Virus record (IMG/VR): IMGVR_UViG_3300010397_000017
Location: 1-49,294 of that record
Length of the DNA: 49,294 bases
Origin: a virus
Direction: 5' to 3' (one strand)
In this document: piece after piece, positions 1-49,294 of the stretch
How positions within the stretch are numbered: position 1 is the first letter of the stretch
How the letters are laid out: each line of letters starts with the position of its first letter
The notes under the pieces: generated by a model
Databases searched by the model: none
Seen by the model: only the letters and a program-made list of their open reading frames with translations
Told to the model about the DNA's origin: nothing
Position numbers and translations under genes: made by a program

Positions 1-75
1 ATTGTGGACATGGAGGGCTCCGCCATTCATGTAATGGAAGAAGTTAAACTGGTGTATGAATACATCATCGCGTAA
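1..75 (+). CDS. 3' end of the FlbD-like 60-aa early protein (cut by the window edge)
   Basis: This is the last 24 codons and stop of the gene seen complete at 49064-49246. The frame continues exactly across the 123-bp overlap. It is an edge effect and not a second gene. Confidence 0.9.
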   Translation: MVDMEGSAIHVMEEVKLVYEYIIA

Positions 76-123
76 CATTTAAACACACACTTAGGAGCAA
101 TATATCATGGCATTCGAAAAAGC
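1..123. repeat. Terminal direct repeat, copy 1 (circular assembly overlap)
   Basis: Bases 1-123 are identical to 49172-49294. The repeat cuts through a coding gene (49064-49246) and ends just inside the next one, so it is best explained as the overlap left when a circular or terminally redundant genome was assembled and opened at an arbitrary point. A true direct terminal repeat would more often flank the coding part. The unique length is then about 49,171 bp. Confidence 0.9.
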
Positions 124-676
124 AGCATACGACACCAGCTTTAAATCTTCCATCAAGGAACTGGCTAAAGCCGAGAAAATCACCCGAGCAGTTTTGCTTG
201 ACCTGTCCCGTAGTGTACTGGAAGCATTCCACGCTACACAAGACGTCTACTACCTGAACGAAATCACTAAGGTTCTCACACCTGTCAATCGTAAGGTGGC
301 AGTGCTGTATTTCAAAGCATTCTCTGGCTTCATGTATAATGAAGAAGAACAAATCTTCACTAAAAAAGACAAGAAGAATTACGATGCCGTTCAGATTAAG
401 GCAATGGAATTCTTGGAAGATCCCTTGAATAACATTTGGTCTTGGGCGCAGCGTAATGTTGAAATCGAGCCTAAAGAATTCACCATTGAGCGTATGAAGA
501 AGCAATTTGAATCTACTCTCAAGAAAGCTCAAGACAATGGCATTAATGAGCTTCAAGTTATTGAGACGATGATGGAAGCTGGTCTCAAAATGGACACGCT
601 TATTGCCCTCATGGCTAAAATTGCAGGGGAACCTGCGGTTGATAACAATGAACCAGAAGCCGATAAGGTGGCGTAA
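107..676 (+). CDS. Early protein of unknown function, 189 aa
   Basis: ATG follows TTAGGAG with good spacing, 31 bp after the previous gene. The product is soluble and largely helical, rich in Lys and Glu, with no signal peptide or membrane segment. It has an acidic tail (EPEADKVA). I recognise no catalytic motif. It is one of the first products of the rightward arm downstream of the two sigma-70-type promoters, so a host-takeover or DNA/RNA-binding role is possible but unproven. Its 3' end overlaps the small zinc-finger ORF at 648-773. Confidence 0.8.
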   Translation: MAFEKAAYDTSFKSSIKELAKAEKITRAVLLDLSRSVLEAFHATQDVYYLNEITKVLTPVNRKVAVLYFKAFSGFMYNEEEQIFTKKDKKNYDAVQIKAMEFLEDPLNNIWSWAQRNVEIEPKEFTIERMKKQFESTLKKAQDNGINELQVIETMMEAGLKMDTLIALMAKIAGEPAVDNNEPEADKVA

Positions 677-773
677 GTATGGCTGGTGTAGCTCTTGCAA
701 TCGTAAGGGCTACGCCTCTAAGTGCGAGCAATGCACTATCACGATAAGTCTAGACAGGAGAGAGCCAGTATGA
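648..773 (+). CDS. Small zinc-finger protein, 41 aa
   Basis: This short frame begins at an ATG inside the end of the preceding gene and ends in TGA at 771-773, giving an ATGA overlap with the next gene at 770. It encodes two CxxC knuckles, WCSSC (Cys14, Cys17) and CEQC (Cys26, Cys29), separated by eight residues with basic residues around them. That is a compact treble-clef or zinc-ribbon pattern. There is only a distant AGGGGA upstream, so it probably depends on coupling to the gene before it. The four spaced cysteines and the exact ATGA junction argue that it is real. Function is unknown; binding nucleic acid or a host protein is inference. Confidence 0.6.
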   Translation: MNQKPIRWRKYGWCSSCNRKGYASKCEQCTITISLDRREPV

Positions 774-907
774 ACATCCGTTCCATAACAGATTATTATG
801 CTGCTCTCAATGAGCTTGCAGCTATGCTACAGGACAATCAAATTACCAATGAGGATTGGACAATCCAATCTTCCATCTTGCATTTCTTAAAAGGAGAAAC
901 ACCATAA
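770..907 (+). CDS. Small hypothetical protein, 45 aa
   Basis: I chose ATG 770 over the GTG 48 bases upstream because AGGAG lies 9 bases before it and it overlaps the previous stop as ATGA. The product is a short acidic helical protein (SITDYYAALNELAAML at residues 5-20). It resembles small helix-turn-helix-sized phage proteins, but no family is recognised. It lies in a row of overlapping early genes at 107-1571. Confidence 0.65.
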   Translation: MNIRSITDYYAALNELAAMLQDNQITNEDWTIQSSILHFLKGETP

Positions 908-1122
908 ACCGCTTCCACAAACCATTCAGCAATTCCATCATTCGTCATGCCTTTTCCAATGCTTCCGTTTCCCCTCGTCTTGTCGGCTCTAAGCTGGTGC
1001 AAGATTGTGTTAATGCTCTCCATAACAAACACAAAGAGACGGAAGATGAGAAACGTGGCTGGAGTGCTACGCTCTCTTTCCGTACCTACCAAGAACTGAA
1101 AGCACAGGAGATTGTACAATAA
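904..1122 (+). CDS. Small basic early protein, 72 aa, apparent AUA start
   Basis: The frame is open upstream, but the only other start is a TTG at 856 with no usable ribosome binding site. A clear AAGGAG (891-896) sits 7 bases before ATA at 904, and that codon overlaps the previous stop as ATAA, mirroring the ATGA junctions of its neighbours. The most economical start is therefore AUA. The 3' end overlaps the next gene as TAATG. The protein is basic (NRFHKPFSNSIIRH near the start) and of unknown function. A sequencing error or a recent ATG-to-ATA change are alternatives. Confidence 0.65.
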   Translation: MNRFHKPFSNSIIRHAFSNASVSPRLVGSKLVQDCVNALHNKHKETEDEKRGWSATLSFRTYQELKAQEIVQ

Positions 1123-1571
1123 TGGACACTGGAGAAATCCTCTCACAAGTGGCAGCCTATACACAGAAATTTGTAGATGCTGCCATTCCTGTGGCTAAAC
1201 AAGCGTATGAGATTGGCCTGTTGACATTGCGGATTGATGCTCTGCAAACAATCATCCCCTCTCTTTTGGTAATGATTTTCAGTATTGTAATCTTCTGCAA
1301 ATGTAAGAAGACGTACAAGAATGCCATGGCAATTGCCAAGGAAAAGAAAATCATGTCTCGATGGGAAGACAGCTATGATTGGGCTAAAGCTGGATGTATT
1401 CCCCTAGATGGTGGAGCAGTTGGCATCCCATGGATTTTTAGTTTAGCGGGGATAGTAGTTCCCCTAATCCTGCTGTGCAATATCTGGCTCTGGGTTCAAC
1501 TTTTTAAACCTGAGCTGTGGCTAGCTAAGCAAGCTATCACGGCTGTTCTTAACGCTACTGGAGCTAAATAG
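1122..1571 (+). CDS. Early membrane protein with two transmembrane segments, 149 aa
   Basis: ATG overlaps the previous stop as TAATG. Two hydrophobic stretches are visible, at about residues 43-60 (SLLVMIFSIVIF) and about 100-127 (GIPWIFSLAGIVVPLILL). They flank a basic, Lys-rich loop, so a two-pass inner-membrane protein with both ends on the same side is likely. No family is recognised. Early membrane proteins of phages often act in superinfection exclusion or membrane takeover; that is only a possibility here. It is followed after 27 bases by the last gene before a terminator. Confidence 0.75.
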   Translation: MDTGEILSQVAAYTQKFVDAAIPVAKQAYEIGLLTLRIDALQTIIPSLLVMIFSIVIFCKCKKTYKNAMAIAKEKKIMSRWEDSYDWAKAGCIPLDGGAVGIPWIFSLAGIVVPLILLCNIWLWVQLFKPELWLAKQAITAVLNATGAK

Positions 1572-1598
1572 GAAGACAAGCTTCCTGAAAGGAAAATT

Positions 1599-1925
1599 AT
1601 GTGCCAAGAAAACAAACGCCACAAACATGCAGATTTGATCATTGCATGGGCCAATGGGGCTGAGATTGAGACAAAAACCGGTCTCAGTGAGTGGTCTCGG
1701 GTAGTTTCTCCGGCTTGGTCGTTAGACCAAGACTATCGCATCAAACCTAAGCCACCTGTCAAGAAATATCGGGTTGTCTTTCATAAAAAAGGGACGTTTA
1801 GTCCTCAAGTTACAGAAGGTTATTATGAATCTGTAGGAGATTATCTGCACACGTATAATAAAACGCTAGATAACTACCACTGGATTCAAATTGTAGAATC
1901 CTCTATGAAGGAATTCCAAGCTTAA
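1599..1925 (+). CDS. Conserved phage protein of unknown function, 108 aa
   Basis: ATG follows GAAAGGAAAATT, an adequate ribosome binding site. The N-terminal half has the pattern HADLI-AWANGAEIE ... W ... P.W ... YRIKP, which I recognise as a small domain found repeatedly in unrelated phage genomes, without known function. The C-terminal half (KKYRVVFHKKG onward) is beta-rich. It is the last gene of the first early transcription unit, and a terminator follows directly. Confidence 0.75.
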   Translation: MCQENKRHKHADLIIAWANGAEIETKTGLSEWSRVVSPAWSLDQDYRIKPKPPVKKYRVVFHKKGTFSPQVTEGYYESVGDYLHTYNKTLDNYHWIQIVESSMKEFQA

Positions 1926-1981
1926 CAACAATGCCTCTAGGAGCTCATTAGAGCCTCTTAGGGGTGTTTTTTATTGTTGTT
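1924..1981 (+). terminator. Rho-independent terminator after the first early operon
   Basis: The stem pairs GCCTCTAGGAGCTC (1933-1946) with GAGCCTCTTAGGGG (1951-1964), with G-U pairs and one bulge, and is followed by TTTTTT (1967-1972). An outer repeat AACAACAAT / ATTGTTGTT (1924-1932, 1973-1981) lengthens the structure. If the early transcript is antiterminated (see boxA features), this is where readthrough would matter. Confidence 0.75.
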
Positions 1982-2046
1982 TGGCATCTACCTACAGACA
2001 TTAATAGAAAACGCCTGTAAAGCTGTTTAAATCAATCTGCAATTAT

Positions 2047-2219
2047 TTGAGAGTATACGTAAGGGTCATTCGAGAATTTCATTCTCTCATTCCCTCTTAC
2101 GATGTTTCTAGTATTAATACTGTTACAGTAATTATCCCTTACATGCTAAGCGCCCGCATTCGCTTATGTAAGCTAGTATCTATTTTTTAACCGTTTTGTT
2201 ACATTTAGGAGCTAAAATT
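2047..2219 (+). promoter_or_regulatory. Structured 5' leader before the amide-ligase operon
   Basis: Between the terminator and the gene at 2220 lie about 240 non-coding bases dominated by inverted repeats. One is a long hairpin at 2058-2102: CGTAAGGG pairs with CCCTCTTACG and encloses GAGAAT-TTC-ATTCTC. Next is a 12-bp perfect palindrome AGTATTAATACT (2110-2121). A second hairpin at 2138-2172 pairs CTTACA..TAAGCG with CGCTTA TGTAAG. I see no convincing sigma-70 promoter, so these may be operators, a phage-sigma promoter region or an RNA leader. TTAGGAG at 2206-2212 is the ribosome binding site for the next gene. Confidence 0.5.
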
Positions 2220-3944
2220 ATGGCTAAATACGCTGTTGGTGATGTCTTGCGTTGCACGTACGATAAGTACGGAAAGATCAAGAAAGATCAAATTGTAACC
2301 GTTGATGAGGTACGTCCTAATAAAGAGGGTTACAAATTCAAGGAAATTATCAATCTCGGCTATTGGTATGTAGGTGAATTCTTTGAGCCGGTAGAAGCTG
2401 ATGTTGTACGTCTTCGTGTTCTTGAGGGTATTGGTGTACTGCGTAAAGGTTCTATTGTCACCGTCAAGAAGGAACATGCTACAACGTTCCTGTTGAATGA
2501 GCATCCTGGTAAGCTGTACAAGAAAGAACGGTTTGAACGTATTGGGGCCAAAGCGGCTGAGGCAAAAGCCGAAGACGCTATCACGAACAATGAGCCAATT
2601 AGAGTTGGTGACAAAGTTTATGTGATTAAGAAAGAGGGCGATAATTGGGTTCCTGATATGGATAATAGTGTTAATGATGGGGTTGCTTATGAGGTGTTAG
2701 AAGTACTTCAAGCGGTTCATGGTAAAGTCATCAGAATTAAAACCCCAATTAATCGTTGGTATCTTGAATCGTGTCTCTCTAAGGTAGCTCCAATTCCAGC
2801 CCCTCGTCCATTGAAAGTGGGGGATAAGGTTATTGCTGTTTCAACAGAGGTGTCTTTTAAAAAGCATGGCCCATCTGAACACATGGTTGCTGCCGTTAAA
2901 AATAAGGTGGTTCTCACCGTCCAATGTTTGAATAGAAAATCCATTGGACATGTCCAGATGGAAACTGATGGTGCCAATGATCTTTGGTGGAATTCTAATT
3001 GGGACATTAGTGATTTGGTATTTGCTGATGGCTCTCCAATTGAGGGAGGTGCTCCTGTTAAAGGGGCTACCAAGGCCCCTAATAAGCCCATAGAGCCTCC
3101 AAAGAAGAAAGAACTACCCGATATCTACAAAGAGCTTAACAAAGCCTCTGGGGACTCTCTAAACGATTGGATTGTGCTTCACAAGGATAAGGAAGAATAC
3201 ACAAAGTATTTCAATGCTCCTTGCTTTGCTCAATTTAATTACATGAAGGGTCCAATTGAGCGTCTTGTTGTTAGTTTGAAGAATGCACGTAACGGTTATA
3301 AAGTGTCCTCTAACAATCAAGAAGCATTTGAGCAATATGTGGATTACATCTACAACCGTTCCCCTTGGGCAGATTGTTTCATTAACAAGAAAGATATTAA
3401 GCAAGTGCTGGATGAAGGCTATGAGCTCAATCCTGAATTTGGTATCTCCCGTCTCGTAGGAGCAGCTATTGCCATCCGTGACGGTTATGAATATCAATCC
3501 CGTCTCGTTGTGTTCAAGCATTTCGTAGAAGAAGGATTCTCTGAGGATGTTGCTCATCTTCTGGCTTTCTGCCTAACGTCCAATAATGGTGATGGATTTA
3601 CCATTAGTGGTATGAGTAATGGGCATACAATCTTTGATGGGGGTTTTGTAGCAGAGGAGATATTCAAGTTCTATCGTGAAGGATATTTCCTTGACGTAGC
3701 TCTGAATGAATCCCCTATTAAAGATGGCATTAAGGGTAATTATCTTGTTAGCAAGGCCATTGCAAGTTGGAATGGTAAGAGCATGTATCAAGCTGATTCC
3801 ACTGATCCATCTAGCCTGAAAACTTTCATTACAAATAATGTAGAGAAAACTGTTAAAGGTGCTGGCTTTAATCGTGTAGAGCTGGTGTCCATTGAAGCAG
3901 CAAATAAGCTCGCTGCTATTATTCAAAAGAAACTGGAGAAATAA
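2220..3944 (+). CDS. Multi-SH3-like domain protein, 574 aa, first gene of amide-ligase operon
   Basis: ATG 2220 was chosen because TTAGGAG precedes it by 7 bases; an upstream in-frame start lacks one. The N-terminal half is built from repeated beta-barrel-like units with a VGD-V/KG-IVTV signature (YAVGDVLRCTYD, RKGSIVTVKKE, IRVGDKVYVIKK, LKVGDKVIAVSTE), which resemble SH3/KOW folds. A Pro/Lys linker (about residues 283-300) leads to a helical C-terminal half with no recognised motif. The next gene starts at the base after its stop. Its position at the head of a run of ligases and amidotransferases suggests a scaffold, substrate-binding or accessory role; that is inference. Confidence 0.75.
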   Translation: MAKYAVGDVLRCTYDKYGKIKKDQIVTVDEVRPNKEGYKFKEIINLGYWYVGEFFEPVEADVVRLRVLEGIGVLRKGSIVTVKKEHATTFLLNEHPGKLYKKERFERIGAKAAEAKAEDAITNNEPIRVGDKVYVIKKEGDNWVPDMDNSVNDGVAYEVLEVLQAVHGKVIRIKTPINRWYLESCLSKVAPIPAPRPLKVGDKVIAVSTEVSFKKHGPSEHMVAAVKNKVVLTVQCLNRKSIGHVQMETDGANDLWWNSNWDISDLVFADGSPIEGGAPVKGATKAPNKPIEPPKKKELPDIYKELNKASGDSLNDWIVLHKDKEEYTKYFNAPCFAQFNYMKGPIERLVVSLKNARNGYKVSSNNQEAFEQYVDYIYNRSPWADCFINKKDIKQVLDEGYELNPEFGISRLVGAAIAIRDGYEYQSRLVVFKHFVEEGFSEDVAHLLAFCLTSNNGDGFTISGMSNGHTIFDGGFVAEEIFKFYREGYFLDVALNESPIKDGIKGNYLVSKAIASWNGKSMYQADSTDPSSLKTFITNNVEKTVKGAGFNRVELVSIEAANKLAAIIQKKLEK

Positions 3945-4568
3945 ATGAAAAAAGTATTTATCATTAATGGCAGTATGGCTTATGTTCAGCTGTTCCAAGA
4001 GTTGGGATATGCTATTACGAAAGATATTAACCAAGCTGATCTGGCTGTATTCACTGGGGGTGAAGATGTAACCCCAGCTTACTACGGTGATAAAGCCCAC
4101 CACTACACCTACAACAATCCTCGCCGGGATGGTGAGGAAAAGAATCTGTTTGACCTGTTGAAGAAGAATGGTGTTCCTTGTGTAGGCATCTGCCGAGGTG
4201 GTCAGTTCCTGAATGTAATGTCTGGTGGTCGTATGTATCAGCACGTAGACAAGCATGCTACAGCACGTGGTCATAGTATCACTGACTTGGAAACTGGTGA
4301 TGTAATTCATGTCTCCAGCACACACCACCAGATGATGCTCCCTGTAGGCAATTACAAATTGATTGCTACAGCTTCTCTTGGTGGTTTCCGTGAATGGTTT
4401 GATGGAAATGTGGCTAAGAAAGACATTTCCAAAGAAGACATTGAAGTGGTTTATTATCCGGAAACTAATTGTCTGTGCTTCCAGCCCCATCCAGAATTTA
4501 ATGGGGCTGAATATGAGCAGATGAAAGTTTATTTCAAACATCTGCTGAATAAATACCTGAACGTTTAA
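3945..4568 (+). CDS. Class I glutamine amidotransferase / gamma-glutamyl hydrolase (peptidase C26-like)
   Basis: The 207-residue protein has the C26/PuuD layout: FTGGEDVTPAYYG near residues 36-48, the nucleophile elbow GICRGGQ with Cys83, STHHQ (residues 124-128) where C26 enzymes have NSxHHQ, and QPHPEF with His181 and Glu183 completing the triad. Family members hydrolyse gamma-glutamyl bonds or release ammonia from glutamine. ATG abuts the previous stop (3944/3945). In this operon it could trim a gamma-glutamyl intermediate or feed ammonia to the amide ligases; which one cannot be decided from sequence. Confidence 0.88.
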   Translation: MKKVFIINGSMAYVQLFQELGYAITKDINQADLAVFTGGEDVTPAYYGDKAHHYTYNNPRRDGEEKNLFDLLKKNGVPCVGICRGGQFLNVMSGGRMYQHVDKHATARGHSITDLETGDVIHVSSTHHQMMLPVGNYKLIATASLGGFREWFDGNVAKKDISKEDIEVVYYPETNCLCFQPHPEFNGAEYEQMKVYFKHLLNKYLNV

Positions 4569-4576
4569 AGAACACC

Positions 4577-4652
4577 CTCACCGTAGCTCAGTGGATAGAG
4601 CAGTAGCCTTCTAAGCTATTGGTCGCTGGTTCGAATCCAGCCGGTGAGGCCA
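4577..4652 (+). tRNA. tRNA-Arg (anticodon TCT)
   Basis: All arms fold: acceptor CTCACCG/CGGTGAG, D stem GCTC/GAGC, anticodon stem GTAGC/GCTAT with one G-U pair, loop CTTCTAA giving anticodon TCT, T stem GCTGG/CCAGC with loop TTCGAAT, and encoded CCA. It reads AGA/AGG. It stands alone between the class I amidotransferase (ends 4568) and the ATP-grasp ligase (starts 4672), away from the other three tRNAs, which are in the late arm. Confidence 0.95.
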
Positions 4653-4671
4653 TTAATAATTGGAGAATGAA

Positions 4672-5379
4672 ATGACTCTCTATATTGTCTACCCAAAAGC
4701 CTGTGCTGAATCAGCAGCAATGCTGGCTAGTGCTTTGAAGGCTAAGAAACAATTGTGTTATGGTAATTACATGTTGCTGAATGAGAAAGCAACAGTGTTC
4801 AACTATGGTGTTGGGGGCTATCCTTCTCTGTGTGCTAAGGTTGTTGTGAATGACGGTCAAGCTGTTAATCGTTGTATTGATAAACTCACAACCTTTGATC
4901 TGTTAAAGAAGGCAGGAGTTTCTATCCCTAAGTATTCCACAAAATCCAATGTAGCAGCTAAGTGGGACACCGTAGTGTGTCGTGAGACAGTCAATGGTAA
5001 GGGAAATGAAGGACTGTCTTACTGGTATAAAGGTGATAAGGGAAGTCCAAAAGGACAGCTGTTCACTGAGCATTTTGAGCATGAGCATGAATGGCGTATT
5101 GTTGTATTCAAAGGAGTTGTTGTAGCTCGTTATCTGAAGGTGCGAGATGCTAATGATAAATGGCACTTCCAATTATACACCAAGCAAGGCTTCAAGGATA
5201 TCGATTCTGCTTGTCTAAAGGCTTCACAGGCCCTTCAAATTGATTTTGTGGGGTTTGATGTGCTTGAGAATAAAAAGGGCGTATACGTCGTTCTAGAGGC
5301 TAATAGTGGCCCTGTTATGACGGAAGAAGTTCTTGAATACATCAAGAATTATTTTAAACAATTGAAAAAGGAGAAGTAA
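4672..5379 (+). CDS. ATP-grasp ligase A (RimK-like), 235 aa
   Basis: I chose ATG 4672, preceded by TTGGAG at 6 bases, over the TTG at 4660. The protein has an ATP-grasp layout: N-terminal preATP-grasp region, then VCRETVNGKGNEG (nucleotide-binding strand and glycine-rich loop), FTEHFEHEHEWRIVVFKG, and the metal-binding end DFVGFDVL ... VVLEANSGP with the Glu and Asn expected to hold Mg-ATP. Such enzymes activate a carboxylate as acyl phosphate and join it to an amine. It shares organisation and motifs with the second copy at 9239. The substrate is unknown; a peptide- or amino-acid-forming role fits the neighbours. Confidence 0.85.
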   Translation: MTLYIVYPKACAESAAMLASALKAKKQLCYGNYMLLNEKATVFNYGVGGYPSLCAKVVVNDGQAVNRCIDKLTTFDLLKKAGVSIPKYSTKSNVAAKWDTVVCRETVNGKGNEGLSYWYKGDKGSPKGQLFTEHFEHEHEWRIVVFKGVVVARYLKVRDANDKWHFQLYTKQGFKDIDSACLKASQALQIDFVGFDVLENKKGVYVVLEANSGPVMTEEVLEYIKNYFKQLKKEK

Positions 5380-5381
5380 GG

Positions 5382-6722
5382 ATGTGTGGACTAGTGGGCA
5401 TGGCTGGTGACTTGAATGCGTCACATGAAAAAATTATGAAAGACTTGCTGGTATTTGACACTGTGCGCGGTGTTGATTCTACTGGTGTATGTTATGTAAG
5501 CAAGCATAATGATGAAGTGAAGATTGCTAAACAGATTGGCAATCCTTTTGAACTGTTTGATCAAAAGAGTTTTGACAAGGCTTCTAATGGCTTGCAGAAG
5601 GTGATGATTGGTCACAATCGTTATGCCACTAGCGGGGCTATTAGCCGCTCCAATGCACATCCTTTTGATGTAGGTAAGATTGTTGGTGTACATAACGGCA
5701 CCATCAAGAACAAATGGAATCTCCACAATCATATGGATTTTAAAGTGGACAGTGAAAATTTGTATCACCACATCCAAGAGAAGGGCCTCACTGATATGCT
5801 CGACAAGGCAGATGGTGCTTGGGCTTTAGTGTGGTGGAACAAAGAAGATAAAACTGTTAACTTCCTACGTAATAAGGAACGTCCTTTGTTCTTTAGCTCC
5901 TCCACCGATGCTAAGGGTGAAGCCGATGGTAAGACAATCTTCTGGGCTTCTGAAGCTTGGATGCTAACTGTTGCGCTATCACGAGCTAATATTGCCCATT
6001 CCAAACCAGAAGAACTGGAAGTGAATGTTCATTTTTCTGTACCTGTAGAGAATGGAGGTAAGCTGGGCAAGGTTGTTGCCAAGAAAGCTGTCCCCACCTT
6101 TCGTGACCCCTATGAAGGCCACTGGGCAAATGCATACCACCAAAGGTCTCAGCAAACAGGAACGCAGGGAAGCCAAAGCACTACGACGTCTACAGCATCT
6201 AATGTCACGGTGATTAAGTCTGATTCTCAGTCTTCTGGCTTTGATCGTTTTTATTTGAAGCGTTGCAATATTCTCTTTGAATTGCTTGATGAGAAAACCG
6301 ATGAATATGGGAAGAAATTCATTCCATGCTTTGACGGTAAAGAGCCATTCAAAGAAATCCGTCTCTATCCAACCTACGATGCTTCTCCTCTGTGGGGCTT
6401 TATTGGTGGTGAGGTGCAAGGAGACATTGAGCTGTGGAGTCCTCACAAAGAAGTTGGTAAGGGGCATTATACCGTTAGGCCTTCTTCTGTCCGTTGTCTT
6501 GTAATGCCAGAGCATAGCGGAGCAGCTAAAGAAGAAGAAGCTTGGACAGACAATCACGGTGTAACATACACCAAATCTGAATTTGATAAGAAGTGGAAAG
6601 CTTGTGGCTATTGTTCTAGCCCTCTTATCTTTGGGGATAAGAACAAGGCTTCTACTAGTGGTGAATGTTTCTGTCCAGATTGCTGTAATCATCCAGAAGT
6701 AAAATCTTTTGTTAAATTTTAG
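5382..6722 (+). CDS. Class II (Ntn-hydrolase) glutamine amidotransferase with C-terminal zinc-ribbon-like region
   Basis: The protein begins MCGLVGM, so Cys2 becomes the N-terminal nucleophile after Met removal. RGVDSTG, GHNRYATSG and GVHNGTI are the Arg-, Asn- and Gly-bearing glutamine-site motifs of PurF/GlmS/AsnB-type domains (residues 1 to about 200). No AsnB synthetase or sugar isomerase domain follows. Instead a long linker leads to a C-terminal region with CGYC and CFCPDCC, likely a zinc ribbon. At 446 aa it is longer than an isolated amidotransferase domain. It probably supplies ammonia from glutamine to a partner ligase in the operon; the coupling is inferred from position. Confidence 0.85.
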   Translation: MCGLVGMAGDLNASHEKIMKDLLVFDTVRGVDSTGVCYVSKHNDEVKIAKQIGNPFELFDQKSFDKASNGLQKVMIGHNRYATSGAISRSNAHPFDVGKIVGVHNGTIKNKWNLHNHMDFKVDSENLYHHIQEKGLTDMLDKADGAWALVWWNKEDKTVNFLRNKERPLFFSSSTDAKGEADGKTIFWASEAWMLTVALSRANIAHSKPEELEVNVHFSVPVENGGKLGKVVAKKAVPTFRDPYEGHWANAYHQRSQQTGTQGSQSTTTSTASNVTVIKSDSQSSGFDRFYLKRCNILFELLDEKTDEYGKKFIPCFDGKEPFKEIRLYPTYDASPLWGFIGGEVQGDIELWSPHKEVGKGHYTVRPSSVRCLVMPEHSGAAKEEEAWTDNHGVTYTKSEFDKKWKACGYCSSPLIFGDKNKASTSGECFCPDCCNHPEVKSFVKF

Positions 6723-6733
6723 GAGAATTTAAA

Positions 6734-7531
6734 ATGAATATCCTCGTTGGTGCTGATCCTGAATGCTTTGTTAAGCAAAATGGTAAATTTGTTTCGGCCT
6801 TTGGTATGATTAAAGGTGATAAGAAGAATCCACAGAAAGTTGCTCGTGGAGCAGTTCAAGTGGACGGTATGGCTCTGGAATTTAACATTGATCCAGCAGC
6901 TACGGAAGAAGAATTCTGCATTAATATTCAATCTGTATATAATCAGCTTAAAGCTATGGTGCCGGGCTATGAAGTTGTAGCCACTCCTGTTGCTGATTTC
7001 TCTTTTGAATATCTGAAGGGACAACCTAAGGAAGCTCTTGAGCTGGGTTGCGATCCCGATTTTAATGCATGGACTGGTGATATTAATCCTCGTCCCGATG
7101 GCAATCGTCCTATGCGTACCGCTTCTGGTCATGTTCATATTGGCTTCACTAACGGGGTTAATCCGGCTGATGGTAATCATCAATACCAATGTAATATGAT
7201 TGGTAAGCAGATGGACTTCTATTTGGGATTGGCTTCTTTGTTCTACGACACAGATGTACGCCGTCGTGAAATGTATGGCAAGGGTGGTGCCATTCGCTAT
7301 AAACCATATGGCGTTGAATATCGTACGCTGTCTAATGTTTGGCTGAACAGTGAAAAACTGATGGCTTGGGTGTTCCGTAATGTACAACGCGGCATGAAAG
7401 ACTTGCTGGAAGGTAAGGAACTGTGCCAGAAGTATGGCGATATTCAAGCTATCATCAATACCAGCAATAAAGATGCTGCAATGAAGATTATTAAAGCAGA
7501 GAAACTGGAGATTCCACATGCCTATTGCTAA
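6734..7531 (+). CDS. Amidoligase, COOH-NH2 ligase type 2 (phiEco32-like)
   Basis: This 265-aa protein shows glutamine-synthetase-superfamily landmarks of the COOH-NH2 ligase type 2 family: GADPECF at the start, QVDGMALEFNIDP (residues 42-54), a CDPDFNAW..NPRPD segment, ASGHVHIGF, and GAIRYKP..VEYRTLSNVW near the C-terminus. The acidic and histidine residues are candidates for the Mg-ATP site, and the Arg for phosphate binding. The family is predicted to form amide bonds between a carboxylate and an amine using ATP. AGGAG (6721-6725) lies upstream. The 3' end overlaps the next gene by 14 bases. Confidence 0.85.
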   Translation: MNILVGADPECFVKQNGKFVSAFGMIKGDKKNPQKVARGAVQVDGMALEFNIDPAATEEEFCINIQSVYNQLKAMVPGYEVVATPVADFSFEYLKGQPKEALELGCDPDFNAWTGDINPRPDGNRPMRTASGHVHIGFTNGVNPADGNHQYQCNMIGKQMDFYLGLASLFYDTDVRRREMYGKGGAIRYKPYGVEYRTLSNVWLNSEKLMAWVFRNVQRGMKDLLEGKELCQKYGDIQAIINTSNKDAAMKIIKAEKLEIPHAYC

Positions 7532-8135
7532 TGCTTCTTTGGATGATTTGGCTCAAATGTTTAACAATAGCCTTGTTATCCATAAGAATAAGCCTATTAA
7601 AATTAATCGTTTTAATAGCAAAACTAATGTGAAAGTGTTTGATTTGGTGTCTCAACGTAATATTGACATTGATGTAGACACTCTTGATTTGAAAGCTCCA
7701 GGTCGTTGCTTTGGCTTTGTAAATTTCATGGATTATGTTATTTATGTTTCTCGTAATCCAGTACGTCGTTATAAAGTTGGTATTTGTCAAGAGAGTGCTA
7801 ACTTCCAAGCTCCCCAGAAGTATATTGATATCCTGCATTCTCCTGATGCCAAACGTGTATATGATTTTACTTGCCCTGAAATTGTAGACACAATTTACAA
7901 TCGTTACCCTTCCATTCCAGAAATGCATAAGCAGATTAAGAATGGCGCTAAGATTGTGGCATTTGATCGTCAGTTTGCTGTTGATCAATTTAATAATGTT
8001 TATTACAAAATGAATAGAGTGGGTAAGCTCAAAGGTTTTGAGTCTATTAATGACATTCAATTTGACAAGGGCTGGGAACATCTAACCGTTTTGCTGGACA
8101 ACAATCATGAAAAAAGTATTCCAATTTTTAAATAA
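7518..8135 (+). CDS. Uncharacterised protein of the amide-ligase operon, 205 aa
   Basis: ATG 7518 has GGAG about 10 bases upstream, inside the end of the preceding gene. The protein shows no signal peptide or membrane segment. A central segment (RNPVRRYKVGICQ) and the C-terminal half look like a mixed alpha/beta domain, but I recognise no family. It overlaps genes on both sides (7531 and 8107), so it is translationally tied to the two amidoligases and may be a partner or substrate-carrier protein; this is inference. Confidence 0.75.
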   Translation: MPIANASLDDLAQMFNNSLVIHKNKPIKINRFNSKTNVKVFDLVSQRNIDIDVDTLDLKAPGRCFGFVNFMDYVIYVSRNPVRRYKVGICQESANFQAPQKYIDILHSPDAKRVYDFTCPEIVDTIYNRYPSIPEMHKQIKNGAKIVAFDRQFAVDQFNNVYYKMNRVGKLKGFESINDIQFDKGWEHLTVLLDNNHEKSIPIFK

Positions 8136-9228
8136 AGCCAAACCTCTGGAAGGTGACGTAGGTATTGAGATTGAATGTGAGGGTAAGAATCTCGGAATTG
8201 TTAATGATAAATATTGGAAAACTGAAGATGATGGCTCTCTGAGGGGTCATTACCCTAATGAACGGGCTGAATTCGTCTTGAAGAAACCAATTGGAATTGA
8301 GAAGGTTAAAGAAGCTGTAGAGAGTTTGAAAGAAGGCTTGCCAGAAGCAAAGCTAAACTTCTCTTATCGCACTTCAGTACACGTTCATGTAAATGTACAA
8401 GACCTAACCAATGAAGAATTGTTGAATTTCATGTACATCTATCTGCTTCTGGAAGAACCGCTGGTTAATTTCTGTGGCCGTGATCGTAAGGGCAATCGCT
8501 TCTGTATGCGTATTCAAGATGCTGAAGGTTTTGTATTCACCTTAGCTCGGGTATTTGAGGGGGGTATTCCTGTAGCTCTGAATGGCTTTAATGAGAACGA
8601 TATTCGTTATTCCTCTATGAATATTGCGTCTTTGCGTAAATATGGCTCTATTGAATTCCGTGCTATGCGTGGTAATATGGATTCGGATTTGATTGAATCT
8701 TGGGCACAAACACTGGTGAATCTGCGGGAATTTTCTAAGAAGTTTAAATCCCCTAAGGAAATTGCTCAGCACTACCAGAAGAAAGAAGCTAAGGAATTCA
8801 TGCAAGAAGCCGTAGGCCATACGTACAATCTCCTAACCTATCCACGTATGGTGAAAGAGATTCAGCGTAGCTTCTCTTTGTCTCTCGATTTGCCATTCTG
8901 TTATAAGGAATATAAAGAACCTGAGAAGGCTGCTCCATTGGAGGAAGATGCTCTTGATGCTACATTTAAAGAGTTTAATCGTTGGAAGATGTGGACTGCT
9001 CATAAATTCCGTGACATGCGTATTAAAGAACGGAAGGTAGATGGTGTGTATATCCAAATGCGTTGGCCAGAAGGACGAGGTGATGATTGGGCAGATGCTG
9101 GATGGGTTATGGATGACTCTCCATATTATGACTTTGTAAATCAATGGGATGCTCGTCGATTGGCTCGTGAAGCCGGTGATGGTCGTGTTCCTATTGCACG
9201 TCCTCGTGCTCCTCGTCGTCCTGCCTAA
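8107..9228 (+). CDS. Amidoligase family protein (second glutamine-synthetase-like amide ligase)
   Basis: The N-terminal 230 residues carry the amidoligase pattern: GIEIECEG, a W.TEDDGSL acidic strand, RAEFVLKKP, SVHVHVNV, and SSMNIASLRKYGSIEFRAMRG, where the acidic and Arg residues would bind Mg-ATP and the acyl phosphate. The remaining about 140 residues are helical and charged and end in an Arg/Pro/Ala-rich tail (VPIARPRAPRRPA). The protein differs from the amidoligase at 6734, so it is not a simple duplicate. The start lies inside the preceding gene. The tail could contact nucleic acid or be a peptide acceptor; that is speculation. Confidence 0.85.
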   Translation: MKKVFQFLNKAKPLEGDVGIEIECEGKNLGIVNDKYWKTEDDGSLRGHYPNERAEFVLKKPIGIEKVKEAVESLKEGLPEAKLNFSYRTSVHVHVNVQDLTNEELLNFMYIYLLLEEPLVNFCGRDRKGNRFCMRIQDAEGFVFTLARVFEGGIPVALNGFNENDIRYSSMNIASLRKYGSIEFRAMRGNMDSDLIESWAQTLVNLREFSKKFKSPKEIAQHYQKKEAKEFMQEAVGHTYNLLTYPRMVKEIQRSFSLSLDLPFCYKEYKEPEKAAPLEEDALDATFKEFNRWKMWTAHKFRDMRIKERKVDGVYIQMRWPEGRGDDWADAGWVMDDSPYYDFVNQWDARRLAREAGDGRVPIARPRAPRRPA

Positions 9229-9238
9229 TGGAGAATAT

Positions 9239-9997
9239 ATGAAAATTTATGCATACAACAATGGCAGTAAATCTGCTAAAGCTCTGGCTGAAAAGCTTAA
9301 CATCAAAATTCTGAAACATGAAGGAAAGCCAATCCGTTTTAAAGGCCCTCTTATTAATTGGGGTAATAGTGGTGACATTAAGCGTCATATTGAATGTGGG
9401 GGTTGTCTCAACCCACCCAATGCCGTTAGGAACGCTGTAAACAAGCTACAGGCGTTTAAATTGATGGAGGCAGGGGTGAGTATCCCCTCCTTTACTGATG
9501 AGCACCAAGAGGCTGTAAAGTGGCTTAATGAAGGTTCTACAATTATTGTTCGTCACAAGCTTAATGGACATAGTGCAGAAGGTTTGGAGATTGTAAATCC
9601 AAATGAGGCAGGTGAACATGATGATTTACCAGAAGCTCCCCTTTACACTAAATATATTAAGAAAGACCAAGAGTGGCGTATTCACGTCTTCCAAGGCAAG
9701 GTGTTCTTTGAACAGCGTAAAGCACGTAAGAAGGACGTTCCTGATGACAAGGTGAATTGGCAAGTACGTAATTTGAATGGTGGATTTATTTATTCTCATG
9801 TCAACGTAGATGCTCCTAAGAACGTTAAAGAGGAAGCAATCAAAGCTGTAGAAGCTCTTGGTCTAGACTTCGGAGCTGTTGACATTCTCACAACTAAACG
9901 AGGAGAAGCATATGTTCTCGAAGTTAACACAGCCTGTGGTCTCGAAGGAACAACCTTGGAGAAATACGCTGAACAGTTTGCCAATCTGGCAGCCTAA
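9239..9997 (+). CDS. ATP-grasp ligase B (RimK-like), 252 aa
   Basis: ATG 9239 is preceded by GGAG (9230-9233); the longer in-frame extension overlaps the previous gene and has no ribosome site. Motifs parallel ATP-grasp A: KLQAFKLMEAGVSIP, IIVRHKLNGHSAEGLEIV (nucleotide loop), YTKYIKKDQEWRIHVFQGKV, and GLDFGAVDIL ... AYVLEVNTACGLEG for metal and ATP. It closes the amide-ligase cluster. Two similar ATP-grasp enzymes in one operon suggest sequential additions or different acceptors. Confidence 0.85.
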   Translation: MKIYAYNNGSKSAKALAEKLNIKILKHEGKPIRFKGPLINWGNSGDIKRHIECGGCLNPPNAVRNAVNKLQAFKLMEAGVSIPSFTDEHQEAVKWLNEGSTIIVRHKLNGHSAEGLEIVNPNEAGEHDDLPEAPLYTKYIKKDQEWRIHVFQGKVFFEQRKARKKDVPDDKVNWQVRNLNGGFIYSHVNVDAPKNVKEEAIKAVEALGLDFGAVDILTTKRGEAYVLEVNTACGLEGTTLEKYAEQFANLAA

Positions 9998-10154
9998 AAG
10001 TCTATGGAAGTCTAGCCGTAATCATCAAAGAGAAGCTTATGCAGAAGGGCTTTTCTTTGCCTTAGAATTGTTTAAACAATTGGAGAACAAAGATGACATT
10101 TATGCAGCAATTTATGAAAAAATCCTCCGAGTGGATTCGCAGTATGAAGTGTGA
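9912..10154 (+). CDS. Hypothetical protein, 80 aa, starting inside ATP-grasp B
   Basis: ATG 9912 has AGGAG (9901-9905) at 6 bases, but lies out of frame within the last 86 bases of the ATP-grasp gene. The non-overlapping part encodes a plausible helical segment (REAYAEGLFFALELFKQLEN) with neighbour-like codon use, and the end overlaps the next gene. The exact start is uncertain, because no other start exists in the non-overlapping part before a TTG. Function is unknown. Confidence 0.5.
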   Translation: MFSKLTQPVVSKEQPWRNTLNSLPIWQPKSLWKSSRNHQREAYAEGLFFALELFKQLENKDDIYAAIYEKILRVDSQYEV

Positions 10155-10335
10155 AGAAGATTGTGAGGTGTGTGAAAAACCTTCTGGATTTATTGTAGAA
10201 CGTCTTAAGGACGGTGAATGGACTCGGTTTGGTAAATCCTATCCCAAGCATGAATATGCTGTTAATGCCCTGATTGATTGGCAAGCATTGTTCCAAGGAG
10301 TTCAATTCCGTGTGGGAGAAATCTATGGCGATTAA
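10093..10335 (+). CDS. Small hypothetical protein with CxxxxCxxC, 80 aa
   Basis: ATG follows GGAG by 7 bases. A cysteine cluster (MKCEEDCEVCEK, around residues 18-29) precedes a compact FIVERLKDGEWTRFGKSYP beta segment, so metal binding is possible. No family is recognised. It overlaps the genes before and after it and leads into the replication genes. Confidence 0.7.
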   Translation: MTFMQQFMKKSSEWIRSMKCEEDCEVCEKPSGFIVERLKDGEWTRFGKSYPKHEYAVNALIDWQALFQGVQFRVGEIYGD

Positions 10336-10513
10336 AGCTCGCAATGCTATTCACCTCCTACGTGAAGCTCTTGAACACATGAAAGAAGATATGGAGAAGG
10401 GGGTTGTTTCAGCTGCCGCTATCATGGAAGCAGAACGTGTTCTAGAACAAACTAAAACAATCTCCTATGAACTCTCTCAAACACAGATGGCTTATTTGCT
10501 GGGAGGTAAATGA
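10325..10513 (+). CDS. Small helical protein upstream of primase-helicase, 62 aa
   Basis: ATG 10325 (MAIKAR) has GGGAG about 7 bases upstream and overlaps the previous gene by 11 bases; an earlier in-frame start has no such site. The product is almost entirely helical with heptad-like spacing and no motif I recognise. The stop overlaps the start of the primase-helicase as ATGA (10510-10513), so their translation is coupled. Confidence 0.65.
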   Translation: MAIKARNAIHLLREALEHMKEDMEKGVVSAAAIMEAERVLEQTKTISYELSQTQMAYLLGGK

Positions 10514-12144
10514 GTAAGTCTAAATGTATTGAGAAAATCGGGAGTGTACAAATCTTTCAGCAAGAAGATGGCTCTTATGATGCTTTTGACTTTGCTACTG
10601 GTAAATACATTCCCGACCCATATAAGGACAAACCTCCAGGCTATAAACCAGTTGTTATTAAGAAGACACATGAGCAGATTGAAGCAGAGCTGAAAGAAAT
10701 TCAAACATATTCAGTATTTGATTTGCCAGAAAGAAAACTGCGAAAAGAATCGTTAGACTATTTCAATGTTAAAATTGGTGTCTCCGAAGAAGATGGTAAA
10801 ACCCCAAAAGTTCATTACTATCCCTATTTCCGTGAGGGAGAGCTGGTCTCATATAAGGTTAGAATTATTGAAGGTAAACGGATGTGGGTTTTGGGGAGTT
10901 TCAAAGATGTAGATTTGTTTGGCTGGGAACAAGCCAAAGCCACAGGGGGTAAACGTTTATACGTTACAGAAGGTGAAATTGATGCGATTTCGCTCTATCA
11001 AATATTCAAGGATCAGAATAAAAACACTCCGTATGCTGATTACAATCCAGCTATTGTTTCGCTTCCTAATGGTTGCTCTAGTGCTGTTGGTGTTCTTACC
11101 AAGAAGCTGAAAGAGATTAAGGAACATTTCAAAGAGATTGTCCTAGTATTTGATATGGATGATCCGGGTAAGAAAGCAGCAGAGGATGTTGTAAGACTAA
11201 TCCCTGAATGTATAGTAGCTGCTCTCCCCTCTAAGGATGTTAATGATTGTCTAGTGGAAGGTAGGTCAAAAGCCTGCTATAACGCTGTTCAATTTAATGC
11301 TAAACGTCCTAAGAATTCTCGTATTGTCTCAGCATTCGACCTACATGAAGCAGCAAAGGAAATTGCCAAATATGGCTATAATTGGCCATGGCCTTGGGTA
11401 ACTGAGAAGACACGAGGAATCCGTACTGGTGAAACAATTTATATTGGTGCTGGTCAGAAACAAGGCAAGAGTGAAATTGTAAATACTCTAGCAGCTTGGC
11501 TCATGAAGGAATACGGGTGGAAAGTGTTTCTGTGTAAGCCAGAAGAAGCTAATAAAAAATCATACAAGCTTGTAGCTGGTAAACTGGAGGGTAAATTCTT
11601 CCACGATCCTACTAAAGAGTTTGATGAAGAAGCTTATGAACGAGCTGGTGAGATTATGAAGGATAAGCTCTATCTTCTGAATCTCTATCAACACGTAGGA
11701 TGGGAAAGCTTAAAAGCAGATATCCGTGAAGCAGCGGCAGATGGATGTAAAGCTATTATGATTGACCCAATCACCAACCTAACTAACGGTATGGAATCTG
11801 GAGCAGCTAATGTCAAATTACAGGAAATTGCACAGGAGTTGTCCGCAATGGCTCTTGATTTGGATGTCGTTATATTTATTTTCTGCCACCTTAGAAATCC
11901 TGATGCTGGCCCTCCCCATGAAAGAGGTGGAGAAGTTCTTAGCAGTCAATTTGCTGGCTCTCGTGCTATGGCCCGTAGCTGCAATTATATGTTTGGTTTG
12001 GAAGGTAATCGTGATCCGAATCTAGACCCCGATCAACGTAATATGCGTACACTAGTTCTCCTAGAAGATAGGGAATTTGGTGAGGTAGGTAGAATTCCTC
12101 TTTATTGGGATAGAGCTACCGGATTGTTTAATCAAGTTAATTAA
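10510..12144 (+). CDS. Primase-helicase, T7 gp4B-like (TOPRIM + DnaB-type helicase)
   Basis: In 544 aa two domains are seen. The TOPRIM primase core has YVTEGEIDA (Glu154, Asp158) and LVFDMDDPG. The hexameric RecA-like helicase has Walker A GAGQKQGKS (Lys320), Walker B IMIDPITNL, VIFIFCHLRNP and SSQFAGSRAMAR (arginine finger region). The N-terminus lacks the Cys4 zinc-binding domain that full-length T7 gp4A uses to recognise primase sites. It therefore corresponds to the short helicase form, or primes differently. It would work with the polymerase at 12959 and SSB at 15217 at the fork. Confidence 0.92.
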   Translation: MSKSKCIEKIGSVQIFQQEDGSYDAFDFATGKYIPDPYKDKPPGYKPVVIKKTHEQIEAELKEIQTYSVFDLPERKLRKESLDYFNVKIGVSEEDGKTPKVHYYPYFREGELVSYKVRIIEGKRMWVLGSFKDVDLFGWEQAKATGGKRLYVTEGEIDAISLYQIFKDQNKNTPYADYNPAIVSLPNGCSSAVGVLTKKLKEIKEHFKEIVLVFDMDDPGKKAAEDVVRLIPECIVAALPSKDVNDCLVEGRSKACYNAVQFNAKRPKNSRIVSAFDLHEAAKEIAKYGYNWPWPWVTEKTRGIRTGETIYIGAGQKQGKSEIVNTLAAWLMKEYGWKVFLCKPEEANKKSYKLVAGKLEGKFFHDPTKEFDEEAYERAGEIMKDKLYLLNLYQHVGWESLKADIREAAADGCKAIMIDPITNLTNGMESGAANVKLQEIAQELSAMALDLDVVIFIFCHLRNPDAGPPHERGGEVLSSQFAGSRAMARSCNYMFGLEGNRDPNLDPDQRNMRTLVLLEDREFGEVGRIPLYWDRATGLFNQVN

Positions 12145-12153
12145 GAGAATAAT

Positions 12154-12504
12154 ATGCCAGAAGTTTTTAATTATGTAGTACAAGGACAGGCAGCTCTAGC
12201 TAGAAATGCTGAACAGTTTCTAGGAATTCGAGATGGTAATGGTAATCTAAGACGGATTCCTGTTGATATGGGACAGCCTCATATTCCAGAGCCTATTCCC
12301 CAACCAGATTTTATCCATGAAATTGATGGAGTACAAGTAGTGATTCCGGGTTGGGCTAAATATATTGCTCAAGAAAAGACTGGTGAAGTTTGGGCTTTTG
12401 AGTACGAGCCAGTTAAAGCTGGGAAGGTTTACAGTGGGCGGGGTGGTAGAGAAAAACTTATTCTGAATCCTGAGGAATATGAGATGTGGGTGAAATTGAT
12501 TTGA
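12154..12504 (+). CDS. Hypothetical protein, 116 aa, upstream of the sigma factor
   Basis: ATG follows AAGAGAATAAT, a weak purine-rich site. The protein has a Pro-rich middle (HIPEPIPQPDF) and a beta-rich C-terminal part. No family is recognised. Its stop TGA (12502-12504) overlaps a TTG start of the sigma-like gene, so the two are probably co-translated. Confidence 0.7.
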   Translation: MPEVFNYVVQGQAALARNAEQFLGIRDGNGNLRRIPVDMGQPHIPEPIPQPDFIHEIDGVQVVIPGWAKYIAQEKTGEVWAFEYEPVKAGKVYSGRGGREKLILNPEEYEMWVKLI

Positions 12505-12962
12505 TTGAAGAACACTACCAAAAAAACAAGCTCCAATATATGAAATCTTTAACATTCCGTGCTGGTACAGAATGGGATGCTGAAGATGTTCTCCATGACG
12601 CTTATGAACGAGCCATTAAATACTATGGCTCATACGATGGCATACAGGAGTTTGGAGCTTGGTTTCGTACAATTCTTAATAATGCCCTACGAGCCCATTT
12701 AAATGCCTCTAAGGGCCATTTCGTAAGCTTAGATGAGGTTGAGGAGGAGAGCATCCCTTGTTCTCAATTCTCCTCTGAAATGTTGAAGGAGATTTACCAA
12801 TTCATTAAAACTAAAAACTCAGTTCAACAGGAAGTGTTGATGCTCCACTTGAAACATGGTTATAGAGCCATTGATATTAGTCAAATCACAGAGCATTCTT
12901 ATCCAAATTGTAGACAGATTATTAGTAGATTTATGGAAGAATTGAAGGAGAAATACAGCTGA
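12501..12962 (+). CDS. Small sigma-70-family (ECF-like) RNA polymerase sigma factor, 153 aa
   Basis: A region 2-like segment (AEDVLHDAYERAIKYYGSYD then FGAWFRTILNNALRAHL) matches the ECF pattern of -10 recognition and core binding. After a short acidic linker, a region 4-like helix-turn-helix follows (VQQEVLMLHLKHGYRAIDIS ... NCRQIISRFMEELKEKY). Regions 1 and 3 are absent, as in ECF factors. The start may be TTG 12501 (TTGA overlap with the previous stop) or GTG 12486. With no phage RNA polymerase gene in the window, this factor is the best candidate to switch host polymerase to late promoters, as gp36 does in phiEco32. Confidence 0.78.
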   Translation: MIEEHYQKNKLQYMKSLTFRAGTEWDAEDVLHDAYERAIKYYGSYDGIQEFGAWFRTILNNALRAHLNASKGHFVSLDEVEEESIPCSQFSSEMLKEIYQFIKTKNSVQQEVLMLHLKHGYRAIDISQITEHSYPNCRQIISRFMEELKEKYS

Positions 12963-14836
12963 AAATAGGATTCTTCGATCTTGAAGCAAATGGATTCCTA
13001 AGACAAGCTACTCATGTTCATTGTGGTGTTGTAAAAGAACAGAAGACAGGTGAAATTAAGAAGTTCCGTCCACATCAGGTTGAAGAGCTTCTAACCTATC
13101 TAGAATCGTTTGATGTTCTCATTGCACACAACTGCCTAGGTTATGACTTTCCTCTTCTTAAACGCCTATATAATTGGGAGTATAAGGGAAAGAAAGTTGA
13201 TACACTTGTAATGTCGAGGCTTTATAATCCTAAGAGACAATCCCCTTTCAATTGCCCTAATAAGAAAGCCCCTCACAGTATTGAGGCTTGGGGTTATCGT
13301 GTAGGGCGAGGAAAGCCTGAGCATAATGATTGGGAGAATTTCTCTGAGGATATGCTACACCGTTGTACTGAGGACGTAGAGATTCTAGAGCTTGTTTATA
13401 ATGAGCTTCTAAAAGAAATGCGTAGTGGTAATTGGAAACCAGCCACTATGCTTACAATGCGTTTATTTGAAAATCTAGCTGAGCAAGAAGAATATGGATG
13501 GCTTGTAGACAGAGCACATATGGAATTCTGTATTAGCCAATTGACAAACTGGATTAGACGAATTGACGCCGTACTAACCCCAAATCTTCCATTAATTCTG
13601 GAGGTACAAGAACTTAAGAAAGATGGACAATATCTATATGTTAAAAAACCATTCCTCAAATCAGGTAAAGCATCCGAAAGCCATAGTAACTGGCTTATTC
13701 ATTCTGGTATTGAGCCTAACAATTCTCCCGTTTGCGGCCCTTTTAGCCGTGTATTTTTCCGCCCGGTAGATTTAAATAGTAATGAGGAAACTAAGAACTA
13801 TCTTCTTGAACAAGGATGGGAACCATTAGAATGGAATACGAATGATGAAGGAGAACGCACCTCCCCTAAGATGTCTAAGGACGATCCTTTCGAGGGAATT
13901 AATGGTAAGATTGGTAAGCTTGTTGCCAAACGAGTTCAATGTCGTCAACGTAGAAGCATCATTGAAGGTCTTATTGGTCTTATCCGAGAAGATGGAAGAA
14001 TCGCGTCAGTTGTTAACAGCCTTGCAGACACTGGCCGGGCAACGCACAGAAACATTGTAAACATCCCTAAAGCAGGAAGTTTCTACGGGAAACAGATGAG
14101 GAAAATCTTCACTAGCCGTGAGGGCTATGTCCTCGTAGGAACCGATTCCGATTCTTGTCAGCTACGAATGCTAGGTGGTCGCATGGGCTCTCAAGCCTAT
14201 ATTGATGCATTGTGTAATGGAGACAAGGCTAAGGGAACTGATCTTCACTCCCTCACAAAGAAGATTGGAGAGATTGAATCCAGAGATATTGCTAAGAACG
14301 TAATGTATTGCCTCTTATTTGGAGGAGGTGATGTTAAGCTTGGCAAGACAGCCAAACAACCCGGTAATGGAGCAGAGCTACGAGCTAGACTCTATAAAGG
14401 ATTTGATGGTCTTGGGGATTTGATGGAGAAGCTTACGTCTGAATGGAAACAAACAGCTAAGCGTAGGTTTAACGCTAAGTTCAATCGTATGGAATATTAT
14501 GATGGACTTATTACTGGCCTAGATGGACGCCCTATTAAAGTTCCTTATGAGCACCAGCTTCTTGTGTATTTGCTTCAGAGTGATGAGGCGATTATGATGA
14601 GTGCTGCGTACAATAAAATTGCTAAAGATTTACGCAAGGAATTTGTATGGGGAGTAGATTACGGAATCGTATGCTTTTATCACGATGAAGTTTCTGTGGA
14701 ATGTAGGAAAGAAATTGCAGAACGGGTAAAGGAAATTACAGAAGCTGCAATTGCTTGGGCAGGTAAATTCTTTAATATTAAATGTCCACATGTTGGACAA
14801 GGAGCTATTGGTGACAACTGGTATTCCATCCATTGA
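12959..14836 (+). CDS. DNA polymerase, family A, T7-like (3'-5' exonuclease + polymerase), CTG start
   Basis: Exonuclease motifs appear at the very start (FFDLEAN with Asp7/Glu9; HNCLGYDFPLL). In the polymerase domain, motif A is TDSDSCQLR (Asp396), motif B RDIAKNVMY (Arg442, Lys446, Tyr450) and motif C HDE (575-577). The first ATG (13211) would remove exonuclease motifs, so translation must begin upstream: AAGGAG at 12945-12950 precedes CTG 12959, which overlaps the previous TGA as CTGA. The length is 625 aa against about 704 in T7. Motif A has Gln401 where Pol I has the Glu steric gate. It replicates the genome with the helicase and SSB. Confidence 0.93.
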   Translation: MKIGFFDLEANGFLRQATHVHCGVVKEQKTGEIKKFRPHQVEELLTYLESFDVLIAHNCLGYDFPLLKRLYNWEYKGKKVDTLVMSRLYNPKRQSPFNCPNKKAPHSIEAWGYRVGRGKPEHNDWENFSEDMLHRCTEDVEILELVYNELLKEMRSGNWKPATMLTMRLFENLAEQEEYGWLVDRAHMEFCISQLTNWIRRIDAVLTPNLPLILEVQELKKDGQYLYVKKPFLKSGKASESHSNWLIHSGIEPNNSPVCGPFSRVFFRPVDLNSNEETKNYLLEQGWEPLEWNTNDEGERTSPKMSKDDPFEGINGKIGKLVAKRVQCRQRRSIIEGLIGLIREDGRIASVVNSLADTGRATHRNIVNIPKAGSFYGKQMRKIFTSREGYVLVGTDSDSCQLRMLGGRMGSQAYIDALCNGDKAKGTDLHSLTKKIGEIESRDIAKNVMYCLLFGGGDVKLGKTAKQPGNGAELRARLYKGFDGLGDLMEKLTSEWKQTAKRRFNAKFNRMEYYDGLITGLDGRPIKVPYEHQLLVYLLQSDEAIMMSAAYNKIAKDLRKEFVWGVDYGIVCFYHDEVSVECRKEIAERVKEITEAAIAWAGKFFNIKCPHVGQGAIGDNWYSIH

Positions 14837-15002
14837 GGATATCGAACAACAGAAGGAATATGTAGCCACATTACAATATTTGCGGAATGAAAGAGAAACC
14901 GAATTCAATGCCGCAAGTAATAATTATGACCGAGCTTATAAGCGTTGGTCTGAAGAATATTTGAAACTAAGACTAATGAAAGAGAAATATGATCAAAATT
15001 AA
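14811..15002 (+). CDS. Small coiled-coil protein, GTG start, 63 aa
   Basis: GTG 14811 has AAGGAG (14799-14804) at 6 bases, inside the end of the polymerase gene; longer versions start further inside it without a site. The product is a highly charged helix throughout (IEDIEQQKEYVATLQYLRNE) with heptad spacing, likely a coiled coil. It overlaps the next gene by 14 bases. Function is unknown. Confidence 0.65.
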   Translation: MTTGIPSIEDIEQQKEYVATLQYLRNERETEFNAASNNYDRAYKRWSEEYLKLRLMKEKYDQN

Positions 15003-15213
15003 TTTTAAAAACCTCACTACCGTAGATGGTATTGTAAAGCAATTCACAGATATTGTATCTCAACTGGATGAAGTCAGTAATTATCATAAGGAAAAGATTG
15101 AAGCTAACATCTACCAAATTGATAAACTAAATGAAGATAATAAAGCTCGTGAATCTGAAGTGAAACGGGCTCTGTCTGTACGTAATAAAATTGAATCTCT
15201 GATTAAGGAATAA
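14989..15213 (+). CDS. Small coiled-coil protein, 74 aa
   Basis: ATG follows AAAGAG and overlaps the previous gene. After a short N-terminus (MIKINFKNLTTVDG) the protein is one long charged helix (HKEKIEANIYQIDKLNED...). It resembles its neighbour in character, and the two may pair; this is inference. It ends 3 bases before the SSB gene. Confidence 0.65.
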   Translation: MIKINFKNLTTVDGIVKQFTDIVSQLDEVSNYHKEKIEANIYQIDKLNEDNKARESEVKRALSVRNKIESLIKE

Positions 15214-15216
15214 TTT

Positions 15217-15921
15217 ATGGGCTTGGTAGCTAATAAAAAACAAGGTAATAAACAATTCGTAGAACAAGCAAACATCACTCCAGGCAACTATCCTGCTCGA
15301 TTGGTACAACTGATTGACTTGGGCTTGCAAGCTCAACGTGCATTCCAAGGCAAGGATAAGCCACCTGCTCAAGAGATTATGCTCACCTACGAACTGGTAG
15401 ATGAATATATGAAGGATGATGCAGGTAATGATATTGAGGATAAGCCTCGATGGATTAGTGAAACCCTGCCATTCTTTGGCTTGCATGCTGACAAGGCTAA
15501 GAGCACACAGCGCTATCATGCTTTTGATCCTAATGAAGATTGGGGTGGTGATTTTGCACAAGCTGTAGGTTTGCCTATTAATGTAACGGTGGTAAACAAT
15601 CCAGCAGCTAATGGTAAGGTGTATGACAATGTAGCAGGCATTTCCCCTATGCGTCCACGAGATGCACAACAATGTCCTGAATTGAAAAACCCTATCCGTG
15701 TATTCGATTTGGACAATCCAGATGTAGCTGTGTTTAATGGTTTCCCTGAATGGATTCAGACTAAGATTAAGAACAATCTGAATTATGCAGGCAGTAAGCT
15801 GGAGAAAGCTCTAACTGGCTCTCCAGTAGGGCAGAAAGAAGCCGATAAACCTAAGGAGATTAAGAAGGCTAAAGAAGCTCCTAAGGCTGTAGATAATGAC
15901 GATGATGACAATCCATACTAA
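15217..15921 (+). CDS. Single-stranded DNA-binding protein, T7 gp2.5-like
   Basis: The 234-aa protein has a beta-rich body (residues 1 to about 190, with ITPGNYPARLVQLIDLG and EIMLTYELVDEYM strands), a Lys/Pro/Ala linker and an acidic tail ending DNDDDDNPY with an aromatic last residue. That tail is the hallmark of T7 gp2.5 and bacterial SSBs, used to dock polymerase and helicase. Its position between polymerase and exonuclease supports the call. ATG lies 3 bases after the previous stop. Confidence 0.82.
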   Translation: MGLVANKKQGNKQFVEQANITPGNYPARLVQLIDLGLQAQRAFQGKDKPPAQEIMLTYELVDEYMKDDAGNDIEDKPRWISETLPFFGLHADKAKSTQRYHAFDPNEDWGGDFAQAVGLPINVTVVNNPAANGKVYDNVAGISPMRPRDAQQCPELKNPIRVFDLDNPDVAVFNGFPEWIQTKIKNNLNYAGSKLEKALTGSPVGQKEADKPKEIKKAKEAPKAVDNDDDDNPY

Positions 15922-15929
15922 GGAATAAT

Positions 15930-16058
15930 ATGAAGAATTGGCAATTTGGTGTAATGATGAGTGCTGTTTGGATTGCTCCTGTACATCCTGATGGTTTTAA
16001 TGTATTTGCGAGTATTGTGTTTATTCTGTTGTCTGCATTTAGCTTTAGCAAGGATTGA
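15930..16058 (+). CDS. Tiny membrane protein, 42 aa
   Basis: ATG 15930 follows AAGGAATAAT directly after the SSB gene. The product has a hydrophobic C-terminal helix (FNVFASIVFILLSAFSF) and a shorter hydrophobic N-terminal stretch, so it is probably membrane-inserted. TGA overlaps the exonuclease start as TTGA (16055-16058). Tiny hydrophobic proteins of this kind are often missed; function is unknown. Confidence 0.65.
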   Translation: MKNWQFGVMMSAVWIAPVHPDGFNVFASIVFILLSAFSFSKD

Positions 16059-16951
16059 CTCCTCTAATTGATGCAGATGTTCTAGCTTATGAATGTTCAT
16101 TTGCAGCAGAAGCAGCTTGGAAATATGAAGGGCAGGAAGGAATTCCTCCCTTCGACAAAGTGGCAGAGCTATTAGACAAGCGTATAGAAACCATATGTCT
16201 ACGTGTAAATGCTACACAATCTCCAATTCTGTTCTTAACTGGTAAAAAGAATTTTCGTAATGACATAGCTAAACGTCAGAAATATAAAGACAGGGCTAGT
16301 AACAAGCCATGGCATTTCAAGAATATTATAGCTTACATGGAGGGAAAATATGATTGTAGGCGCATCGAAGGGCTGGAGGCGGACGACCTCATTTCAATTG
16401 AACAAACATCCAGACGGGAAGAAACCATTACCTGCACAAGAGACAAAGACTTACGACAGGTGGAAGGCTGGCATTATGGATGGGAGCTTGGCAACCAACC
16501 TGAATTCGGTCCGGAATATGTCACCAGATTGGGTAAAATCTCATTATCGAAAGATCGAAAGAAGCTCAGTGGCACCGGCCTTCTATTTTTCTACTCCCAA
16601 TGCCTCACTGGAGACAAAGTGGACTCAATCCCAGGCTTGCCCAACTGTGGAGCAGTTACAGCATATGAAACTATTGAAGGTGCGGAGACAGAAGAAGAAG
16701 CGTTCTCAAGAGTATATGCGGCTTATCAGATGGTATTCGGGGAAAGAGCAGGTGAAGAACTTCTTGAGCAAGGGAGATTGCTGTGGATGACAAGAGAGCT
16801 TCAATCGAACGGGCAACCGGTATTGTGGGAATTTCCATTGCACATTATGAACACGGATATTCCTATGGAAGATGTGGTATTGGGTGCTGGAACGATCATC
16901 CCTATTACCATGGAACCAACGAAGCCGAATCATGGGAAACAGGATGGATAG
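16055..16951 (+). CDS. 5'-3' exonuclease, T7 gp6-like (FEN family), TTG start
   Basis: TTG 16055 overlaps the previous stop and places LIDADVLAYE, the N-terminal metal-binding aspartates, at residues 4-13. Further motifs are IEGLEADDL (metal cluster), CTRDKDLRQV and LTGDKVDSIPGLPNCG (helix-hairpin-helix DNA-binding loop). The length of 298 aa is typical. It would degrade host DNA and remove RNA primers. The conserved fold appears to end near VLWEFP; the remaining residues are low in conservation value and overlap, in another frame, the RMF-like gene at 16783. Confidence 0.9.
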   Translation: MTPLIDADVLAYECSFAAEAAWKYEGQEGIPPFDKVAELLDKRIETICLRVNATQSPILFLTGKKNFRNDIAKRQKYKDRASNKPWHFKNIIAYMEGKYDCRRIEGLEADDLISIEQTSRREETITCTRDKDLRQVEGWHYGWELGNQPEFGPEYVTRLGKISLSKDRKKLSGTGLLFFYSQCLTGDKVDSIPGLPNCGAVTAYETIEGAETEEEAFSRVYAAYQMVFGERAGEELLEQGRLLWMTRELQSNGQPVLWEFPLHIMNTDIPMEDVVLGAGTIIPITMEPTKPNHGKQDG

Positions 16952-16989
16952 ATGGTGACAAGAAACGGAGGGGAGTGGACAGAAGCTAG
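16783..16989 (+). CDS. RMF/CrpP-like small protein overlapping the exonuclease 3' end, 68 aa, GTG start
   Basis: GTG 16783 has AAGGGAG (16770-16776) at 6 bases. The frame is different from the exonuclease and from the HNH gene it also overlaps. The C-terminal 45 residues fit the ribosome modulation factor pattern AH-GY--G--G---PY---W--GW: AHYEHGYSYGRCG, then HPYYHGT, then SWETGWIDGD. E. coli RMF has the same spacing of GY, PY and W--GW. RMF dimerises and inactivates ribosomes, and CrpP-type relatives occur on mobile elements. A phage copy could act on host ribosomes. The match was made by eye only. Confidence 0.6.
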   Translation: MDDKRASIERATGIVGISIAHYEHGYSYGRCGIGCWNDHPYYHGTNEAESWETGWIDGDKKRRGVDRS

Positions 16990-17347
16990 ATTTAATAGCT
17001 TTGTTAAGAGTGCGCTAAGAGCGGCTAGCCGTAGATGGCCTCCTAAGTATAAATGCCTCTCAGATGCGTTTATAGGCTCTCAGATCAATTTAAAATCAGG
17101 GAGAATGGCTAAGCATTACAAATGTGCTAAATGCCTTGGAGCCTTTCCTAGTAAGGATGTGCAGGTGGATCATATAATCCCTATTATTGATCCGGAAGTA
17201 GGATTTGTAGATTGGAATACAGTTGTGGAAAACATGTTCTGCGAGAAACATAATCTCCAAGTGTTGTGTAAGCCCTGCCATAAATTAAAATCAGATGCTG
17301 AAAAAGCAATTGCTAAAGAAAGAAAGAATGAACGAAAATCAAAATGA
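16952..17347 (+). CDS. HNH endonuclease, 131 aa
   Basis: The zinc-stabilised HNH fold is visible: CAKC at about residues 52-55, VDHIIPI with the catalytic Asp-His pair, then ENMFCEKHNLQVLCKPCH with the second Cys pair, Asn and His. ATG lies directly after the exonuclease stop. It may resolve replication intermediates as T7 gp3 does, degrade host DNA, or be a homing-type nuclease. Its place between exonuclease and nucleotide genes favours a DNA metabolism role, which is inference. Confidence 0.87.
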   Translation: MVTRNGGEWTEARFNSFVKSALRAASRRWPPKYKCLSDAFIGSQINLKSGRMAKHYKCAKCLGAFPSKDVQVDHIIPIIDPEVGFVDWNTVVENMFCEKHNLQVLCKPCHKLKSDAEKAIAKERKNERKSK

Positions 17348-17588
17348 AAACTATCGAGGCTTTAACCTTTTCAATGACATTGGTGATGTTGTCCTTCGCA
17401 ACCGTAATCGGGCCGTTGTGCTATCTAATTTGGCTATTGATCACATGAGTAAGAAAACTAAGGCAATTAGTCCTAAAGGTGCTTCATTGGTTCTAGGATA
17501 TTTCTCTAATATTCCAGAAGAAGACAGGGCTGATGTGCAAGAACGCTTTAAACAACGTATGATTGAAAATGGCTTCCAATTGTCCTGA
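17328..17588 (+). CDS. Hypothetical protein, 86 aa
   Basis: ATG 17328 follows AAAGAAAG and overlaps the HNH gene by 20 bases; the upstream start in the same frame has no site. The C-terminal half reads like a small helical domain (NIPEEDRADVQERFKQRMIENGF). No family is recognised. The next gene overlaps its end. Confidence 0.65.
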   Translation: MNENQNENYRGFNLFNDIGDVVLRNRNRAVVLSNLAIDHMSKKTKAISPKGASLVLGYFSNIPEEDRADVQERFKQRMIENGFQLS

Positions 17589-17841
17589 ATGGATTTTCTA
17601 TTCTCTAATGAGACGACTTATGCAATTTAATAAACAAGTAGCCCCAATCAAGAATACAGAGCCCGAAGTTTGGGCTCTTGTTCAGAAGGATATGGACGCT
17701 AGAAATCAATTTGGTAAAGAGAAATATGGGGTTGGATTGCAGCCTCATAATGGACGGGATGCTCTTCAAGATGCTTATGAAGAAGCTCTTGATTTGTGTG
17801 TATATTTGAGACAGGCTATTTATGAACGTAACGGAGTTTAA
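17569..17841 (+). CDS. Phage protein related to MazG/dATP-dGTP pyrophosphohydrolases (tentative), 90 aa
   Basis: Start ATG 17569 (MASNCPEW) overlaps the previous gene; a TTG six bases upstream is possible. The segment MDARNQFGKEKYG ... GRDALQDAYEEALDLCVYLRQ has the helix-loop-helix layout and paired acidic residues seen in small phage nucleotide pyrophosphohydrolases. It may therefore hydrolyse non-canonical dNTPs. The match is weak and the metal site is not complete by eye. Confidence 0.55.
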   Translation: MASNCPEWIFYSLMRRLMQFNKQVAPIKNTEPEVWALVQKDMDARNQFGKEKYGVGLQPHNGRDALQDAYEEALDLCVYLRQAIYERNGV

Positions 17842-18094
17842 AGACAGATTTGTTGATGGTCTTTACGGAGATTTTCGAGATTATGATGAAGCTCTAAATT
17901 TGATTGAAAGTTTCCCAACCACAATTGATGATCATATTGAAACAGATGTTGCAGTTTATTCTGTTAAAGATCAAGAAGGTTATTTCAAAGTTATTCGATC
18001 CATGTGGCATGGTAGTTATGATCAACAAAACCTAATTATTGAAAAAGTAGAACCTATTATCGTCAAGAAGACGGATTGGAGGGTGATTGAGTGA
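17822..18094 (+). CDS. Hypothetical acidic protein, 90 aa
   Basis: ATG 17822 lies inside the end of the previous gene (20-base overlap). The acidic protein has a likely alpha/beta fold (ETDVAVYSVKDQEGYFKVIR). No motif is recognised. Its TGA overlaps the GTG of the next mini-gene as GTGA. Confidence 0.65.
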   Translation: MNVTEFKDRFVDGLYGDFRDYDEALNLIESFPTTIDDHIETDVAVYSVKDQEGYFKVIRSMWHGSYDQQNLIIEKVEPIIVKKTDWRVIE

Positions 18095-18171
18095 GTTATA
18101 AACCATATAGCCAATGTCAAACTTGTGGTGAACAATATATCTACTGTAAATGTGGGAGCCATTCATCTTGA
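18091..18171 (+). CDS. Micro zinc-binding protein, 26 aa, GTG start
   Basis: GGAGGG (18078-18083) lies 7 bases before GTG 18091, and the gene overlaps its neighbours as GTGA upstream and TTGA downstream. The 26 residues include CQTCG and CKCG, four closely spaced cysteines plus a C-terminal His, enough for one zinc site. The strong ribosome site and both stop-start overlaps make chance unlikely. Function is unknown. Confidence 0.6.
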   Translation: MSYKPYSQCQTCGEQYIYCKCGSHSS

Positions 18172-18839
18172 AGCTAGCTAATATTCAAGTGAGCCTGATT
18201 GATCATATGGGCTCTGATCTGTCGGTAGTGAATGCTGCGAGGGTGAGCTTTGATAAGGAGAGTGATTGGGTTGGGGATCATACAACCGGAAATATTCTGG
18301 CAGATAAGGATATGAAACTGATCAACTATCTCGCCAAGCATAAACACTTCTCCCCGTTCAATCATGCATTCCTTAGCTTCCGTGTTAAGGCTCCAATCTT
18401 CGTAGCAAGGCAACTGGTTAAACACAAATTTCTTCCGTGGAATGAAGTGTCTAGGCGGTATGTAGATGATGAGCCTGAGTTTTATATTCCTGAATTTAGA
18501 GATAAGGCTGAGAATGTAAAACAGGGAAGTGGTGGTGTTATCGAAAACCCATACGTTCAACAGGATTATCAAGACTCTCTGGCACAAGCTAACGAGAAGG
18601 CTCTGGGGGTTTATAAAGTAATGTTGGAGGAGGGTATTTGCCCTGAACAAGCCCGCATGGTGTTGCCTCAGAATATGATAACTCAATGGATGTGGTCCGG
18701 TAGCTTGGGCGCATTCCTAGATATGCTTGTTCTCCGTCTAGACCCACACACTCAGAAGGAAACACAGGAAGTGGCTAAGCTAATTGCTAAACATGTACAG
18801 GGATTGTTCCCTGTCTCTTATAAGGCTCGTATCTCTTGA
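18168..18839 (+). CDS. thyX: Flavin-dependent thymidylate synthase
   Basis: I chose TTG 18168 because it overlaps the previous TGA and has GGGAG at 9 bases; ATG 18150 would add six residues in the middle of the mini-gene. The protein has VVNAARVSF, HFSPFNHAFLSFRVKAPIFVARQL, NEVSRRYVDDEPEFY and CPEQARMVLPQNM, the ThyX core. The signature RHRxxS-type stretch reads KHKFLPWNEVSRRY, with Lys for both Arg, a variant I associate with phage enzymes. It makes dTMP from dUMP using FAD, NADPH and methylene-THF. Confidence 0.92.
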   Translation: MKLANIQVSLIDHMGSDLSVVNAARVSFDKESDWVGDHTTGNILADKDMKLINYLAKHKHFSPFNHAFLSFRVKAPIFVARQLVKHKFLPWNEVSRRYVDDEPEFYIPEFRDKAENVKQGSGGVIENPYVQQDYQDSLAQANEKALGVYKVMLEEGICPEQARMVLPQNMITQWMWSGSLGAFLDMLVLRLDPHTQKETQEVAKLIAKHVQGLFPVSYKARIS

Positions 18840-19573
18840 AAATTCTAACTCTCGATATTGAAACCGCTCCAACAGCAGCTTATGTTTGGGGAATGTGGCA
18901 ACAAGACGTTGCTATGAATCAAATTATTAAACCTGGTTACATCCTTTCCTATGCAGCTAAATGGATTGGAAAGGATGAAATTATCTTCAACAGCATCAAT
19001 CGTACAGATAAGAAAACTTTCCTTCAAAGTCTTCATGACTTGCTAAGTGAAGCAGATGTTGTAATTCATTATAATGGTAAGAAGTTTGACATTCCTACTG
19101 CCAATCGTGAATTCCTGTTGGTAGGTTTGAAACCACCTTCTTCTTATAAACAAATTGACTTGCTCCAAGTGGTGCGTAAGAATTTCAAATTCCCTCATAA
19201 TAAGCTGGATTATGTAGCTCAAGCTCTAGGCATTGGTGGTAAAGTTAAACATGCTGGCTTTGAAATGTGGGAAGGCTGTATGAAAGGAGACCAAAACGCT
19301 TGGGCTAAAATGCAGGAATATAATATGGAAGATGTGCTCCTAGAAGAGCGTCTGTATTATGTTCTCCTTCCTTGGATTAACAATCATCCCAATCATGGCC
19401 TTTATAACGATGTGGCAGATGTCTGTCCTAATTGTGGTGGACATCATCTTGAACGACGTGGCTTTGCTTACACAGCAGCTGGTAAATATCAACGCTACCA
19501 ATGTAAAGACTGCTTCTCTTGGAGCAGAGCAAAGAAAACTGTAGCTGTTAAACCAATTCTAGCAGGTGCATAA
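18836..19573 (+). CDS. RNase H-fold 3'-5' exonuclease with C-terminal zinc ribbon
   Basis: TTG 18836 overlaps the ThyX stop as TTGA. TLDIETAP carries the first DxE, VIHYNGKKFDIPTANREF the second motif, and the YNMEDVLLEERLY stretch the last Asp, as in DEDD/RNase_H_2 nucleases. The C-terminus has CPNCGG and CKDC (about 24 residues apart), a zinc ribbon that could bind single-stranded nucleic acid. It is separate from the exonuclease domain in the polymerase. A role in DNA degradation or proofreading-like processing is inferred. Confidence 0.8.
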   Translation: MKILTLDIETAPTAAYVWGMWQQDVAMNQIIKPGYILSYAAKWIGKDEIIFNSINRTDKKTFLQSLHDLLSEADVVIHYNGKKFDIPTANREFLLVGLKPPSSYKQIDLLQVVRKNFKFPHNKLDYVAQALGIGGKVKHAGFEMWEGCMKGDQNAWAKMQEYNMEDVLLEERLYYVLLPWINNHPNHGLYNDVADVCPNCGGHHLERRGFAYTAAGKYQRYQCKDCFSWSRAKKTVAVKPILAGA

Positions 19574-19881
19574 TGGATTTGAATAGTTATCAAGAACGGG
19601 CTATGTCCACACGAATGGCTACAGCAGATGAACGCTATGCTCTTGAGAATCTGGCAGGTGAGGTGGGAGAGCTTTTCTCCCTCCTTGCTAAAGCTAGACG
19701 TAAGGGAGTGGAGGCTGATAAAGAACTGGTGAAGAAAGAGCTGGGGGATATTCTCTGGCAAGTAGCAGCAGTATCTAGTGATTTTGGATTTACTCTTGGT
19801 GATGTAGCTTACACTAATATTGACAAACTACGTTCTCGAAAGGAGCGTAAAGTGATTGATGGGGATGGGGATTTGCGATGA
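19573..19881 (+). CDS. MazG-like nucleotide pyrophosphohydrolase, 102 aa
   Basis: The helical ExxE...ExxD metal site is clear: NLAGEVGELFSLLAK followed by KKELGDILWQVAAVSSDFG. A single MazG domain of this size hydrolyses NTPs or dNTPs to monophosphate and pyrophosphate. In phages it is linked to nucleotide salvage or to lowering ppGpp-like signals. ATG shares its A with the stop of the previous gene (19573). It lies between ThyX and ribonucleotide reductase, which supports a nucleotide role. Confidence 0.85.
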   Translation: MDLNSYQERAMSTRMATADERYALENLAGEVGELFSLLAKARRKGVEADKELVKKELGDILWQVAAVSSDFGFTLGDVAYTNIDKLRSRKERKVIDGDGDLR

Positions 19882-20066
19882 AGAAGTTTGATATCTACGA
19901 CTTGGTTGGGAGTTACCATTATAAACAAGTTGTAAAGAATCCCAAATATCGGGAATATTTCTCTCCTGCGTCACGAAAATGGACAGAAGAAGATACTATT
20001 AAGTTCCAGCAATTCTTGAAGAATCTGGAAGACATGTCTGAAGATAAGAATACACCAAAGGAATAA
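19878..20066 (+). CDS. Small hypothetical protein, 62 aa
   Basis: ATGA overlap with the MazG gene (19878-19881), and the stop abuts the reductase ATG (20066/20067). The protein is Lys/Tyr-rich (YHYKQVVKNPKYREYF) with a short helical C-terminal half. No family is recognised. Tight packing between two nucleotide genes argues that it is expressed. Confidence 0.65.
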   Translation: MKKFDIYDLVGSYHYKQVVKNPKYREYFSPASRKWTEEDTIKFQQFLKNLEDMSEDKNTPKE

Positions 20067-22037
20067 ATGAATAAAGAACAATCTCTGCGTAGTAAACTAA
20101 TTACCCGTCGCACCTATAATCGTCCATTAGATGAAGACGGAAAGAAATTTGAAACATTTGATCAAACTGTTGATCGTGTAATTGGTCATCAGAAATGGTT
20201 GTGGGAACGGGCTGCTAAAGCTCCTGTATTTGCAGGAGAGATTGATAAGGAATTGTATGAGCTTCGACAACTTATGCTTGAGCGGAAAGTGCTCATGTCA
20301 GGAAGAACTCTTTGGCTTGGCGGAACAGATGTTGCTAAACGTCGAGAAGCAAGTCAATTTAACTGCTCGTTCACAAATGTGGAAACAGTTTATGACGTTG
20401 TGGATGTCCTCTGGCTGCTCATGCAAGGATGCGGGGTGGGATTTAGACCCGTTATTGGACAGCTTACCGGTTTCCAAAAACCAATTAAAGAAGTAGAGAT
20501 TATTCGTTCTACACGAAAGGAAAAGGGTGGAGAACAACATAACACAGAAGTTTTTGATGAAGCAACAAAAACATGGACAATTCGAGTTGGAGATTCAGCA
20601 GAAGCATGGGCAAAATCCATCGGTAAGCTGGCCTCTCATAAGTTTCCCGCCAATAAACTTATTCTCGATTTCTCCCAGATTAGACCAGCAGGAGAAAGGC
20701 TAAAAGGCTATGGATGGATTTCTAGCGGAGATGAATCAATTGCTAAGGCATACAGTGCCATTGTTAGCATTCTTAATAAGCGTTCCGGTAGCCTGCTTAC
20801 AAGGATTGATATTCTCGATATTGTTAATTGGCTTGGCACTATTCTTAGCTCCCGTCGCTCTGCTGAAATTGCTCTATTCGAGTATGGTGAAGCAGAATGG
20901 GAAGAATTTGCCGTAGCAAAGGATAAATGGTGGGAGAATAATGTACAACGTTCCCAGAGCAACAACTCTCTTCTTTTTAAACAAAAGCCAACACGAGAAG
21001 CTCTTTCCAGTATCTTCGAGCTTATGGTGGCTTCCGGAGGTAGTGAACCCGGATTTATCAACGGTGAGGCGGCGAGTAAGAGAGCGCCATGGTTTAAAGG
21101 TGTTAATCCCTGTGCAGAAATCCTACTCGGTAATAAATCGTTCTGTAACCTAACGGAGGTAGATGTTGCAAAATTCAAAGGGGATAGTGCAGGATTGCGA
21201 AGAGCAGTTGAATTGGCTGCTAGAGCAAACTACCGGCAAACTTGTGTCAATCTCCGTGACGGAGTTCTCCAAGAAGCCTGGCACCTCAACAACGAATTCC
21301 TACGTTTGTGTGGAGTGGGGCTTACTGGTATTGTCCGGCGTCCAGATTTATCACCATACGATTATTCCGATCTTCAACGAACAGCAGTTTCAGGAGCTTA
21401 TGGAATGGCTGATGAGCTTGGACTTCCGCGTCCCAAGAATGTCACCACAATTAAACCCTCTGGAACCCTCAGTAAGGTTATGGACACTACAGAGGGAGTA
21501 CATAAACCTCTGGGACGCTACATCTTCAACAACGTCAACTTTGGGAAGTACGATCCTCTCGTTCCCCTCTGCCGTCAAGCGGGCTACAAGGTGGTTGAAA
21601 ACCCATCTGATCCAGAAGCTGTTCTAATTACATTCCCTGTTAAATGGGAGGATGTTCCATTTGATAAGTGGAACGGTATGGAAGTAAATCTGGAATCTGC
21701 TGTTAGTCAATTAGAACGTTATAAGATGTTGATGACTAATTGGTGTCAACAGAATGTCTCTGCTACAATTAGTTATTCTGTAGATGAAGTGCCAGCTATT
21801 GTAGATTGGCTGTATGACAATTGGGATGTATACGTAGGTGTATCCTTCCTATTCCGTACCGACCCTACCAAAACTGCTAAGGACTTAGGCTATCTCTATC
21901 TACCTCAAGAAGTAGTTACTAAAGAAGTATATGACTCTTATGTAGCAAATCTTCAACCAATCGAATTGGAAGAAGCTAATGACATTGATGCTCCTATTGA
22001 GGATGAATGTGCTTCTGGTGCTTGTCCTATTCGTTAA
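20067..22037 (+). CDS. nrdJ: Class II (adenosylcobalamin-dependent) ribonucleoside-triphosphate reductase
   Basis: The 656-aa protein has the Lactobacillus-leichmannii-type layout. Cys100 is in NCSFTNV and a second redox Cys in KSFCNLTEV. NPCAE carries Cys349 (thiyl radical site) and Glu351. TTIKPSGTLSKVMDTTEG is the phosphate-binding loop, and the swinging pair Cys648/Cys653 is in CASGACPIR. There is no glycyl radical motif and no NrdB partner, so B12 is the radical source. It reduces NTPs to dNTPs for phage DNA and depends on host or environmental cobalamin. It ends the rightward arm, just before the shared terminator. Confidence 0.93.
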   Translation: MNKEQSLRSKLITRRTYNRPLDEDGKKFETFDQTVDRVIGHQKWLWERAAKAPVFAGEIDKELYELRQLMLERKVLMSGRTLWLGGTDVAKRREASQFNCSFTNVETVYDVVDVLWLLMQGCGVGFRPVIGQLTGFQKPIKEVEIIRSTRKEKGGEQHNTEVFDEATKTWTIRVGDSAEAWAKSIGKLASHKFPANKLILDFSQIRPAGERLKGYGWISSGDESIAKAYSAIVSILNKRSGSLLTRIDILDIVNWLGTILSSRRSAEIALFEYGEAEWEEFAVAKDKWWENNVQRSQSNNSLLFKQKPTREALSSIFELMVASGGSEPGFINGEAASKRAPWFKGVNPCAEILLGNKSFCNLTEVDVAKFKGDSAGLRRAVELAARANYRQTCVNLRDGVLQEAWHLNNEFLRLCGVGLTGIVRRPDLSPYDYSDLQRTAVSGAYGMADELGLPRPKNVTTIKPSGTLSKVMDTTEGVHKPLGRYIFNNVNFGKYDPLVPLCRQAGYKVVENPSDPEAVLITFPVKWEDVPFDKWNGMEVNLESAVSQLERYKMLMTNWCQQNVSATISYSVDEVPAIVDWLYDNWDVYVGVSFLFRTDPTKTAKDLGYLYLPQEVVTKEVYDSYVANLQPIELEEANDIDAPIEDECASGACPIR

Positions 22038-22040
22038 ACA

Positions 22041-22081
22041 AAAAAAAGCCCCTCCTAGATTTCTCTGGGAAGGGCTTTCTC
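22041..22081 (-). terminator. Terminator between the convergent arms (strong for the late arm)
   Basis: Stem AAAGCCC (22046-22052) pairs with GGGCTTT (22072-22078), with further pairs inside. Read leftward, it is followed by TTTTTTTT, a good rho-independent terminator 20 bases after the last late gene (22101). Read rightward, the tail is only TTTCTCTCC, so it is weaker for the nrdJ transcript. Confidence 0.85.
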
Positions 22082-22100
22082 TCCTAGACCGTTCTGGTCA

Positions 22101-22877
22101 TTATGTTGGATTATTCTTTTTCAACACTCCCAACCAAGCCCCTGTAACATCAACAGCAGCAGATTGAGCATTACATCTCAAGAAGAAGCTTTGTTTCTCT
22201 TGTGTAATAATTCCGGGAACAGCATCATGCCTATAAGGCTGTCCTGAGGAGAATGTAAATTCTAACGGAAGACGGACATTTCCTGTAGAACTCCTTTGTC
22301 CAGTAGCCATTGTAACATAGTTAATCTGTCCTCCAGCAGCAATACGATTGATACATCCAAATGTAGAAATATCAGAGAGAGTATATCCAGCAGGTACGGT
22401 GTATACAGAGCTACGAGTATTCCCATATCCTGCTTTGATAATCTGCCTAACAGTTCCTCCTCCACTATCCCTAATATTAATATCTCCAGCATTTGTAAAT
22501 CCAGAACCAGAAGTTAGAACAAACGCAGAATTAATGGCAATATATGTGGTGGCACTCATTGCTGCTGATGCACCATTCAATGTAATTACTTCTGATTTCT
22601 CGTTATAATCCTGATCTAGTCCATTAACTTGTATTGTCCAAGCCCCTGTCCCTCCATTAGTATCTGCTGCGTTAACAGAGAACACTTCCATTGTTGTAGC
22701 TGTAGTTTTAAAGGGATATAGACTTGCCCCCGGCCAAACATCAACCCCAGCAGCAGACACAGGAATATTCCCCAATGCTGCTACACGCCTGTATAATGGA
22801 GCTTCTAATCCAAATCCAACAGAATCTGAATTAGCATTCTCCATATATTTTTTCATTACGTCATTAAATGCGCTCAT
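22101..22877 (-). CDS. Virion-associated structural protein (fibre/decoration-like), 258 aa
   Basis: Last gene of the late arm. The protein is Ser/Thr/Gly-rich and beta-rich, typical of phage surface proteins, with segments such as IPVSAAGVDVWPGAS and SAFVLTSGSGFTNAGDINI. The start overlaps the stop of the preceding gene as ATGA (22874-22877). I recognise it as a type of conserved phage structural protein without assigned function. A head fibre or spike accessory is inferred from the two spike genes just upstream. Confidence 0.65.
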   Translation of the reverse strand: MSAFNDVMKKYMENANSDSVGFGLEAPLYRRVAALGNIPVSAAGVDVWPGASLYPFKTTATTMEVFSVNAADTNGGTGAWTIQVNGLDQDYNEKSEVITLNGASAAMSATTYIAINSAFVLTSGSGFTNAGDINIRDSGGGTVRQIIKAGYGNTRSSVYTVPAGYTLSDISTFGCINRIAAGGQINYVTMATGQRSSTGNVRLPLEFTFSSGQPYRHDAVPGIITQEKQSFFLRCNAQSAAVDVTGAWLGVLKKNNPT

Positions 22878-23197
22878 TGTGCTATTGCCGCTATGTGAAT
22901 GTAGGCTTGGGGGTTAGAGGTAATCTGTAAGAGATTAATCCCCAATAATGAAGTGGCTGTCTGCTTCCCAAGCTGAACACTAACAGCACTATTTGTCAAT
23001 GATGTAATACGATGATTCCATGAAGCATCAGCAGAATCCTCCACCGTCACTTCAATAACTGGAACAGATTGGAATTGTATTGGAAACGTCCAAGTGTATG
23101 CTCCTGAAATATCCGTCTGAACCCTAATCTTCTGAATTAGAGGACTAGGTTGATATGTCTCCCAGAATTTCTTCTCAGCGTCATTAGCTGCTCCCAT
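22874..23197 (-). CDS. Small structural protein, 107 aa (possible longer form from an ATT start)
   Basis: ATG 23197 is preceded by the very strong AAAGGAGGTG. The product starts MGAANDAEKKFW and then is beta-rich (TWTFPIQFQSVPVIEVTVED). The frame stays open upstream to a TAA near 23259. A second good site (AAAAGGAG) lies 6 bases before an ATT at 23246-23248, which would add 17 residues, so a dual start is possible. Function is unknown; position at the end of the late operon suggests a virion component. Confidence 0.65.
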   Translation of the reverse strand: MGAANDAEKKFWETYQPSPLIQKIRVQTDISGAYTWTFPIQFQSVPVIEVTVEDSADASWNHRITSLTNSAVSVQLGKQTATSLLGINLLQITSNPQAYIHIAAIAQ

Positions 23198-23277
23198 ACA
23201 ATTCACCTCCTTTAGTTTGTTCTTTTTAGCATCATCTTGTGAAAGAATAGGTTTCTCCTTTTAACGTTTAATAATTC

Positions 23278-25023
23278 TCAAGCAGTTGTCATAAGTTTTC
23301 TTGTATTGCCAGCAGCGTCTCGGATTGTAATATATCCGTTACTTGCAACATCTCCTCCACTAGTATATGTCCCAAAGCGAACAAGTCCAGTGCCTTTTCC
23401 TCCAATCAACAGATCAATATCTGTATCAACACCTTCTGCTCGTAATTGAGGGGCAGTTCCAGAATTCTGTGCATTTACACGTACGTAGTTCTGTCGATTA
23501 TTTCCTAAGAAAACAAATCCATTTCCTTTTCCTTTGAAAGAAACATCAACATCTGTTCCTGTACCAGAAGCAGAATAAGAAACATTTGTGGTAGAAGACC
23601 CTGTAAGGAGTGGGTAGTTTACAGAACCTGCGGTATGTCCAATCTGAGTTTGTGGGCCACCAGAGGTGTTGAAATAGATTTGATTGGCATTGTTTACGTC
23701 TAAGCGTAAATCACCATTACCTGCTAACCTAGCTCCTAAAGAACCACTATTATCCAAATAGGCATATCCATTAGAAGCAGCAAGAGTATTTCCTGTAAGA
23801 GTAACTCCACTGCCTCTAATCATTCCATCAGCAATTCTTTCCTCACCATAACGTGTATTATTATTCGCTACAGCACTGTGGTTTTCAATTGTACCACCGT
23901 CTCTCGATAAGAATCCACTTCCAACATTAGAACTAGAAACACAGGAGAGAGCCCTAACTGTTCCTCCAGATAAGGCAGCAATACCAGCAATATTACATCC
24001 AGAAGCAGAAGAACCAGAGCAATCCATAGACGATCCATATTCTGCTTGGAATCCAAATCCAAATCCATTGGCTACGTCAGAAGCATTATTAGAAACAGCA
24101 TTACGAGCTTGTACAGAAGAGCCTACGAAAGACCAAATACCTACATCACCAGCATTGTTTACAACAGCAGAATCGGCTAGGATGAAAGAACCATTACGAG
24201 CAGCAATGCCGTAATACCAGTTATTCGTTTTCATCTTAGTACCACAGATGATTGTTGCTCCATTATTAGCTAATACGGCAGTGTAATTATTTACTAATGT
24301 AGCTTTAACAGACAGATCAACCATGAACCCATTCAACAGTCCGAATCGATTACCATTTGTACAAGTGATTGCATCAAAGGTTGGGGGATTCGGGCCACGG
24401 AGAATACAGTTGTCTGGTGTTGTCGTATTCCCTAGCAGTTGAATTTTATCCCCGTATAAATGATTTAAATTAATTCCGCTGGAAAGATTGTATGTTCCAT
24501 CAGCAACCTGAATAATTACAGTTCCGTGGATAATCCAATTCTGAATTGCGGAGAATGCTGATTGAATTGTGGAAAATTGAGAAGGAACATTTAACGTAAT
24601 TGTTTGTCCTGGAACCACAACCAATCGTTTACCAGTTGCTGCTGTTACGGCATTAGCTACAGAATTGAATTGAGAAGTGTAATATTCCCTACGAAGTTCT
24701 GTCTGAACATCTGAAAGAATAGCTCCAGATTCCGCTTGTGTAAATCCAACAAGAGAGGAGCCATCTCCTACAGCTAAATCTGGAAGAATGGCATCTGTTA
24801 AATCACTTAATCGAGCCGGCTCGTTAGGAGAAATGGGGGCTGGTAAATTAAGGACACGTTTACCATTCATGTCCAGATTTGTAATCATACCGTTAGGCTC
24901 TCCTACCGGATTATCCCGGTAGAGAACCTTGTTCTGTAATTCATCTTCAATCTTTTGGAAATTGGTATTAATCTTATTTAGATTAAATCCTCCTGCCACA
25001 TTGTCTAAAACTAATTTAGTCAT
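23278..25023 (-). CDS. Tail spike/fibre 2 with shared N-terminal anchor and beta-helix, 581 aa
   Basis: Residues 1 to about 80 closely match the N-terminus of the upstream spike at 25036 (both contain KIEDELQNKVLYRDNPVGEP and LNLPAP-SPNEP), so both probably attach to the same site on the tail. The middle has repetitive Asn/Gly/Ser-rich turns typical of a right-handed beta-helix (from STIQSAFSAIQNW through SSASGCNIAGIAALSGG). The end (TIRDAAGNTRKLMTTA) resembles fibre trimerisation ends. There is no S74 chaperone. It is a likely receptor-binding or polysaccharide-active spike. Confidence 0.82.
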   Translation of the reverse strand: MTKLVLDNVAGGFNLNKINTNFQKIEDELQNKVLYRDNPVGEPNGMITNLDMNGKRVLNLPAPISPNEPARLSDLTDAILPDLAVGDGSSLVGFTQAESGAILSDVQTELRREYYTSQFNSVANAVTAATGKRLVVVPGQTITLNVPSQFSTIQSAFSAIQNWIIHGTVIIQVADGTYNLSSGINLNHLYGDKIQLLGNTTTPDNCILRGPNPPTFDAITCTNGNRFGLLNGFMVDLSVKATLVNNYTAVLANNGATIICGTKMKTNNWYYGIAARNGSFILADSAVVNNAGDVGIWSFVGSSVQARNAVSNNASDVANGFGFGFQAEYGSSMDCSGSSASGCNIAGIAALSGGTVRALSCVSSSNVGSGFLSRDGGTIENHSAVANNNTRYGEERIADGMIRGSGVTLTGNTLAASNGYAYLDNSGSLGARLAGNGDLRLDVNNANQIYFNTSGGPQTQIGHTAGSVNYPLLTGSSTTNVSYSASGTGTDVDVSFKGKGNGFVFLGNNRQNYVRVNAQNSGTAPQLRAEGVDTDIDLLIGGKGTGLVRFGTYTSGGDVASNGYITIRDAAGNTRKLMTTA

Positions 25024-25035
25024 TTAAATCCTTAG

Positions 25036-27504
25036 TTAATCTAATTTAGATTCCAACTCTTTCACTTTAGCACTAAGCTCTTGAACTGCTTTGATTAATG
25101 GAGAAATGAATTGATCATAACGAAGAGCTTGTTGACTGTCCTCATTATCTTTATCAGATAACACCCACCCCCCAAAATCTACCCCGGCAGCATCAGAAGC
25201 TTCTTTTACTTCTTGGGCAATTAATCCCCAATGTGTTCGTTCCCCTGCTATTTCTTTTGTAATAATTTCCGAAGCAACAGCGCCCTCATCTTCCGCTTTA
25301 CACTCTTCTCCTTCTGAATTACGATAGACTTGCCGTATTACCTCTTTTCCTCCAACTTTCCAAGTGTAAGAGACAGGTCTTAAAGATTCGATAAAATTAA
25401 GACCTAATTCAGAATCTTTAATATTATCTTTTGTACGCGCATCCGAAGTTTGAATGGTTCCATTGGCTGCCCAAATCGCGGACCAACGATTGGAAGAAGA
25501 GCCAAACTGATAAGCGTTATCTGTTAGTGGGTAGAGATATCCGGTATTATGTAGAGCAATTCTATCTACCAATCCCGCCCCTTGACTTGTGCTAAAAAGA
25601 AACATTCCAGGCATAAATCCAGAAGCAGGTGTTCCTTGAGTCTGGGTACGCCACTGGGTCATCGCTTGCCACCCAGTTCCATCCCAAGCTTGATGTGTAG
25701 AGGTATAAGACACATCATTAGCCAGAGCAATAGTAGGGGCAGCGGCAGTGCCTCGTGCCTTTCTTGTGGCTAGTTGATAACCTGCGCTCGTTCCAGTATA
25801 TACGACTTCAAATCTACTAGCAGGCTGATTATCCACCACATATCGTCTACCAATACTTGTATCGGTAGCAACATTGAATAAGTTACCATCCACCACTACA
25901 TTATCCTGATTTACAAAAGAATAAGGGGTGACAATTTCTTGGAAAATGCAATTGGTTACATTAACAGATTTGGCGGTAGAGTCTGTCTTAACCCCGGTGG
26001 CCCCATCAAACATGGCTACACCACCAGTAATAATGGCATTACCGTTCTTAACGTAAACGTGTACTCCGGTGCTTGTAGAACAAGCCCACAGATTACCTCC
26101 TGTAATTTTGACACATTGAGAATTACCACCTCCGGATAAATCAATCAACACACTGGTATTCTTAGCTGCAGATTTACATCCAATAAGGTTTAGATTTTTA
26201 GTCGTACCTCTTGCGTAATATCCCGTAGAATATGTATTATTATTCTTAAATCCATCCGCCCCACAATTTAGAAGAACTACATTATCAGAACCATTAATAT
26301 CAAATCCAACATCATATCCATAGCTAAAACATTCTAAAGCTTGTCCCCAGTCTACTCCTGTGCCGAAAGTATAAGCAGTTCCTTGACGACGCCATCCTGC
26401 ATCCCCATCAAATGTCCAAGAATTATGAGTAGTGATGTATGGCCAAAAATGACATCCCACTAAGTGATTCATATCAAATACTTGGTTCAGATAGATACCG
26501 TTGGTACAGTCTCCTGAGATATACTCAACATGGGGTCGTTCATTATTATCATTGTAATATGCATATTGAAATCCAAGCACCAAACAATAACCTGCATATG
26601 TATCACTGGCATCCTTCGGAGCACCTGTCCCTACGGTGATTGCTTTGCCTGCAAAATTACCCACTTCAATCACAGCTTCGGCCAGAGAGGAGGGGTTGGT
26701 TAAGCCTTTTCTGAAGATGCCAACACCCTTAATCCCAGCAAACTCTTGAGAGAGACGGATGGTGTATAAGGGATTTAAGATAAAAGTGGAGGAAATGCTG
26801 GTCCAGTCAGTTCCATCAGTCTCCCCAAGATTGTGCCATGGACCTTGTAAAATGACCCCCTGCTTTACATTTAAATCCCCAGAGTCGATTAACCACCTGC
26901 CCCCTGTACAATCAACAATACCCCCTCCTGCCGCAAAAACAGCATCAATTGCCTTCTGTGCGTTTGCTCTATCATCAGTTATGCCATCCCCAACACATCC
27001 GTACTCACGTAGGTGAATGGTCATCAGTCTGAGTTTTTGTTGGACAGTGTTCGATATCCCACCAACACCAGATTGAATAAATCCAACTAGAGAAGAGCCG
27101 GAAGGGTCAGCTAATGGACCAAAAACATCTGGATTATCTACAGCTACGGTTACATCATTTCCAACATGTGTGGCAGTAACACCATTTCCCGTAAAATTAA
27201 TAGAGGCTGTCTGTAAAGTGAGATTAGAGCCCTCATCTTTAATTTGGATATTTTGGCCACCTGGAATCATCACTCCCACTAAATCTTGGAGGCGTACTGG
27301 CTCATTAGGAGAAGTTGGAGCAGGAAGATTTAAAATCCTATTACTATTCATATCAAGATTGTTTTCCATTTGGTTTGGCTCACCAACTGGATTATCCCGA
27401 TACAACACTTTATTTTGGAGCTCATCCTCAATCTTAGTGAAATTGGAATTGATTAGAGCCAGATTATATGTGTTTACAATATCATTAAGAACGAGTTTAG
27501 CCAT
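25036..27504 (-). CDS. Tail spike 1: anchor, pectate-lyase-like beta-helix, C-terminal S74 self-cleaving chaperone
   Basis: In order: a particle-binding domain (1 to about 90) shared with spike 2; EYGCVGDGITDDRANAQKAID (about 169-189), the opening of pectate-lyase-3 or polygalacturonase-like beta-helices; a long Asn/Gly-rich helix region; and an intramolecular chaperone beginning at SDARTKDNI (Ser687), with the self-cleavage Ser and basic partner, ending in a coiled coil. The 822-aa precursor should form a trimer and shed the last 136 residues. It probably binds or cuts a host surface glycan. ATG overlaps the previous stop as TAATG. Confidence 0.88.
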   Translation of the reverse strand: MAKLVLNDIVNTYNLALINSNFTKIEDELQNKVLYRDNPVGEPNQMENNLDMNSNRILNLPAPTSPNEPVRLQDLVGVMIPGGQNIQIKDEGSNLTLQTASINFTGNGVTATHVGNDVTVAVDNPDVFGPLADPSGSSLVGFIQSGVGGISNTVQQKLRLMTIHLREYGCVGDGITDDRANAQKAIDAVFAAGGGIVDCTGGRWLIDSGDLNVKQGVILQGPWHNLGETDGTDWTSISSTFILNPLYTIRLSQEFAGIKGVGIFRKGLTNPSSLAEAVIEVGNFAGKAITVGTGAPKDASDTYAGYCLVLGFQYAYYNDNNERPHVEYISGDCTNGIYLNQVFDMNHLVGCHFWPYITTHNSWTFDGDAGWRRQGTAYTFGTGVDWGQALECFSYGYDVGFDINGSDNVVLLNCGADGFKNNNTYSTGYYARGTTKNLNLIGCKSAAKNTSVLIDLSGGGNSQCVKITGGNLWACSTSTGVHVYVKNGNAIITGGVAMFDGATGVKTDSTAKSVNVTNCIFQEIVTPYSFVNQDNVVVDGNLFNVATDTSIGRRYVVDNQPASRFEVVYTGTSAGYQLATRKARGTAAAPTIALANDVSYTSTHQAWDGTGWQAMTQWRTQTQGTPASGFMPGMFLFSTSQGAGLVDRIALHNTGYLYPLTDNAYQFGSSSNRWSAIWAANGTIQTSDARTKDNIKDSELGLNFIESLRPVSYTWKVGGKEVIRQVYRNSEGEECKAEDEGAVASEIITKEIAGERTHWGLIAQEVKEASDAAGVDFGGWVLSDKDNEDSQQALRYDQFISPLIKAVQELSAKVKELESKLD

Positions 27505-27674
27505 TACTTACCACGCACTTTCTTTAAACGAGGATTTGCTTTCTTAGCTTTCTTAGAAGCTCCACGACTAGCAGCAGCAAGAATAGCTCCTGCACGATCA
27601 TTACTGATCCCTTCTTTCTTTGCAATTTTAGCTTGTACAGCTTGGAAGCCAGGGTGACGAGTTTTCTTAGCCAT
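27504..27674 (-). CDS. Small Lys-rich protein, 56 aa
   Basis: ATG 27674 overlaps the stop of the gene before it, and its own TAA overlaps the spike start (TAATG at 27504). The protein is very basic (MAKKTRHPGFQAVQAKIAKK; SKKAKKANPRLKKVRGK) around a short Ala-rich helix. I have seen this small basic type in other phage structural modules, but no function is assigned. Virion DNA condensation or binding to acidic partners is inference. Confidence 0.7.
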   Translation of the reverse strand: MAKKTRHPGFQAVQAKIAKKEGISNDRAGAILAAASRGASKKAKKANPRLKKVRGK

Positions 27675-27805
27675 TATTTCTTTACTTTCTTAGTTGGTGG
27701 TTTAATCTTACCTTTAGCTTCCATTCCGTAATATACTTTCTTACCGGTTTTAGCTCCGTATTCTTTCTTCAGAGCCTTCATAACTTTCTGGTTTATAGGC
27801 ATCAT
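27674..27805 (-). CDS. Small Lys-rich protein, 43 aa
   Basis: ATG 27805 (or the adjacent ATG 27802) lies in an ATGA overlap with the preceding gene, and TAA overlaps the next ATG (TAATG at 27674). The sequence is Lys-rich with a Tyr pair (YGAKTGKKVYYGMEAKGKIK) and a basic tail. It is the second of three tandem basic mini-proteins. Function is unknown. Confidence 0.68.
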   Translation of the reverse strand: MMPINQKVMKALKKEYGAKTGKKVYYGMEAKGKIKPPTKKVKK

Positions 27806-28074
27806 TTCCTCTTACGTTTGTCGTATTGGTTCATAGCACGATTCTTAGAACGGGAGATAGTTTGCAAATTCTTACTAGATTGATCTTTCGTATTGTGGTT
27901 TTTATGATCCACATCCTTCCCATCCCCTTTGCTAGCTTTACCTGCCTTTACCATCTTAGCACGGGAAGCATTACGTTCTGCCCTACGCTTCTTTTGAGCT
28001 GGTTGGGAATTATATTTACGCTGCCTTACAGAATCTGGCTTAGCATTCTTTTTGAATTGTCCTTTTTGAGGCAT
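27802..28074 (-). CDS. Basic protein with an HNH-like remnant, 90 aa
   Basis: The N-terminal half is a run of Lys/Arg/Gln. The C-terminal half has KDVDHKNHNTKDQSSKNLQ followed by SRSKNR, which follows the DH...N...N order of HNH/HNN nucleases but lacks zinc-binding cysteines. The start overlaps the transglycosylase stop (28074). It may be a non-catalytic DNA-binding protein packaged with DNA, or a minimal HNN nuclease. It is the first and longest of the three basic proteins. Confidence 0.65.
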   Translation of the reverse strand: MPQKGQFKKNAKPDSVRQRKYNSQPAQKKRRAERNASRAKMVKAGKASKGDGKDVDHKNHNTKDQSSKNLQTISRSKNRAMNQYDKRKRK

Positions 28075-28937
28075 TATTTATTTCCTAAAATCTTATTAAC
28101 ATACTTCTGAGTTTCTTTAGGAGTATAAGACAACCAATCCTCTCCCCCTTTCGTGATAGCTTTCTTCACGTTACCAACCCCATTATTATAGGCAGCTAAA
28201 GCCTTTTGATAATCCCCTCCAAATTCTTTAAGCATTGCTTGAAGATAGTCTCTTCCAAATCTTAAATATTCTTGTTCGGAATTGTTCTGTAATGGCTGTA
28301 CACCAAAACCTGGGTCTTTACCTACTTTAGGCAACACTTGTGTAATTCCTTGTGCTCCCTTATTAGATGTTATCAAATTACCTTGAGCATCCGTATGTTG
28401 TCCTTGACTCTCTACGTTCGTAAGCTTTGAGAAAATGGAATTGAATACGCTATTAGAACTCTGCTTAGGGGCTGCTTCATTCGTATAATTCTTAGCAGGA
28501 GGGGTCATCCAATCAACCAGCCAAGGAGCTTTATCAACAACAGTTTTAGCCACTTCAGCCCCAGCTTTATTAACACTAGCCACTGCCTCATTCCAAACCC
28601 CTTTCCAAGGCTCTACAACGCTCTTGGAGAGCCCTTCTCCCACCCCCCTATAGGCACTAGCTGCTTGCTCTAAAGAAGGCTCAGAACGGCTATTAGTGAG
28701 TCCTAGAGCCTTTGCTCCTTGGTAGACAGGAATGGCAGCCAACAGAGGAGCTGCCATAAGGGGATTATCTGCTGTAGATTCTCTTGCAAAAGCTTGATGC
28801 TCTGCATTAGCAATGCTATTCTGTTCAGCTTGGCTTGTAGCATTCTGTCTAGCAATATAGAGCTTAGAATGGCTCCAATCCTCTTTCCAAGGCTCATTGT
28901 CCTGTGGAGACGGGTTCCCAGTTGTTTCGGTCGCCAT
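28074..28937 (-). CDS. Lytic transglycosylase (SLT domain), virion-associated, 287 aa
   Basis: ATG 28937 has GGAGGAG immediately upstream, stronger than any earlier start; it overlaps the previous gene by 44 bases. The N-terminal two thirds is a structural region. The C-terminal 115 residues form an SLT fold: FSKLTNVESQGQHTDA with the catalytic Glu, GAQGITQVLP, and ALAAYNNGVGNVKKAI. In podoviruses such a protein opens peptidoglycan during DNA entry. Its place among the internal virion genes fits. In T7 the equivalent activity is part of gp16; here it is a separate polypeptide. Confidence 0.87.
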   Translation of the reverse strand: MATETTGNPSPQDNEPWKEDWSHSKLYIARQNATSQAEQNSIANAEHQAFARESTADNPLMAAPLLAAIPVYQGAKALGLTNSRSEPSLEQAASAYRGVGEGLSKSVVEPWKGVWNEAVASVNKAGAEVAKTVVDKAPWLVDWMTPPAKNYTNEAAPKQSSNSVFNSIFSKLTNVESQGQHTDAQGNLITSNKGAQGITQVLPKVGKDPGFGVQPLQNNSEQEYLRFGRDYLQAMLKEFGGDYQKALAAYNNGVGNVKKAITKGGEDWLSYTPKETQKYVNKILGNK

Positions 28938-30729
28938 AGGCTCCTCCAATGTATTTATACCCATTGACAACTTGACCGGGCTTAAGTTTGTTAGGATCAG
29001 GGTAAACAGAAGGCAAAAGCTTGTGTTTATTATCTTCCCAGTATTTAGCATAATTCGTAGTTCCCTCTAAATGAGCTCCCATACGAATTAATGTATTCAA
29101 CCCATCAGCAGCTTCTTTCAAAGACTGTCGTGTGGAATTGGCCCAATATGTGTCTGTAGCATTTGGCTTAGCAACAAAGTCTACCCCACGAGCATTGAAG
29201 ATAATATTAACATCATCTAACACTTTATGAGGGGTTGCACTAGCAGGAGCGGACATTCCTCCTTTAGCAGCAGCAAATCCAACAGGTTGTGTTGTAGAAA
29301 TAGTAGAATTAAGGCGATTCTCTACGGCTTGAACAACAGAGGGAACATAGCTTACTGCCATTACGTTAGCTACATTCTGCTGACTCTCTGTATCAAGTGT
29401 TGGAGAGATTTTACCAAATTCTGTAGAACTATAGAAACTAGAAAGCTCTTTCAATGCTTGAGGAGGAATGCTCTTGTCCATCGTGGAGTTTTGACGCAAT
29501 ACCTCATTAACAGCATTAACAGCTTCTTTAGTGTTCTGTTCCTTATCTCCTTTAGCTCCTCCCTTTTGTAAGAGATTGAGAGCTCCTTTTAATCCAGATA
29601 ACACTTGTTTCTCATCGGAAGTCCCTACGACCTTAGGCGTTGCCCCAGAATCAGGGCCAAGACCGAGTTTAGCAAGAGTCCCAGTAAGTACGCCATTACC
29701 GGCCAAGGAGAGAGAGATTTGGAGGTTATTCCCGAATAGAGAAGATACAGCGACAGCATTTCGAGATGTAGGGTCAGAGATAACTAACAATTTAGCCTTA
29801 GTCATCTGGGTTTCATATTCATCTTTCAGCAATTGAAGCTGTGTAGCTGATTGATTCTTCGGGTCTGCGAGCTTAGCAGTTGTTTGGGAAATATCATCCA
29901 AAATCCTATTGAACGGAGTAGCAAGCTCAGGATTAAATACAGAAATAGAAGCTAGTCCAGATTTCAATGTTCTAATCTGTGTATCTAAGATATTCTGTTT
30001 CTGTTCAAATGGGATATTCGGATTGGAGAATACATCCTTAGCCAAGCTATTTGTAGCATCAATATTCTTACTAAACAACGTAATAATACCATTACCAGCT
30101 TGTTGTTTTGTAGCATAATCGCTTAATTGAATCTGATGAGACTGTTGTGCTCTAATTTCTCCAGCAGCAGCTCTAGCTTCTTGATTACGCTTCATTTGAT
30201 CGCTCAAATCTCTTTCCATAACAATACGGGTTTGATGAGCATCAATCATATAGTCTTGGGTTTCTGTAGAGGCAAAATCAGGAATAACAAATCCAGCGCT
30301 ACGAGCAGCAGCAATTTGATCATTACGCATCTTAATAGATGTGTCTACCTGTTGCTGTGCTTGTCCAATCTCTGTTCCAGTATAAACAAGATTACGTGCT
30401 TTGCCGAGTTCATCTTGCAATTCAGGATAGGCCCCTAAGAATTTAGCGAAATTGGCTCTAGAGGCTGTGGCAGTTTGAGAAGCATTCCAAGAACCTGTAG
30501 TGAGGGCGTCAGAATAAACTTGCTCATTTCGTACATACTCTTGAATCACTGCATTCTTCCTGGCCTCCGCAGTTTGTTTCCTATCCGCCTCAAGTCCTTT
30601 AGCAAAAATATTAACCAATCCATGAATCAATTGATTTGGTTGATATTCCGTAACACGCTCTTGATACGGCTGAATTTCTCTAGCCCCAGCCCCCTGAGGG
30701 GCCGCGAGCTGTACATTAAAATCTGCCAA
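28894..30729 (-). CDS. Internal virion protein, 611 aa, TTG start
   Basis: The start is TTG 30729 after GAAGGAAAATAATT, just beyond the stop of the large internal protein. The product begins ADFNVQLAAPQGAGAREIQPY and is largely helical and Gln/Ala/Asn-rich (GEIRAQQSHQIQLSDYA), like T7 gp15-type core proteins. It has no enzyme motif. By position between the large internal protein and the transglycosylase it should be an ejected core protein. Confidence 0.75.
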   Translation of the reverse strand: MADFNVQLAAPQGAGAREIQPYQERVTEYQPNQLIHGLVNIFAKGLEADRKQTAEARKNAVIQEYVRNEQVYSDALTTGSWNASQTATASRANFAKFLGAYPELQDELGKARNLVYTGTEIGQAQQQVDTSIKMRNDQIAAARSAGFVIPDFASTETQDYMIDAHQTRIVMERDLSDQMKRNQEARAAAGEIRAQQSHQIQLSDYATKQQAGNGIITLFSKNIDATNSLAKDVFSNPNIPFEQKQNILDTQIRTLKSGLASISVFNPELATPFNRILDDISQTTAKLADPKNQSATQLQLLKDEYETQMTKAKLLVISDPTSRNAVAVSSLFGNNLQISLSLAGNGVLTGTLAKLGLGPDSGATPKVVGTSDEKQVLSGLKGALNLLQKGGAKGDKEQNTKEAVNAVNEVLRQNSTMDKSIPPQALKELSSFYSSTEFGKISPTLDTESQQNVANVMAVSYVPSVVQAVENRLNSTISTTQPVGFAAAKGGMSAPASATPHKVLDDVNIIFNARGVDFVAKPNATDTYWANSTRQSLKEAADGLNTLIRMGAHLEGTTNYAKYWEDNKHKLLPSVYPDPNKLKPGQVVNGYKYIGGAYGDRNNWEPVSTGQ

Positions 30730-30731
30730 AA

Positions 30732-33700
30732 TTATTTTCCTTCTTCAGGGATAGAATATTCTCTTTGAGCTTTCATATCCTTCATTCGTTTTAAAAGAGC
30801 ATCCTTAGTTGTTTGATCTAAAGGAGCTTGTTTAATATAATCAATCGTATGCTCCATGTTAGGCATACCGGCTGCTTCAAAGAGCTTGACAGCTAATTGG
30901 GCATCCTTACCTTGCATGTCTTTCCAGAACTGACTAACAATTTTCTGTTGATCTTGTGGGTCACGGAATGTTCTCATCAGCATAGAGCTAACCTGTTGCA
31001 TATGTTTAACATCAACATTGTCTCCGTTCACTTGATCTGCATAATAACGCATAATGTCCCGATACTTAGACATCAATTCATCATCATGTTTCTTCTTACT
31101 TTGATTCAGACCTTGTGAAATATCATACAGGTTTTTCTCAGCCATTGTCCCAAATCCTAAGAATGCAGCAGCAATCTCTGGATCAGTAATTTGACTGTCT
31201 ACAGAAATACCCAACGTATCATATTTTCTACGGGTTTCCAACATGATCATTGCTTTATCAGCAGCACTCCAAGCAGAAGAAATCTTAGCCACATCCTTTA
31301 GAACATCCTTGAATTCTGTAGGATTGTCTGGATTGATTTCATCAAACACATTCATAAACCGTCCCATTGTAAGGATGGCTTGAGGAATACGTCCATTACG
31401 TGAAGAGCCATTAGTTCCATCCACTGCCAGAATCTGTCCTGTAGGAGAAGCCGCAATCATTCCTAACATTCCTTTATCAGCGAATGCAGAAAGCATACGA
31501 GCCCATCCGTCAAAACCATAAGGACTTAATGCACTAAAATCAATACGTGTAGTGTCTCCGCTATCGTCCAGCATTGTGAACATTTCATTCAGGGCATATG
31601 CTTCAGCACCAGAAGTGATAATCTCACGTGTCTTAGGATCATTAGGGAGAAGGTCATCACCATTTTCTCCTGCTGCATACAATACAGAAGAAATTGTAGC
31701 TACCGGAAGACCCCACATAATTAAGTCTGCACCAATCATCCTAGCTTTAACATCCCAAGGAAGTCTGCGATTAGTTCCTTGCAGAATTGCTTTATGAGGC
31801 ATCTGCATAAACTGCATAATCATAGAGGCACTATTTTGAGAATAATGTAAATCCCCCGCCTTATTCATATCATAGCTTAATGCACGAGCTTCAGAATAAG
31901 CCTCTTCCGCAATTGTCTTATCAGCTAAGTTTTGACCTGCACGGACACGACGATCATAGACAGCAGCTAAATGAACAAGCTGATTCATTTTCTCACCAAG
32001 ATCAAATCCAACAGTTTGAGGGATAGAAAGAGCTTGACCAGCCACACGTTTCAATCCGTATGTGTAATCTGCCATGTCAAGACCTAAGCCTCGAACTAAT
32101 GTGTTCTTATCTACACCAGCAACCATTCCACTGTCTTCTACAAACTTATAAAATTCTTTAGAACCCTTGGTGCTAACTCCTAATCCATATTCAGCAATAT
32201 ATTTACTTACATAAGAAGGAATCGAACCAGAAGCCCATCCAAGCGGATTATAAGCAAGAGTACGGGTCGATTGGTGAGCTTGGACAATCCATTGACGAAC
32301 AGGGTTAGACAATGCAATGTAAGCCTGAAATACTGTTCCTTTAGTAGCTCTAGTAATTGAAACATCACTTGCTGCTCTCGCTCCTCTTTCTAACGTAGAT
32401 AGGTGATATTTACCTAACATGTCAGCAAGGATGTTCATTCCACCTTTAAACACCTCATCAGCAGAATTGATATATCCACGCTCCATGTAATTGATATAAT
32501 CCCAAGTAGTTCTAGCGTCTGCCACCCTAGAGCTGGTGTGGCTTACAGCATCAACAATCTCATCCCTGCTCATTGGAAACTTCTTAGGACCAAAATCAAC
32601 AGGAGGAAGCATATCCCCGTATTGTTGTACAAATCGTTTCTTAGCAGTTTCAATAGCCGGTCTTGTAGAAGTACGTCCTGCAATGCTATTAGCGGACTTT
32701 ACAGCGCTTTGCATTGGATTCTCAATATAAGTACCAACACCCAGATTATTTACTCCCTGAGCCTCATATAAGGGCTTTCCGCGCATTCTCTGAGCAATAC
32801 GTCCACTTACCTCATTCACATCCCAGTAAGCATCATCTGCTCTTGTCCATCCTCGTTTATCTTCACGAACACGGTGGGTAACTCCAGTGGAAGCTTCTTG
32901 GGCCTTGGCATACATCTCAGCATCTTTTGTATTACCCGCTACGGCTACGGTTTTAATTGTTTCTTTACCATTAGCACCAACAGCCACCATATCAACAAAT
33001 TTAGGAGCTGTATATTCGACAGTGTAATATCCTTCCCGATAATTCAAGATTGGGTCTGTTTCTCTAATTTTGCGAAGATATTCAGAAGGTGTGTTACGTA
33101 CAATAATATGCTCAACTTCCGATCCATTGATATTAACTGGACGACGAAGGGAAGCATAAGAGCCTCCTTGATTGTACAAACTATCCATCTCTGTCTTTGT
33201 TAGGCTTCTAACACTTCCAGAAGATAAATCATACACATCACCAATATTCTGATTCTTAGGGACTGGCTTAGCAAAGAATCTATCTGTAGCACTCTCAATA
33301 ATGGAATATCCTTGATTGTTCAAGGTTTTAACCATATCAAGATTTTCTAGGTAGTAATGACCATCCCAAATATTGCGCCATTGTTTTAATGCCGCAATTT
33401 CTTCTGTATTAAATCCCCTAGCAGTTAAGGCAAACGGATCATGTTTCAATCCTTTATTGTTTGCTTCAATCATATATTCTTCTACTACACGGCGACGGGT
33501 TGTAGGCATTACAGCCATCATATCCCGCAACTCACTAATTGGTTTCACTAACACTTTACTGAGCGTTACAGCTTTATCCGTAGCCACGGACATAGAACCC
33601 GTCAGCGTTGGGTGTAGCATAGAGGCTGGATCAAACAAACTACCTGCTAATGTACCTTCACGATTAGACCCAGTAATAGAAATACGATCTACCCAATTAC

Positions 33701-35444
33701 GTTTAACATCTAATGGATTCCAAGATACAACATCATTGTCTGAGATTGGATGACGAGTTTTAACCTTGATGATATAATCGCCAGAAGCTTCATTACCTGT
33801 GGCTGGAATATAATCCATACCATCACGCTTCATAACTTGAATCTCATCCCCCTGAATACCATATTTACGCAAAGCAAATTCAGCTTGTGCTTTAGCGGCA
33901 TCAGGAGTTACCCATGCTCCCCCTGTCGTTGTGTAATGAGCATCAATAGCAAGTTGATCCCCGTCTACACGGAAGGTGGTCATTGCATCATTAATTTCCA
34001 ATCCATTAGCTGCTCGGAAATCTGTTTTAACAGAATCTACAGCACCTTCTAACTCCCCTTTAGTATATCGTAAGGCACCAGTATTGGAGAGGAATGGCTC
34101 CAGATATACATTAGCTTTATTCAGAACATTACCACTTTCTGTACCCACTTGTGGAGCTACAGCATTAATCATGGCCTGTTCTTTATTTACACCAGTGAAC
34201 GCTTGGGCAACTTCATCACCACCAGTTTGAATAGCATCTAGAGCAATATTAGCTTGTTCTGGATTACCTTGCTCCATAACAGAGTAAGGAGAAGCAGGGT
34301 GCTCTCTACGAATAGGAGCAGCAAGTTCAATACGCTTGACAGCATCTTCCTGTTTATAAGGAAGTTTCTTGGTAGGATTAGGGAGTTGGGCAGAAGGGGG
34401 AAGTGTATCTTGTACAAGTTCCCAATCTGCTTTAATAACAGACTCTCCTTGTTGAGCAGTTTGTTGTGTCCCTTTACCGGCCTTGGTAGTGGCACTAACT
34501 CCATTCTTAGCACTTCTTGCAACATCCCCAACAAAGAAAGCGTCCAAGAGCGTCATGGCATTCTCAGCCCATGCCTCACCCTTGGTCATTTGCTCTTCAT
34601 TCAGGAGAGCTACAGAATTCTGCCAACGAGCATAATAGTTGTCATTGTGGAAAATAGCAGAACTATCTCGCACAGCATTTAATAAACTCTCCGTATAAGC
34701 TTGACGCTTCTGTGGAGGAATGTTATTAAGCTTCTGCATAATATCAGCTCGTGTAGAGCCGGGGGTTAAGAAGTCACTCACCCATCCTAAGATGCTAGTT
34801 GGAATTCCTTGTTGCTCTTTCAGCTTCTTATTAATATTCGCTATTTGAATATTTTTGCTGAATGGGAGAACATCTGCTTCTGCTAATTCACCTACTGTAC
34901 CTGCTCCAGCTTCTGGATTCTCAGCATTAAAACGATTCATTGCTTTTTGGCGATATTCCCTATCTGCTTGAAGACTTCCGAGAACATCTGCCAATGTTAA
35001 ACGAGCAGCACTTCCTCGGGCATCTTCTCCTTTGCTAGGGGCTTCTACAGAATTACTTTGAAGAGATACGGCAGAATCAACATGGAAATTACCACGCTGT
35101 ACTAAATCCATAACTTTCTTCTTCTGTTCTAGGGGAATTGTTTTATCTCCTAGAATTGCCATAACACCACCAATACTGCCGTCTTTATTCTTTGCAGCAA
35201 TTGCTTCTTTAATAGCATCATGTGTTGCAGAAGAGCCTTCCGACTGTTCCTGCATCATCAATTGATAACTATCTACAATGTTATTAGGATCACCCTGAAG
35301 CAGGGCACTAGTAGCTGCTCTGTTACGCATAGCCCCCATAGGCAATTGAATTGCTGGAGGTTGTGGGGTGTTTACCAAGTCAGACATTGGCGTGTCCGGA
35401 CTAATAGTATTAATCCCATAGTCCGTGTTCAGGATATCTTCCAT
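30732..35444 (-). CDS. Large internal virion/ejection protein, 1570 aa
   Basis: This is the largest gene. GGATGATTA precedes ATG, 3 bases after the previous gene. The protein is mostly helical with an Asn/Gln-rich N-terminal third and charged C-terminal helices (DPQDQQKIVSQFWKDMQGKD). Length and place match T7 gp16-type ejection proteins, but the SLT lytic domain is not here; it is a separate gene at 28074-28937. It probably forms part of the core and trans-envelope channel. No internal catalytic motif was recognised by eye. Confidence 0.8.
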   Translation of the reverse strand: MEDILNTDYGINTISPDTPMSDLVNTPQPPAIQLPMGAMRNRAATSALLQGDPNNIVDSYQLMMQEQSEGSSATHDAIKEAIAAKNKDGSIGGVMAILGDKTIPLEQKKKVMDLVQRGNFHVDSAVSLQSNSVEAPSKGEDARGSAARLTLADVLGSLQADREYRQKAMNRFNAENPEAGAGTVGELAEADVLPFSKNIQIANINKKLKEQQGIPTSILGWVSDFLTPGSTRADIMQKLNNIPPQKRQAYTESLLNAVRDSSAIFHNDNYYARWQNSVALLNEEQMTKGEAWAENAMTLLDAFFVGDVARSAKNGVSATTKAGKGTQQTAQQGESVIKADWELVQDTLPPSAQLPNPTKKLPYKQEDAVKRIELAAPIRREHPASPYSVMEQGNPEQANIALDAIQTGGDEVAQAFTGVNKEQAMINAVAPQVGTESGNVLNKANVYLEPFLSNTGALRYTKGELEGAVDSVKTDFRAANGLEINDAMTTFRVDGDQLAIDAHYTTTGGAWVTPDAAKAQAEFALRKYGIQGDEIQVMKRDGMDYIPATGNEASGDYIIKVKTRHPISDNDVVSWNPLDVKRNWVDRISITGSNREGTLAGSLFDPASMLHPTLTGSMSVATDKAVTLSKVLVKPISELRDMMAVMPTTRRRVVEEYMIEANNKGLKHDPFALTARGFNTEEIAALKQWRNIWDGHYYLENLDMVKTLNNQGYSIIESATDRFFAKPVPKNQNIGDVYDLSSGSVRSLTKTEMDSLYNQGGSYASLRRPVNINGSEVEHIIVRNTPSEYLRKIRETDPILNYREGYYTVEYTAPKFVDMVAVGANGKETIKTVAVAGNTKDAEMYAKAQEASTGVTHRVREDKRGWTRADDAYWDVNEVSGRIAQRMRGKPLYEAQGVNNLGVGTYIENPMQSAVKSANSIAGRTSTRPAIETAKKRFVQQYGDMLPPVDFGPKKFPMSRDEIVDAVSHTSSRVADARTTWDYINYMERGYINSADEVFKGGMNILADMLGKYHLSTLERGARAASDVSITRATKGTVFQAYIALSNPVRQWIVQAHQSTRTLAYNPLGWASGSIPSYVSKYIAEYGLGVSTKGSKEFYKFVEDSGMVAGVDKNTLVRGLGLDMADYTYGLKRVAGQALSIPQTVGFDLGEKMNQLVHLAAVYDRRVRAGQNLADKTIAEEAYSEARALSYDMNKAGDLHYSQNSASMIMQFMQMPHKAILQGTNRRLPWDVKARMIGADLIMWGLPVATISSVLYAAGENGDDLLPNDPKTREIITSGAEAYALNEMFTMLDDSGDTTRIDFSALSPYGFDGWARMLSAFADKGMLGMIAASPTGQILAVDGTNGSSRNGRIPQAILTMGRFMNVFDEINPDNPTEFKDVLKDVAKISSAWSAADKAMIMLETRRKYDTLGISVDSQITDPEIAAAFLGFGTMAEKNLYDISQGLNQSKKKHDDELMSKYRDIMRYYADQVNGDNVDVKHMQQVSSMLMRTFRDPQDQQKIVSQFWKDMQGKDAQLAVKLFEAAGMPNMEHTIDYIKQAPLDQTTKDALLKRMKDMKAQREYSIPEEGK

Positions 35445-35447
35445 TAA

Positions 35448-35966
35448 TCATCCAACTTTTGCTGTGGAGGTGGAACCAGAGCCAAATGCACTAAATCCGC
35501 CTGCCGAATTGAAAATAGAGGTGCTCAGGTTAAACAAATTAGTTGCTCCTGCTGCATTGCTCAAATTACGTTGTGCTGCTGTACCGAAGTCTGCTGCTGT
35601 TTGAGCAAATTGAGACAGTCGGTTCATTCCAGCAATGTTTCCTAAATTAGTACCGATATTAGCACCAAGCTGTGTAGCCAATCCACCTGTAGCTCCCAGT
35701 TCGCCAGTGCTTCCTTCTGTTCCGGTATTCTCTGCTGCTTGTAAAATACGGGCTCGACGGATACGCTCTTCACGAATTTGTTGTCTACGTTCATTAGCTG
35801 CTTGCTGAGCGTTAATAGCATTTTGTTCAGAACGTGCTTTTTTCTCGGCTTCTGCCTGTCTTTGATAATTTGCTTGTGCAGATTTTCTAGATTTTTCCGC
35901 ACTAACGTAAGAAGCTGCTCCAATAACCAGAGAAGCAATCGCTACAACTGCTGCTACCGCTGCCAT
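35448..35966 (-). CDS. Internal virion protein, T7 gp14-like, 172 aa
   Basis: An N-terminal hydrophobic Ala/Val helix (AAVAAVVAIASLVIGAASYV) is followed by a long Gln/Arg/Glu-rich coiled-coil region (RRQQIREERIRRARILQAA) and a Gly/Thr/Asn-rich tail. This is the layout of gp14-type proteins that insert into the outer membrane on ejection. The start overlaps the acetyltransferase-like gene as TAATG. Confidence 0.78.
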   Translation of the reverse strand: MAAVAAVVAIASLVIGAASYVSAEKSRKSAQANYQRQAEAEKKARSEQNAINAQQAANERRQQIREERIRRARILQAAENTGTEGSTGELGATGGLATQLGANIGTNLGNIAGMNRLSQFAQTAADFGTAAQRNLSNAAGATNLFNLSTSIFNSAGGFSAFGSGSTSTAKVG

Positions 35967-36427
35967 TATTTTTCCTTTCTATAAGCATATTCACCAAGGT
36001 TAAAACCTCTCTTAGCTAAAGTTTTATCTTGGATATTACTAGATGGGAGCAGAGACATTGTTGCTTCTACTCCCAACTCTTCTGCCTTATCAGAATATGC
36101 ATTTAATAATAATAATCCTGCTTTTGATTTTCTATATTCAGGAAGTACATACCAGAACATTTCAGCAAGCATTTCTAGATTTGGATTATAAACATTAGGA
36201 ACCTTAATAGCTCCTAATGCTCCAACAGGGATGTCTCCTTTTTTAGCCACAAATGCTGTTCCATACATTGCCCCTAAGGAAGCAAGGGCATAGATGTTTT
36301 CAATGTTTACATATTCTGGTTTTTTTAATTCTTCCTTAAGCATACGGACGGCTGCTATTTCAGCAAACCATTCCATATCTTTTTCTTGTAATATTTCTAC
36401 GTAGATGTTATGCAACTTGATTTCCAT
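35966..36427 (-). CDS. GNAT acetyltransferase-like protein, 153 aa
   Basis: VGALGAIKVP, the MLAEMFWYVLPEYRKSKAGLLLL core with an R-x-x-x-(A/G) acetyl-CoA loop, and a late TLAKRGFN strand match the GNAT fold. Many T7-like phages carry such a domain between tail tubular protein B and the internal proteins (as the gp13 region). It may be structural and no longer catalytic. It overlaps tail tubular B by 20 bases. Confidence 0.75.
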   Translation of the reverse strand: MEIKLHNIYVEILQEKDMEWFAEIAAVRMLKEELKKPEYVNIENIYALASLGAMYGTAFVAKKGDIPVGALGAIKVPNVYNPNLEMLAEMFWYVLPEYRKSKAGLLLLNAYSDKAEELGVEATMSLLPSSNIQDKTLAKRGFNLGEYAYRKEK

Positions 36428-38627
36428 TCAATGTCAGGTTCCAACCTAGGATATGGCAATCCTTATTAGGCTCCGTTTCCATATAAAGGGCTAAGGAACG
36501 TCCTCGACCCCTAAGCTTACTTCTGGTAACAACTGTCTCAAATCCGGTGTCCATAGAAGCGTTTGGCCCAGGGAGAAATGCTTTACGATAACGATAGCCT
36601 TGTTGTAATTGGCCTATTTTATTACTCACCGTGTTTGTTGCCCAATCCCATTGGATGCGGAATAAACAACCAGATTGATTCAAGGGAACTCCATCACTAT
36701 CTGTTTCTGTCTCAGTTCTTAACATATGCAATACAAGATAAGGAACTTGTTTAAAGACAGCAGAATCTCCTGCAATTTGAGAACCAGTTAGAACAAATGC
36801 TTTAGCATCTACGCCAACACCGTCATTTGTTTTCCAATCTAAGAAATTAGTATCTTTGTAATTAGAGAACGTGTATTGATTGTTAACACCACCGGTTTTC
36901 TTAGAAGTGAGATAGATGGTTTCTTCATTGAAGAAAAGAGGAACTTCAATTTCTACAGTGTTATCTGGAGCATTCTTAATGGAATTCATAGAGAACGTTC
37001 CTAAATCAAAATCAAAGATCAACTCTCTAGTATCAGAATTAGAAGAATATTTAGTTCCAGTTTTATATACCCACCGGAGCTTCTTCTTCTTATCATCGTA
37101 TGCCCCCTTTACAGAAGGAATAGCATCTGAAGGAATAGCATCAAATAATGTTTGAATTGTTGTACGTGAAACATTATTTACTACTAAATTTCCTGTTGTT
37201 TTGTCTGGAGCGACTACATAAATTCCACCATCACCCCAATACATAATTGTATCACCTTGGAGAATAACAGAATTTTTTGCTGTACATCCATATGTAGAAA
37301 TCTGTCCTACTTTATAATTTGTAGCAGAGAATCCAAATTCATTACCACCGGTAATAGCCCATACACCATTATTAGCAATTACAACAAGACTATTTCCTAA
37401 TGGTTTTAATGAGTAAACTTTATCCATCTCAGCAATCTTGATATAGCCACCATCTGTATCTACAACATCTGCCCCTTCACGGGAAGTAGGATCACCTTCT
37501 TGATAACACTTACCCAAGTCTCTGGAATTCTTGATAAGCTGACTAAATAGGATGTGAGAATTTAATTTAGGACTTCTACCATCTCCATCAATAATATCCC
37601 CAGAGAATCCAGCATACCAAGCTCTTCCTGCAAATCCCGCAGCTACTGTTGGACCTCCTTTAGTAATGTCATTAACTAATCCAGCAATAGCTGATGGGGG
37701 AAATCCAACCATCCCATTATTGTTCCAAGTTTTGGTAAATTCAGTTGTTCTGCTGCCGCCACGACTAAGAGCATCAATGATAAAGAATCCCTTAGAAGCA
37801 ATTGGAGTAAGTCCGAATACCTCTTCATAGAGATTGGGATAAACTCGTTCAAATGGTGGATTAGGAACATCAATTGGTTGAAATTGTAAACCAGTCCAAA
37901 CCACTTCAGAATTACTTGGATACTTAATATATGCTGTTGAGTACATTGTTAAAGGATTTTGCAATATACCCGCAGAATCCTTTCTTGGAATAGCCCAAGA
38001 TTGGTTATTTAAATTGTAAACTTGTGGAGCAAATAGAGTAGAAACACGATAATAAATATCATCTTCTAAATTAGCATCTCCTGTATCAACTCCCCAAAAA
38101 TCTCTAATCTTTAATTGTACATTTCCAAAACTAAATCTTGGAGAGCCTGTTGGTCCGTTATAGGTAACTAATAAGGGTGTCTGTCCGTCTGTATTAGTTG
38201 GAGTCATTGCAGAAGTTAATACAATCAACCGTCCTTCAACAGAAGCAAACGAATATTCATAATTTCCCCTATTATCAGGGAACACTTGATACGACTGAAT
38301 GAAGGTAAAATCTTCATCAAAGAATTCAAGAAGATTACCAACTTGGGCGACAATAAAGGTGTTGTCTAGGAAACCACCAGCATCTTCCCACACAAATCCA
38401 TTGAAGACAGGATTTGTAATTTGAGGAGAGCCTGAATTGGAAATAGTACGTAATGTATACCCATCTACGTAATCAAGACCAAGTCTACGTTTGCGTGTAC
38501 CATCCCTGAATGTTTCAAAATTCTCTTCTTGTTTAGAGGCATTAGGAGGAAAATTCAAAGGGCTAGCTTCTGTAATAAGCCCTTGAATGAAGGTGTTTAC
38601 CTCAGCCCTTTGACTTGGTTTTGTCAT
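36408..38627 (-). CDS. Tail tubular protein B (nozzle), 739 aa
   Basis: The start (VNTFIQGLITEASPLNFPPNA) and the following QEENFETFRDGTRKRRLGLDY are characteristic of podovirus tail tubular protein B. A beta-propeller-rich body follows (KTTGNLVVNNVSRTTIQTLF and FSATNYKVGQISTYGC strands). It forms the distal tail tube below protein A. ATG is directly after the stop of the 62-aa gene at 38628. Confidence 0.87.
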   Translation of the reverse strand: MTKPSQRAEVNTFIQGLITEASPLNFPPNASKQEENFETFRDGTRKRRLGLDYVDGYTLRTISNSGSPQITNPVFNGFVWEDAGGFLDNTFIVAQVGNLLEFFDEDFTFIQSYQVFPDNRGNYEYSFASVEGRLIVLTSAMTPTNTDGQTPLLVTYNGPTGSPRFSFGNVQLKIRDFWGVDTGDANLEDDIYYRVSTLFAPQVYNLNNQSWAIPRKDSAGILQNPLTMYSTAYIKYPSNSEVVWTGLQFQPIDVPNPPFERVYPNLYEEVFGLTPIASKGFFIIDALSRGGSRTTEFTKTWNNNGMVGFPPSAIAGLVNDITKGGPTVAAGFAGRAWYAGFSGDIIDGDGRSPKLNSHILFSQLIKNSRDLGKCYQEGDPTSREGADVVDTDGGYIKIAEMDKVYSLKPLGNSLVVIANNGVWAITGGNEFGFSATNYKVGQISTYGCTAKNSVILQGDTIMYWGDGGIYVVAPDKTTGNLVVNNVSRTTIQTLFDAIPSDAIPSVKGAYDDKKKKLRWVYKTGTKYSSNSDTRELIFDFDLGTFSMNSIKNAPDNTVEIEVPLFFNEETIYLTSKKTGGVNNQYTFSNYKDTNFLDWKTNDGVGVDAKAFVLTGSQIAGDSAVFKQVPYLVLHMLRTETETDSDGVPLNQSGCLFRIQWDWATNTVSNKIGQLQQGYRYRKAFLPGPNASMDTGFETVVTRSKLRGRGRSLALYMETEPNKDCHILGWNLTLNGNQVA

Positions 38628-38816
38628 TTACTCTTTTACCTTAGAACGTAAATAAACATCAATTTTTTCTTTTGCAATTGCACGGGAAGTAAACATTCCT
38701 TCTAAACATACTGGAATCTTACCACCCTTCCCTGAAGTTACTACGATATAACTCGAAGGCATCTCTTTGTGGGGCTTAATATCGTAGCCCTCATAACTTG
38801 TAATATAAGCACTCAT
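38628..38816 (-). CDS. Small hypothetical protein between tail tube genes, 62 aa
   Basis: ATG overlaps the stop of tail tubular A (38813-38816), and its stop abuts tail tubular B. The small alpha/beta product (SAYITSYEGYDIKPHKEMPS, then a charged C-terminal helix) has no recognised family. Its location suggests a role in tail assembly or a moron; either is inference. Confidence 0.65.
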   Translation of the reverse strand: MSAYITSYEGYDIKPHKEMPSSYIVVTSGKGGKIPVCLEGMFTSRAIAKEKIDVYLRSKVKE

Positions 38817-39568
38817 CGTCTACTCTTTCTTCCAAAGTCGGGATAAACAATCCCCCCTTTTAATTGCCAGGCTTTACGAGCAAGCCATCTATTTTGTCTA
38901 CCAGCTTTCTGTTCAGCCTTCTGATCTGCTGTTTGCCTTAATGCTAAAGAAGCAGTACTCTTAGATTCTGCTACCAACAAGGCAAATGCTTCGTCAGGTA
39001 AATCAGGAATAGCATCATCTTCGTGAACCCATGTAGGAGAGAGATATGCTAAACATTGTGTTTTCTGTGTCTGTAACGTGTCATCAACTTCTATATCGTA
39101 CGAGTCGGTTACAATATACTGATCATCAAAGCTAGTCCAATACTGAGGAGCCATATCATTGATGATAAGCAAACGACTACCACCAAAGTCAGTAACCTCA
39201 ATAACATTGTCATTATCACTATTGCGTCCTGAAATATAACGTAGAAAAGCATCAGGCTCTTTATAGGTTACTGCTTGCCAAAGTTCTTTAGTCTGATCTA
39301 ATTTATGTTTCTCATAGTTAAAGAAGACAAGTTCTTTTAAATTAGAAGGGGCTTTAAGATAATTTGGTTTTGATAGGTCAATGGAGCTTTCTAATTGTAT
39401 TAACCGTTTCTGTGTAGCCCAATTACGATTGGAAGTGAGCTCTAGGAAACAACTTTTAACAATTTGAGCTACTTGCTGAGATTCAATAGTATCAGAAATA
39501 CTATTAACTTCATCGGCATCTAAATCATTCAGAATATCTTGTGTAATCTCTAATAGGCTTAATTTCAT
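38813..39568 (-). CDS. Tail tubular protein A (adaptor), 251 aa
   Basis: I chose ATG 39568 (MKLSLLEITQDIL) after AAGGTGTGAA; the longer version would start inside the terminator hairpin at 39585-39620. The pattern of an N-terminal helix pair, LTSNRNWATQKRLIQLE, PNYLKAPSNLKELVFFNY and the C-terminal Lys/Gln-rich helices matches T7 gp11-type adaptors that join portal and tail tube. It is the first gene after the terminator that separates head and tail modules. Confidence 0.8.
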   Translation of the reverse strand: MKLSLLEITQDILNDLDADEVNSISDTIESQQVAQIVKSCFLELTSNRNWATQKRLIQLESSIDLSKPNYLKAPSNLKELVFFNYEKHKLDQTKELWQAVTYKEPDAFLRYISGRNSDNDNVIEVTDFGGSRLLIINDMAPQYWTSFDDQYIVTDSYDIEVDDTLQTQKTQCLAYLSPTWVHEDDAIPDLPDEAFALLVAESKSTASLALRQTADQKAEQKAGRQNRWLARKAWQLKGGIVYPDFGRKSRR

Positions 39569-39584
39569 TTCACACCTTATAAAA

Positions 39585-39620
39585 TAAAAAAGGGGAAAGG
39601 GCTTTTGACCCAATCCCCTA
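39585..39620 (-). terminator. Rho-independent terminator between head and tail modules
   Basis: Read leftward: AGGGGATTGGG, loop TCAAAAG, CCCTTTCCCCT, then TTTTTTATTTT. The stem is strong and GC-rich with a U-run, placed 6 bases after the decoration-protein stop. No obvious promoter follows before tail tubular A. It probably lets capsid and decoration proteins be made in excess while some transcripts read into the tail genes. Confidence 0.85.
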
Positions 39621-39625
39621 GAGAC

Positions 39626-40111
39626 TTACACTTTAGTTGTGTTGTAGTAGGTCAAGGTTAAGATTGCCTTGCCCACACCAGCAGTAACTACTGGAGAAGT
39701 GCCACCCGTTGTTTTACCAATTTTAGCAGCCGCTGTCGTACCGGTAGCGGAGCCTTGGGCCCAAGTGCCAGTACCAGTAGATGCTGGAGCTTTAGTGCCA
39801 ACAGCTTCCAATTCCGCTTCAGTCAGAACAATACCATTAGTCGATTCAGAGCCCAGGGCTCCGATAATGACAGTTGGGCTAGTTCCTGTGATGTTGAATG
39901 CTTCATCCACCCGCAGAACTGCCGAACGGAACAGAGCACCCTTAGGAATTACAACTGGAGGTACAAAAGTACCATTGATAAAATCTGGGGTCAGAGTGAT
40001 AGAAAGACGAGCTAAACTATCTTCACCATGTTCCAGACCTACGGCGTACCCGGTATCTCGGGAACCGTAGTAGTTGTTTACGTTAATACCTGCTTTATTT
40101 TCATAACCCAT
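39626..40111 (-). CDS. Head decoration/stabilisation protein (probable), 161 aa
   Basis: AAGGAG is 6 bases before ATG. The protein is Gly/Thr/Ala-rich and beta-rich (GTGTWAQGSATGTTAAAKIG). It lies directly after the capsid gene and before a terminator, which is where capsid decoration proteins sit. No sequence family is recognised with certainty. Confidence 0.6.
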   Translation of the reverse strand: MGYENKAGINVNNYYGSRDTGYAVGLEHGEDSLARLSITLTPDFINGTFVPPVVIPKGALFRSAVLRVDEAFNITGTSPTVIIGALGSESTNGIVLTEAELEAVGTKAPASTGTGTWAQGSATGTTAAAKIGKTTGGTSPVVTAGVGKAILTLTYYNTTKV

Positions 40112-40121
40112 AATTTACTCC

Positions 40122-41066
40122 TTAAGCAATGTTAACAGCAGAGGTGATATAAACACCCAGAGTGTCAACACGCTGAGTACCCAAGCCCCAACGGCAAGAA
40201 GTAACGAATTCATCACGACGCAGGTCTTTATTACGTTCACCTTCCACCTTAGGCATACGACGCCATGCACCCATAATAGGCTTGGTGTTGTCATCTGCTA
40301 CGGACATGAAGATGTTTGCCACACCGTTAGTAACAGTGGTTGTACCATCAGAGAACGAACCAGTTTGCAGACGGTTGGAAGTGATAATGTCCCAGCCATA
40401 CAGATTCATCAGGAACTGGTGATCACGGGCAAAGCCTTGTTCCAGAATACGTTCTGCAAATGGAGTAACATCACGACCGATCGAAACCAATCCATCCAGA
40501 GTTGCAGCAACTACTGGGTCAACAATAGCGATACGACCACCAGCAGGAACATTAGCCTTGTCAAAGGCCAGCTTCATCTTGATGAATGCATCCAGAGTGG
40601 CTACGTTGTTAGTAGCAGCAGAAGCAATACGATGAGCAAAACCATTAACAGTGTTAGGATTGGCATTAGTTTGGGAACTATTACATTTCTTCAGGAAGCG
40701 AGATTCAAAGGTTTCCTGAATAGCACGAGTGGATTCCGAAGAACGTGCAGACATCAGGGCTTCAACCTGAGCACCGTCTTCACGAAGTTCGTCAGCTACA
40801 TACCAAGCATCGCCGATATAATCGGTAATGGTCAGAGTAACTTCACCCGATTCAATTGGGGTATAGTCAAATGGAACTTCTTCAGCACCATCCTGAACGG
40901 TAACAGTACCGACAGTTTTGATATGCAGAGTGGTTCCAGAACCGAAATCAGATACGTTACGGTAGAATGTACCTGGTAACATACCATCATGCAGATTGCG
41001 AAGAATGAAGGCAGAATACTGTTCTGCTTCAATAAACGCAGTAGAGTTTGCGCGATTTTGCGACAT
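40122..41066 (-). CDS. Major capsid protein, 314 aa (HK97-fold type)
   Basis: A 314-residue protein between scaffold and decoration protein with segments typical of T7-like capsids: IEAEQYSAFILRNL, SGTTLHIKTVGTVTVQDG (E-loop-like strand), GGRIAIVDPVVAATL, NLYGWDIITSNRL and ATPRM-like RRMPKVEGER near the end. It is the shell subunit. It begins just after the scaffold stop. Confidence 0.88.
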   Translation of the reverse strand: MSQNRANSTAFIEAEQYSAFILRNLHDGMLPGTFYRNVSDFGSGTTLHIKTVGTVTVQDGAEEVPFDYTPIESGEVTLTITDYIGDAWYVADELREDGAQVEALMSARSSESTRAIQETFESRFLKKCNSSQTNANPNTVNGFAHRIASAATNNVATLDAFIKMKLAFDKANVPAGGRIAIVDPVVAATLDGLVSIGRDVTPFAERILEQGFARDHQFLMNLYGWDIITSNRLQTGSFSDGTTTVTNGVANIFMSVADDNTKPIMGAWRRMPKVEGERNKDLRRDEFVTSCRWGLGTQRVDTLGVYITSAVNIA

Positions 41067-41069
41067 TTA

Positions 41070-41891
41070 TTAAACTTTCTTAAAATATTTAGCGTATACC
41101 TTTGGATCGGTAAGATCATGTACGCTCATACCAGCAGCATGCAATTCTTCAACCATAGCATTAGCATTACGACGTTCCTGATTCAAATCGTCAGTTGTAG
41201 CGCCAATTAATGCTGATTTCTGATTACGACCAACAAAGGATTCTCTTTGAGGATTAAAGCCAGTAGTATTTAGAGAAGAGGAATTAGGAATGCCGTTAAC
41301 TTTAGGGGCACTTCCATCGATGCCAAGCATCTTCAATACTGCTTTAGGGGATTTAGCGGCAAGAGCATTCATCTCTTCCACGCCCATACCAAGCTCAGCA
41401 GCTTTTCCATAGAATGCTTTCTCTGCATCAGAACCGAATACACTCTGGAGAGTGGAAACAACTGTGGAAATATTCTGTTGACTTGTTACAGCCGTCTCAC
41501 GAGCAGATAACTGCTTAGAGACTAAGTCCGCGATTTGCTTCTCATCAAGACCTTGTGGAGTTGGTTGGCTCTGTGGTGCTGGATTTGAAGTGATGGAAAG
41601 CAAAGAGTTATTCGCTTCTAACAATTCTTGAATACGTGCGTTAGCTGTTTGGAGAGCAATTTCTTTTTGTGATAGCTCATTCTTCAGCGTAGGAATATAT
41701 TCCTGTGCATGCTTCAAGCCATTGAAGGCTTCATTAACATCTTTGTATTTCTGTTCTCCACGCTCATTCTTAACCGTAGCAAGCAGGGTTGCAAATGCAT
41801 CTGGTTGAGGAGCTGGTGCTGCTTGCGGAGCAGCTTGAGGTGCCTGGGTAGGCTCATTAGTTTGATTTGGAAAAATAGACTGGTCGGTCAT
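41070..41891 (-). CDS. Capsid scaffolding protein, 273 aa
   Basis: A low-complexity Pro/Gln/Ala N-terminus (NEPTQAPQAAPQAAPAPQPD) leads into a long charged coiled coil (KNELSQKEIALQTANARIQEL), a linker, and a C-terminal helix bundle ending DPKVYAKYFKKV. This layout and the position immediately upstream of the capsid gene are diagnostic of podovirus scaffolds. The tRNA array lies just upstream on the same strand. Confidence 0.88.
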   Translation of the reverse strand: MTDQSIFPNQTNEPTQAPQAAPQAAPAPQPDAFATLLATVKNERGEQKYKDVNEAFNGLKHAQEYIPTLKNELSQKEIALQTANARIQELLEANNSLLSITSNPAPQSQPTPQGLDEKQIADLVSKQLSARETAVTSQQNISTVVSTLQSVFGSDAEKAFYGKAAELGMGVEEMNALAAKSPKAVLKMLGIDGSAPKVNGIPNSSSLNTTGFNPQRESFVGRNQKSALIGATTDDLNQERRNANAMVEELHAAGMSVHDLTDPKVYAKYFKKV

Positions 41892-41908
41892 TATTTATTT
41901 CTTTAATA

Positions 41909-41984
41909 TGGAGCAGGATGCCGGAAGTCGAACCGGCTACTGTAACTTGGAAGGATACTGTGTTGCCACTTACACCAATCCTGC
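41909..41984 (-). tRNA. tRNA-Gly (anticodon TCC), atypical
   Basis: Acceptor GCAGGAT/ATCCTGC, D arm GTGT/ACAC, anticodon loop CTTCCAA (TCC), and encoded CCA are clear. Two defects are visible: a T-T mismatch in the anticodon stem (GTATC/GTTAC) and an 8-base T loop TTCGACTT between GCCGG and CCGGC, where 7 is standard. It would read GGA. It may be functional but weak, or decaying. Confidence 0.8.
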
Positions 41985-41990
41985 ATTGTA

Positions 41991-42074
41991 TGGTAGGAGA
42001 AGAGGGACTTGAACCCTCAAGCCATAAGCGACGGATTTTAAGTCCGGTGTGTTTACCAATTTCACCACTCTCCC
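41991..42074 (-). tRNA. tRNA-Leu (anticodon TAA)
   Basis: Acceptor GGGAGAG/TTCTCCT with G-U end pairs, short D stem GTG/CAC, anticodon loop CTTAAAA (TAA), long variable arm typical of Leu tRNAs, T stem GAGGG/CCCTC with loop TTCAAGT, and encoded CCA. It reads TTA. It sits 6 bases from tRNA-Gly and 7 from tRNA-Thr, so the three are probably cut from one late transcript. Confidence 0.92.
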
Positions 42075-42081
42075 GTTGTTC

Positions 42082-42157
42082 TGGTGCTGTTAGTAGGAAT
42101 CAAACCTACGACCTGATGCTTACAAGGCAACTGCTCTTTCTACTGAGCTATAACAGC
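42082..42157 (-). tRNA. tRNA-Thr (anticodon TGT)
   Basis: Acceptor GCTGTTA/TAACAGC, D stem GCTC/GAGC, anticodon loop CTTGTAA (TGT), T stem GTAGG/CCTAC with loop TTTGATT, A discriminator and encoded CCA. One T-T mismatch occurs in the anticodon stem. It reads ACA. First tRNA of the leftward array. Confidence 0.93.
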
Positions 42158-42292
42158 TAAATATATTTCAGAGTATTTCTCAAGGGTCAAAACACTCTCT
42201 CACTCACTTACGTTCGTTCAATCGTTTCCCTCTTGAGTATATCTAGATATATACTAGTATCTTTTTTTTTGAAAATTTGTTACAAAATTAGC
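42158..42292. promoter_or_regulatory. AT-rich spacer with inverted CTCAAG motifs before the tRNA-capsid module
   Basis: No gene is seen. CTCAAGGG at 42179-42186 and CCCTCTTGAG at 42228-42237 face each other, sharing the CTCAAG core with the control-region iterons. Between them are TCTCTCACTCACTTACGTTCGTTC-type short repeats. A 10-bp palindrome ATACTAGTAT and a run of T (42262 onward) follow. Possible roles are a late promoter or operator for the tRNA-scaffold-capsid genes, or an RNA processing site. Confidence 0.4.
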
Positions 42293-42538
42293 TTATTTTT
42301 CAGAAATAAGTGAAATAATTTCAAAAATAGCTCTTTCATACCCTATAGCGTCAGCTTGTTGGTATGCCCAATTAGGGGAAACGTAGGACTCTTCACTCAG
42401 AGATTTCTCTCTTCGTGAATTCGCCTTGCTCTTTAATATTTCCGTTAGTCTTTGTCGAAGACGTCCAGAGGCAGCGTAGGACTGCCGAATCTCTTCGGCG
42501 TCCCCTACGTTTAATCCCTTAGTCCATGTGGTTTTCAT
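42293..42538 (-). CDS. Small protein downstream of portal, 81 aa
   Basis: The start overlaps the portal stop (42535-42538, ATGA). The protein is charged and helical (GDAEEIRQSYAASGRLRQRL) with a helical C-terminus (GYERAIFEIISLISEK). No family is recognised. It may act in head assembly, by location. Confidence 0.65.
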   Translation of the reverse strand: MKTTWTKGLNVGDAEEIRQSYAASGRLRQRLTEILKSKANSRREKSLSEESYVSPNWAYQQADAIGYERAIFEIISLISEK

Positions 42539-44313
42539 TGTGGTTGATTTCCTTGAGGAGAAGCTACTGGAGGAATAGGAGTTTGCTGTTCTACCTGTAA
42601 ATCTTCTTGAGCTTGATTAACTAGACGTTGAGTTTCCTGTTGTTCAAAGATAGCAATATTAGGAGCAAACAAATCATACCGTTTCAATCCTAATGCATCT
42701 TCAACAAGCTTAGCCATATTCTTGCTACTAGTATGGGGAGCAATCAGCTGACCAATAGCTGTATTCCAAATCCCCGTAATATTCTGAATAAGCTGAGACT
42801 GAGCAGCAAAATGTCTAGCCCCAATTGGACGAAGTTTACCACTAGCCGTAATATCTTCTTTCGTGATTGTGAGGAATTGTTGAACCCCGATGTCATCATC
42901 CATGATCCTTACAACATCTTGACGATCTAAATTACGCTTAGCAGTTTCCAACATAGCATTCAAAGCACGTTCCAACATTTCAATCTCAAACGTATTGATT
43001 TTCTCTTGGAAGATACGTCCTGCTGCATTCTGAAGTTGTTGTACCTCAAATGCTGTCTTCTCACCTGCTGTACGGATGCCCATAGCCTCACGAGGAGCTC
43101 CAGCATACATTTCCATACGTTGTTCTAATAGGTTGATGGCATTCTCTGCTTGAATCACCCATTGAGCGTTTTTACCCATTTCCTCTACGTCACCATTCTC
43201 ATCGATATGGATTTCAGAACCTGGACCCCATACAAACTCTTCTACCTCTCCTTTAATCTTAAGAGGAGGAAGAACTGCTAAGTCCATAGCATCTGCTTTA
43301 AGATTTTCCAAATGGTCAATACGATATTGCATACCTACAAGATTCTCTAATGGACCCATAGCCCATAGATTGTCTGGACGTGTACGCCATCCACAATGGA
43401 AAATTGGAGCACTTCCTGCCCAACTAGGAATAGGTTCATTACGAATTACAGACATACGATCAATAACTGTAATCACTCGTCCACGCTGTACTTCTCCAGT
43501 AGTTTGATTGTGCATGTCCCCATAGAAGTCTAACACCTCTACAAATCCAGATTGAAGATATTCAGTATAATTCCCAAAGCCATCCATCTGGAAGCCTTGA
43601 TCCTTATCTCCTTCCTCAATACCTACAGAGTTCATCATAGAGATAATCTTATCCCGTTTAGCTAATGCATCTTGTAGATATCTATTATCTGGTTCGTCCT
43701 GAGCCATAATACGTAATTCACCAATTGTTTTAAGAGAACGAATAATCTTAAAACTATCTTTGAATGTAGCTGCTAAGGGGTTAAAGACAATATCAATAGG
43801 ACTAATACGACGAATACGTGGGCCAATATAGTCAATAATCTTTTGTCCATACGCATCAGTAATATAAGAAGCCTCATAATCAACCGTAGCGAAGGAATTA
43901 CCATAGTCGATATAATCATATACCAACTTGCTAATTTCCGTCCTAAAATGGCTCTCACGGGTCTTATTAGACATGTATGCTTCAATTGCATCTACCTTAC
44001 TCTTTGTGGAGTCATTGATGGTGTATCCTTCCCATTTAAGCCAGTCATCATTAGGGAATAATGCAGAGATATAATTAGAATGTAAATTATCTCGAATCTG
44101 ACAAAGTTTAGGAAGTGTAGTGCTATTCTTCCAAGGGAGAGTTTTATTTGTCGTAGTAGTTGTATCTGTGGCGAAAATATAATCTCGTAATTCTTTCCAT
44201 TGATCCCGAATAGTTTGTCGTTGAGAATTATAATTAAACCATGTTAAAGCAATAAACTTTGCTTCATTATCTCGTCCAAAGGAAGAGAGCATTTCTAAAG
44301 GCTTACGTGCCAT
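42535..44313 (-). CDS. Portal (head-tail connector) protein, 592 aa
   Basis: The N-terminal NYNSQRQTIRDQWKELRDYIF and LPWKNSTTLPKLCQIRDNLHSNY segments, the central MEMYAGAPREAMGIRTAGEKTAFEVQ stretch, and a Gln/Pro-rich C-terminal tail match podovirus portals. It forms the dodecameric DNA channel to which terminase docks. AAGGAA precedes ATG. It follows the large terminase by 14 bases. Confidence 0.9.
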   Translation of the reverse strand: MARKPLEMLSSFGRDNEAKFIALTWFNYNSQRQTIRDQWKELRDYIFATDTTTTTNKTLPWKNSTTLPKLCQIRDNLHSNYISALFPNDDWLKWEGYTINDSTKSKVDAIEAYMSNKTRESHFRTEISKLVYDYIDYGNSFATVDYEASYITDAYGQKIIDYIGPRIRRISPIDIVFNPLAATFKDSFKIIRSLKTIGELRIMAQDEPDNRYLQDALAKRDKIISMMNSVGIEEGDKDQGFQMDGFGNYTEYLQSGFVEVLDFYGDMHNQTTGEVQRGRVITVIDRMSVIRNEPIPSWAGSAPIFHCGWRTRPDNLWAMGPLENLVGMQYRIDHLENLKADAMDLAVLPPLKIKGEVEEFVWGPGSEIHIDENGDVEEMGKNAQWVIQAENAINLLEQRMEMYAGAPREAMGIRTAGEKTAFEVQQLQNAAGRIFQEKINTFEIEMLERALNAMLETAKRNLDRQDVVRIMDDDIGVQQFLTITKEDITASGKLRPIGARHFAAQSQLIQNITGIWNTAIGQLIAPHTSSKNMAKLVEDALGLKRYDLFAPNIAIFEQQETQRLVNQAQEDLQVEQQTPIPPVASPQGNQPQ

Positions 44314-44327
44314 TCATTATTTCCTTA

Positions 44328-45929
44328 TTATTTGAAGGCTACACCACCAAATCGTGGGGCAAACTGGATGACATTGGGCCTATCCATTCCTTCTCTTCGT
44401 TGTTTAGGTTTTACAGCAATCTCTACGGCAGATGCAAGAGCATCTTTAATGTCATCATGAGCTGGACGGGCTAATACAAGTTCTTCTTCAAGAACATCTG
44501 TATATCCTCCTTTGAAATGCCAAATAGACTGGTTGTCATATCTATGCTCTAAAGCCGCTGCGATACGTTCTTGTTTATTACCCTCATTCCTAGTAGGTCT
44601 AAATTCATCGATAGAGAGCCTTAAACCTTCTTCTCTTAGTCTATCCTTTAAATCTCGTACAATAACTGCCTGAGCCACTGTAACCTCTGCTCTAAGCTTT
44701 TTAAACTCCCATTTAGAATGGAGAGCAGCTACTCTAGCAAAATATTCAGAAATCTTATCACTCTTAAAATGATCAATATCTAGAATGTAAATAAAGCCTT
44801 CAGAATCAATTCCAATTACCACAATAGCTGTACTATCGCTTTTCTTACTTAGAGAATAAGCAAAGTCGATGGAGGCATAGACATTAAGTTTGTTACGCTT
44901 ATAATACCAATCTCCTGATTCTTGTTTCAAGAATTTCTTATCGTAATATTGGAATTTAGAACGATCAATTCTATTACTTCCAGGATCATTAGGATCATTA
45001 TAATATTGAGCAAAGAATTGAATTCTATCTTCATACTGAGCCCTAATACGAGCTAAGACTTGCTGATCAAATCCAAATACCTTCTTATCACTAGGGCGAA
45101 TCTGTTTAGGCCAAATAAATACACCATCTCGTTCTACAGCGTATTCCTTAATCTCCCAAACCTTCATACGATCAACTACATCACCTTCTTCATTGTAAAC
45201 ATCATATTCTTGATTACGCCATGTAGCATAAATATCAGAAGGATGGTAACGAGTACCACAAGCCATAGTGAATCCGCCAGCATTAAGAATAGATGTAAAC
45301 TGAGAGGATTTCTTCGATACACTTTCTCGTCCATCTTCTGTATAAGCATTCTCCGGAACTACGAGGTCATCTGGAATAAGAATATCGGCATGCCAGCCAG
45401 TAGTGTTAGTAGTAAGTCCGGCTGTTGCAATAGTAGCATCCCGAATCCCCTCGCGTCTACGAGATTCATGATCAATAGATATAGCATCTTGACTCCATTT
45501 CTCTCTCTTACCTTCCTGTGGATGGATGTATTCTGGATAGTAACGGGTATAGGTCGAAGACGTCAGGATGTTCTTGATGGCATAGAGCTGGGTAATTGCC
45601 AGAGAGGCTGTCGCTGAAACATATAGAATAGTAACCTCTGGGTGACGGGTGATAATCCAAGCTGCCCATGTTGCCACCATATGGCTCTTTAGATGAGCTC
45701 GTGGAAGCATAATTAGCTTGTTCGTTACTCCCGGCTTTCCCTGACCGAATAATCCATATTCTTGCATCCATTGAAAAATTTCCTTATGTACTTCACCATA
45801 CATATATCCCGGATTAACTAAACGAGCAAAGAGAAATAAATCTTCTTTAGCGGCTTCTCTTAGCTGTCTAGCCTCTTCAGGCATCTTCTCAATTTTCTTC
45901 TTAGCTTCAATAAGCCACTTTTCTTCCAT
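44328..45929 (-). CDS. terL: Terminase large subunit, 533 aa
   Basis: The ATPase has a Walker A variant LPRAHLKS (Lys81), a TILYVSATASLA segment, and Walker B ADILIPDDLV (Asp187, Asp188 region). The RNase H-fold nuclease shows YASIDFAYS (Asp355) and a C-terminal HDDIKDALA. It packages DNA into the prohead. ATG overlaps the small subunit stop as TAATG. Confidence 0.94.
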   Translation of the reverse strand: MEEKWLIEAKKKIEKMPEEARQLREAAKEDLFLFARLVNPGYMYGEVHKEIFQWMQEYGLFGQGKPGVTNKLIMLPRAHLKSHMVATWAAWIITRHPEVTILYVSATASLAITQLYAIKNILTSSTYTRYYPEYIHPQEGKREKWSQDAISIDHESRRREGIRDATIATAGLTTNTTGWHADILIPDDLVVPENAYTEDGRESVSKKSSQFTSILNAGGFTMACGTRYHPSDIYATWRNQEYDVYNEEGDVVDRMKVWEIKEYAVERDGVFIWPKQIRPSDKKVFGFDQQVLARIRAQYEDRIQFFAQYYNDPNDPGSNRIDRSKFQYYDKKFLKQESGDWYYKRNKLNVYASIDFAYSLSKKSDSTAIVVIGIDSEGFIYILDIDHFKSDKISEYFARVAALHSKWEFKKLRAEVTVAQAVIVRDLKDRLREEGLRLSIDEFRPTRNEGNKQERIAAALEHRYDNQSIWHFKGGYTDVLEEELVLARPAHDDIKDALASAVEIAVKPKQRREGMDRPNVIQFAPRFGGVAFK

Positions 45930-46426
45930 TATTTAAGCCTTACAATATCAGCAGTGAACTCTTCAGAGACACGAGAGGCAAAAGCCTTTTCCTGCTCAAT
46001 TTCAGCCTTTGTAGGGCGTCCAGCAGCTCTTGTGCTCCATCCTCTATCTGCAAGCCATTTAGCTGCTTGCATAGCATTCTGAGGATTCTTAACACTTTCA
46101 ATAATCTTCTTAATACCTTTAGCCCTAAGCTTAAATTCAAGCTCTTCTCGCCAGTCATCGATATGTTTACGAATAGCTTTATTCTCTAATAAACGTTGCC
46201 AATGTCTCCATCCACAGAAATATGTATTAGCAAATTCATATTCTGTAACGTCTTCCATTTCTAAATATAGACGTTTGATGGATGGAAGAATTTTACCATT
46301 ATACTCGTGATCATTATCTTTTAATGTATAAACTGCGTGATCTGTATAATTAATTTCTAGGAAGAGAGACTGGGTGATATACCTACCCATCTCATCTACC
46401 ATCTGTTCCTTATTTGGAATATTCAT
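45929..46426 (-). CDS. terS: Terminase small subunit (probable), 165 aa
   Basis: Position directly before terL, size, and a helical C-terminal region (FANTYFCGWRHWQRLLENKA; NPQNAMQAAKWLADRGW) match small terminases of T7-like and related phages, which bind DNA and load the motor. The end VRLK overlaps the terL start. It overlaps the i-spanin gene by 17 bases. Confidence 0.78.
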   Translation of the reverse strand: MNIPNKEQMVDEMGRYITQSLFLEINYTDHAVYTLKDNDHEYNGKILPSIKRLYLEMEDVTEYEFANTYFCGWRHWQRLLENKAIRKHIDDWREELEFKLRAKGIKKIIESVKNPQNAMQAAKWLADRGWSTRAAGRPTKAEIEQEKAFASRVSEEFTADIVRLK

Positions 46427-46874
46427 CTAATTTCTTTCTAGCGTCCTCATAACGCTCATAATAGAAATCTCTTTCTATAATTATTTTGTCTGCTCTGGCA
46501 GCTTCCCTGATAAGAAACTCTCCATCTTCTTTGTAAAGCTCTCTGCCTGTGCAGGCTTGGCTAGGGATGGAAGGGAAGGAACCGTCTTGGGGACGAGAGG
46601 GGCGCTTTGACAGGCTGTTAATAATAGCAAGCTGCTTAGAATTAATCTCTTGTAATTTCTCATTCTTCTCTTGTTCTTTCTTAACGGAGGCATCAGCAAG
46701 AGAACGTTCCACGTCCCTTGCTTTCTGCTCAGAAGCCCTTGTAGCCTCTTCTAGACGTGTCTTAAACACTTCTGATTGTACAGCTAAGGCTTTGCTCTTA
46801 TCAAGCTCATGGAGGGCATATAAGGCCCCTACAGCCGCTAAACTAATCAGGACGTAGACAAGTAGCTGTTTCAT
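46410..46874 (-). CDS. Rz: i-spanin (Rz-like), 154 aa
   Basis: I chose ATG 46874, preceded by GGAG at suitable distance. An N-terminal membrane anchor (LLVYVLISLAAVGALYAL) is followed by a long periplasmic coiled coil (EEATRASEQKARDVERSLAD). The o-spanin gene lies inside it in another frame. Together they fuse inner and outer membranes at the end of lysis, so the host is Gram-negative. It overlaps the lysozyme gene by 32 bases. Confidence 0.87.
   Translation of the reverse strand: MKQLLVYVLISLAAVGALYALHELDKSKALAVQSEVFKTRLEEATRASEQKARDVERSLADASVKKEQEKNEKLQEINSKQLAIINSLSKRPSRPQDGSFPSIPSQACTGRELYKEDGEFLIREAARADKIIIERDFYYERYEDARKKLDEYSK
46481..46663 (-). CDS. Rz1: o-spanin lipoprotein (Rz1-like), embedded in Rz
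   Basis: Out of frame within Rz. It starts MRNYKRLILSSLLLLTAC, a lipoprotein signal with the lipobox LTAC (Cys18), and the mature part is Pro-rich (PLVPKTVPSLPSLAKP), exactly the Rz1 pattern. The mature protein would be about 43 residues, attached to the outer membrane and contacting the Rz C-terminus. Confidence 0.88.
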   Translation of the reverse strand: MRNYKRLILSSLLLLTACQSAPLVPKTVPSLPSLAKPAQAESFTKKMESFLSGKLPEQTK

Positions 46875-47325
46875 CTTTACGCCTATTCTCCAGCCCTTTA
46901 AAATACTTCCCTCCTGCATAGGCCCAGACTGGACTACCGGAAGGGCTGGTGCTAATTCTATAGCAGGCTTCTGTGTGTCTTCCATTATTTAATTCCTTAA
47001 TAGCTAGAGACTGACAAGCATTAGCTATTCCAATATTATATCCAAATCTTGTATAGGCTTCATACTCATTACGGGAAATAGGAACATTAATACATTTAAG
47101 CATTCCTTTCCCATATTCAGCTATAGCTTCTTTATTAAGCTTCTCACATTCCTGTTTTGTGTAAACTTTCTTCATGTCCACATTCTCAGTGATGCCAGAG
47201 CAAACTGTAGGAATTCCTACTGGGTCTAAATAGGGAACTGTTCTATTTCCCTCCCATAGGGTTATAGAAGCCAGTAAACTAGCTCCTACAACTCCAATAT
47301 AAATATTATTCTTTGTGTTGCTCAT
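46843..47325 (-). CDS. Endolysin, GH24 lysozyme with N-terminal SAR-type anchor, 160 aa
   Basis: ATG 47325 lies inside the holin gene end. A weakly hydrophobic N-terminal segment rich in Gly/Ala/Ser (YIGVVGASLLASITL) precedes the GH24 catalytic triad Glu25-Asp34-Thr40 (WEGNRTVPYLDPVGIPT). This is the layout of signal-anchor-release lysozymes of the P21 type, activated when the anchor leaves the membrane. Cysteines in the body (Cys42 and later) could control activity. It degrades peptidoglycan. Confidence 0.9.
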   Translation of the reverse strand: MSNTKNNIYIGVVGASLLASITLWEGNRTVPYLDPVGIPTVCSGITENVDMKKVYTKQECEKLNKEAIAEYGKGMLKCINVPISRNEYEAYTRFGYNIGIANACQSLAIKELNNGRHTEACYRISTSPSGSPVWAYAGGKYFKGLENRRKDETATCLRPD

Positions 47326-47506
47326 CCTCTTTGAAGTCCTTATACATGCTCCATGTTTTATGGACAATTAATAGAACCAAATAGACGAATGAACCTACAC
47401 TCATCAAAGTTGGTAGATTATCCATAAAACTGGTTAAGAAAGTTGAAGTGGCTACAATAGGAATTGTAACCTGTGGATTTGTAATTGTATCAATATGCTC
47501 TCGCAT
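47306..47506 (-). CDS. Holin (probable, two transmembrane segments), 66 aa
   Basis: First gene of the late arm. It has two hydrophobic segments, IPIVATSTFLTSFM (about 15-28) and a stronger SVGSFVYLVLLIVHKTW (about 36-52), and a charged C-terminus (KDFKEDEQHKE). Size and position just before the lysozyme fit a class II or pinholin-type protein, which suits a SAR lysozyme. AAAGGTG is upstream at a rather long distance. Confidence 0.78.
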   Translation of the reverse strand: MREHIDTITNPQVTIPIVATSTFLTSFMDNLPTLMSVGSFVYLVLLIVHKTWSMYKDFKEDEQHKE

Positions 47507-47539
47507 AATTAGCTAGACACCTTTATTAATTAAGATAAC

Positions 47540-47636
47540 GTCCCTTGCGGGACAAGGAGAAGACTAAACGTCTTCGACTGTTCCTTCCGTACTAGAACAT
47601 ATTGCCGAAGGCGTCTAGGAACGCTCCTTGCGGAGC
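47540..47636. other. Pair of TTGC-loop hairpins upstream of the late arm
   Basis: GTCCC-TTGC-GGGAC (47540-47553) and GCTCC-TTGC-GGAGC (47623-47636) share loop and size. They may be processing or protein-binding sites on the start of the late transcript, or terminators of opposite transcription. No U-run follows either. Confidence 0.4.
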
Positions 47637-47993
47637 AAGAGACATATTCTCAAGAAACATTCTCAAGGGCATATCTCAAGGAATATTGTGTATATTCCGA
47701 AATTGGTAATTTTTATGAGAAATTTTCGAGGTGTAATGCACCTATCTGCACTTAGGCTAAACCCCCTCTAGGGGGCATAAGCTCAAGAATTTGTCCTCAA
47801 GGAAATATTTCTCAAGAGAAATGTTAGTGAGTACTAACTAGGGGTGTAATATTACTCTCATCATCTATTCATCCTATGATGCTCATCATTTATCCTCAAG
47901 AAATATCCTCAAGCCATTGATTCTAAAGGCTTTATTGTGCCGCTAGGCACGTTACAGATATGTCCCTTATATATGTCTAAACGCCTTCGGCAA
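47602..47993. repeat. CTCAAG iteron array inside a 17-bp inverted repeat; candidate replication origin/regulator site
   Basis: CTCAAG occurs at 47649, 47662, 47675; 47782, 47796, 47811; and 47895, 47908, always on the same strand with 13-15 bp steps inside a cluster. TTGCCGAAGGCGT at 47602-47614 recurs as its reverse complement at 47981-47993, and the match extends to 17 bp with one difference, so the array is flanked symmetrically. Inside are AT-rich DNA (47688-47725), a CCCCC-TCTA-GGGGG hairpin (47762-47775), GTTAGT/ACTAAC (47823-47838) and the palindrome GTAATATTAC. There is no gene. Confidence 0.65.
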
Positions 47994-48210
47994 AAGAATT
48001 TGCAACGTGTTGTATATTTACAACCACAAGGGGGTTATATCGTGTCATGATTCGTCTCACTGGTTCAGCACATAACGCTGCTGTAGAAATTCAGTAGCTC
48101 TCTAACAACCTAGTCAAGCGGATGTAGAACTACAATATGCCCATATGGATGGCTTTGGCCTGAAGATGTACGGGGATACTAACCCTAGTGCTGAGTGAGA
48201 TTAGCAACGC

Positions 48211-48239
48211 TTGACAAGATAAAGAGAGTATGCAATAAT
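48211..48239 (+). promoter_or_regulatory. Early promoter P1 (sigma-70 type)
   Basis: TTGACA at 48211-48216, 17-bp spacer, AATAAT at 48234-48239. It is a near-consensus host sigma-70 promoter reading into the early arm. The spacer ends AGTATGC, as in P2. Confidence 0.87.
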
Positions 48240-48265
48240 CTGTCTCACTGGTTAGGCAAGTAGGC

Positions 48266-48287
48266 GTGTTGGTCCCAAGGGACACAC
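48266..48287 (+). other. Stem-loop GTCCC-AA-GGGAC with outer GTGT/ACAC in the P1 transcript
   Basis: A compact hairpin between P1 and P2, about 25 bases after the predicted P1 start. It could stabilise the P1 RNA 5' end or act as an operator for P2. Confidence 0.45.
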
Positions 48288-48304
48288 GGTAGAACGTAAA
48301 CCAG

Positions 48305-48333
48305 TTGACAAGCTGTAAGTAGTATGCAATACT
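48305..48333 (+). promoter_or_regulatory. Early promoter P2 (sigma-70 type)
   Basis: TTGACA at 48305-48310, 17-bp spacer, AATACT at 48328-48333. P1 and P2 share TTGACAAG and AGTATGCAATA, so one is a copy of the other or both bind the same regulator. Confidence 0.87.
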
Positions 48334-48339
48334 GTTTCA

Positions 48340-48416
48340 CATTGGGGACAGACACAATGCTCTGTTGTAGGCCCAATGTCTGGAAGGCGTAAGCCTGAAG
48401 ACATTCTTTAACAATT
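48340..48416 (+). promoter_or_regulatory. Leader hairpin, boxB-like hairpin and boxA 1 (rRNA-type antiterminator)
   Basis: A long stem CATTGGG/CCCAATG (48340-48346, 48372-48378) with inner ACAGA/TCTGT is followed by AGGC-GTAA-GCCT (48385-48396) and then ATTCTTTAACAATT (48403-48416). The last matches the boxA of rRNA operons except at one or two positions. The order hairpin then boxA is the rRNA order. NusB/NusE(S10) binding and antitermination of the early RNA are inferred. Confidence 0.68.
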
Positions 48417-48431
48417 AGCTAATAGATGAAC

Positions 48432-48473
48432 TATGAGTTGTTTCTCATATGCTTCACCTTGCCCTTAAGCATA
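48432..48473 (+). other. Overlapping alternative hairpins in the early leader
   Basis: TATGAG-CTCATA (48432-48437 with 48444-48449) and TATGCTT-AAGCATA (48448-48454 with 48467-48473) share two bases, so only one may form completely. Perhaps regulatory; perhaps only compact leader structure. The rest of 48474-48600 holds no gene I can support. Confidence 0.35.
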
Positions 48474-48600
48474 CACACTTGTGTCGTGTAAGCAATGCTC
48501 TAAGCAGGTAGTCCTGCGAGAGTTGTTAGCTTGCCTCCTAGTGTGTCCTAATAAGGGAGTGGTGCGGATTAACCATATGAGAGACATTGCATAGGGAGGA

Positions 48601-48657
48601 GCAAGCAATCCGCTTGCGAGTAATTACAGTCTATTAGTTGATGCTCTTTAACAATCT
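48601..48657 (+). promoter_or_regulatory. Second boxB-like hairpin and boxA 2
   Basis: GCAAGC-AATCC-GCTTGC (48601-48617) precedes TGCTCTTTAACAAT (48642-48655), identical over 14 bases to the E. coli rRNA leader boxA as I remember it. It lies about 310 bases after P2 and 220 before the first early gene. Two antiterminator units in one leader suggest strong antitermination. Confidence 0.72.
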
Positions 48658-48877
48658 ATCTTTCCCTTAGTTCTACTAGCACACATGTATGCGTTAGTAA
48701 GAATGCCTCTCTTGCGTAGATTCCCTAGTTTGTTAGTGGACTACACACAGAACATATAGCCTACACAATAGCCGCTGAATGAATGCCCATACATAATGTT
48801 TAACGAAGGGAAAGAATTGTTTGTATGTCTGATTAAACGGGTATAGAAACAATTCTTAACAACAAAGGAGCGCTATC

Positions 48878-48991
48878 ATGAATCCTCTAGTCAAATACAT
48901 GGAATACAAAGCCAAGCAAGAAGCTAAAGGAAATGAGTCAGCTAGTTATATCGATTGGTATAACTGGATTTATTCTGTTCTGTATTTCTAA
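48878..48991 (+). CDS. First early gene: small protein, 37 aa
   Basis: ATG 48878 has AAAGGAG 7 bases upstream. It encodes an N-terminal charged helix (MEYKAKQEAKGNESAS) and an aromatic C-terminus (YIDWYNWIYSVLYF), perhaps membrane-associated. It lies directly after the antiterminated leader. No family is recognised. As the promoter-proximal product it is a good candidate for an early host-inhibitor peptide. Confidence 0.68.
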   Translation: MNPLVKYMEYKAKQEAKGNESASYIDWYNWIYSVLYF

Positions 48992-49063
48992 CATTCCAAG
49001 CTTGTACATCTATAAATAATGGGTGTACATACGTGTAATGTTGCACGACTAAAGGAGTAAATC

Positions 49064-49246
49064 ATGGCTAAATTCGTTCTTCTGACATTGCTGGATGGCT
49101 CTCCAGTAGTTGTCAACACTAGCAATATTGACATCGTTCAGCCACTGGAAGGCTTGCCCGAATCCTCTGAAATTGTGGACATGGAGGGCTCCGCCATTCA
49201 TGTAATGGAAGAAGTTAAACTGGTGTATGAATACATCATCGCGTAA
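49064..49246 (+). CDS. Small FlbD-like beta-rich early protein, 60 aa
   Basis: AAAGGAG (49053-49059) is a strong site before ATG. FVLLTLLDGSPVVVNTSNIDIV followed by a VHVMEEVKLVYEYI end has the size and strand pattern of FlbD-type small proteins; no function is implied. The gene crosses the window edge: its last 75 bases also appear at 1-75. Confidence 0.78.
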   Translation: MAKFVLLTLLDGSPVVVNTSNIDIVQPLEGLPESSEIVDMEGSAIHVMEEVKLVYEYIIA

Positions 49247-49294
49247 CATTTAAACACACACTTAGGAGCAATATATCATGGCATTCGAAAAAGC
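49172..49294. repeat. Terminal direct repeat, copy 2
   Basis: Identical to bases 1-123. It includes the end of the FlbD-like gene and the first 17 bases of the 189-aa gene. Confidence 0.9.
49278..49294 (+). CDS. 5' end of the 189-aa early gene (cut by the window edge)
   Basis: ATG and following bases are identical to 107-123. Edge copy of the gene at 107-676. Confidence 0.9.

Follow-up and report, generated by a model that had tools for sequence, protein, structure and literature searches.

The eight protein genes and single tRNA gene at positions 2220-9997 of the window (the whole 49,294-nucleotide stretch of viral DNA that was analysed) almost certainly represent the conserved phage amidoligase cassette of phiEco32, PaP3, RIO-1 and PA11, carried here by what looks like a Zobellviridae-type podovirus. 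A PF14395 ligase, an Amidoligase_2 protein, a RimK-like ATP-grasp enzyme and a class II amidotransferase were found in one operon within a replication-gene neighbourhood. More than 300 phage records contain these genes, either in this order or permuted, for example those of PA11, CW02, CVT22, RIO-1, PaP3, tf, phiEco32 and phiM6. The cassette and its proposed role at the host cell wall were already known, and guesses about its product date back to 2009. New in this study are the membership of two 'hypothetical' proteins (A and F), the link to a gamma-glutamyl cyclotransferase, the dispensability of gene C and the essentially phage-only occurrence of ligase E. The genes and the leader preceding them are:

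Leader, 1926..2219, + strand: non-coding, upstream of A; ends in a strongly folding stretch with the A ribosome-binding site
A, 2220..3944, + strand: 574 aa
B, 3945..4568, + strand: C26 / class I amidotransferase-fold enzyme, gamma-glutamyl hydrolase-like
tRNA-Arg (TCT), 4577..4652, + strand: between B and C; ARAGORN and Rfam
C, 4672..5379, + strand: RimK-like ATP-grasp ligase, optional paralogue of H
D, 5382..6722, + strand: class II (Ntn) glutamine amidotransferase
E, 6734..7531, + strand: GS-fold COOH-NH2 ligase (PF14395)
F, 7518..8135, + strand: 205 aa, unannotated core component
G, 8107..9228, + strand: GS-fold amidoligase (PF12224 Amidoligase_2)
H, 9239..9997, + strand: RimK-like ATP-grasp ligase

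The cassette takes up 7,778 of the 49,294 bases (15.8%), in agreement with the estimate of about 16% in the initial annotation, whose operon-like layout of eight co-directional + strand genes was also borne out. That annotation had described many of the genes as overlapping, which in our gene calls holds for E/F and F/G but for no other pair, and it had overlooked the tRNA gene at 4577-4652. For C, we used the ATG at 4672, which is preceded by a ribosome-binding site; a TTG lies further upstream at 4660. The start of H at 9149 in a mechanical ORF list was spurious and was replaced by 9239. The leader of A contains a terminator-like hairpin (1953-1965), folds strongly as RNA (z = -4.1) and is partly conserved in two other loci (L002 and L003). 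Since the conserved element was common to these two loci only, we rejected a general phage promoter upstream of A. A primase/helicase gene (10510-12144) adjoins the cassette, a neighbourhood shared with PA11, PaP3 and RIO-1.

Across 125 loci, the gene order was A-B-(C)-D-E-F-G-H or B-E-F-G-D-H. E was present in all 125 loci, D in 122, G in 121, an ATP-grasp gene in 118, F in 117, B in 102 and A in 78. The recurrence of this gene set in order excludes chance. A minimal set would comprise D, E, F, G and H together with either B or the cyclotransferase. The order of the window was matched in phiM6, PA11, CVT22 and CW02 and was permuted in PaP3, tf and phiEco32; comparison of gene content and order thus upheld the relationship to phiEco32-type clusters that had been suggested initially. 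Hosts in the records of cassette phages include Pseudomonas, Escherichia, Klebsiella, Citrobacter, Vibrio, Salinivibrio and Sinorhizobium, all Gram-negative. The window phage has family matches for head, terminase and polymerase, and, among named isolates, those closest to it in E belong to the Zobellviridae; it looks like a new podovirus of this type.

A gamma-glutamyl cyclotransferase gene (PF06094, 6e-24) was located beside the cassette in 30 of the 125 loci and adjoins it in CW02, PaP3, phiEco32, RIO-1, tf and phiM6. This recurrence indicates gamma-glutamyl chemistry. No match to the cyclotransferase was found in the window, which we counted against the envelope-precursor reading given below. 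The gene is variable rather than defining, as PA11, a listed member of the cassette group (PMC5498523), also has no match.

Family matches agreed with all enzyme classes assigned initially (C26-like, class II amidotransferase, two amidoligases, two RimK-like ATP-grasps). We scored catalytic-residue conservation across approximately 50 relatives and found the active sites intact, as had been read from the window. D (PF13522, 1e-17; PDB relatives: N-domains of PurF and GlmS) retains C2, R80, N105-G106 and D123, and its variable C-terminal half ends in a Cys-rich zinc-ribbon-like motif. G (PF12224, 2e-10; phrog_7469, 8e-72) retains E21-x-E23, H92-x-H94 and E183-x-R185. In E (PF14395, 7e-7; phrog_3815, 4e-91), residues G6-D8-E10, H133-x-H135 and E195-Y-R197 are conserved; the motif GCDPDFNAW is invariant, and the invariant residues were held in 27 diverse relatives. 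Relatives of E occurred in 317 phage records, and a scan of 84,980 genomes returned seven contigs only. All seven come from metagenome bins and most have cassette-like neighbours; they are therefore probably phage. We rejected a host-derived cassette in bacterial genomes and conclude that ligase E hardly occurs outside phages.

B matched PF07722 (1.6e-19) and phrog_7218 (2e-55). Its catalytic residues are C83, H182 and E184 (100% conserved in 42 sequences), which leaves Cys83 in place and corrects the His181 and Glu183 given earlier. In the PDB search, the nearest solved relatives were Lin1909 (3fij) and a probable glutamine amidotransferase (7d4r) with its sisters 7d50 and 7d53; 'amidotransferase' is for this reason a fold-level name only for B. 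The entries 7d4r, 7d50 and 7d53 may be SpuA-type gamma-glutamyl-polyamine hydrolases.

Both ATP-grasp proteins matched phrog_2599 (C: 2e-32; H: 3e-85). H, whose relatives in the PDB are CdnC, RimK and LysX-type ligases, has all active-site residues (K99, R135, E175/R177, D245 and E258-x-N260, numbered on the 9149 frame), and C keeps all of them, including those for ATP and Mg. In a tree, the genes at the C position formed a clade of 20 members (support 0.999). C and H occurred together in about 12 of the 125 loci, and some phages retain just one of them. The second ATP-grasp gene is thus an optional paralogue of H; the initial reading that both ligase folds are duplicated is right for the presence of two ATP-grasps here, but the duplication is not a fixed feature of the cassette. 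The tRNA-Arg gene was detected by ARAGORN and by Rfam (tRNA, 71.6 bits) and has the same position in approximately ten relatives. In the clade of the window, it might supply aminoacyl-tRNA as a substrate.

The two 'hypothetical' proteins A and F belong to the cassette. Relatives of A lie directly 5' of B in 78 of the 125 loci, and A coevolves with D, F and G. In an alignment of relatives, the N-terminal part was variable and the C-terminal domain (about 250 aa) was conserved; within this domain, a Cys, an Arg and a Glu are invariant and a His nearly so. The SH3 repeats initially ascribed to A had no Pfam support (best: DUF4537, E = 0.05); the conserved part is the C-terminal domain. The only family matches of A were PHROGs without an assigned function (best: phrog_34254), and its structural model (pLDDT 91.9) gave no PDB fold match, nor was there a usable PDB sequence match. 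F, which always adjoins E or G and was found in all nine named phages, had phrog_11055 (unknown function) as its sole family match. Its model (pLDDT 92) comprises an SH3-like N-terminal region and a second domain with the motif R-x-P-x-R-x4-G. The model had no whole-fold match in the PDB, where no usable sequence match was found either, and in BFVD it matched only uncharacterised phage proteins. Some F matches bore a partial resemblance, spanning about 50-100 residues, to barrels of the PWWP, EF-P or eIF5A type, which was too weak to assign a function. A may contribute further catalysis or hold the substrate, and F may act as a scaffold or specificity protein. A complete pathway exclusive to phages, with an amide-linked product new to chemistry, A as a new enzyme and F as its carrier or specificity subunit, is doubtful.

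The cassette had been singled out initially as the best candidate for an undescribed system. We rejected this reading, since descriptions of the cassette already exist in papers and in annotated records. The literature attributes the cassette to Iyer 2009, cited here by way of later papers, and to Hardies 2013. Citing the latter, PMC5498523 names a 'Peptidoglycan Modification Cassette' in RIO-1, phiEco32, 7-11, PA11, tf, MR299-2, LUZ24, PaP3 and CW02 and proposes peptidoglycan modification and superinfection exclusion, as do descriptions from phiM6 (PMC6256558) and OM43 phages (PMC10580990). In the literature searched, we found no published experiment on the product or on a wall change caused by the cassette, consistent with the initial statement that phiEco32-type clusters lack a known product. 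In the relative HP1, the cassette is expressed immediately after infection (PMC7082346); the published omics data of this phage gave expression timing only and no clue to a metabolite. In PaP3, expression of ORF32-48, the cassette genes among them, is highest at 10-30 min (PMC4707531). A JBD44 metabolism paper was unrelated and was discarded as a clue.

We infer chemistry, target and benefit from the observed gene content, order, intact active sites and co-conservation. Our preferred reading, held tentatively and at somewhat less than an even chance, is that gamma-glutamyl or iso-amide bonds are made and trimmed on a host envelope-peptide precursor in early to middle infection. D, and perhaps B, would hydrolyse glutamine to ammonia and glutamate. 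The GS-fold enzymes E and G and the ATP-grasp H (or C) would spend ATP to form gamma-glutamyl or iso-peptide amide bonds. B, together with the cyclotransferase in many relatives, would cut gamma-glutamyl groups off, so that the pathway would both add and trim. The most likely target would be the peptidoglycan stem precursor, altered in the cytoplasm, and the altered stem might block superinfecting phages or tune lysis. About one-sixth of the small genome of this lytic phage is given over to the cassette, which several phage lineages on diverse Gram-negative hosts retain; it must therefore pay well. Counting against an envelope target, the cassette set contains no Mur-ligase, UDP-substrate or membrane component, and the solved proteins closest to B are, judged by their names, not wall enzymes. 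Moreover, the receptors of phages are as a rule located outside the peptidoglycan, which counts against exclusion of phages by a stem change.

A somewhat less likely reading is that the ligases build a soluble gamma-glutamyl metabolite (a gamma-glutamyl amine, polyamine or short isopeptide) that is recycled by the C26 enzyme and the cyclotransferase, with nitrogen supply, DNA-packaging counter-ions or counter-defence as the benefit. The combination of ligase, C26 hydrolase and cyclotransferase resembles the PuuA/PuuD and BtrJ/BtrG pathways, B has 3fij and the possibly SpuA-type 7d4r, 7d50 and 7d53 as its closest solved relatives, the tf annotation names its cyclotransferase BtrG-like, and the cassette has no membrane or secretion parts. 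A role in nitrogen metabolism has been proposed for a phage with these genes (PMC10945688). But two GS-fold ligases, an ATP-grasp, two amidotransferases and two unknown proteins exceed the needs of a simple conjugate, and no such metabolite has been reported. Protein tagging, comparable to the glutamylation of ribosomal protein S6 by RimK, is in our view unlikely; here the ligases would label a phage or host protein, and the remaining enzymes would edit the label. H and C are RimK-like, the SH3-like region modelled in F could present a target, and in some phages, R2K-type ATP-grasps are predicted to act as peptide ligases on translation factors (PMC7824862); yet the cassette and its flanks yielded neither a conserved substrate tail nor a conserved peptide gene, and two amidotransferases would not be needed.

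Modification of phage DNA bases, one of the targets suggested initially, is very improbable. Attachment of amino-acid groups to DNA bases is known from phages, and the window encodes thymidylate synthase and ribonucleotide reductase, though these are ordinary. DNA of tf, however, is cut by RsaI, HpaI, EcoRV, SmaI and HaeIII (PMC3517423), and among about 20 further window proteins scanned there was no hydroxymethylase, base kinase or base glycosyltransferase; both results disfavour DNA modification. The cassette also sits on phages with otherwise unrelated genomes. Hardly credible is a graspetide-like ribosomal peptide cyclised by the ATP-grasp enzyme. Such ligases make these peptides elsewhere (PMC8939145), but no small precursor gene recurred in the loci. 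Of the additional small-ORF families, the commonest was present in only 8 of 125 loci and looks like a small SH3/KOW-like protein, and the others are mostly homing endonucleases or unrelated. Taken together, A, F, the cyclotransferase link and the dispensable ATP-grasp narrow the chemistry of the cassette.

PuuA/PuuD serves polyamine use and BtrJ/BtrG butirosin; both are gamma-glutamyl pathways with a ligase and a C26 hydrolase or cyclotransferase. Compared by fold class, these bacterial systems share with the cassette a GS-type or ATP-grasp ligase with a C26 enzyme or cyclotransferase. They differ in gene content: the cassette has two GS-fold ligases, and its A and F have no counterparts there. 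The phiEco32 and LUZ24-PaP3-tf clusters, predicted by Iyer 2009 as relayed in later papers, share the E, F, G, D, H set (PaP3 E is ~39% identical to window E), but D follows G, a cyclotransferase is present and there is no C26 match. The RIO-1 / PSA-HP1 cassette (Hardies 2013; Duhaime 2017, PMC5498523) shares D, E, G and H in the order of the window, beside the primase/helicase, and RIO-1 also has F and an A-like gene. In contrast to the window, which has a C26 enzyme and no cyclotransferase, RIO-1 has a cyclotransferase and no C26 match; the window adds a second ATP-grasp and the tRNA-Arg inside the cassette. Sinorhizobium phiM6 (PMC6256558), otherwise a different phage type (marine HMO-2011-like), has the order A-B-D-E-F-G-H-(second amidotransferase)-cyclotransferase-primase, the second amidotransferase and cyclotransferase being extra. 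Unlike the window, the Zobellviridae PA11, CVT22, CW02 and Klebsiella Asterion have no ATP-grasp gene at the C position, and the latter three carry extra small genes between cassette members; all four share the A-B-D-E-F-G-H order, with E 53-57% identical.

Eight closely packed protein genes occupy the plus strand of the 49,294-base IMG/VR virus record at window positions 2220-9997. Searches of Pfam and PHROGs confirmed this cluster and the enzyme families that the initial annotation had recognized, and a tRNA gene that it had overlooked lies inside the cassette:

Gene A, plus strand: large protein, PHROGs of unknown function the only matches
Gene B, plus strand: C26 fold
tRNA-Arg(TCT), window 4577-4652
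Genes C and H, plus strand: RimK-like ATP-grasp ligases
Gene D, plus strand: class II amidotransferase
Gene E, plus strand: GS-fold ligase, PF14395
Gene F, plus strand: core protein, PHROGs of unknown function the only matches
Gene G, plus strand: GS-fold ligase, PF12224

The pairs E/F and F/G overlap. Comparison with ~50 relatives showed that B, D, E, G and the ATP-grasp pair C and H all keep the expected catalytic residues, so the active-site loss named beforehand as counting against an amide-bond operon was not seen at the sequence level. Upstream of A, a non-coding leader of 294 bases (window 1926-2219) contains a terminator-like hairpin, after which it has an unusually strong fold (z = -4.1); a short leader element, AAGCTAGTATC...TTTTTT, is kept at the equivalent site in the two nearest relatives only.

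We assembled 125 E-bearing loci, drawn from named phages, IMG/VR and contigs of bacterial genomes, and mapped the families in them by HMM. As the loci were retrieved through E, its own count is uninformative, and related phages are over-represented in the counts for D (122/125), G (121/125), ATP-grasp (118/125), F (117/125), B (102/125) and A (78/125). The dominant arrangements were A-B-(C)-D-E-F-G-H and B-x-E-F-G-D-H. F, which is without annotation in any record, almost always adjoins E or G, and an HMM detected it in each of the nine named phages examined, including RIO-1, PaP3, tf and phiEco32. A lies directly 5' of B and was also detected in phiM6 and, weakly, in RIO-1. For A, D, F and G, the pairwise distances intercorrelate (r 0.74-0.82; partial r 0.62-0.76 controlling for primase distance), and the ATP-grasp gene gave the lowest correlation (partial r 0.22-0.33). 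Being based on simple identities, these values are support rather than proof that A and F are parts of one evolving unit, with ATP-grasp as the more exchangeable member.

Position-C genes form a 20-member clade (support 0.999) separate from H. The two occur together in the window and in L002, L003, L005, L014, L021, L065, L071, L083 and other comparison loci. Most phages carry H alone and some C alone; a single ATP-grasp step is thus the rule. Anbu, a peptidase of HslV-type fold, is associated in bacteria with ATP-grasp genes; Klebsiella phage Asterion has an annotated HslV-family peptidase in its replication module (L057 23766-24245).

The model of F (pLDDT 92) had no PDB match at E <= 0.001, the best partial likenesses being PWWP and EF-P/eIF5A barrels; in BFVD it matched uncharacterised phage proteins, CW02 best. 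The C-terminal domain of A (pLDDT 91.9) had no match in PDB; in it Cys26, Arg111 and Glu115 are invariant and Ser72 and His160 near-invariant (alignment numbering).

tRNA-Arg (TCT or CCT) makes up 13 of the 16 tRNA genes that lie within cassettes, compared with 20/68 in the rest of these loci (Fisher p = 0.0003). tRNA genes, Arg above all, are enriched inside cassettes. The carriers are the window (4577-4652), L002, L003, L007, L008, L014, L059, L067, L071, L075, L020, L114 and L028; the anticodon is CCT in three loci and otherwise TCT, and the gene nearly always lies just 3' of the C26 gene. Because most carriers are closely related, the enrichment may go back to a single insertion after B or to a few. 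Near the head genes, away from the cassette tRNA, lies a second cluster of tRNA genes (Gly, Leu, Thr; window 41909-42157, minus strand). HNH endonuclease and unknown/kinase-like PHROG fragments occur among the replication genes (window 17295-17588, 17563-17841 and 16952-17347), and HNH genes interrupt the cassette in several relatives, e.g. phiM6. In two adjoining tail-fibre/spike genes (window 23278-25023 and 25036-27504, minus strand), the first 60-77 residues match the same PHROGs, suggesting that two different receptor-binding proteins share an anchor.

What was observed directly is the gene content and order, the intact active sites and the co-conservation. We infer that three ligases would form amide bonds, that the two amidotransferase-fold enzymes would supply ammonia/glutamate or trim gamma-glutamyl groups, and that A and F would assist. 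Expression in relatives is early or middle (PMC7082346; PMC4707531). Tentatively, the cassette may act on an envelope precursor. That its product is instead a soluble gamma-glutamyl metabolite seems rather unlikely, and protein tagging is distinctly improbable. DNA modification we consider very improbable indeed, since five restriction enzymes cut the DNA of the cassette phage tf (PMC3517423).

A gamma-glutamyl cyclotransferase gene (PF06094; in PaP3 orf42, with 6e-24) adjoins the cassette in CW02, PaP3, phiEco32, RIO-1, tf and phiM6 and in 30/125 loci; none was found in the window. Across the 125 loci, many of them incomplete, 19 had both the C26 protein and the cyclotransferase, 11 the cyclotransferase only, 83 C26 only and 12 neither, an overlap that is only partial. 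The PaP3-type enzyme matches 209 phage records, and its organism groups are largely the cassette-bearing ones among the matches listed. The association had been noted earlier for HP1 (PMC5498523). phiM6 has two class II amidotransferase genes, of which the second, a divergent one (L128 2916-4022), lies between H and the cyclotransferase gene.

With the E profile, a bacterial and archaeal scan found seven contigs among 84,980 genomes, all metagenome bins with mostly cassette-like neighbours; at that sensitivity E, in which the motif GCDPDFNAW is invariant, is essentially a phage enzyme. Among 50,697 phage records, tblastn gave 317 matches for E, 312 for H and 328 for G, including PA11, CVT22, CW02, PaP3, tf and Klebsiella phages, and annotated records carry this set of genes, order kept, beside a primase/helicase gene. 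The points of interest are the putative product of this widespread cassette and its two new core parts, A and F. The initial interpretation holds for the enzyme families and active sites; its view of an undescribed system does not, as the same set is annotated in other phages and named in print. It is the conserved 'Peptidoglycan Modification Cassette' of RIO-1, phiEco32, 7-11, PA11, tf, MR299-2, LUZ24, PaP3 and CW02 (PMC5498523) and the 7-ORF module for peptide bonds of phiM6 (PMC6256558), and in OM43 phages wall modification was ascribed to amidoligase and GATase (PMC10580990). Given these matches and published names, the window cassette is a further example of an already described cassette with a putative product.

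Follow-up and report, generated by a model that had tools for sequence, protein, structure and literature searches.

A polar array of CTCAAG iterons around a conserved core element in the non-coding divide of a Zobellviridae-like podovirus: a probable packaging site

We have identified an array of eight CTCAAG iterons in the non-coding DNA (the divide) that separates the gene arms of a podovirus resembling Zobellviridae. The array is conserved among relatives and co-located with the recorded terminal-repeat ends of relatives. The array probably surrounds the place where the linear DNA of these phages is cut and packaged. We consider it fairly likely that the site is a concatemer junction of the T7 type with a terminal repeat, and that the iterons are terminase-recognition sites; from the observations above we infer the genome ends of the phage, the iteron binder and the mechanism.

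The window is the whole record of 49,294 bases. Relatives of its large terminase subunit (TerL) belong to Zobellviridae (e.g., Pseudomonas phage PA11 and Vibrio phages), and homologues of its ribonucleotide reductase include those of Roseobacter phage SIO1 and kin. The genome encodes a T7-like primase/helicase, a polA-type polymerase, a separate exonuclease gene, a sigma-like gene and four tRNAs. From the divide, the early arm reads to the right and the structural arm to the left; a cluster of amidotransferase, amidoligase and S6-glutaminyl-transferase-like genes is located in the early arm (3945-9997). Comparison of the divide with phage records by DNA similarity gave no match, core-length blastn queries returned short chance matches or close Vibrio relatives only, and the Rfam search gave tRNAs alone at the gathering threshold, the three matches in the region being weak and short of that threshold.

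Iteron array and conserved core

The eight CTCAAG copies are located on the plus strand at 47649, 47662 and 47675, at 47782, 47796 and 47811, and at 47895 and 47908. They form three blocks (3/3/2), with spacings of 13 and 13, 14 and 15, and 13 bp, respectively, and about 85-110 bp between blocks. A first-pass annotation had described eight copies in clusters of three, three and two, in one direction, 13-15 bp apart and in the non-coding divide, all of which agrees with the positions; the AT-rich stretches and GC hairpins that it mentioned are also present. The 17-bp inverted repeat said to enclose the array is complementary at 16 of 17 positions (94%, one mismatch). The features of the region are as follows.

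47602..47618, unstranded: outer inverted repeat, late-side arm, itself a GCCGAAGGC mini-hairpin
47649..47680, plus: iteron block, late-gene side (3 CTCAAG, 13 bp apart)
47691..47780, minus: conserved core (G-rich block, palindrome, AT-rich block), in TerL orientation
47705..47726, minus: AT-rich block AAAATTTCTCATAAAAATTACC
47729..47743, unstranded: palindrome AGGTGTAATGCACCT, with a predicted cut between 47736 and 47737; counterpart of the O4/K4 and ICBM1 repeat ends
47737..47849, unstranded: predicted direct terminal repeat, 113 bp, the distance between the palindrome copies
47762..47776, unstranded: G/C block CCCCC-TCTA-GGGGG, a reduced form of the G-rich block of the family
47782..47816, plus: iteron block within the predicted terminal repeat (3 CTCAAG, 14 and 15 bp apart)
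47841..47856, unstranded: second, weaker palindrome copy GGGGTGTAATATTACT, sharing GGTGTAAT, with a predicted cut between 47849 and 47850
47895..47913, plus: iteron block, early-gene side (2 CTCAAG, 13 bp apart)
47977..47993, unstranded: outer inverted repeat, early-side arm, a GCCTTCGGC mini-hairpin
48211..48333, plus: two sigma70-type promoters (TTGACA-17-AATAAT; TTGACA-17-AATACT) into the early arm

Eight copies of any hexamer within 270 bp were reached in none of 6000 Markov-1/-2 resamplings of the divide (maximum six). The density of the hexamer elsewhere, proposed earlier as a check, gave a divided answer: CTCAAG occurs 37 times across the whole window against 32.6 expected, i.e., without overall enrichment, whereas close pairs at the array spacing number four against 0.00 expected from shuffles. 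Since some hexamer is present nine times in two of 66 stretches of equal length (1374 bp) elsewhere in the window, and whole-window enrichment is lacking, the case for the array lies in its layout and conservation and not in its count. It is the same-direction arrangement in three blocks, together with its conservation, that makes the array distinctive; the copy number by itself is not unique.

A TerL search for relatives yielded 80 loci out of 291 candidates, several with the same hexamer clusters upstream of TerL. The alignment of 13 regions delineated, between the iteron blocks, a core of ~90 bp consisting of a G-rich block, a GGTGCATTGCACC palindrome and AT-rich AAATTTCTCnnGAAATT. The core of the window, in which the G-rich block is short, scores 58.5 bits (E 9e-16, nhmmer, 13-seed model with the window as one seed). 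A primer of the R-loop or G-quadruplex type might be imagined for the G-rich block, but the shortness of this block in the window does not favour it. The iterated model gave 75 matches with 51 distinct sequences, three of the 51 being partial or weak (E 6e-6, 0.04 and 0.1). The full-length core has the orientation of TerL in every locus where the latter is known, and was present in 15 of 17 complete or partial contigs (absent from G017 and G023). It is conserved more widely than the iteron blocks flanking it. Of 31 loci with complete flanks, 20 (among them the window) have CCGAAGG upstream of the core when read in the direction of TerL, and nine have CCTTCGG downstream.

At least three CTCAAG or CTTGAG copies within about 200 bp were found in 12 of 49 core-bearing loci (duplicate L240 dropped from the counts, some others being near-identical), altogether 73 iterons, and in all 73 the direction is uniform within each of the 12 phages. 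Neighbouring iterons, i.e., pairs at most 20 bp apart, are spaced by 10 (3 pairs), 11 (3), 12 (17), 13 (13), 14 (4) or 15 bp (1), so that the spacing, for which conservation in relatives had been named as a check, is kept at 10-15 bp in 41 of 41 pairs. Up to three blocks occur, at about -190 to -80, -36 to +2 and +85 to +171 from the core start, with stray copies outside them in L014 (one at -47) and L030 (one at -77); G015 adds four iteron copies. The first block is absent from L019, L027 and L045, the contigs of L057 and L015 begin too close to the core to show whether it exists, and the L223 contig ends ahead of the third. A scan of viral contigs for the iteron pattern gave at least 120 stretches; these were set aside, since the hexamer can also recur in coding repeats. 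In six relatives (L014, L040, L086, G015, G018 and G008) we noted a further palindrome near GAGAATNATTCTCATT, roughly 50-110 bp before the core palindrome and near the middle iteron block, which was not seen in the printed region of the window.

A chance or low-complexity repeat without function might be suspected for a hexamer with 37 copies in the window, but this is extremely improbable given the resamplings, the layout common to 12 phages and the in-phase CTTAAG variants in three of them (L024, L030 and L019); conservation already contradicts it.

Alternatively, a protein regulating the two divergent arms, early and late, could bind the array, which lies between them. The two early promoters listed above are strong (11 and 10 of 12) and only 300-400 bp off, and the phage encodes a sigma-like protein. 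The closest good promoters are, however, outside the array, the late strand is devoid of promoter-like sites in the region scanned, and such sites are not commoner in the region than in shuffles (3 vs 5.6). In relatives it is the core with the repeat ends, and not evidently promoters, that the array accompanies, the promoter scan covering the window alone. Transcription control is in our opinion improbable. The product of the sigma-like gene (12486-12962) is a small sigma70/ECF-like protein that exceeds the TIGR02937 cut-off with 49.2 bits. All 17 genomes compared encode it, and it is a candidate late-gene sigma factor. Downstream of both early promoters CTTTAACAA occurs twice, at 48406 and 48642-48653, once as TGCTCTTTAACA, which resembles the boxA antitermination element of rRNA operons; across 14 genomes, 11 of 36 copies of CTTTAACAA are found on the early side and strand at no more than 1.6 kb from the core.

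Recorded genome ends and the predicted terminal repeat

The records of Pseudomonas phages O4 and K4 contain an exact terminal repeat of 74 bp in the same place, which corresponds to the G-rich core segment. The right end of this repeat (GGTGCA/TTGAC, the slash marking the end) is inside the palindrome known from the metagenome contigs, and its left end (GTGCAA/TACACC) inside a second palindrome copy; the two phages belong to one genus and may thus not be independent evidence. In Lentibacter phage ICBM1, whose record annotates a 172-bp terminal repeat, the highest-scoring core match of the entire genome spans the end of that repeat (E 1.9e-5 genome-wide). In VpV262 (138-bp repeat) the right half of the core element begins 3-4 nt past the repeat boundary, in a weak and partial match that is not significant (genome-wide E 1.5). 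Klebsiella phage Klyazma is the exception: its 711-bp repeat, mapped by PhageTerm and Sanger sequencing according to the available text of PMC9960094, ends about 50 bp short of the core. The core thus coincides with the repeat ends of relatives exactly in O4 and K4, by straddling in ICBM1, weakly in VpV262 and not in Klyazma.

Terminal repeats in the divide of this family have been published, along with their conserved G+C-rich end; the paper covering ICBM1 determined repeats of 159-173 bp by PacBio and recognised an ORF-free divide in SIO1 through about 80% identity to them (available text of PMC6775973). The record of Erwinia phage Pecta begins 84 bp before the core match, at GGCACCCC. Other observations count against the core as a genome end: CVT22, of the same family, was reported as circularly permuted (in the part of PMC4505115 at hand), and PS32B.6 has a 59-bp end overlap at positions other than the palindromes. 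In TC6 and GP100 the break of the record falls in a G-run, and assembly may therefore account for some of the breaks close to the core; contig breaks there were left out as evidence of physical ends, G-run assembly breaks being indistinguishable from these. For TC6, the available text of PMC6209634 holds no terminus data.

A second palindrome copy 48-196 bp upstream was detected at p<0.05 in 20 of 44 loci (PWM test), against about two expected. The left copy of the window, GGGGTGTAATATTACT, fails this test alone (p 0.79); the 8-mer GGTGTAAT is common to both palindrome copies, which account for two of its three occurrences in the window. Cutting both at GGTGTAA/T is predicted from the sequence to give a 113-bp repeat, within the size range of the family. 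The late-side block of three iterons would then lie outside this repeat, the middle three within it, and the early-side two beyond its other end. The record itself has ends identical over 123 bp and assembles as a circle.

The T7-type junction would operate as follows. Replication would yield head-to-tail concatemers, in which TerL would cut within two GTGCATTGCAC-like palindrome copies bounding a short direct terminal repeat. The CTCAAG iterons would be the sites for the specificity subunit of the terminase, which may position the cuts by building a polar nucleoprotein array across the junction, broadly like the role proposed for the direct repeats around the SPP1 pac cut. The similar positions of the blocks relative to the core and their uniform direction in 12 phages count in favour of a packaging site. 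To our knowledge, the recognition and duplication of terminal repeats in T7-type phages are still poorly defined by sequence.

Candidate binders and switching of the repeat word

The following genes are relevant to binding of the iterons.

15217..15921, plus: NGO0469-family 'replication initiation' protein, candidate iteron binder if the array is an origin
44328..45929, minus: TerL, best NCBIfam match T7-type NF033889
45929..46426, minus: candidate small terminase subunit (TerS), phrog_8035 (unknown function), adjoining TerL, with predicted helices

TerL matches NF033889 (termin_lrg_T7) with E 6e-38 and 131 bits, below the cut-off of 150; a likeness to the T7-type model at this level would fit a genome end with a terminal repeat. 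The product of 45929-46426, the best candidate for the specificity subunit, is a putative small terminase subunit judging from its position and predicted helices: in the model, short helices at 50-81 are followed by a long helix (pLDDT 77). It is encoded in 16 of 17 genomes, the exception being G007, a 35-kb contig, and gave no PDB fold match and no match to a named family.

Relative to the fixed core, the word reads CTTGAG in the window, L022, L015, L027 and L045, and CTCAAG in the remaining array phages; the two differ solely in the central dinucleotide of CTnnAG. Other words occupy similar positions in core-bearing phages, namely CTGAGG (L083, L074) and CCTCAG (G009/L016). CTGAGT in L025 has five copies, which is chance level for the composition of L025, and in many core-bearing phages a clear repeat word is not apparent. 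By this comparison, the putative recognition word switches as a set between phages (CTCAAG, CTTGAG, CTGAGG, CCTCAG). Mapped on trees, the change between CTCAAG and CTTGAG takes two switches for the TerS candidate (12 rows, 11 in the shared set), four for TerL (11 rows) and two for P0001 (9 rows). Alignment columns separating both words without overlap number three, one and 12, a separation attained by label shuffles in 2%, 65% and 12% of cases, respectively, uncorrected for kinship. As the early gene P0001 also needs only two switches, co-segregation of the word with the TerS candidate may be linkage; switch counts and separating columns hint at the TerS candidate, yet do not separate it from linkage. 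Among 16 genomes no gene tracks the array by presence or absence. P0001 (107-676) is a conserved early protein of unknown function, present in 16 of 17 genomes, with a mostly helical model (pLDDT 87) and no fold relative with E under 0.001 in the structural search.

A conserved cut element combined with a fast-switching array that is uniform per phage would amount to a testable recognition code, and would predict genome ends for the circular metagenome contigs of the family. It would also represent a natural experiment in the joint change of a protein and many copies of its site.

The first-pass annotation had likened the array to an iteron origin. In that case a phage initiator, possibly the NGO0469-family protein, would bind CTCAAG and open the AT-rich block, and replication would proceed outward along both arms, the position at a genome end being secondary or dual. 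Phased identical direct repeats beside AT-rich DNA, the geometry of iteron origins, are indeed what the array consists of. In relatives, DnaA boxes (TTWTNCACA) occur at most 600 bp from the core in six of 14 genomes (nine of 50 boxes), where random placement averages 1.1 genomes and reached six in none of 5000 trials, but the region of the window itself is without any of them. GC skew, suggested as a check, does change sign near the divide: the cumulative curve peaks near 22 kb and drops back towards it. This is fully confounded with gene strand, which alone would explain it. The earlier remark that no Rep protein is apparent holds for plasmid-type Rep proteins, none being found; the phage does encode an initiation-type protein, as 15217-15921 matches NF046043 ('phage replication initiation protein, NGO0469 family'; E 4e-32, 111 bits, cut-off 75) and is present in 17 of 17 genomes compared, which makes it an alternative candidate binder. 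Its name is an annotation, however, and the protein has an acidic C-terminal tail, which would also fit an SSB.

A genome-end and packaging site fits better than an origin because the array surrounds the element where the recorded repeats of O4/K4, ICBM1 and, weakly, VpV262 end, relatives that are distinct from one another in sequence. Of the original claim, what holds is that the array is genuine, conserved and iteron-like and occupies an important non-coding position; its best-supported identity is not an origin, which we regard as possible but rather unlikely. Since DnaA boxes are enriched near the core in relatives, replication may nevertheless have a role near the ends. One could also imagine a single polar array serving both packaging, with two terminase cuts, and replication start, its word switching as a set between reverse-complement forms while the core orientation is fixed, so that polarity would have been reversed at least twice without loss of function; this we consider doubtful.

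Comparison with known systems

Iteron plasmid origins and the lambda O iterons are short phased direct repeats beside AT-rich DNA. The array described here differs in being split into three blocks around a genome end, with no plasmid-type Rep found. The R sites of lambda cosB are repeated small-terminase sites beside the cut, on one side only, in a phage with cohesive ends; here, in contrast, iterons lie within a predicted direct repeat as well as to either side of it. SPP1 belongs to the headful phages. Its pac site appears to be the nearest functional parallel to the array, by analogy: in SPP1/SF6, sets of direct repeats lie around the terminase cut and some are implicated in small-terminase binding, as the available part of PMC4737164 describes. 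According to the same text, SPP1 pac differs in spanning the start of the small-terminase gene and in having three kinds of repeat, and the binding domain of SF6 is largely non-specific, with little specificity for such repeats (PMC4737164). In the window and its relatives a single hexamer, repeated uniformly 3-8 times at intervals of 10-15 bp, surrounds two palindromic predicted cut sites.

The closest likeness in position is with the terminal repeats of Zobellviridae (VpV262, 138 bp; ICBM1, 172 bp; O4/K4, 74 bp), which are likewise located in the non-coding divide between divergent arms, with a repeat end inside or adjoining the same core element and, except in the printed repeat of VpV262, a conserved G-rich end. 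The named phage records compared around the core differ in having at most one CTCAAG or CTTGAG copy there, and no description of an iteron array around these repeats was found in the literature searched. Judged against the available text of PMC6775973, the repeats and their G+C-rich end are known, and the iteron array around them appears to be new.
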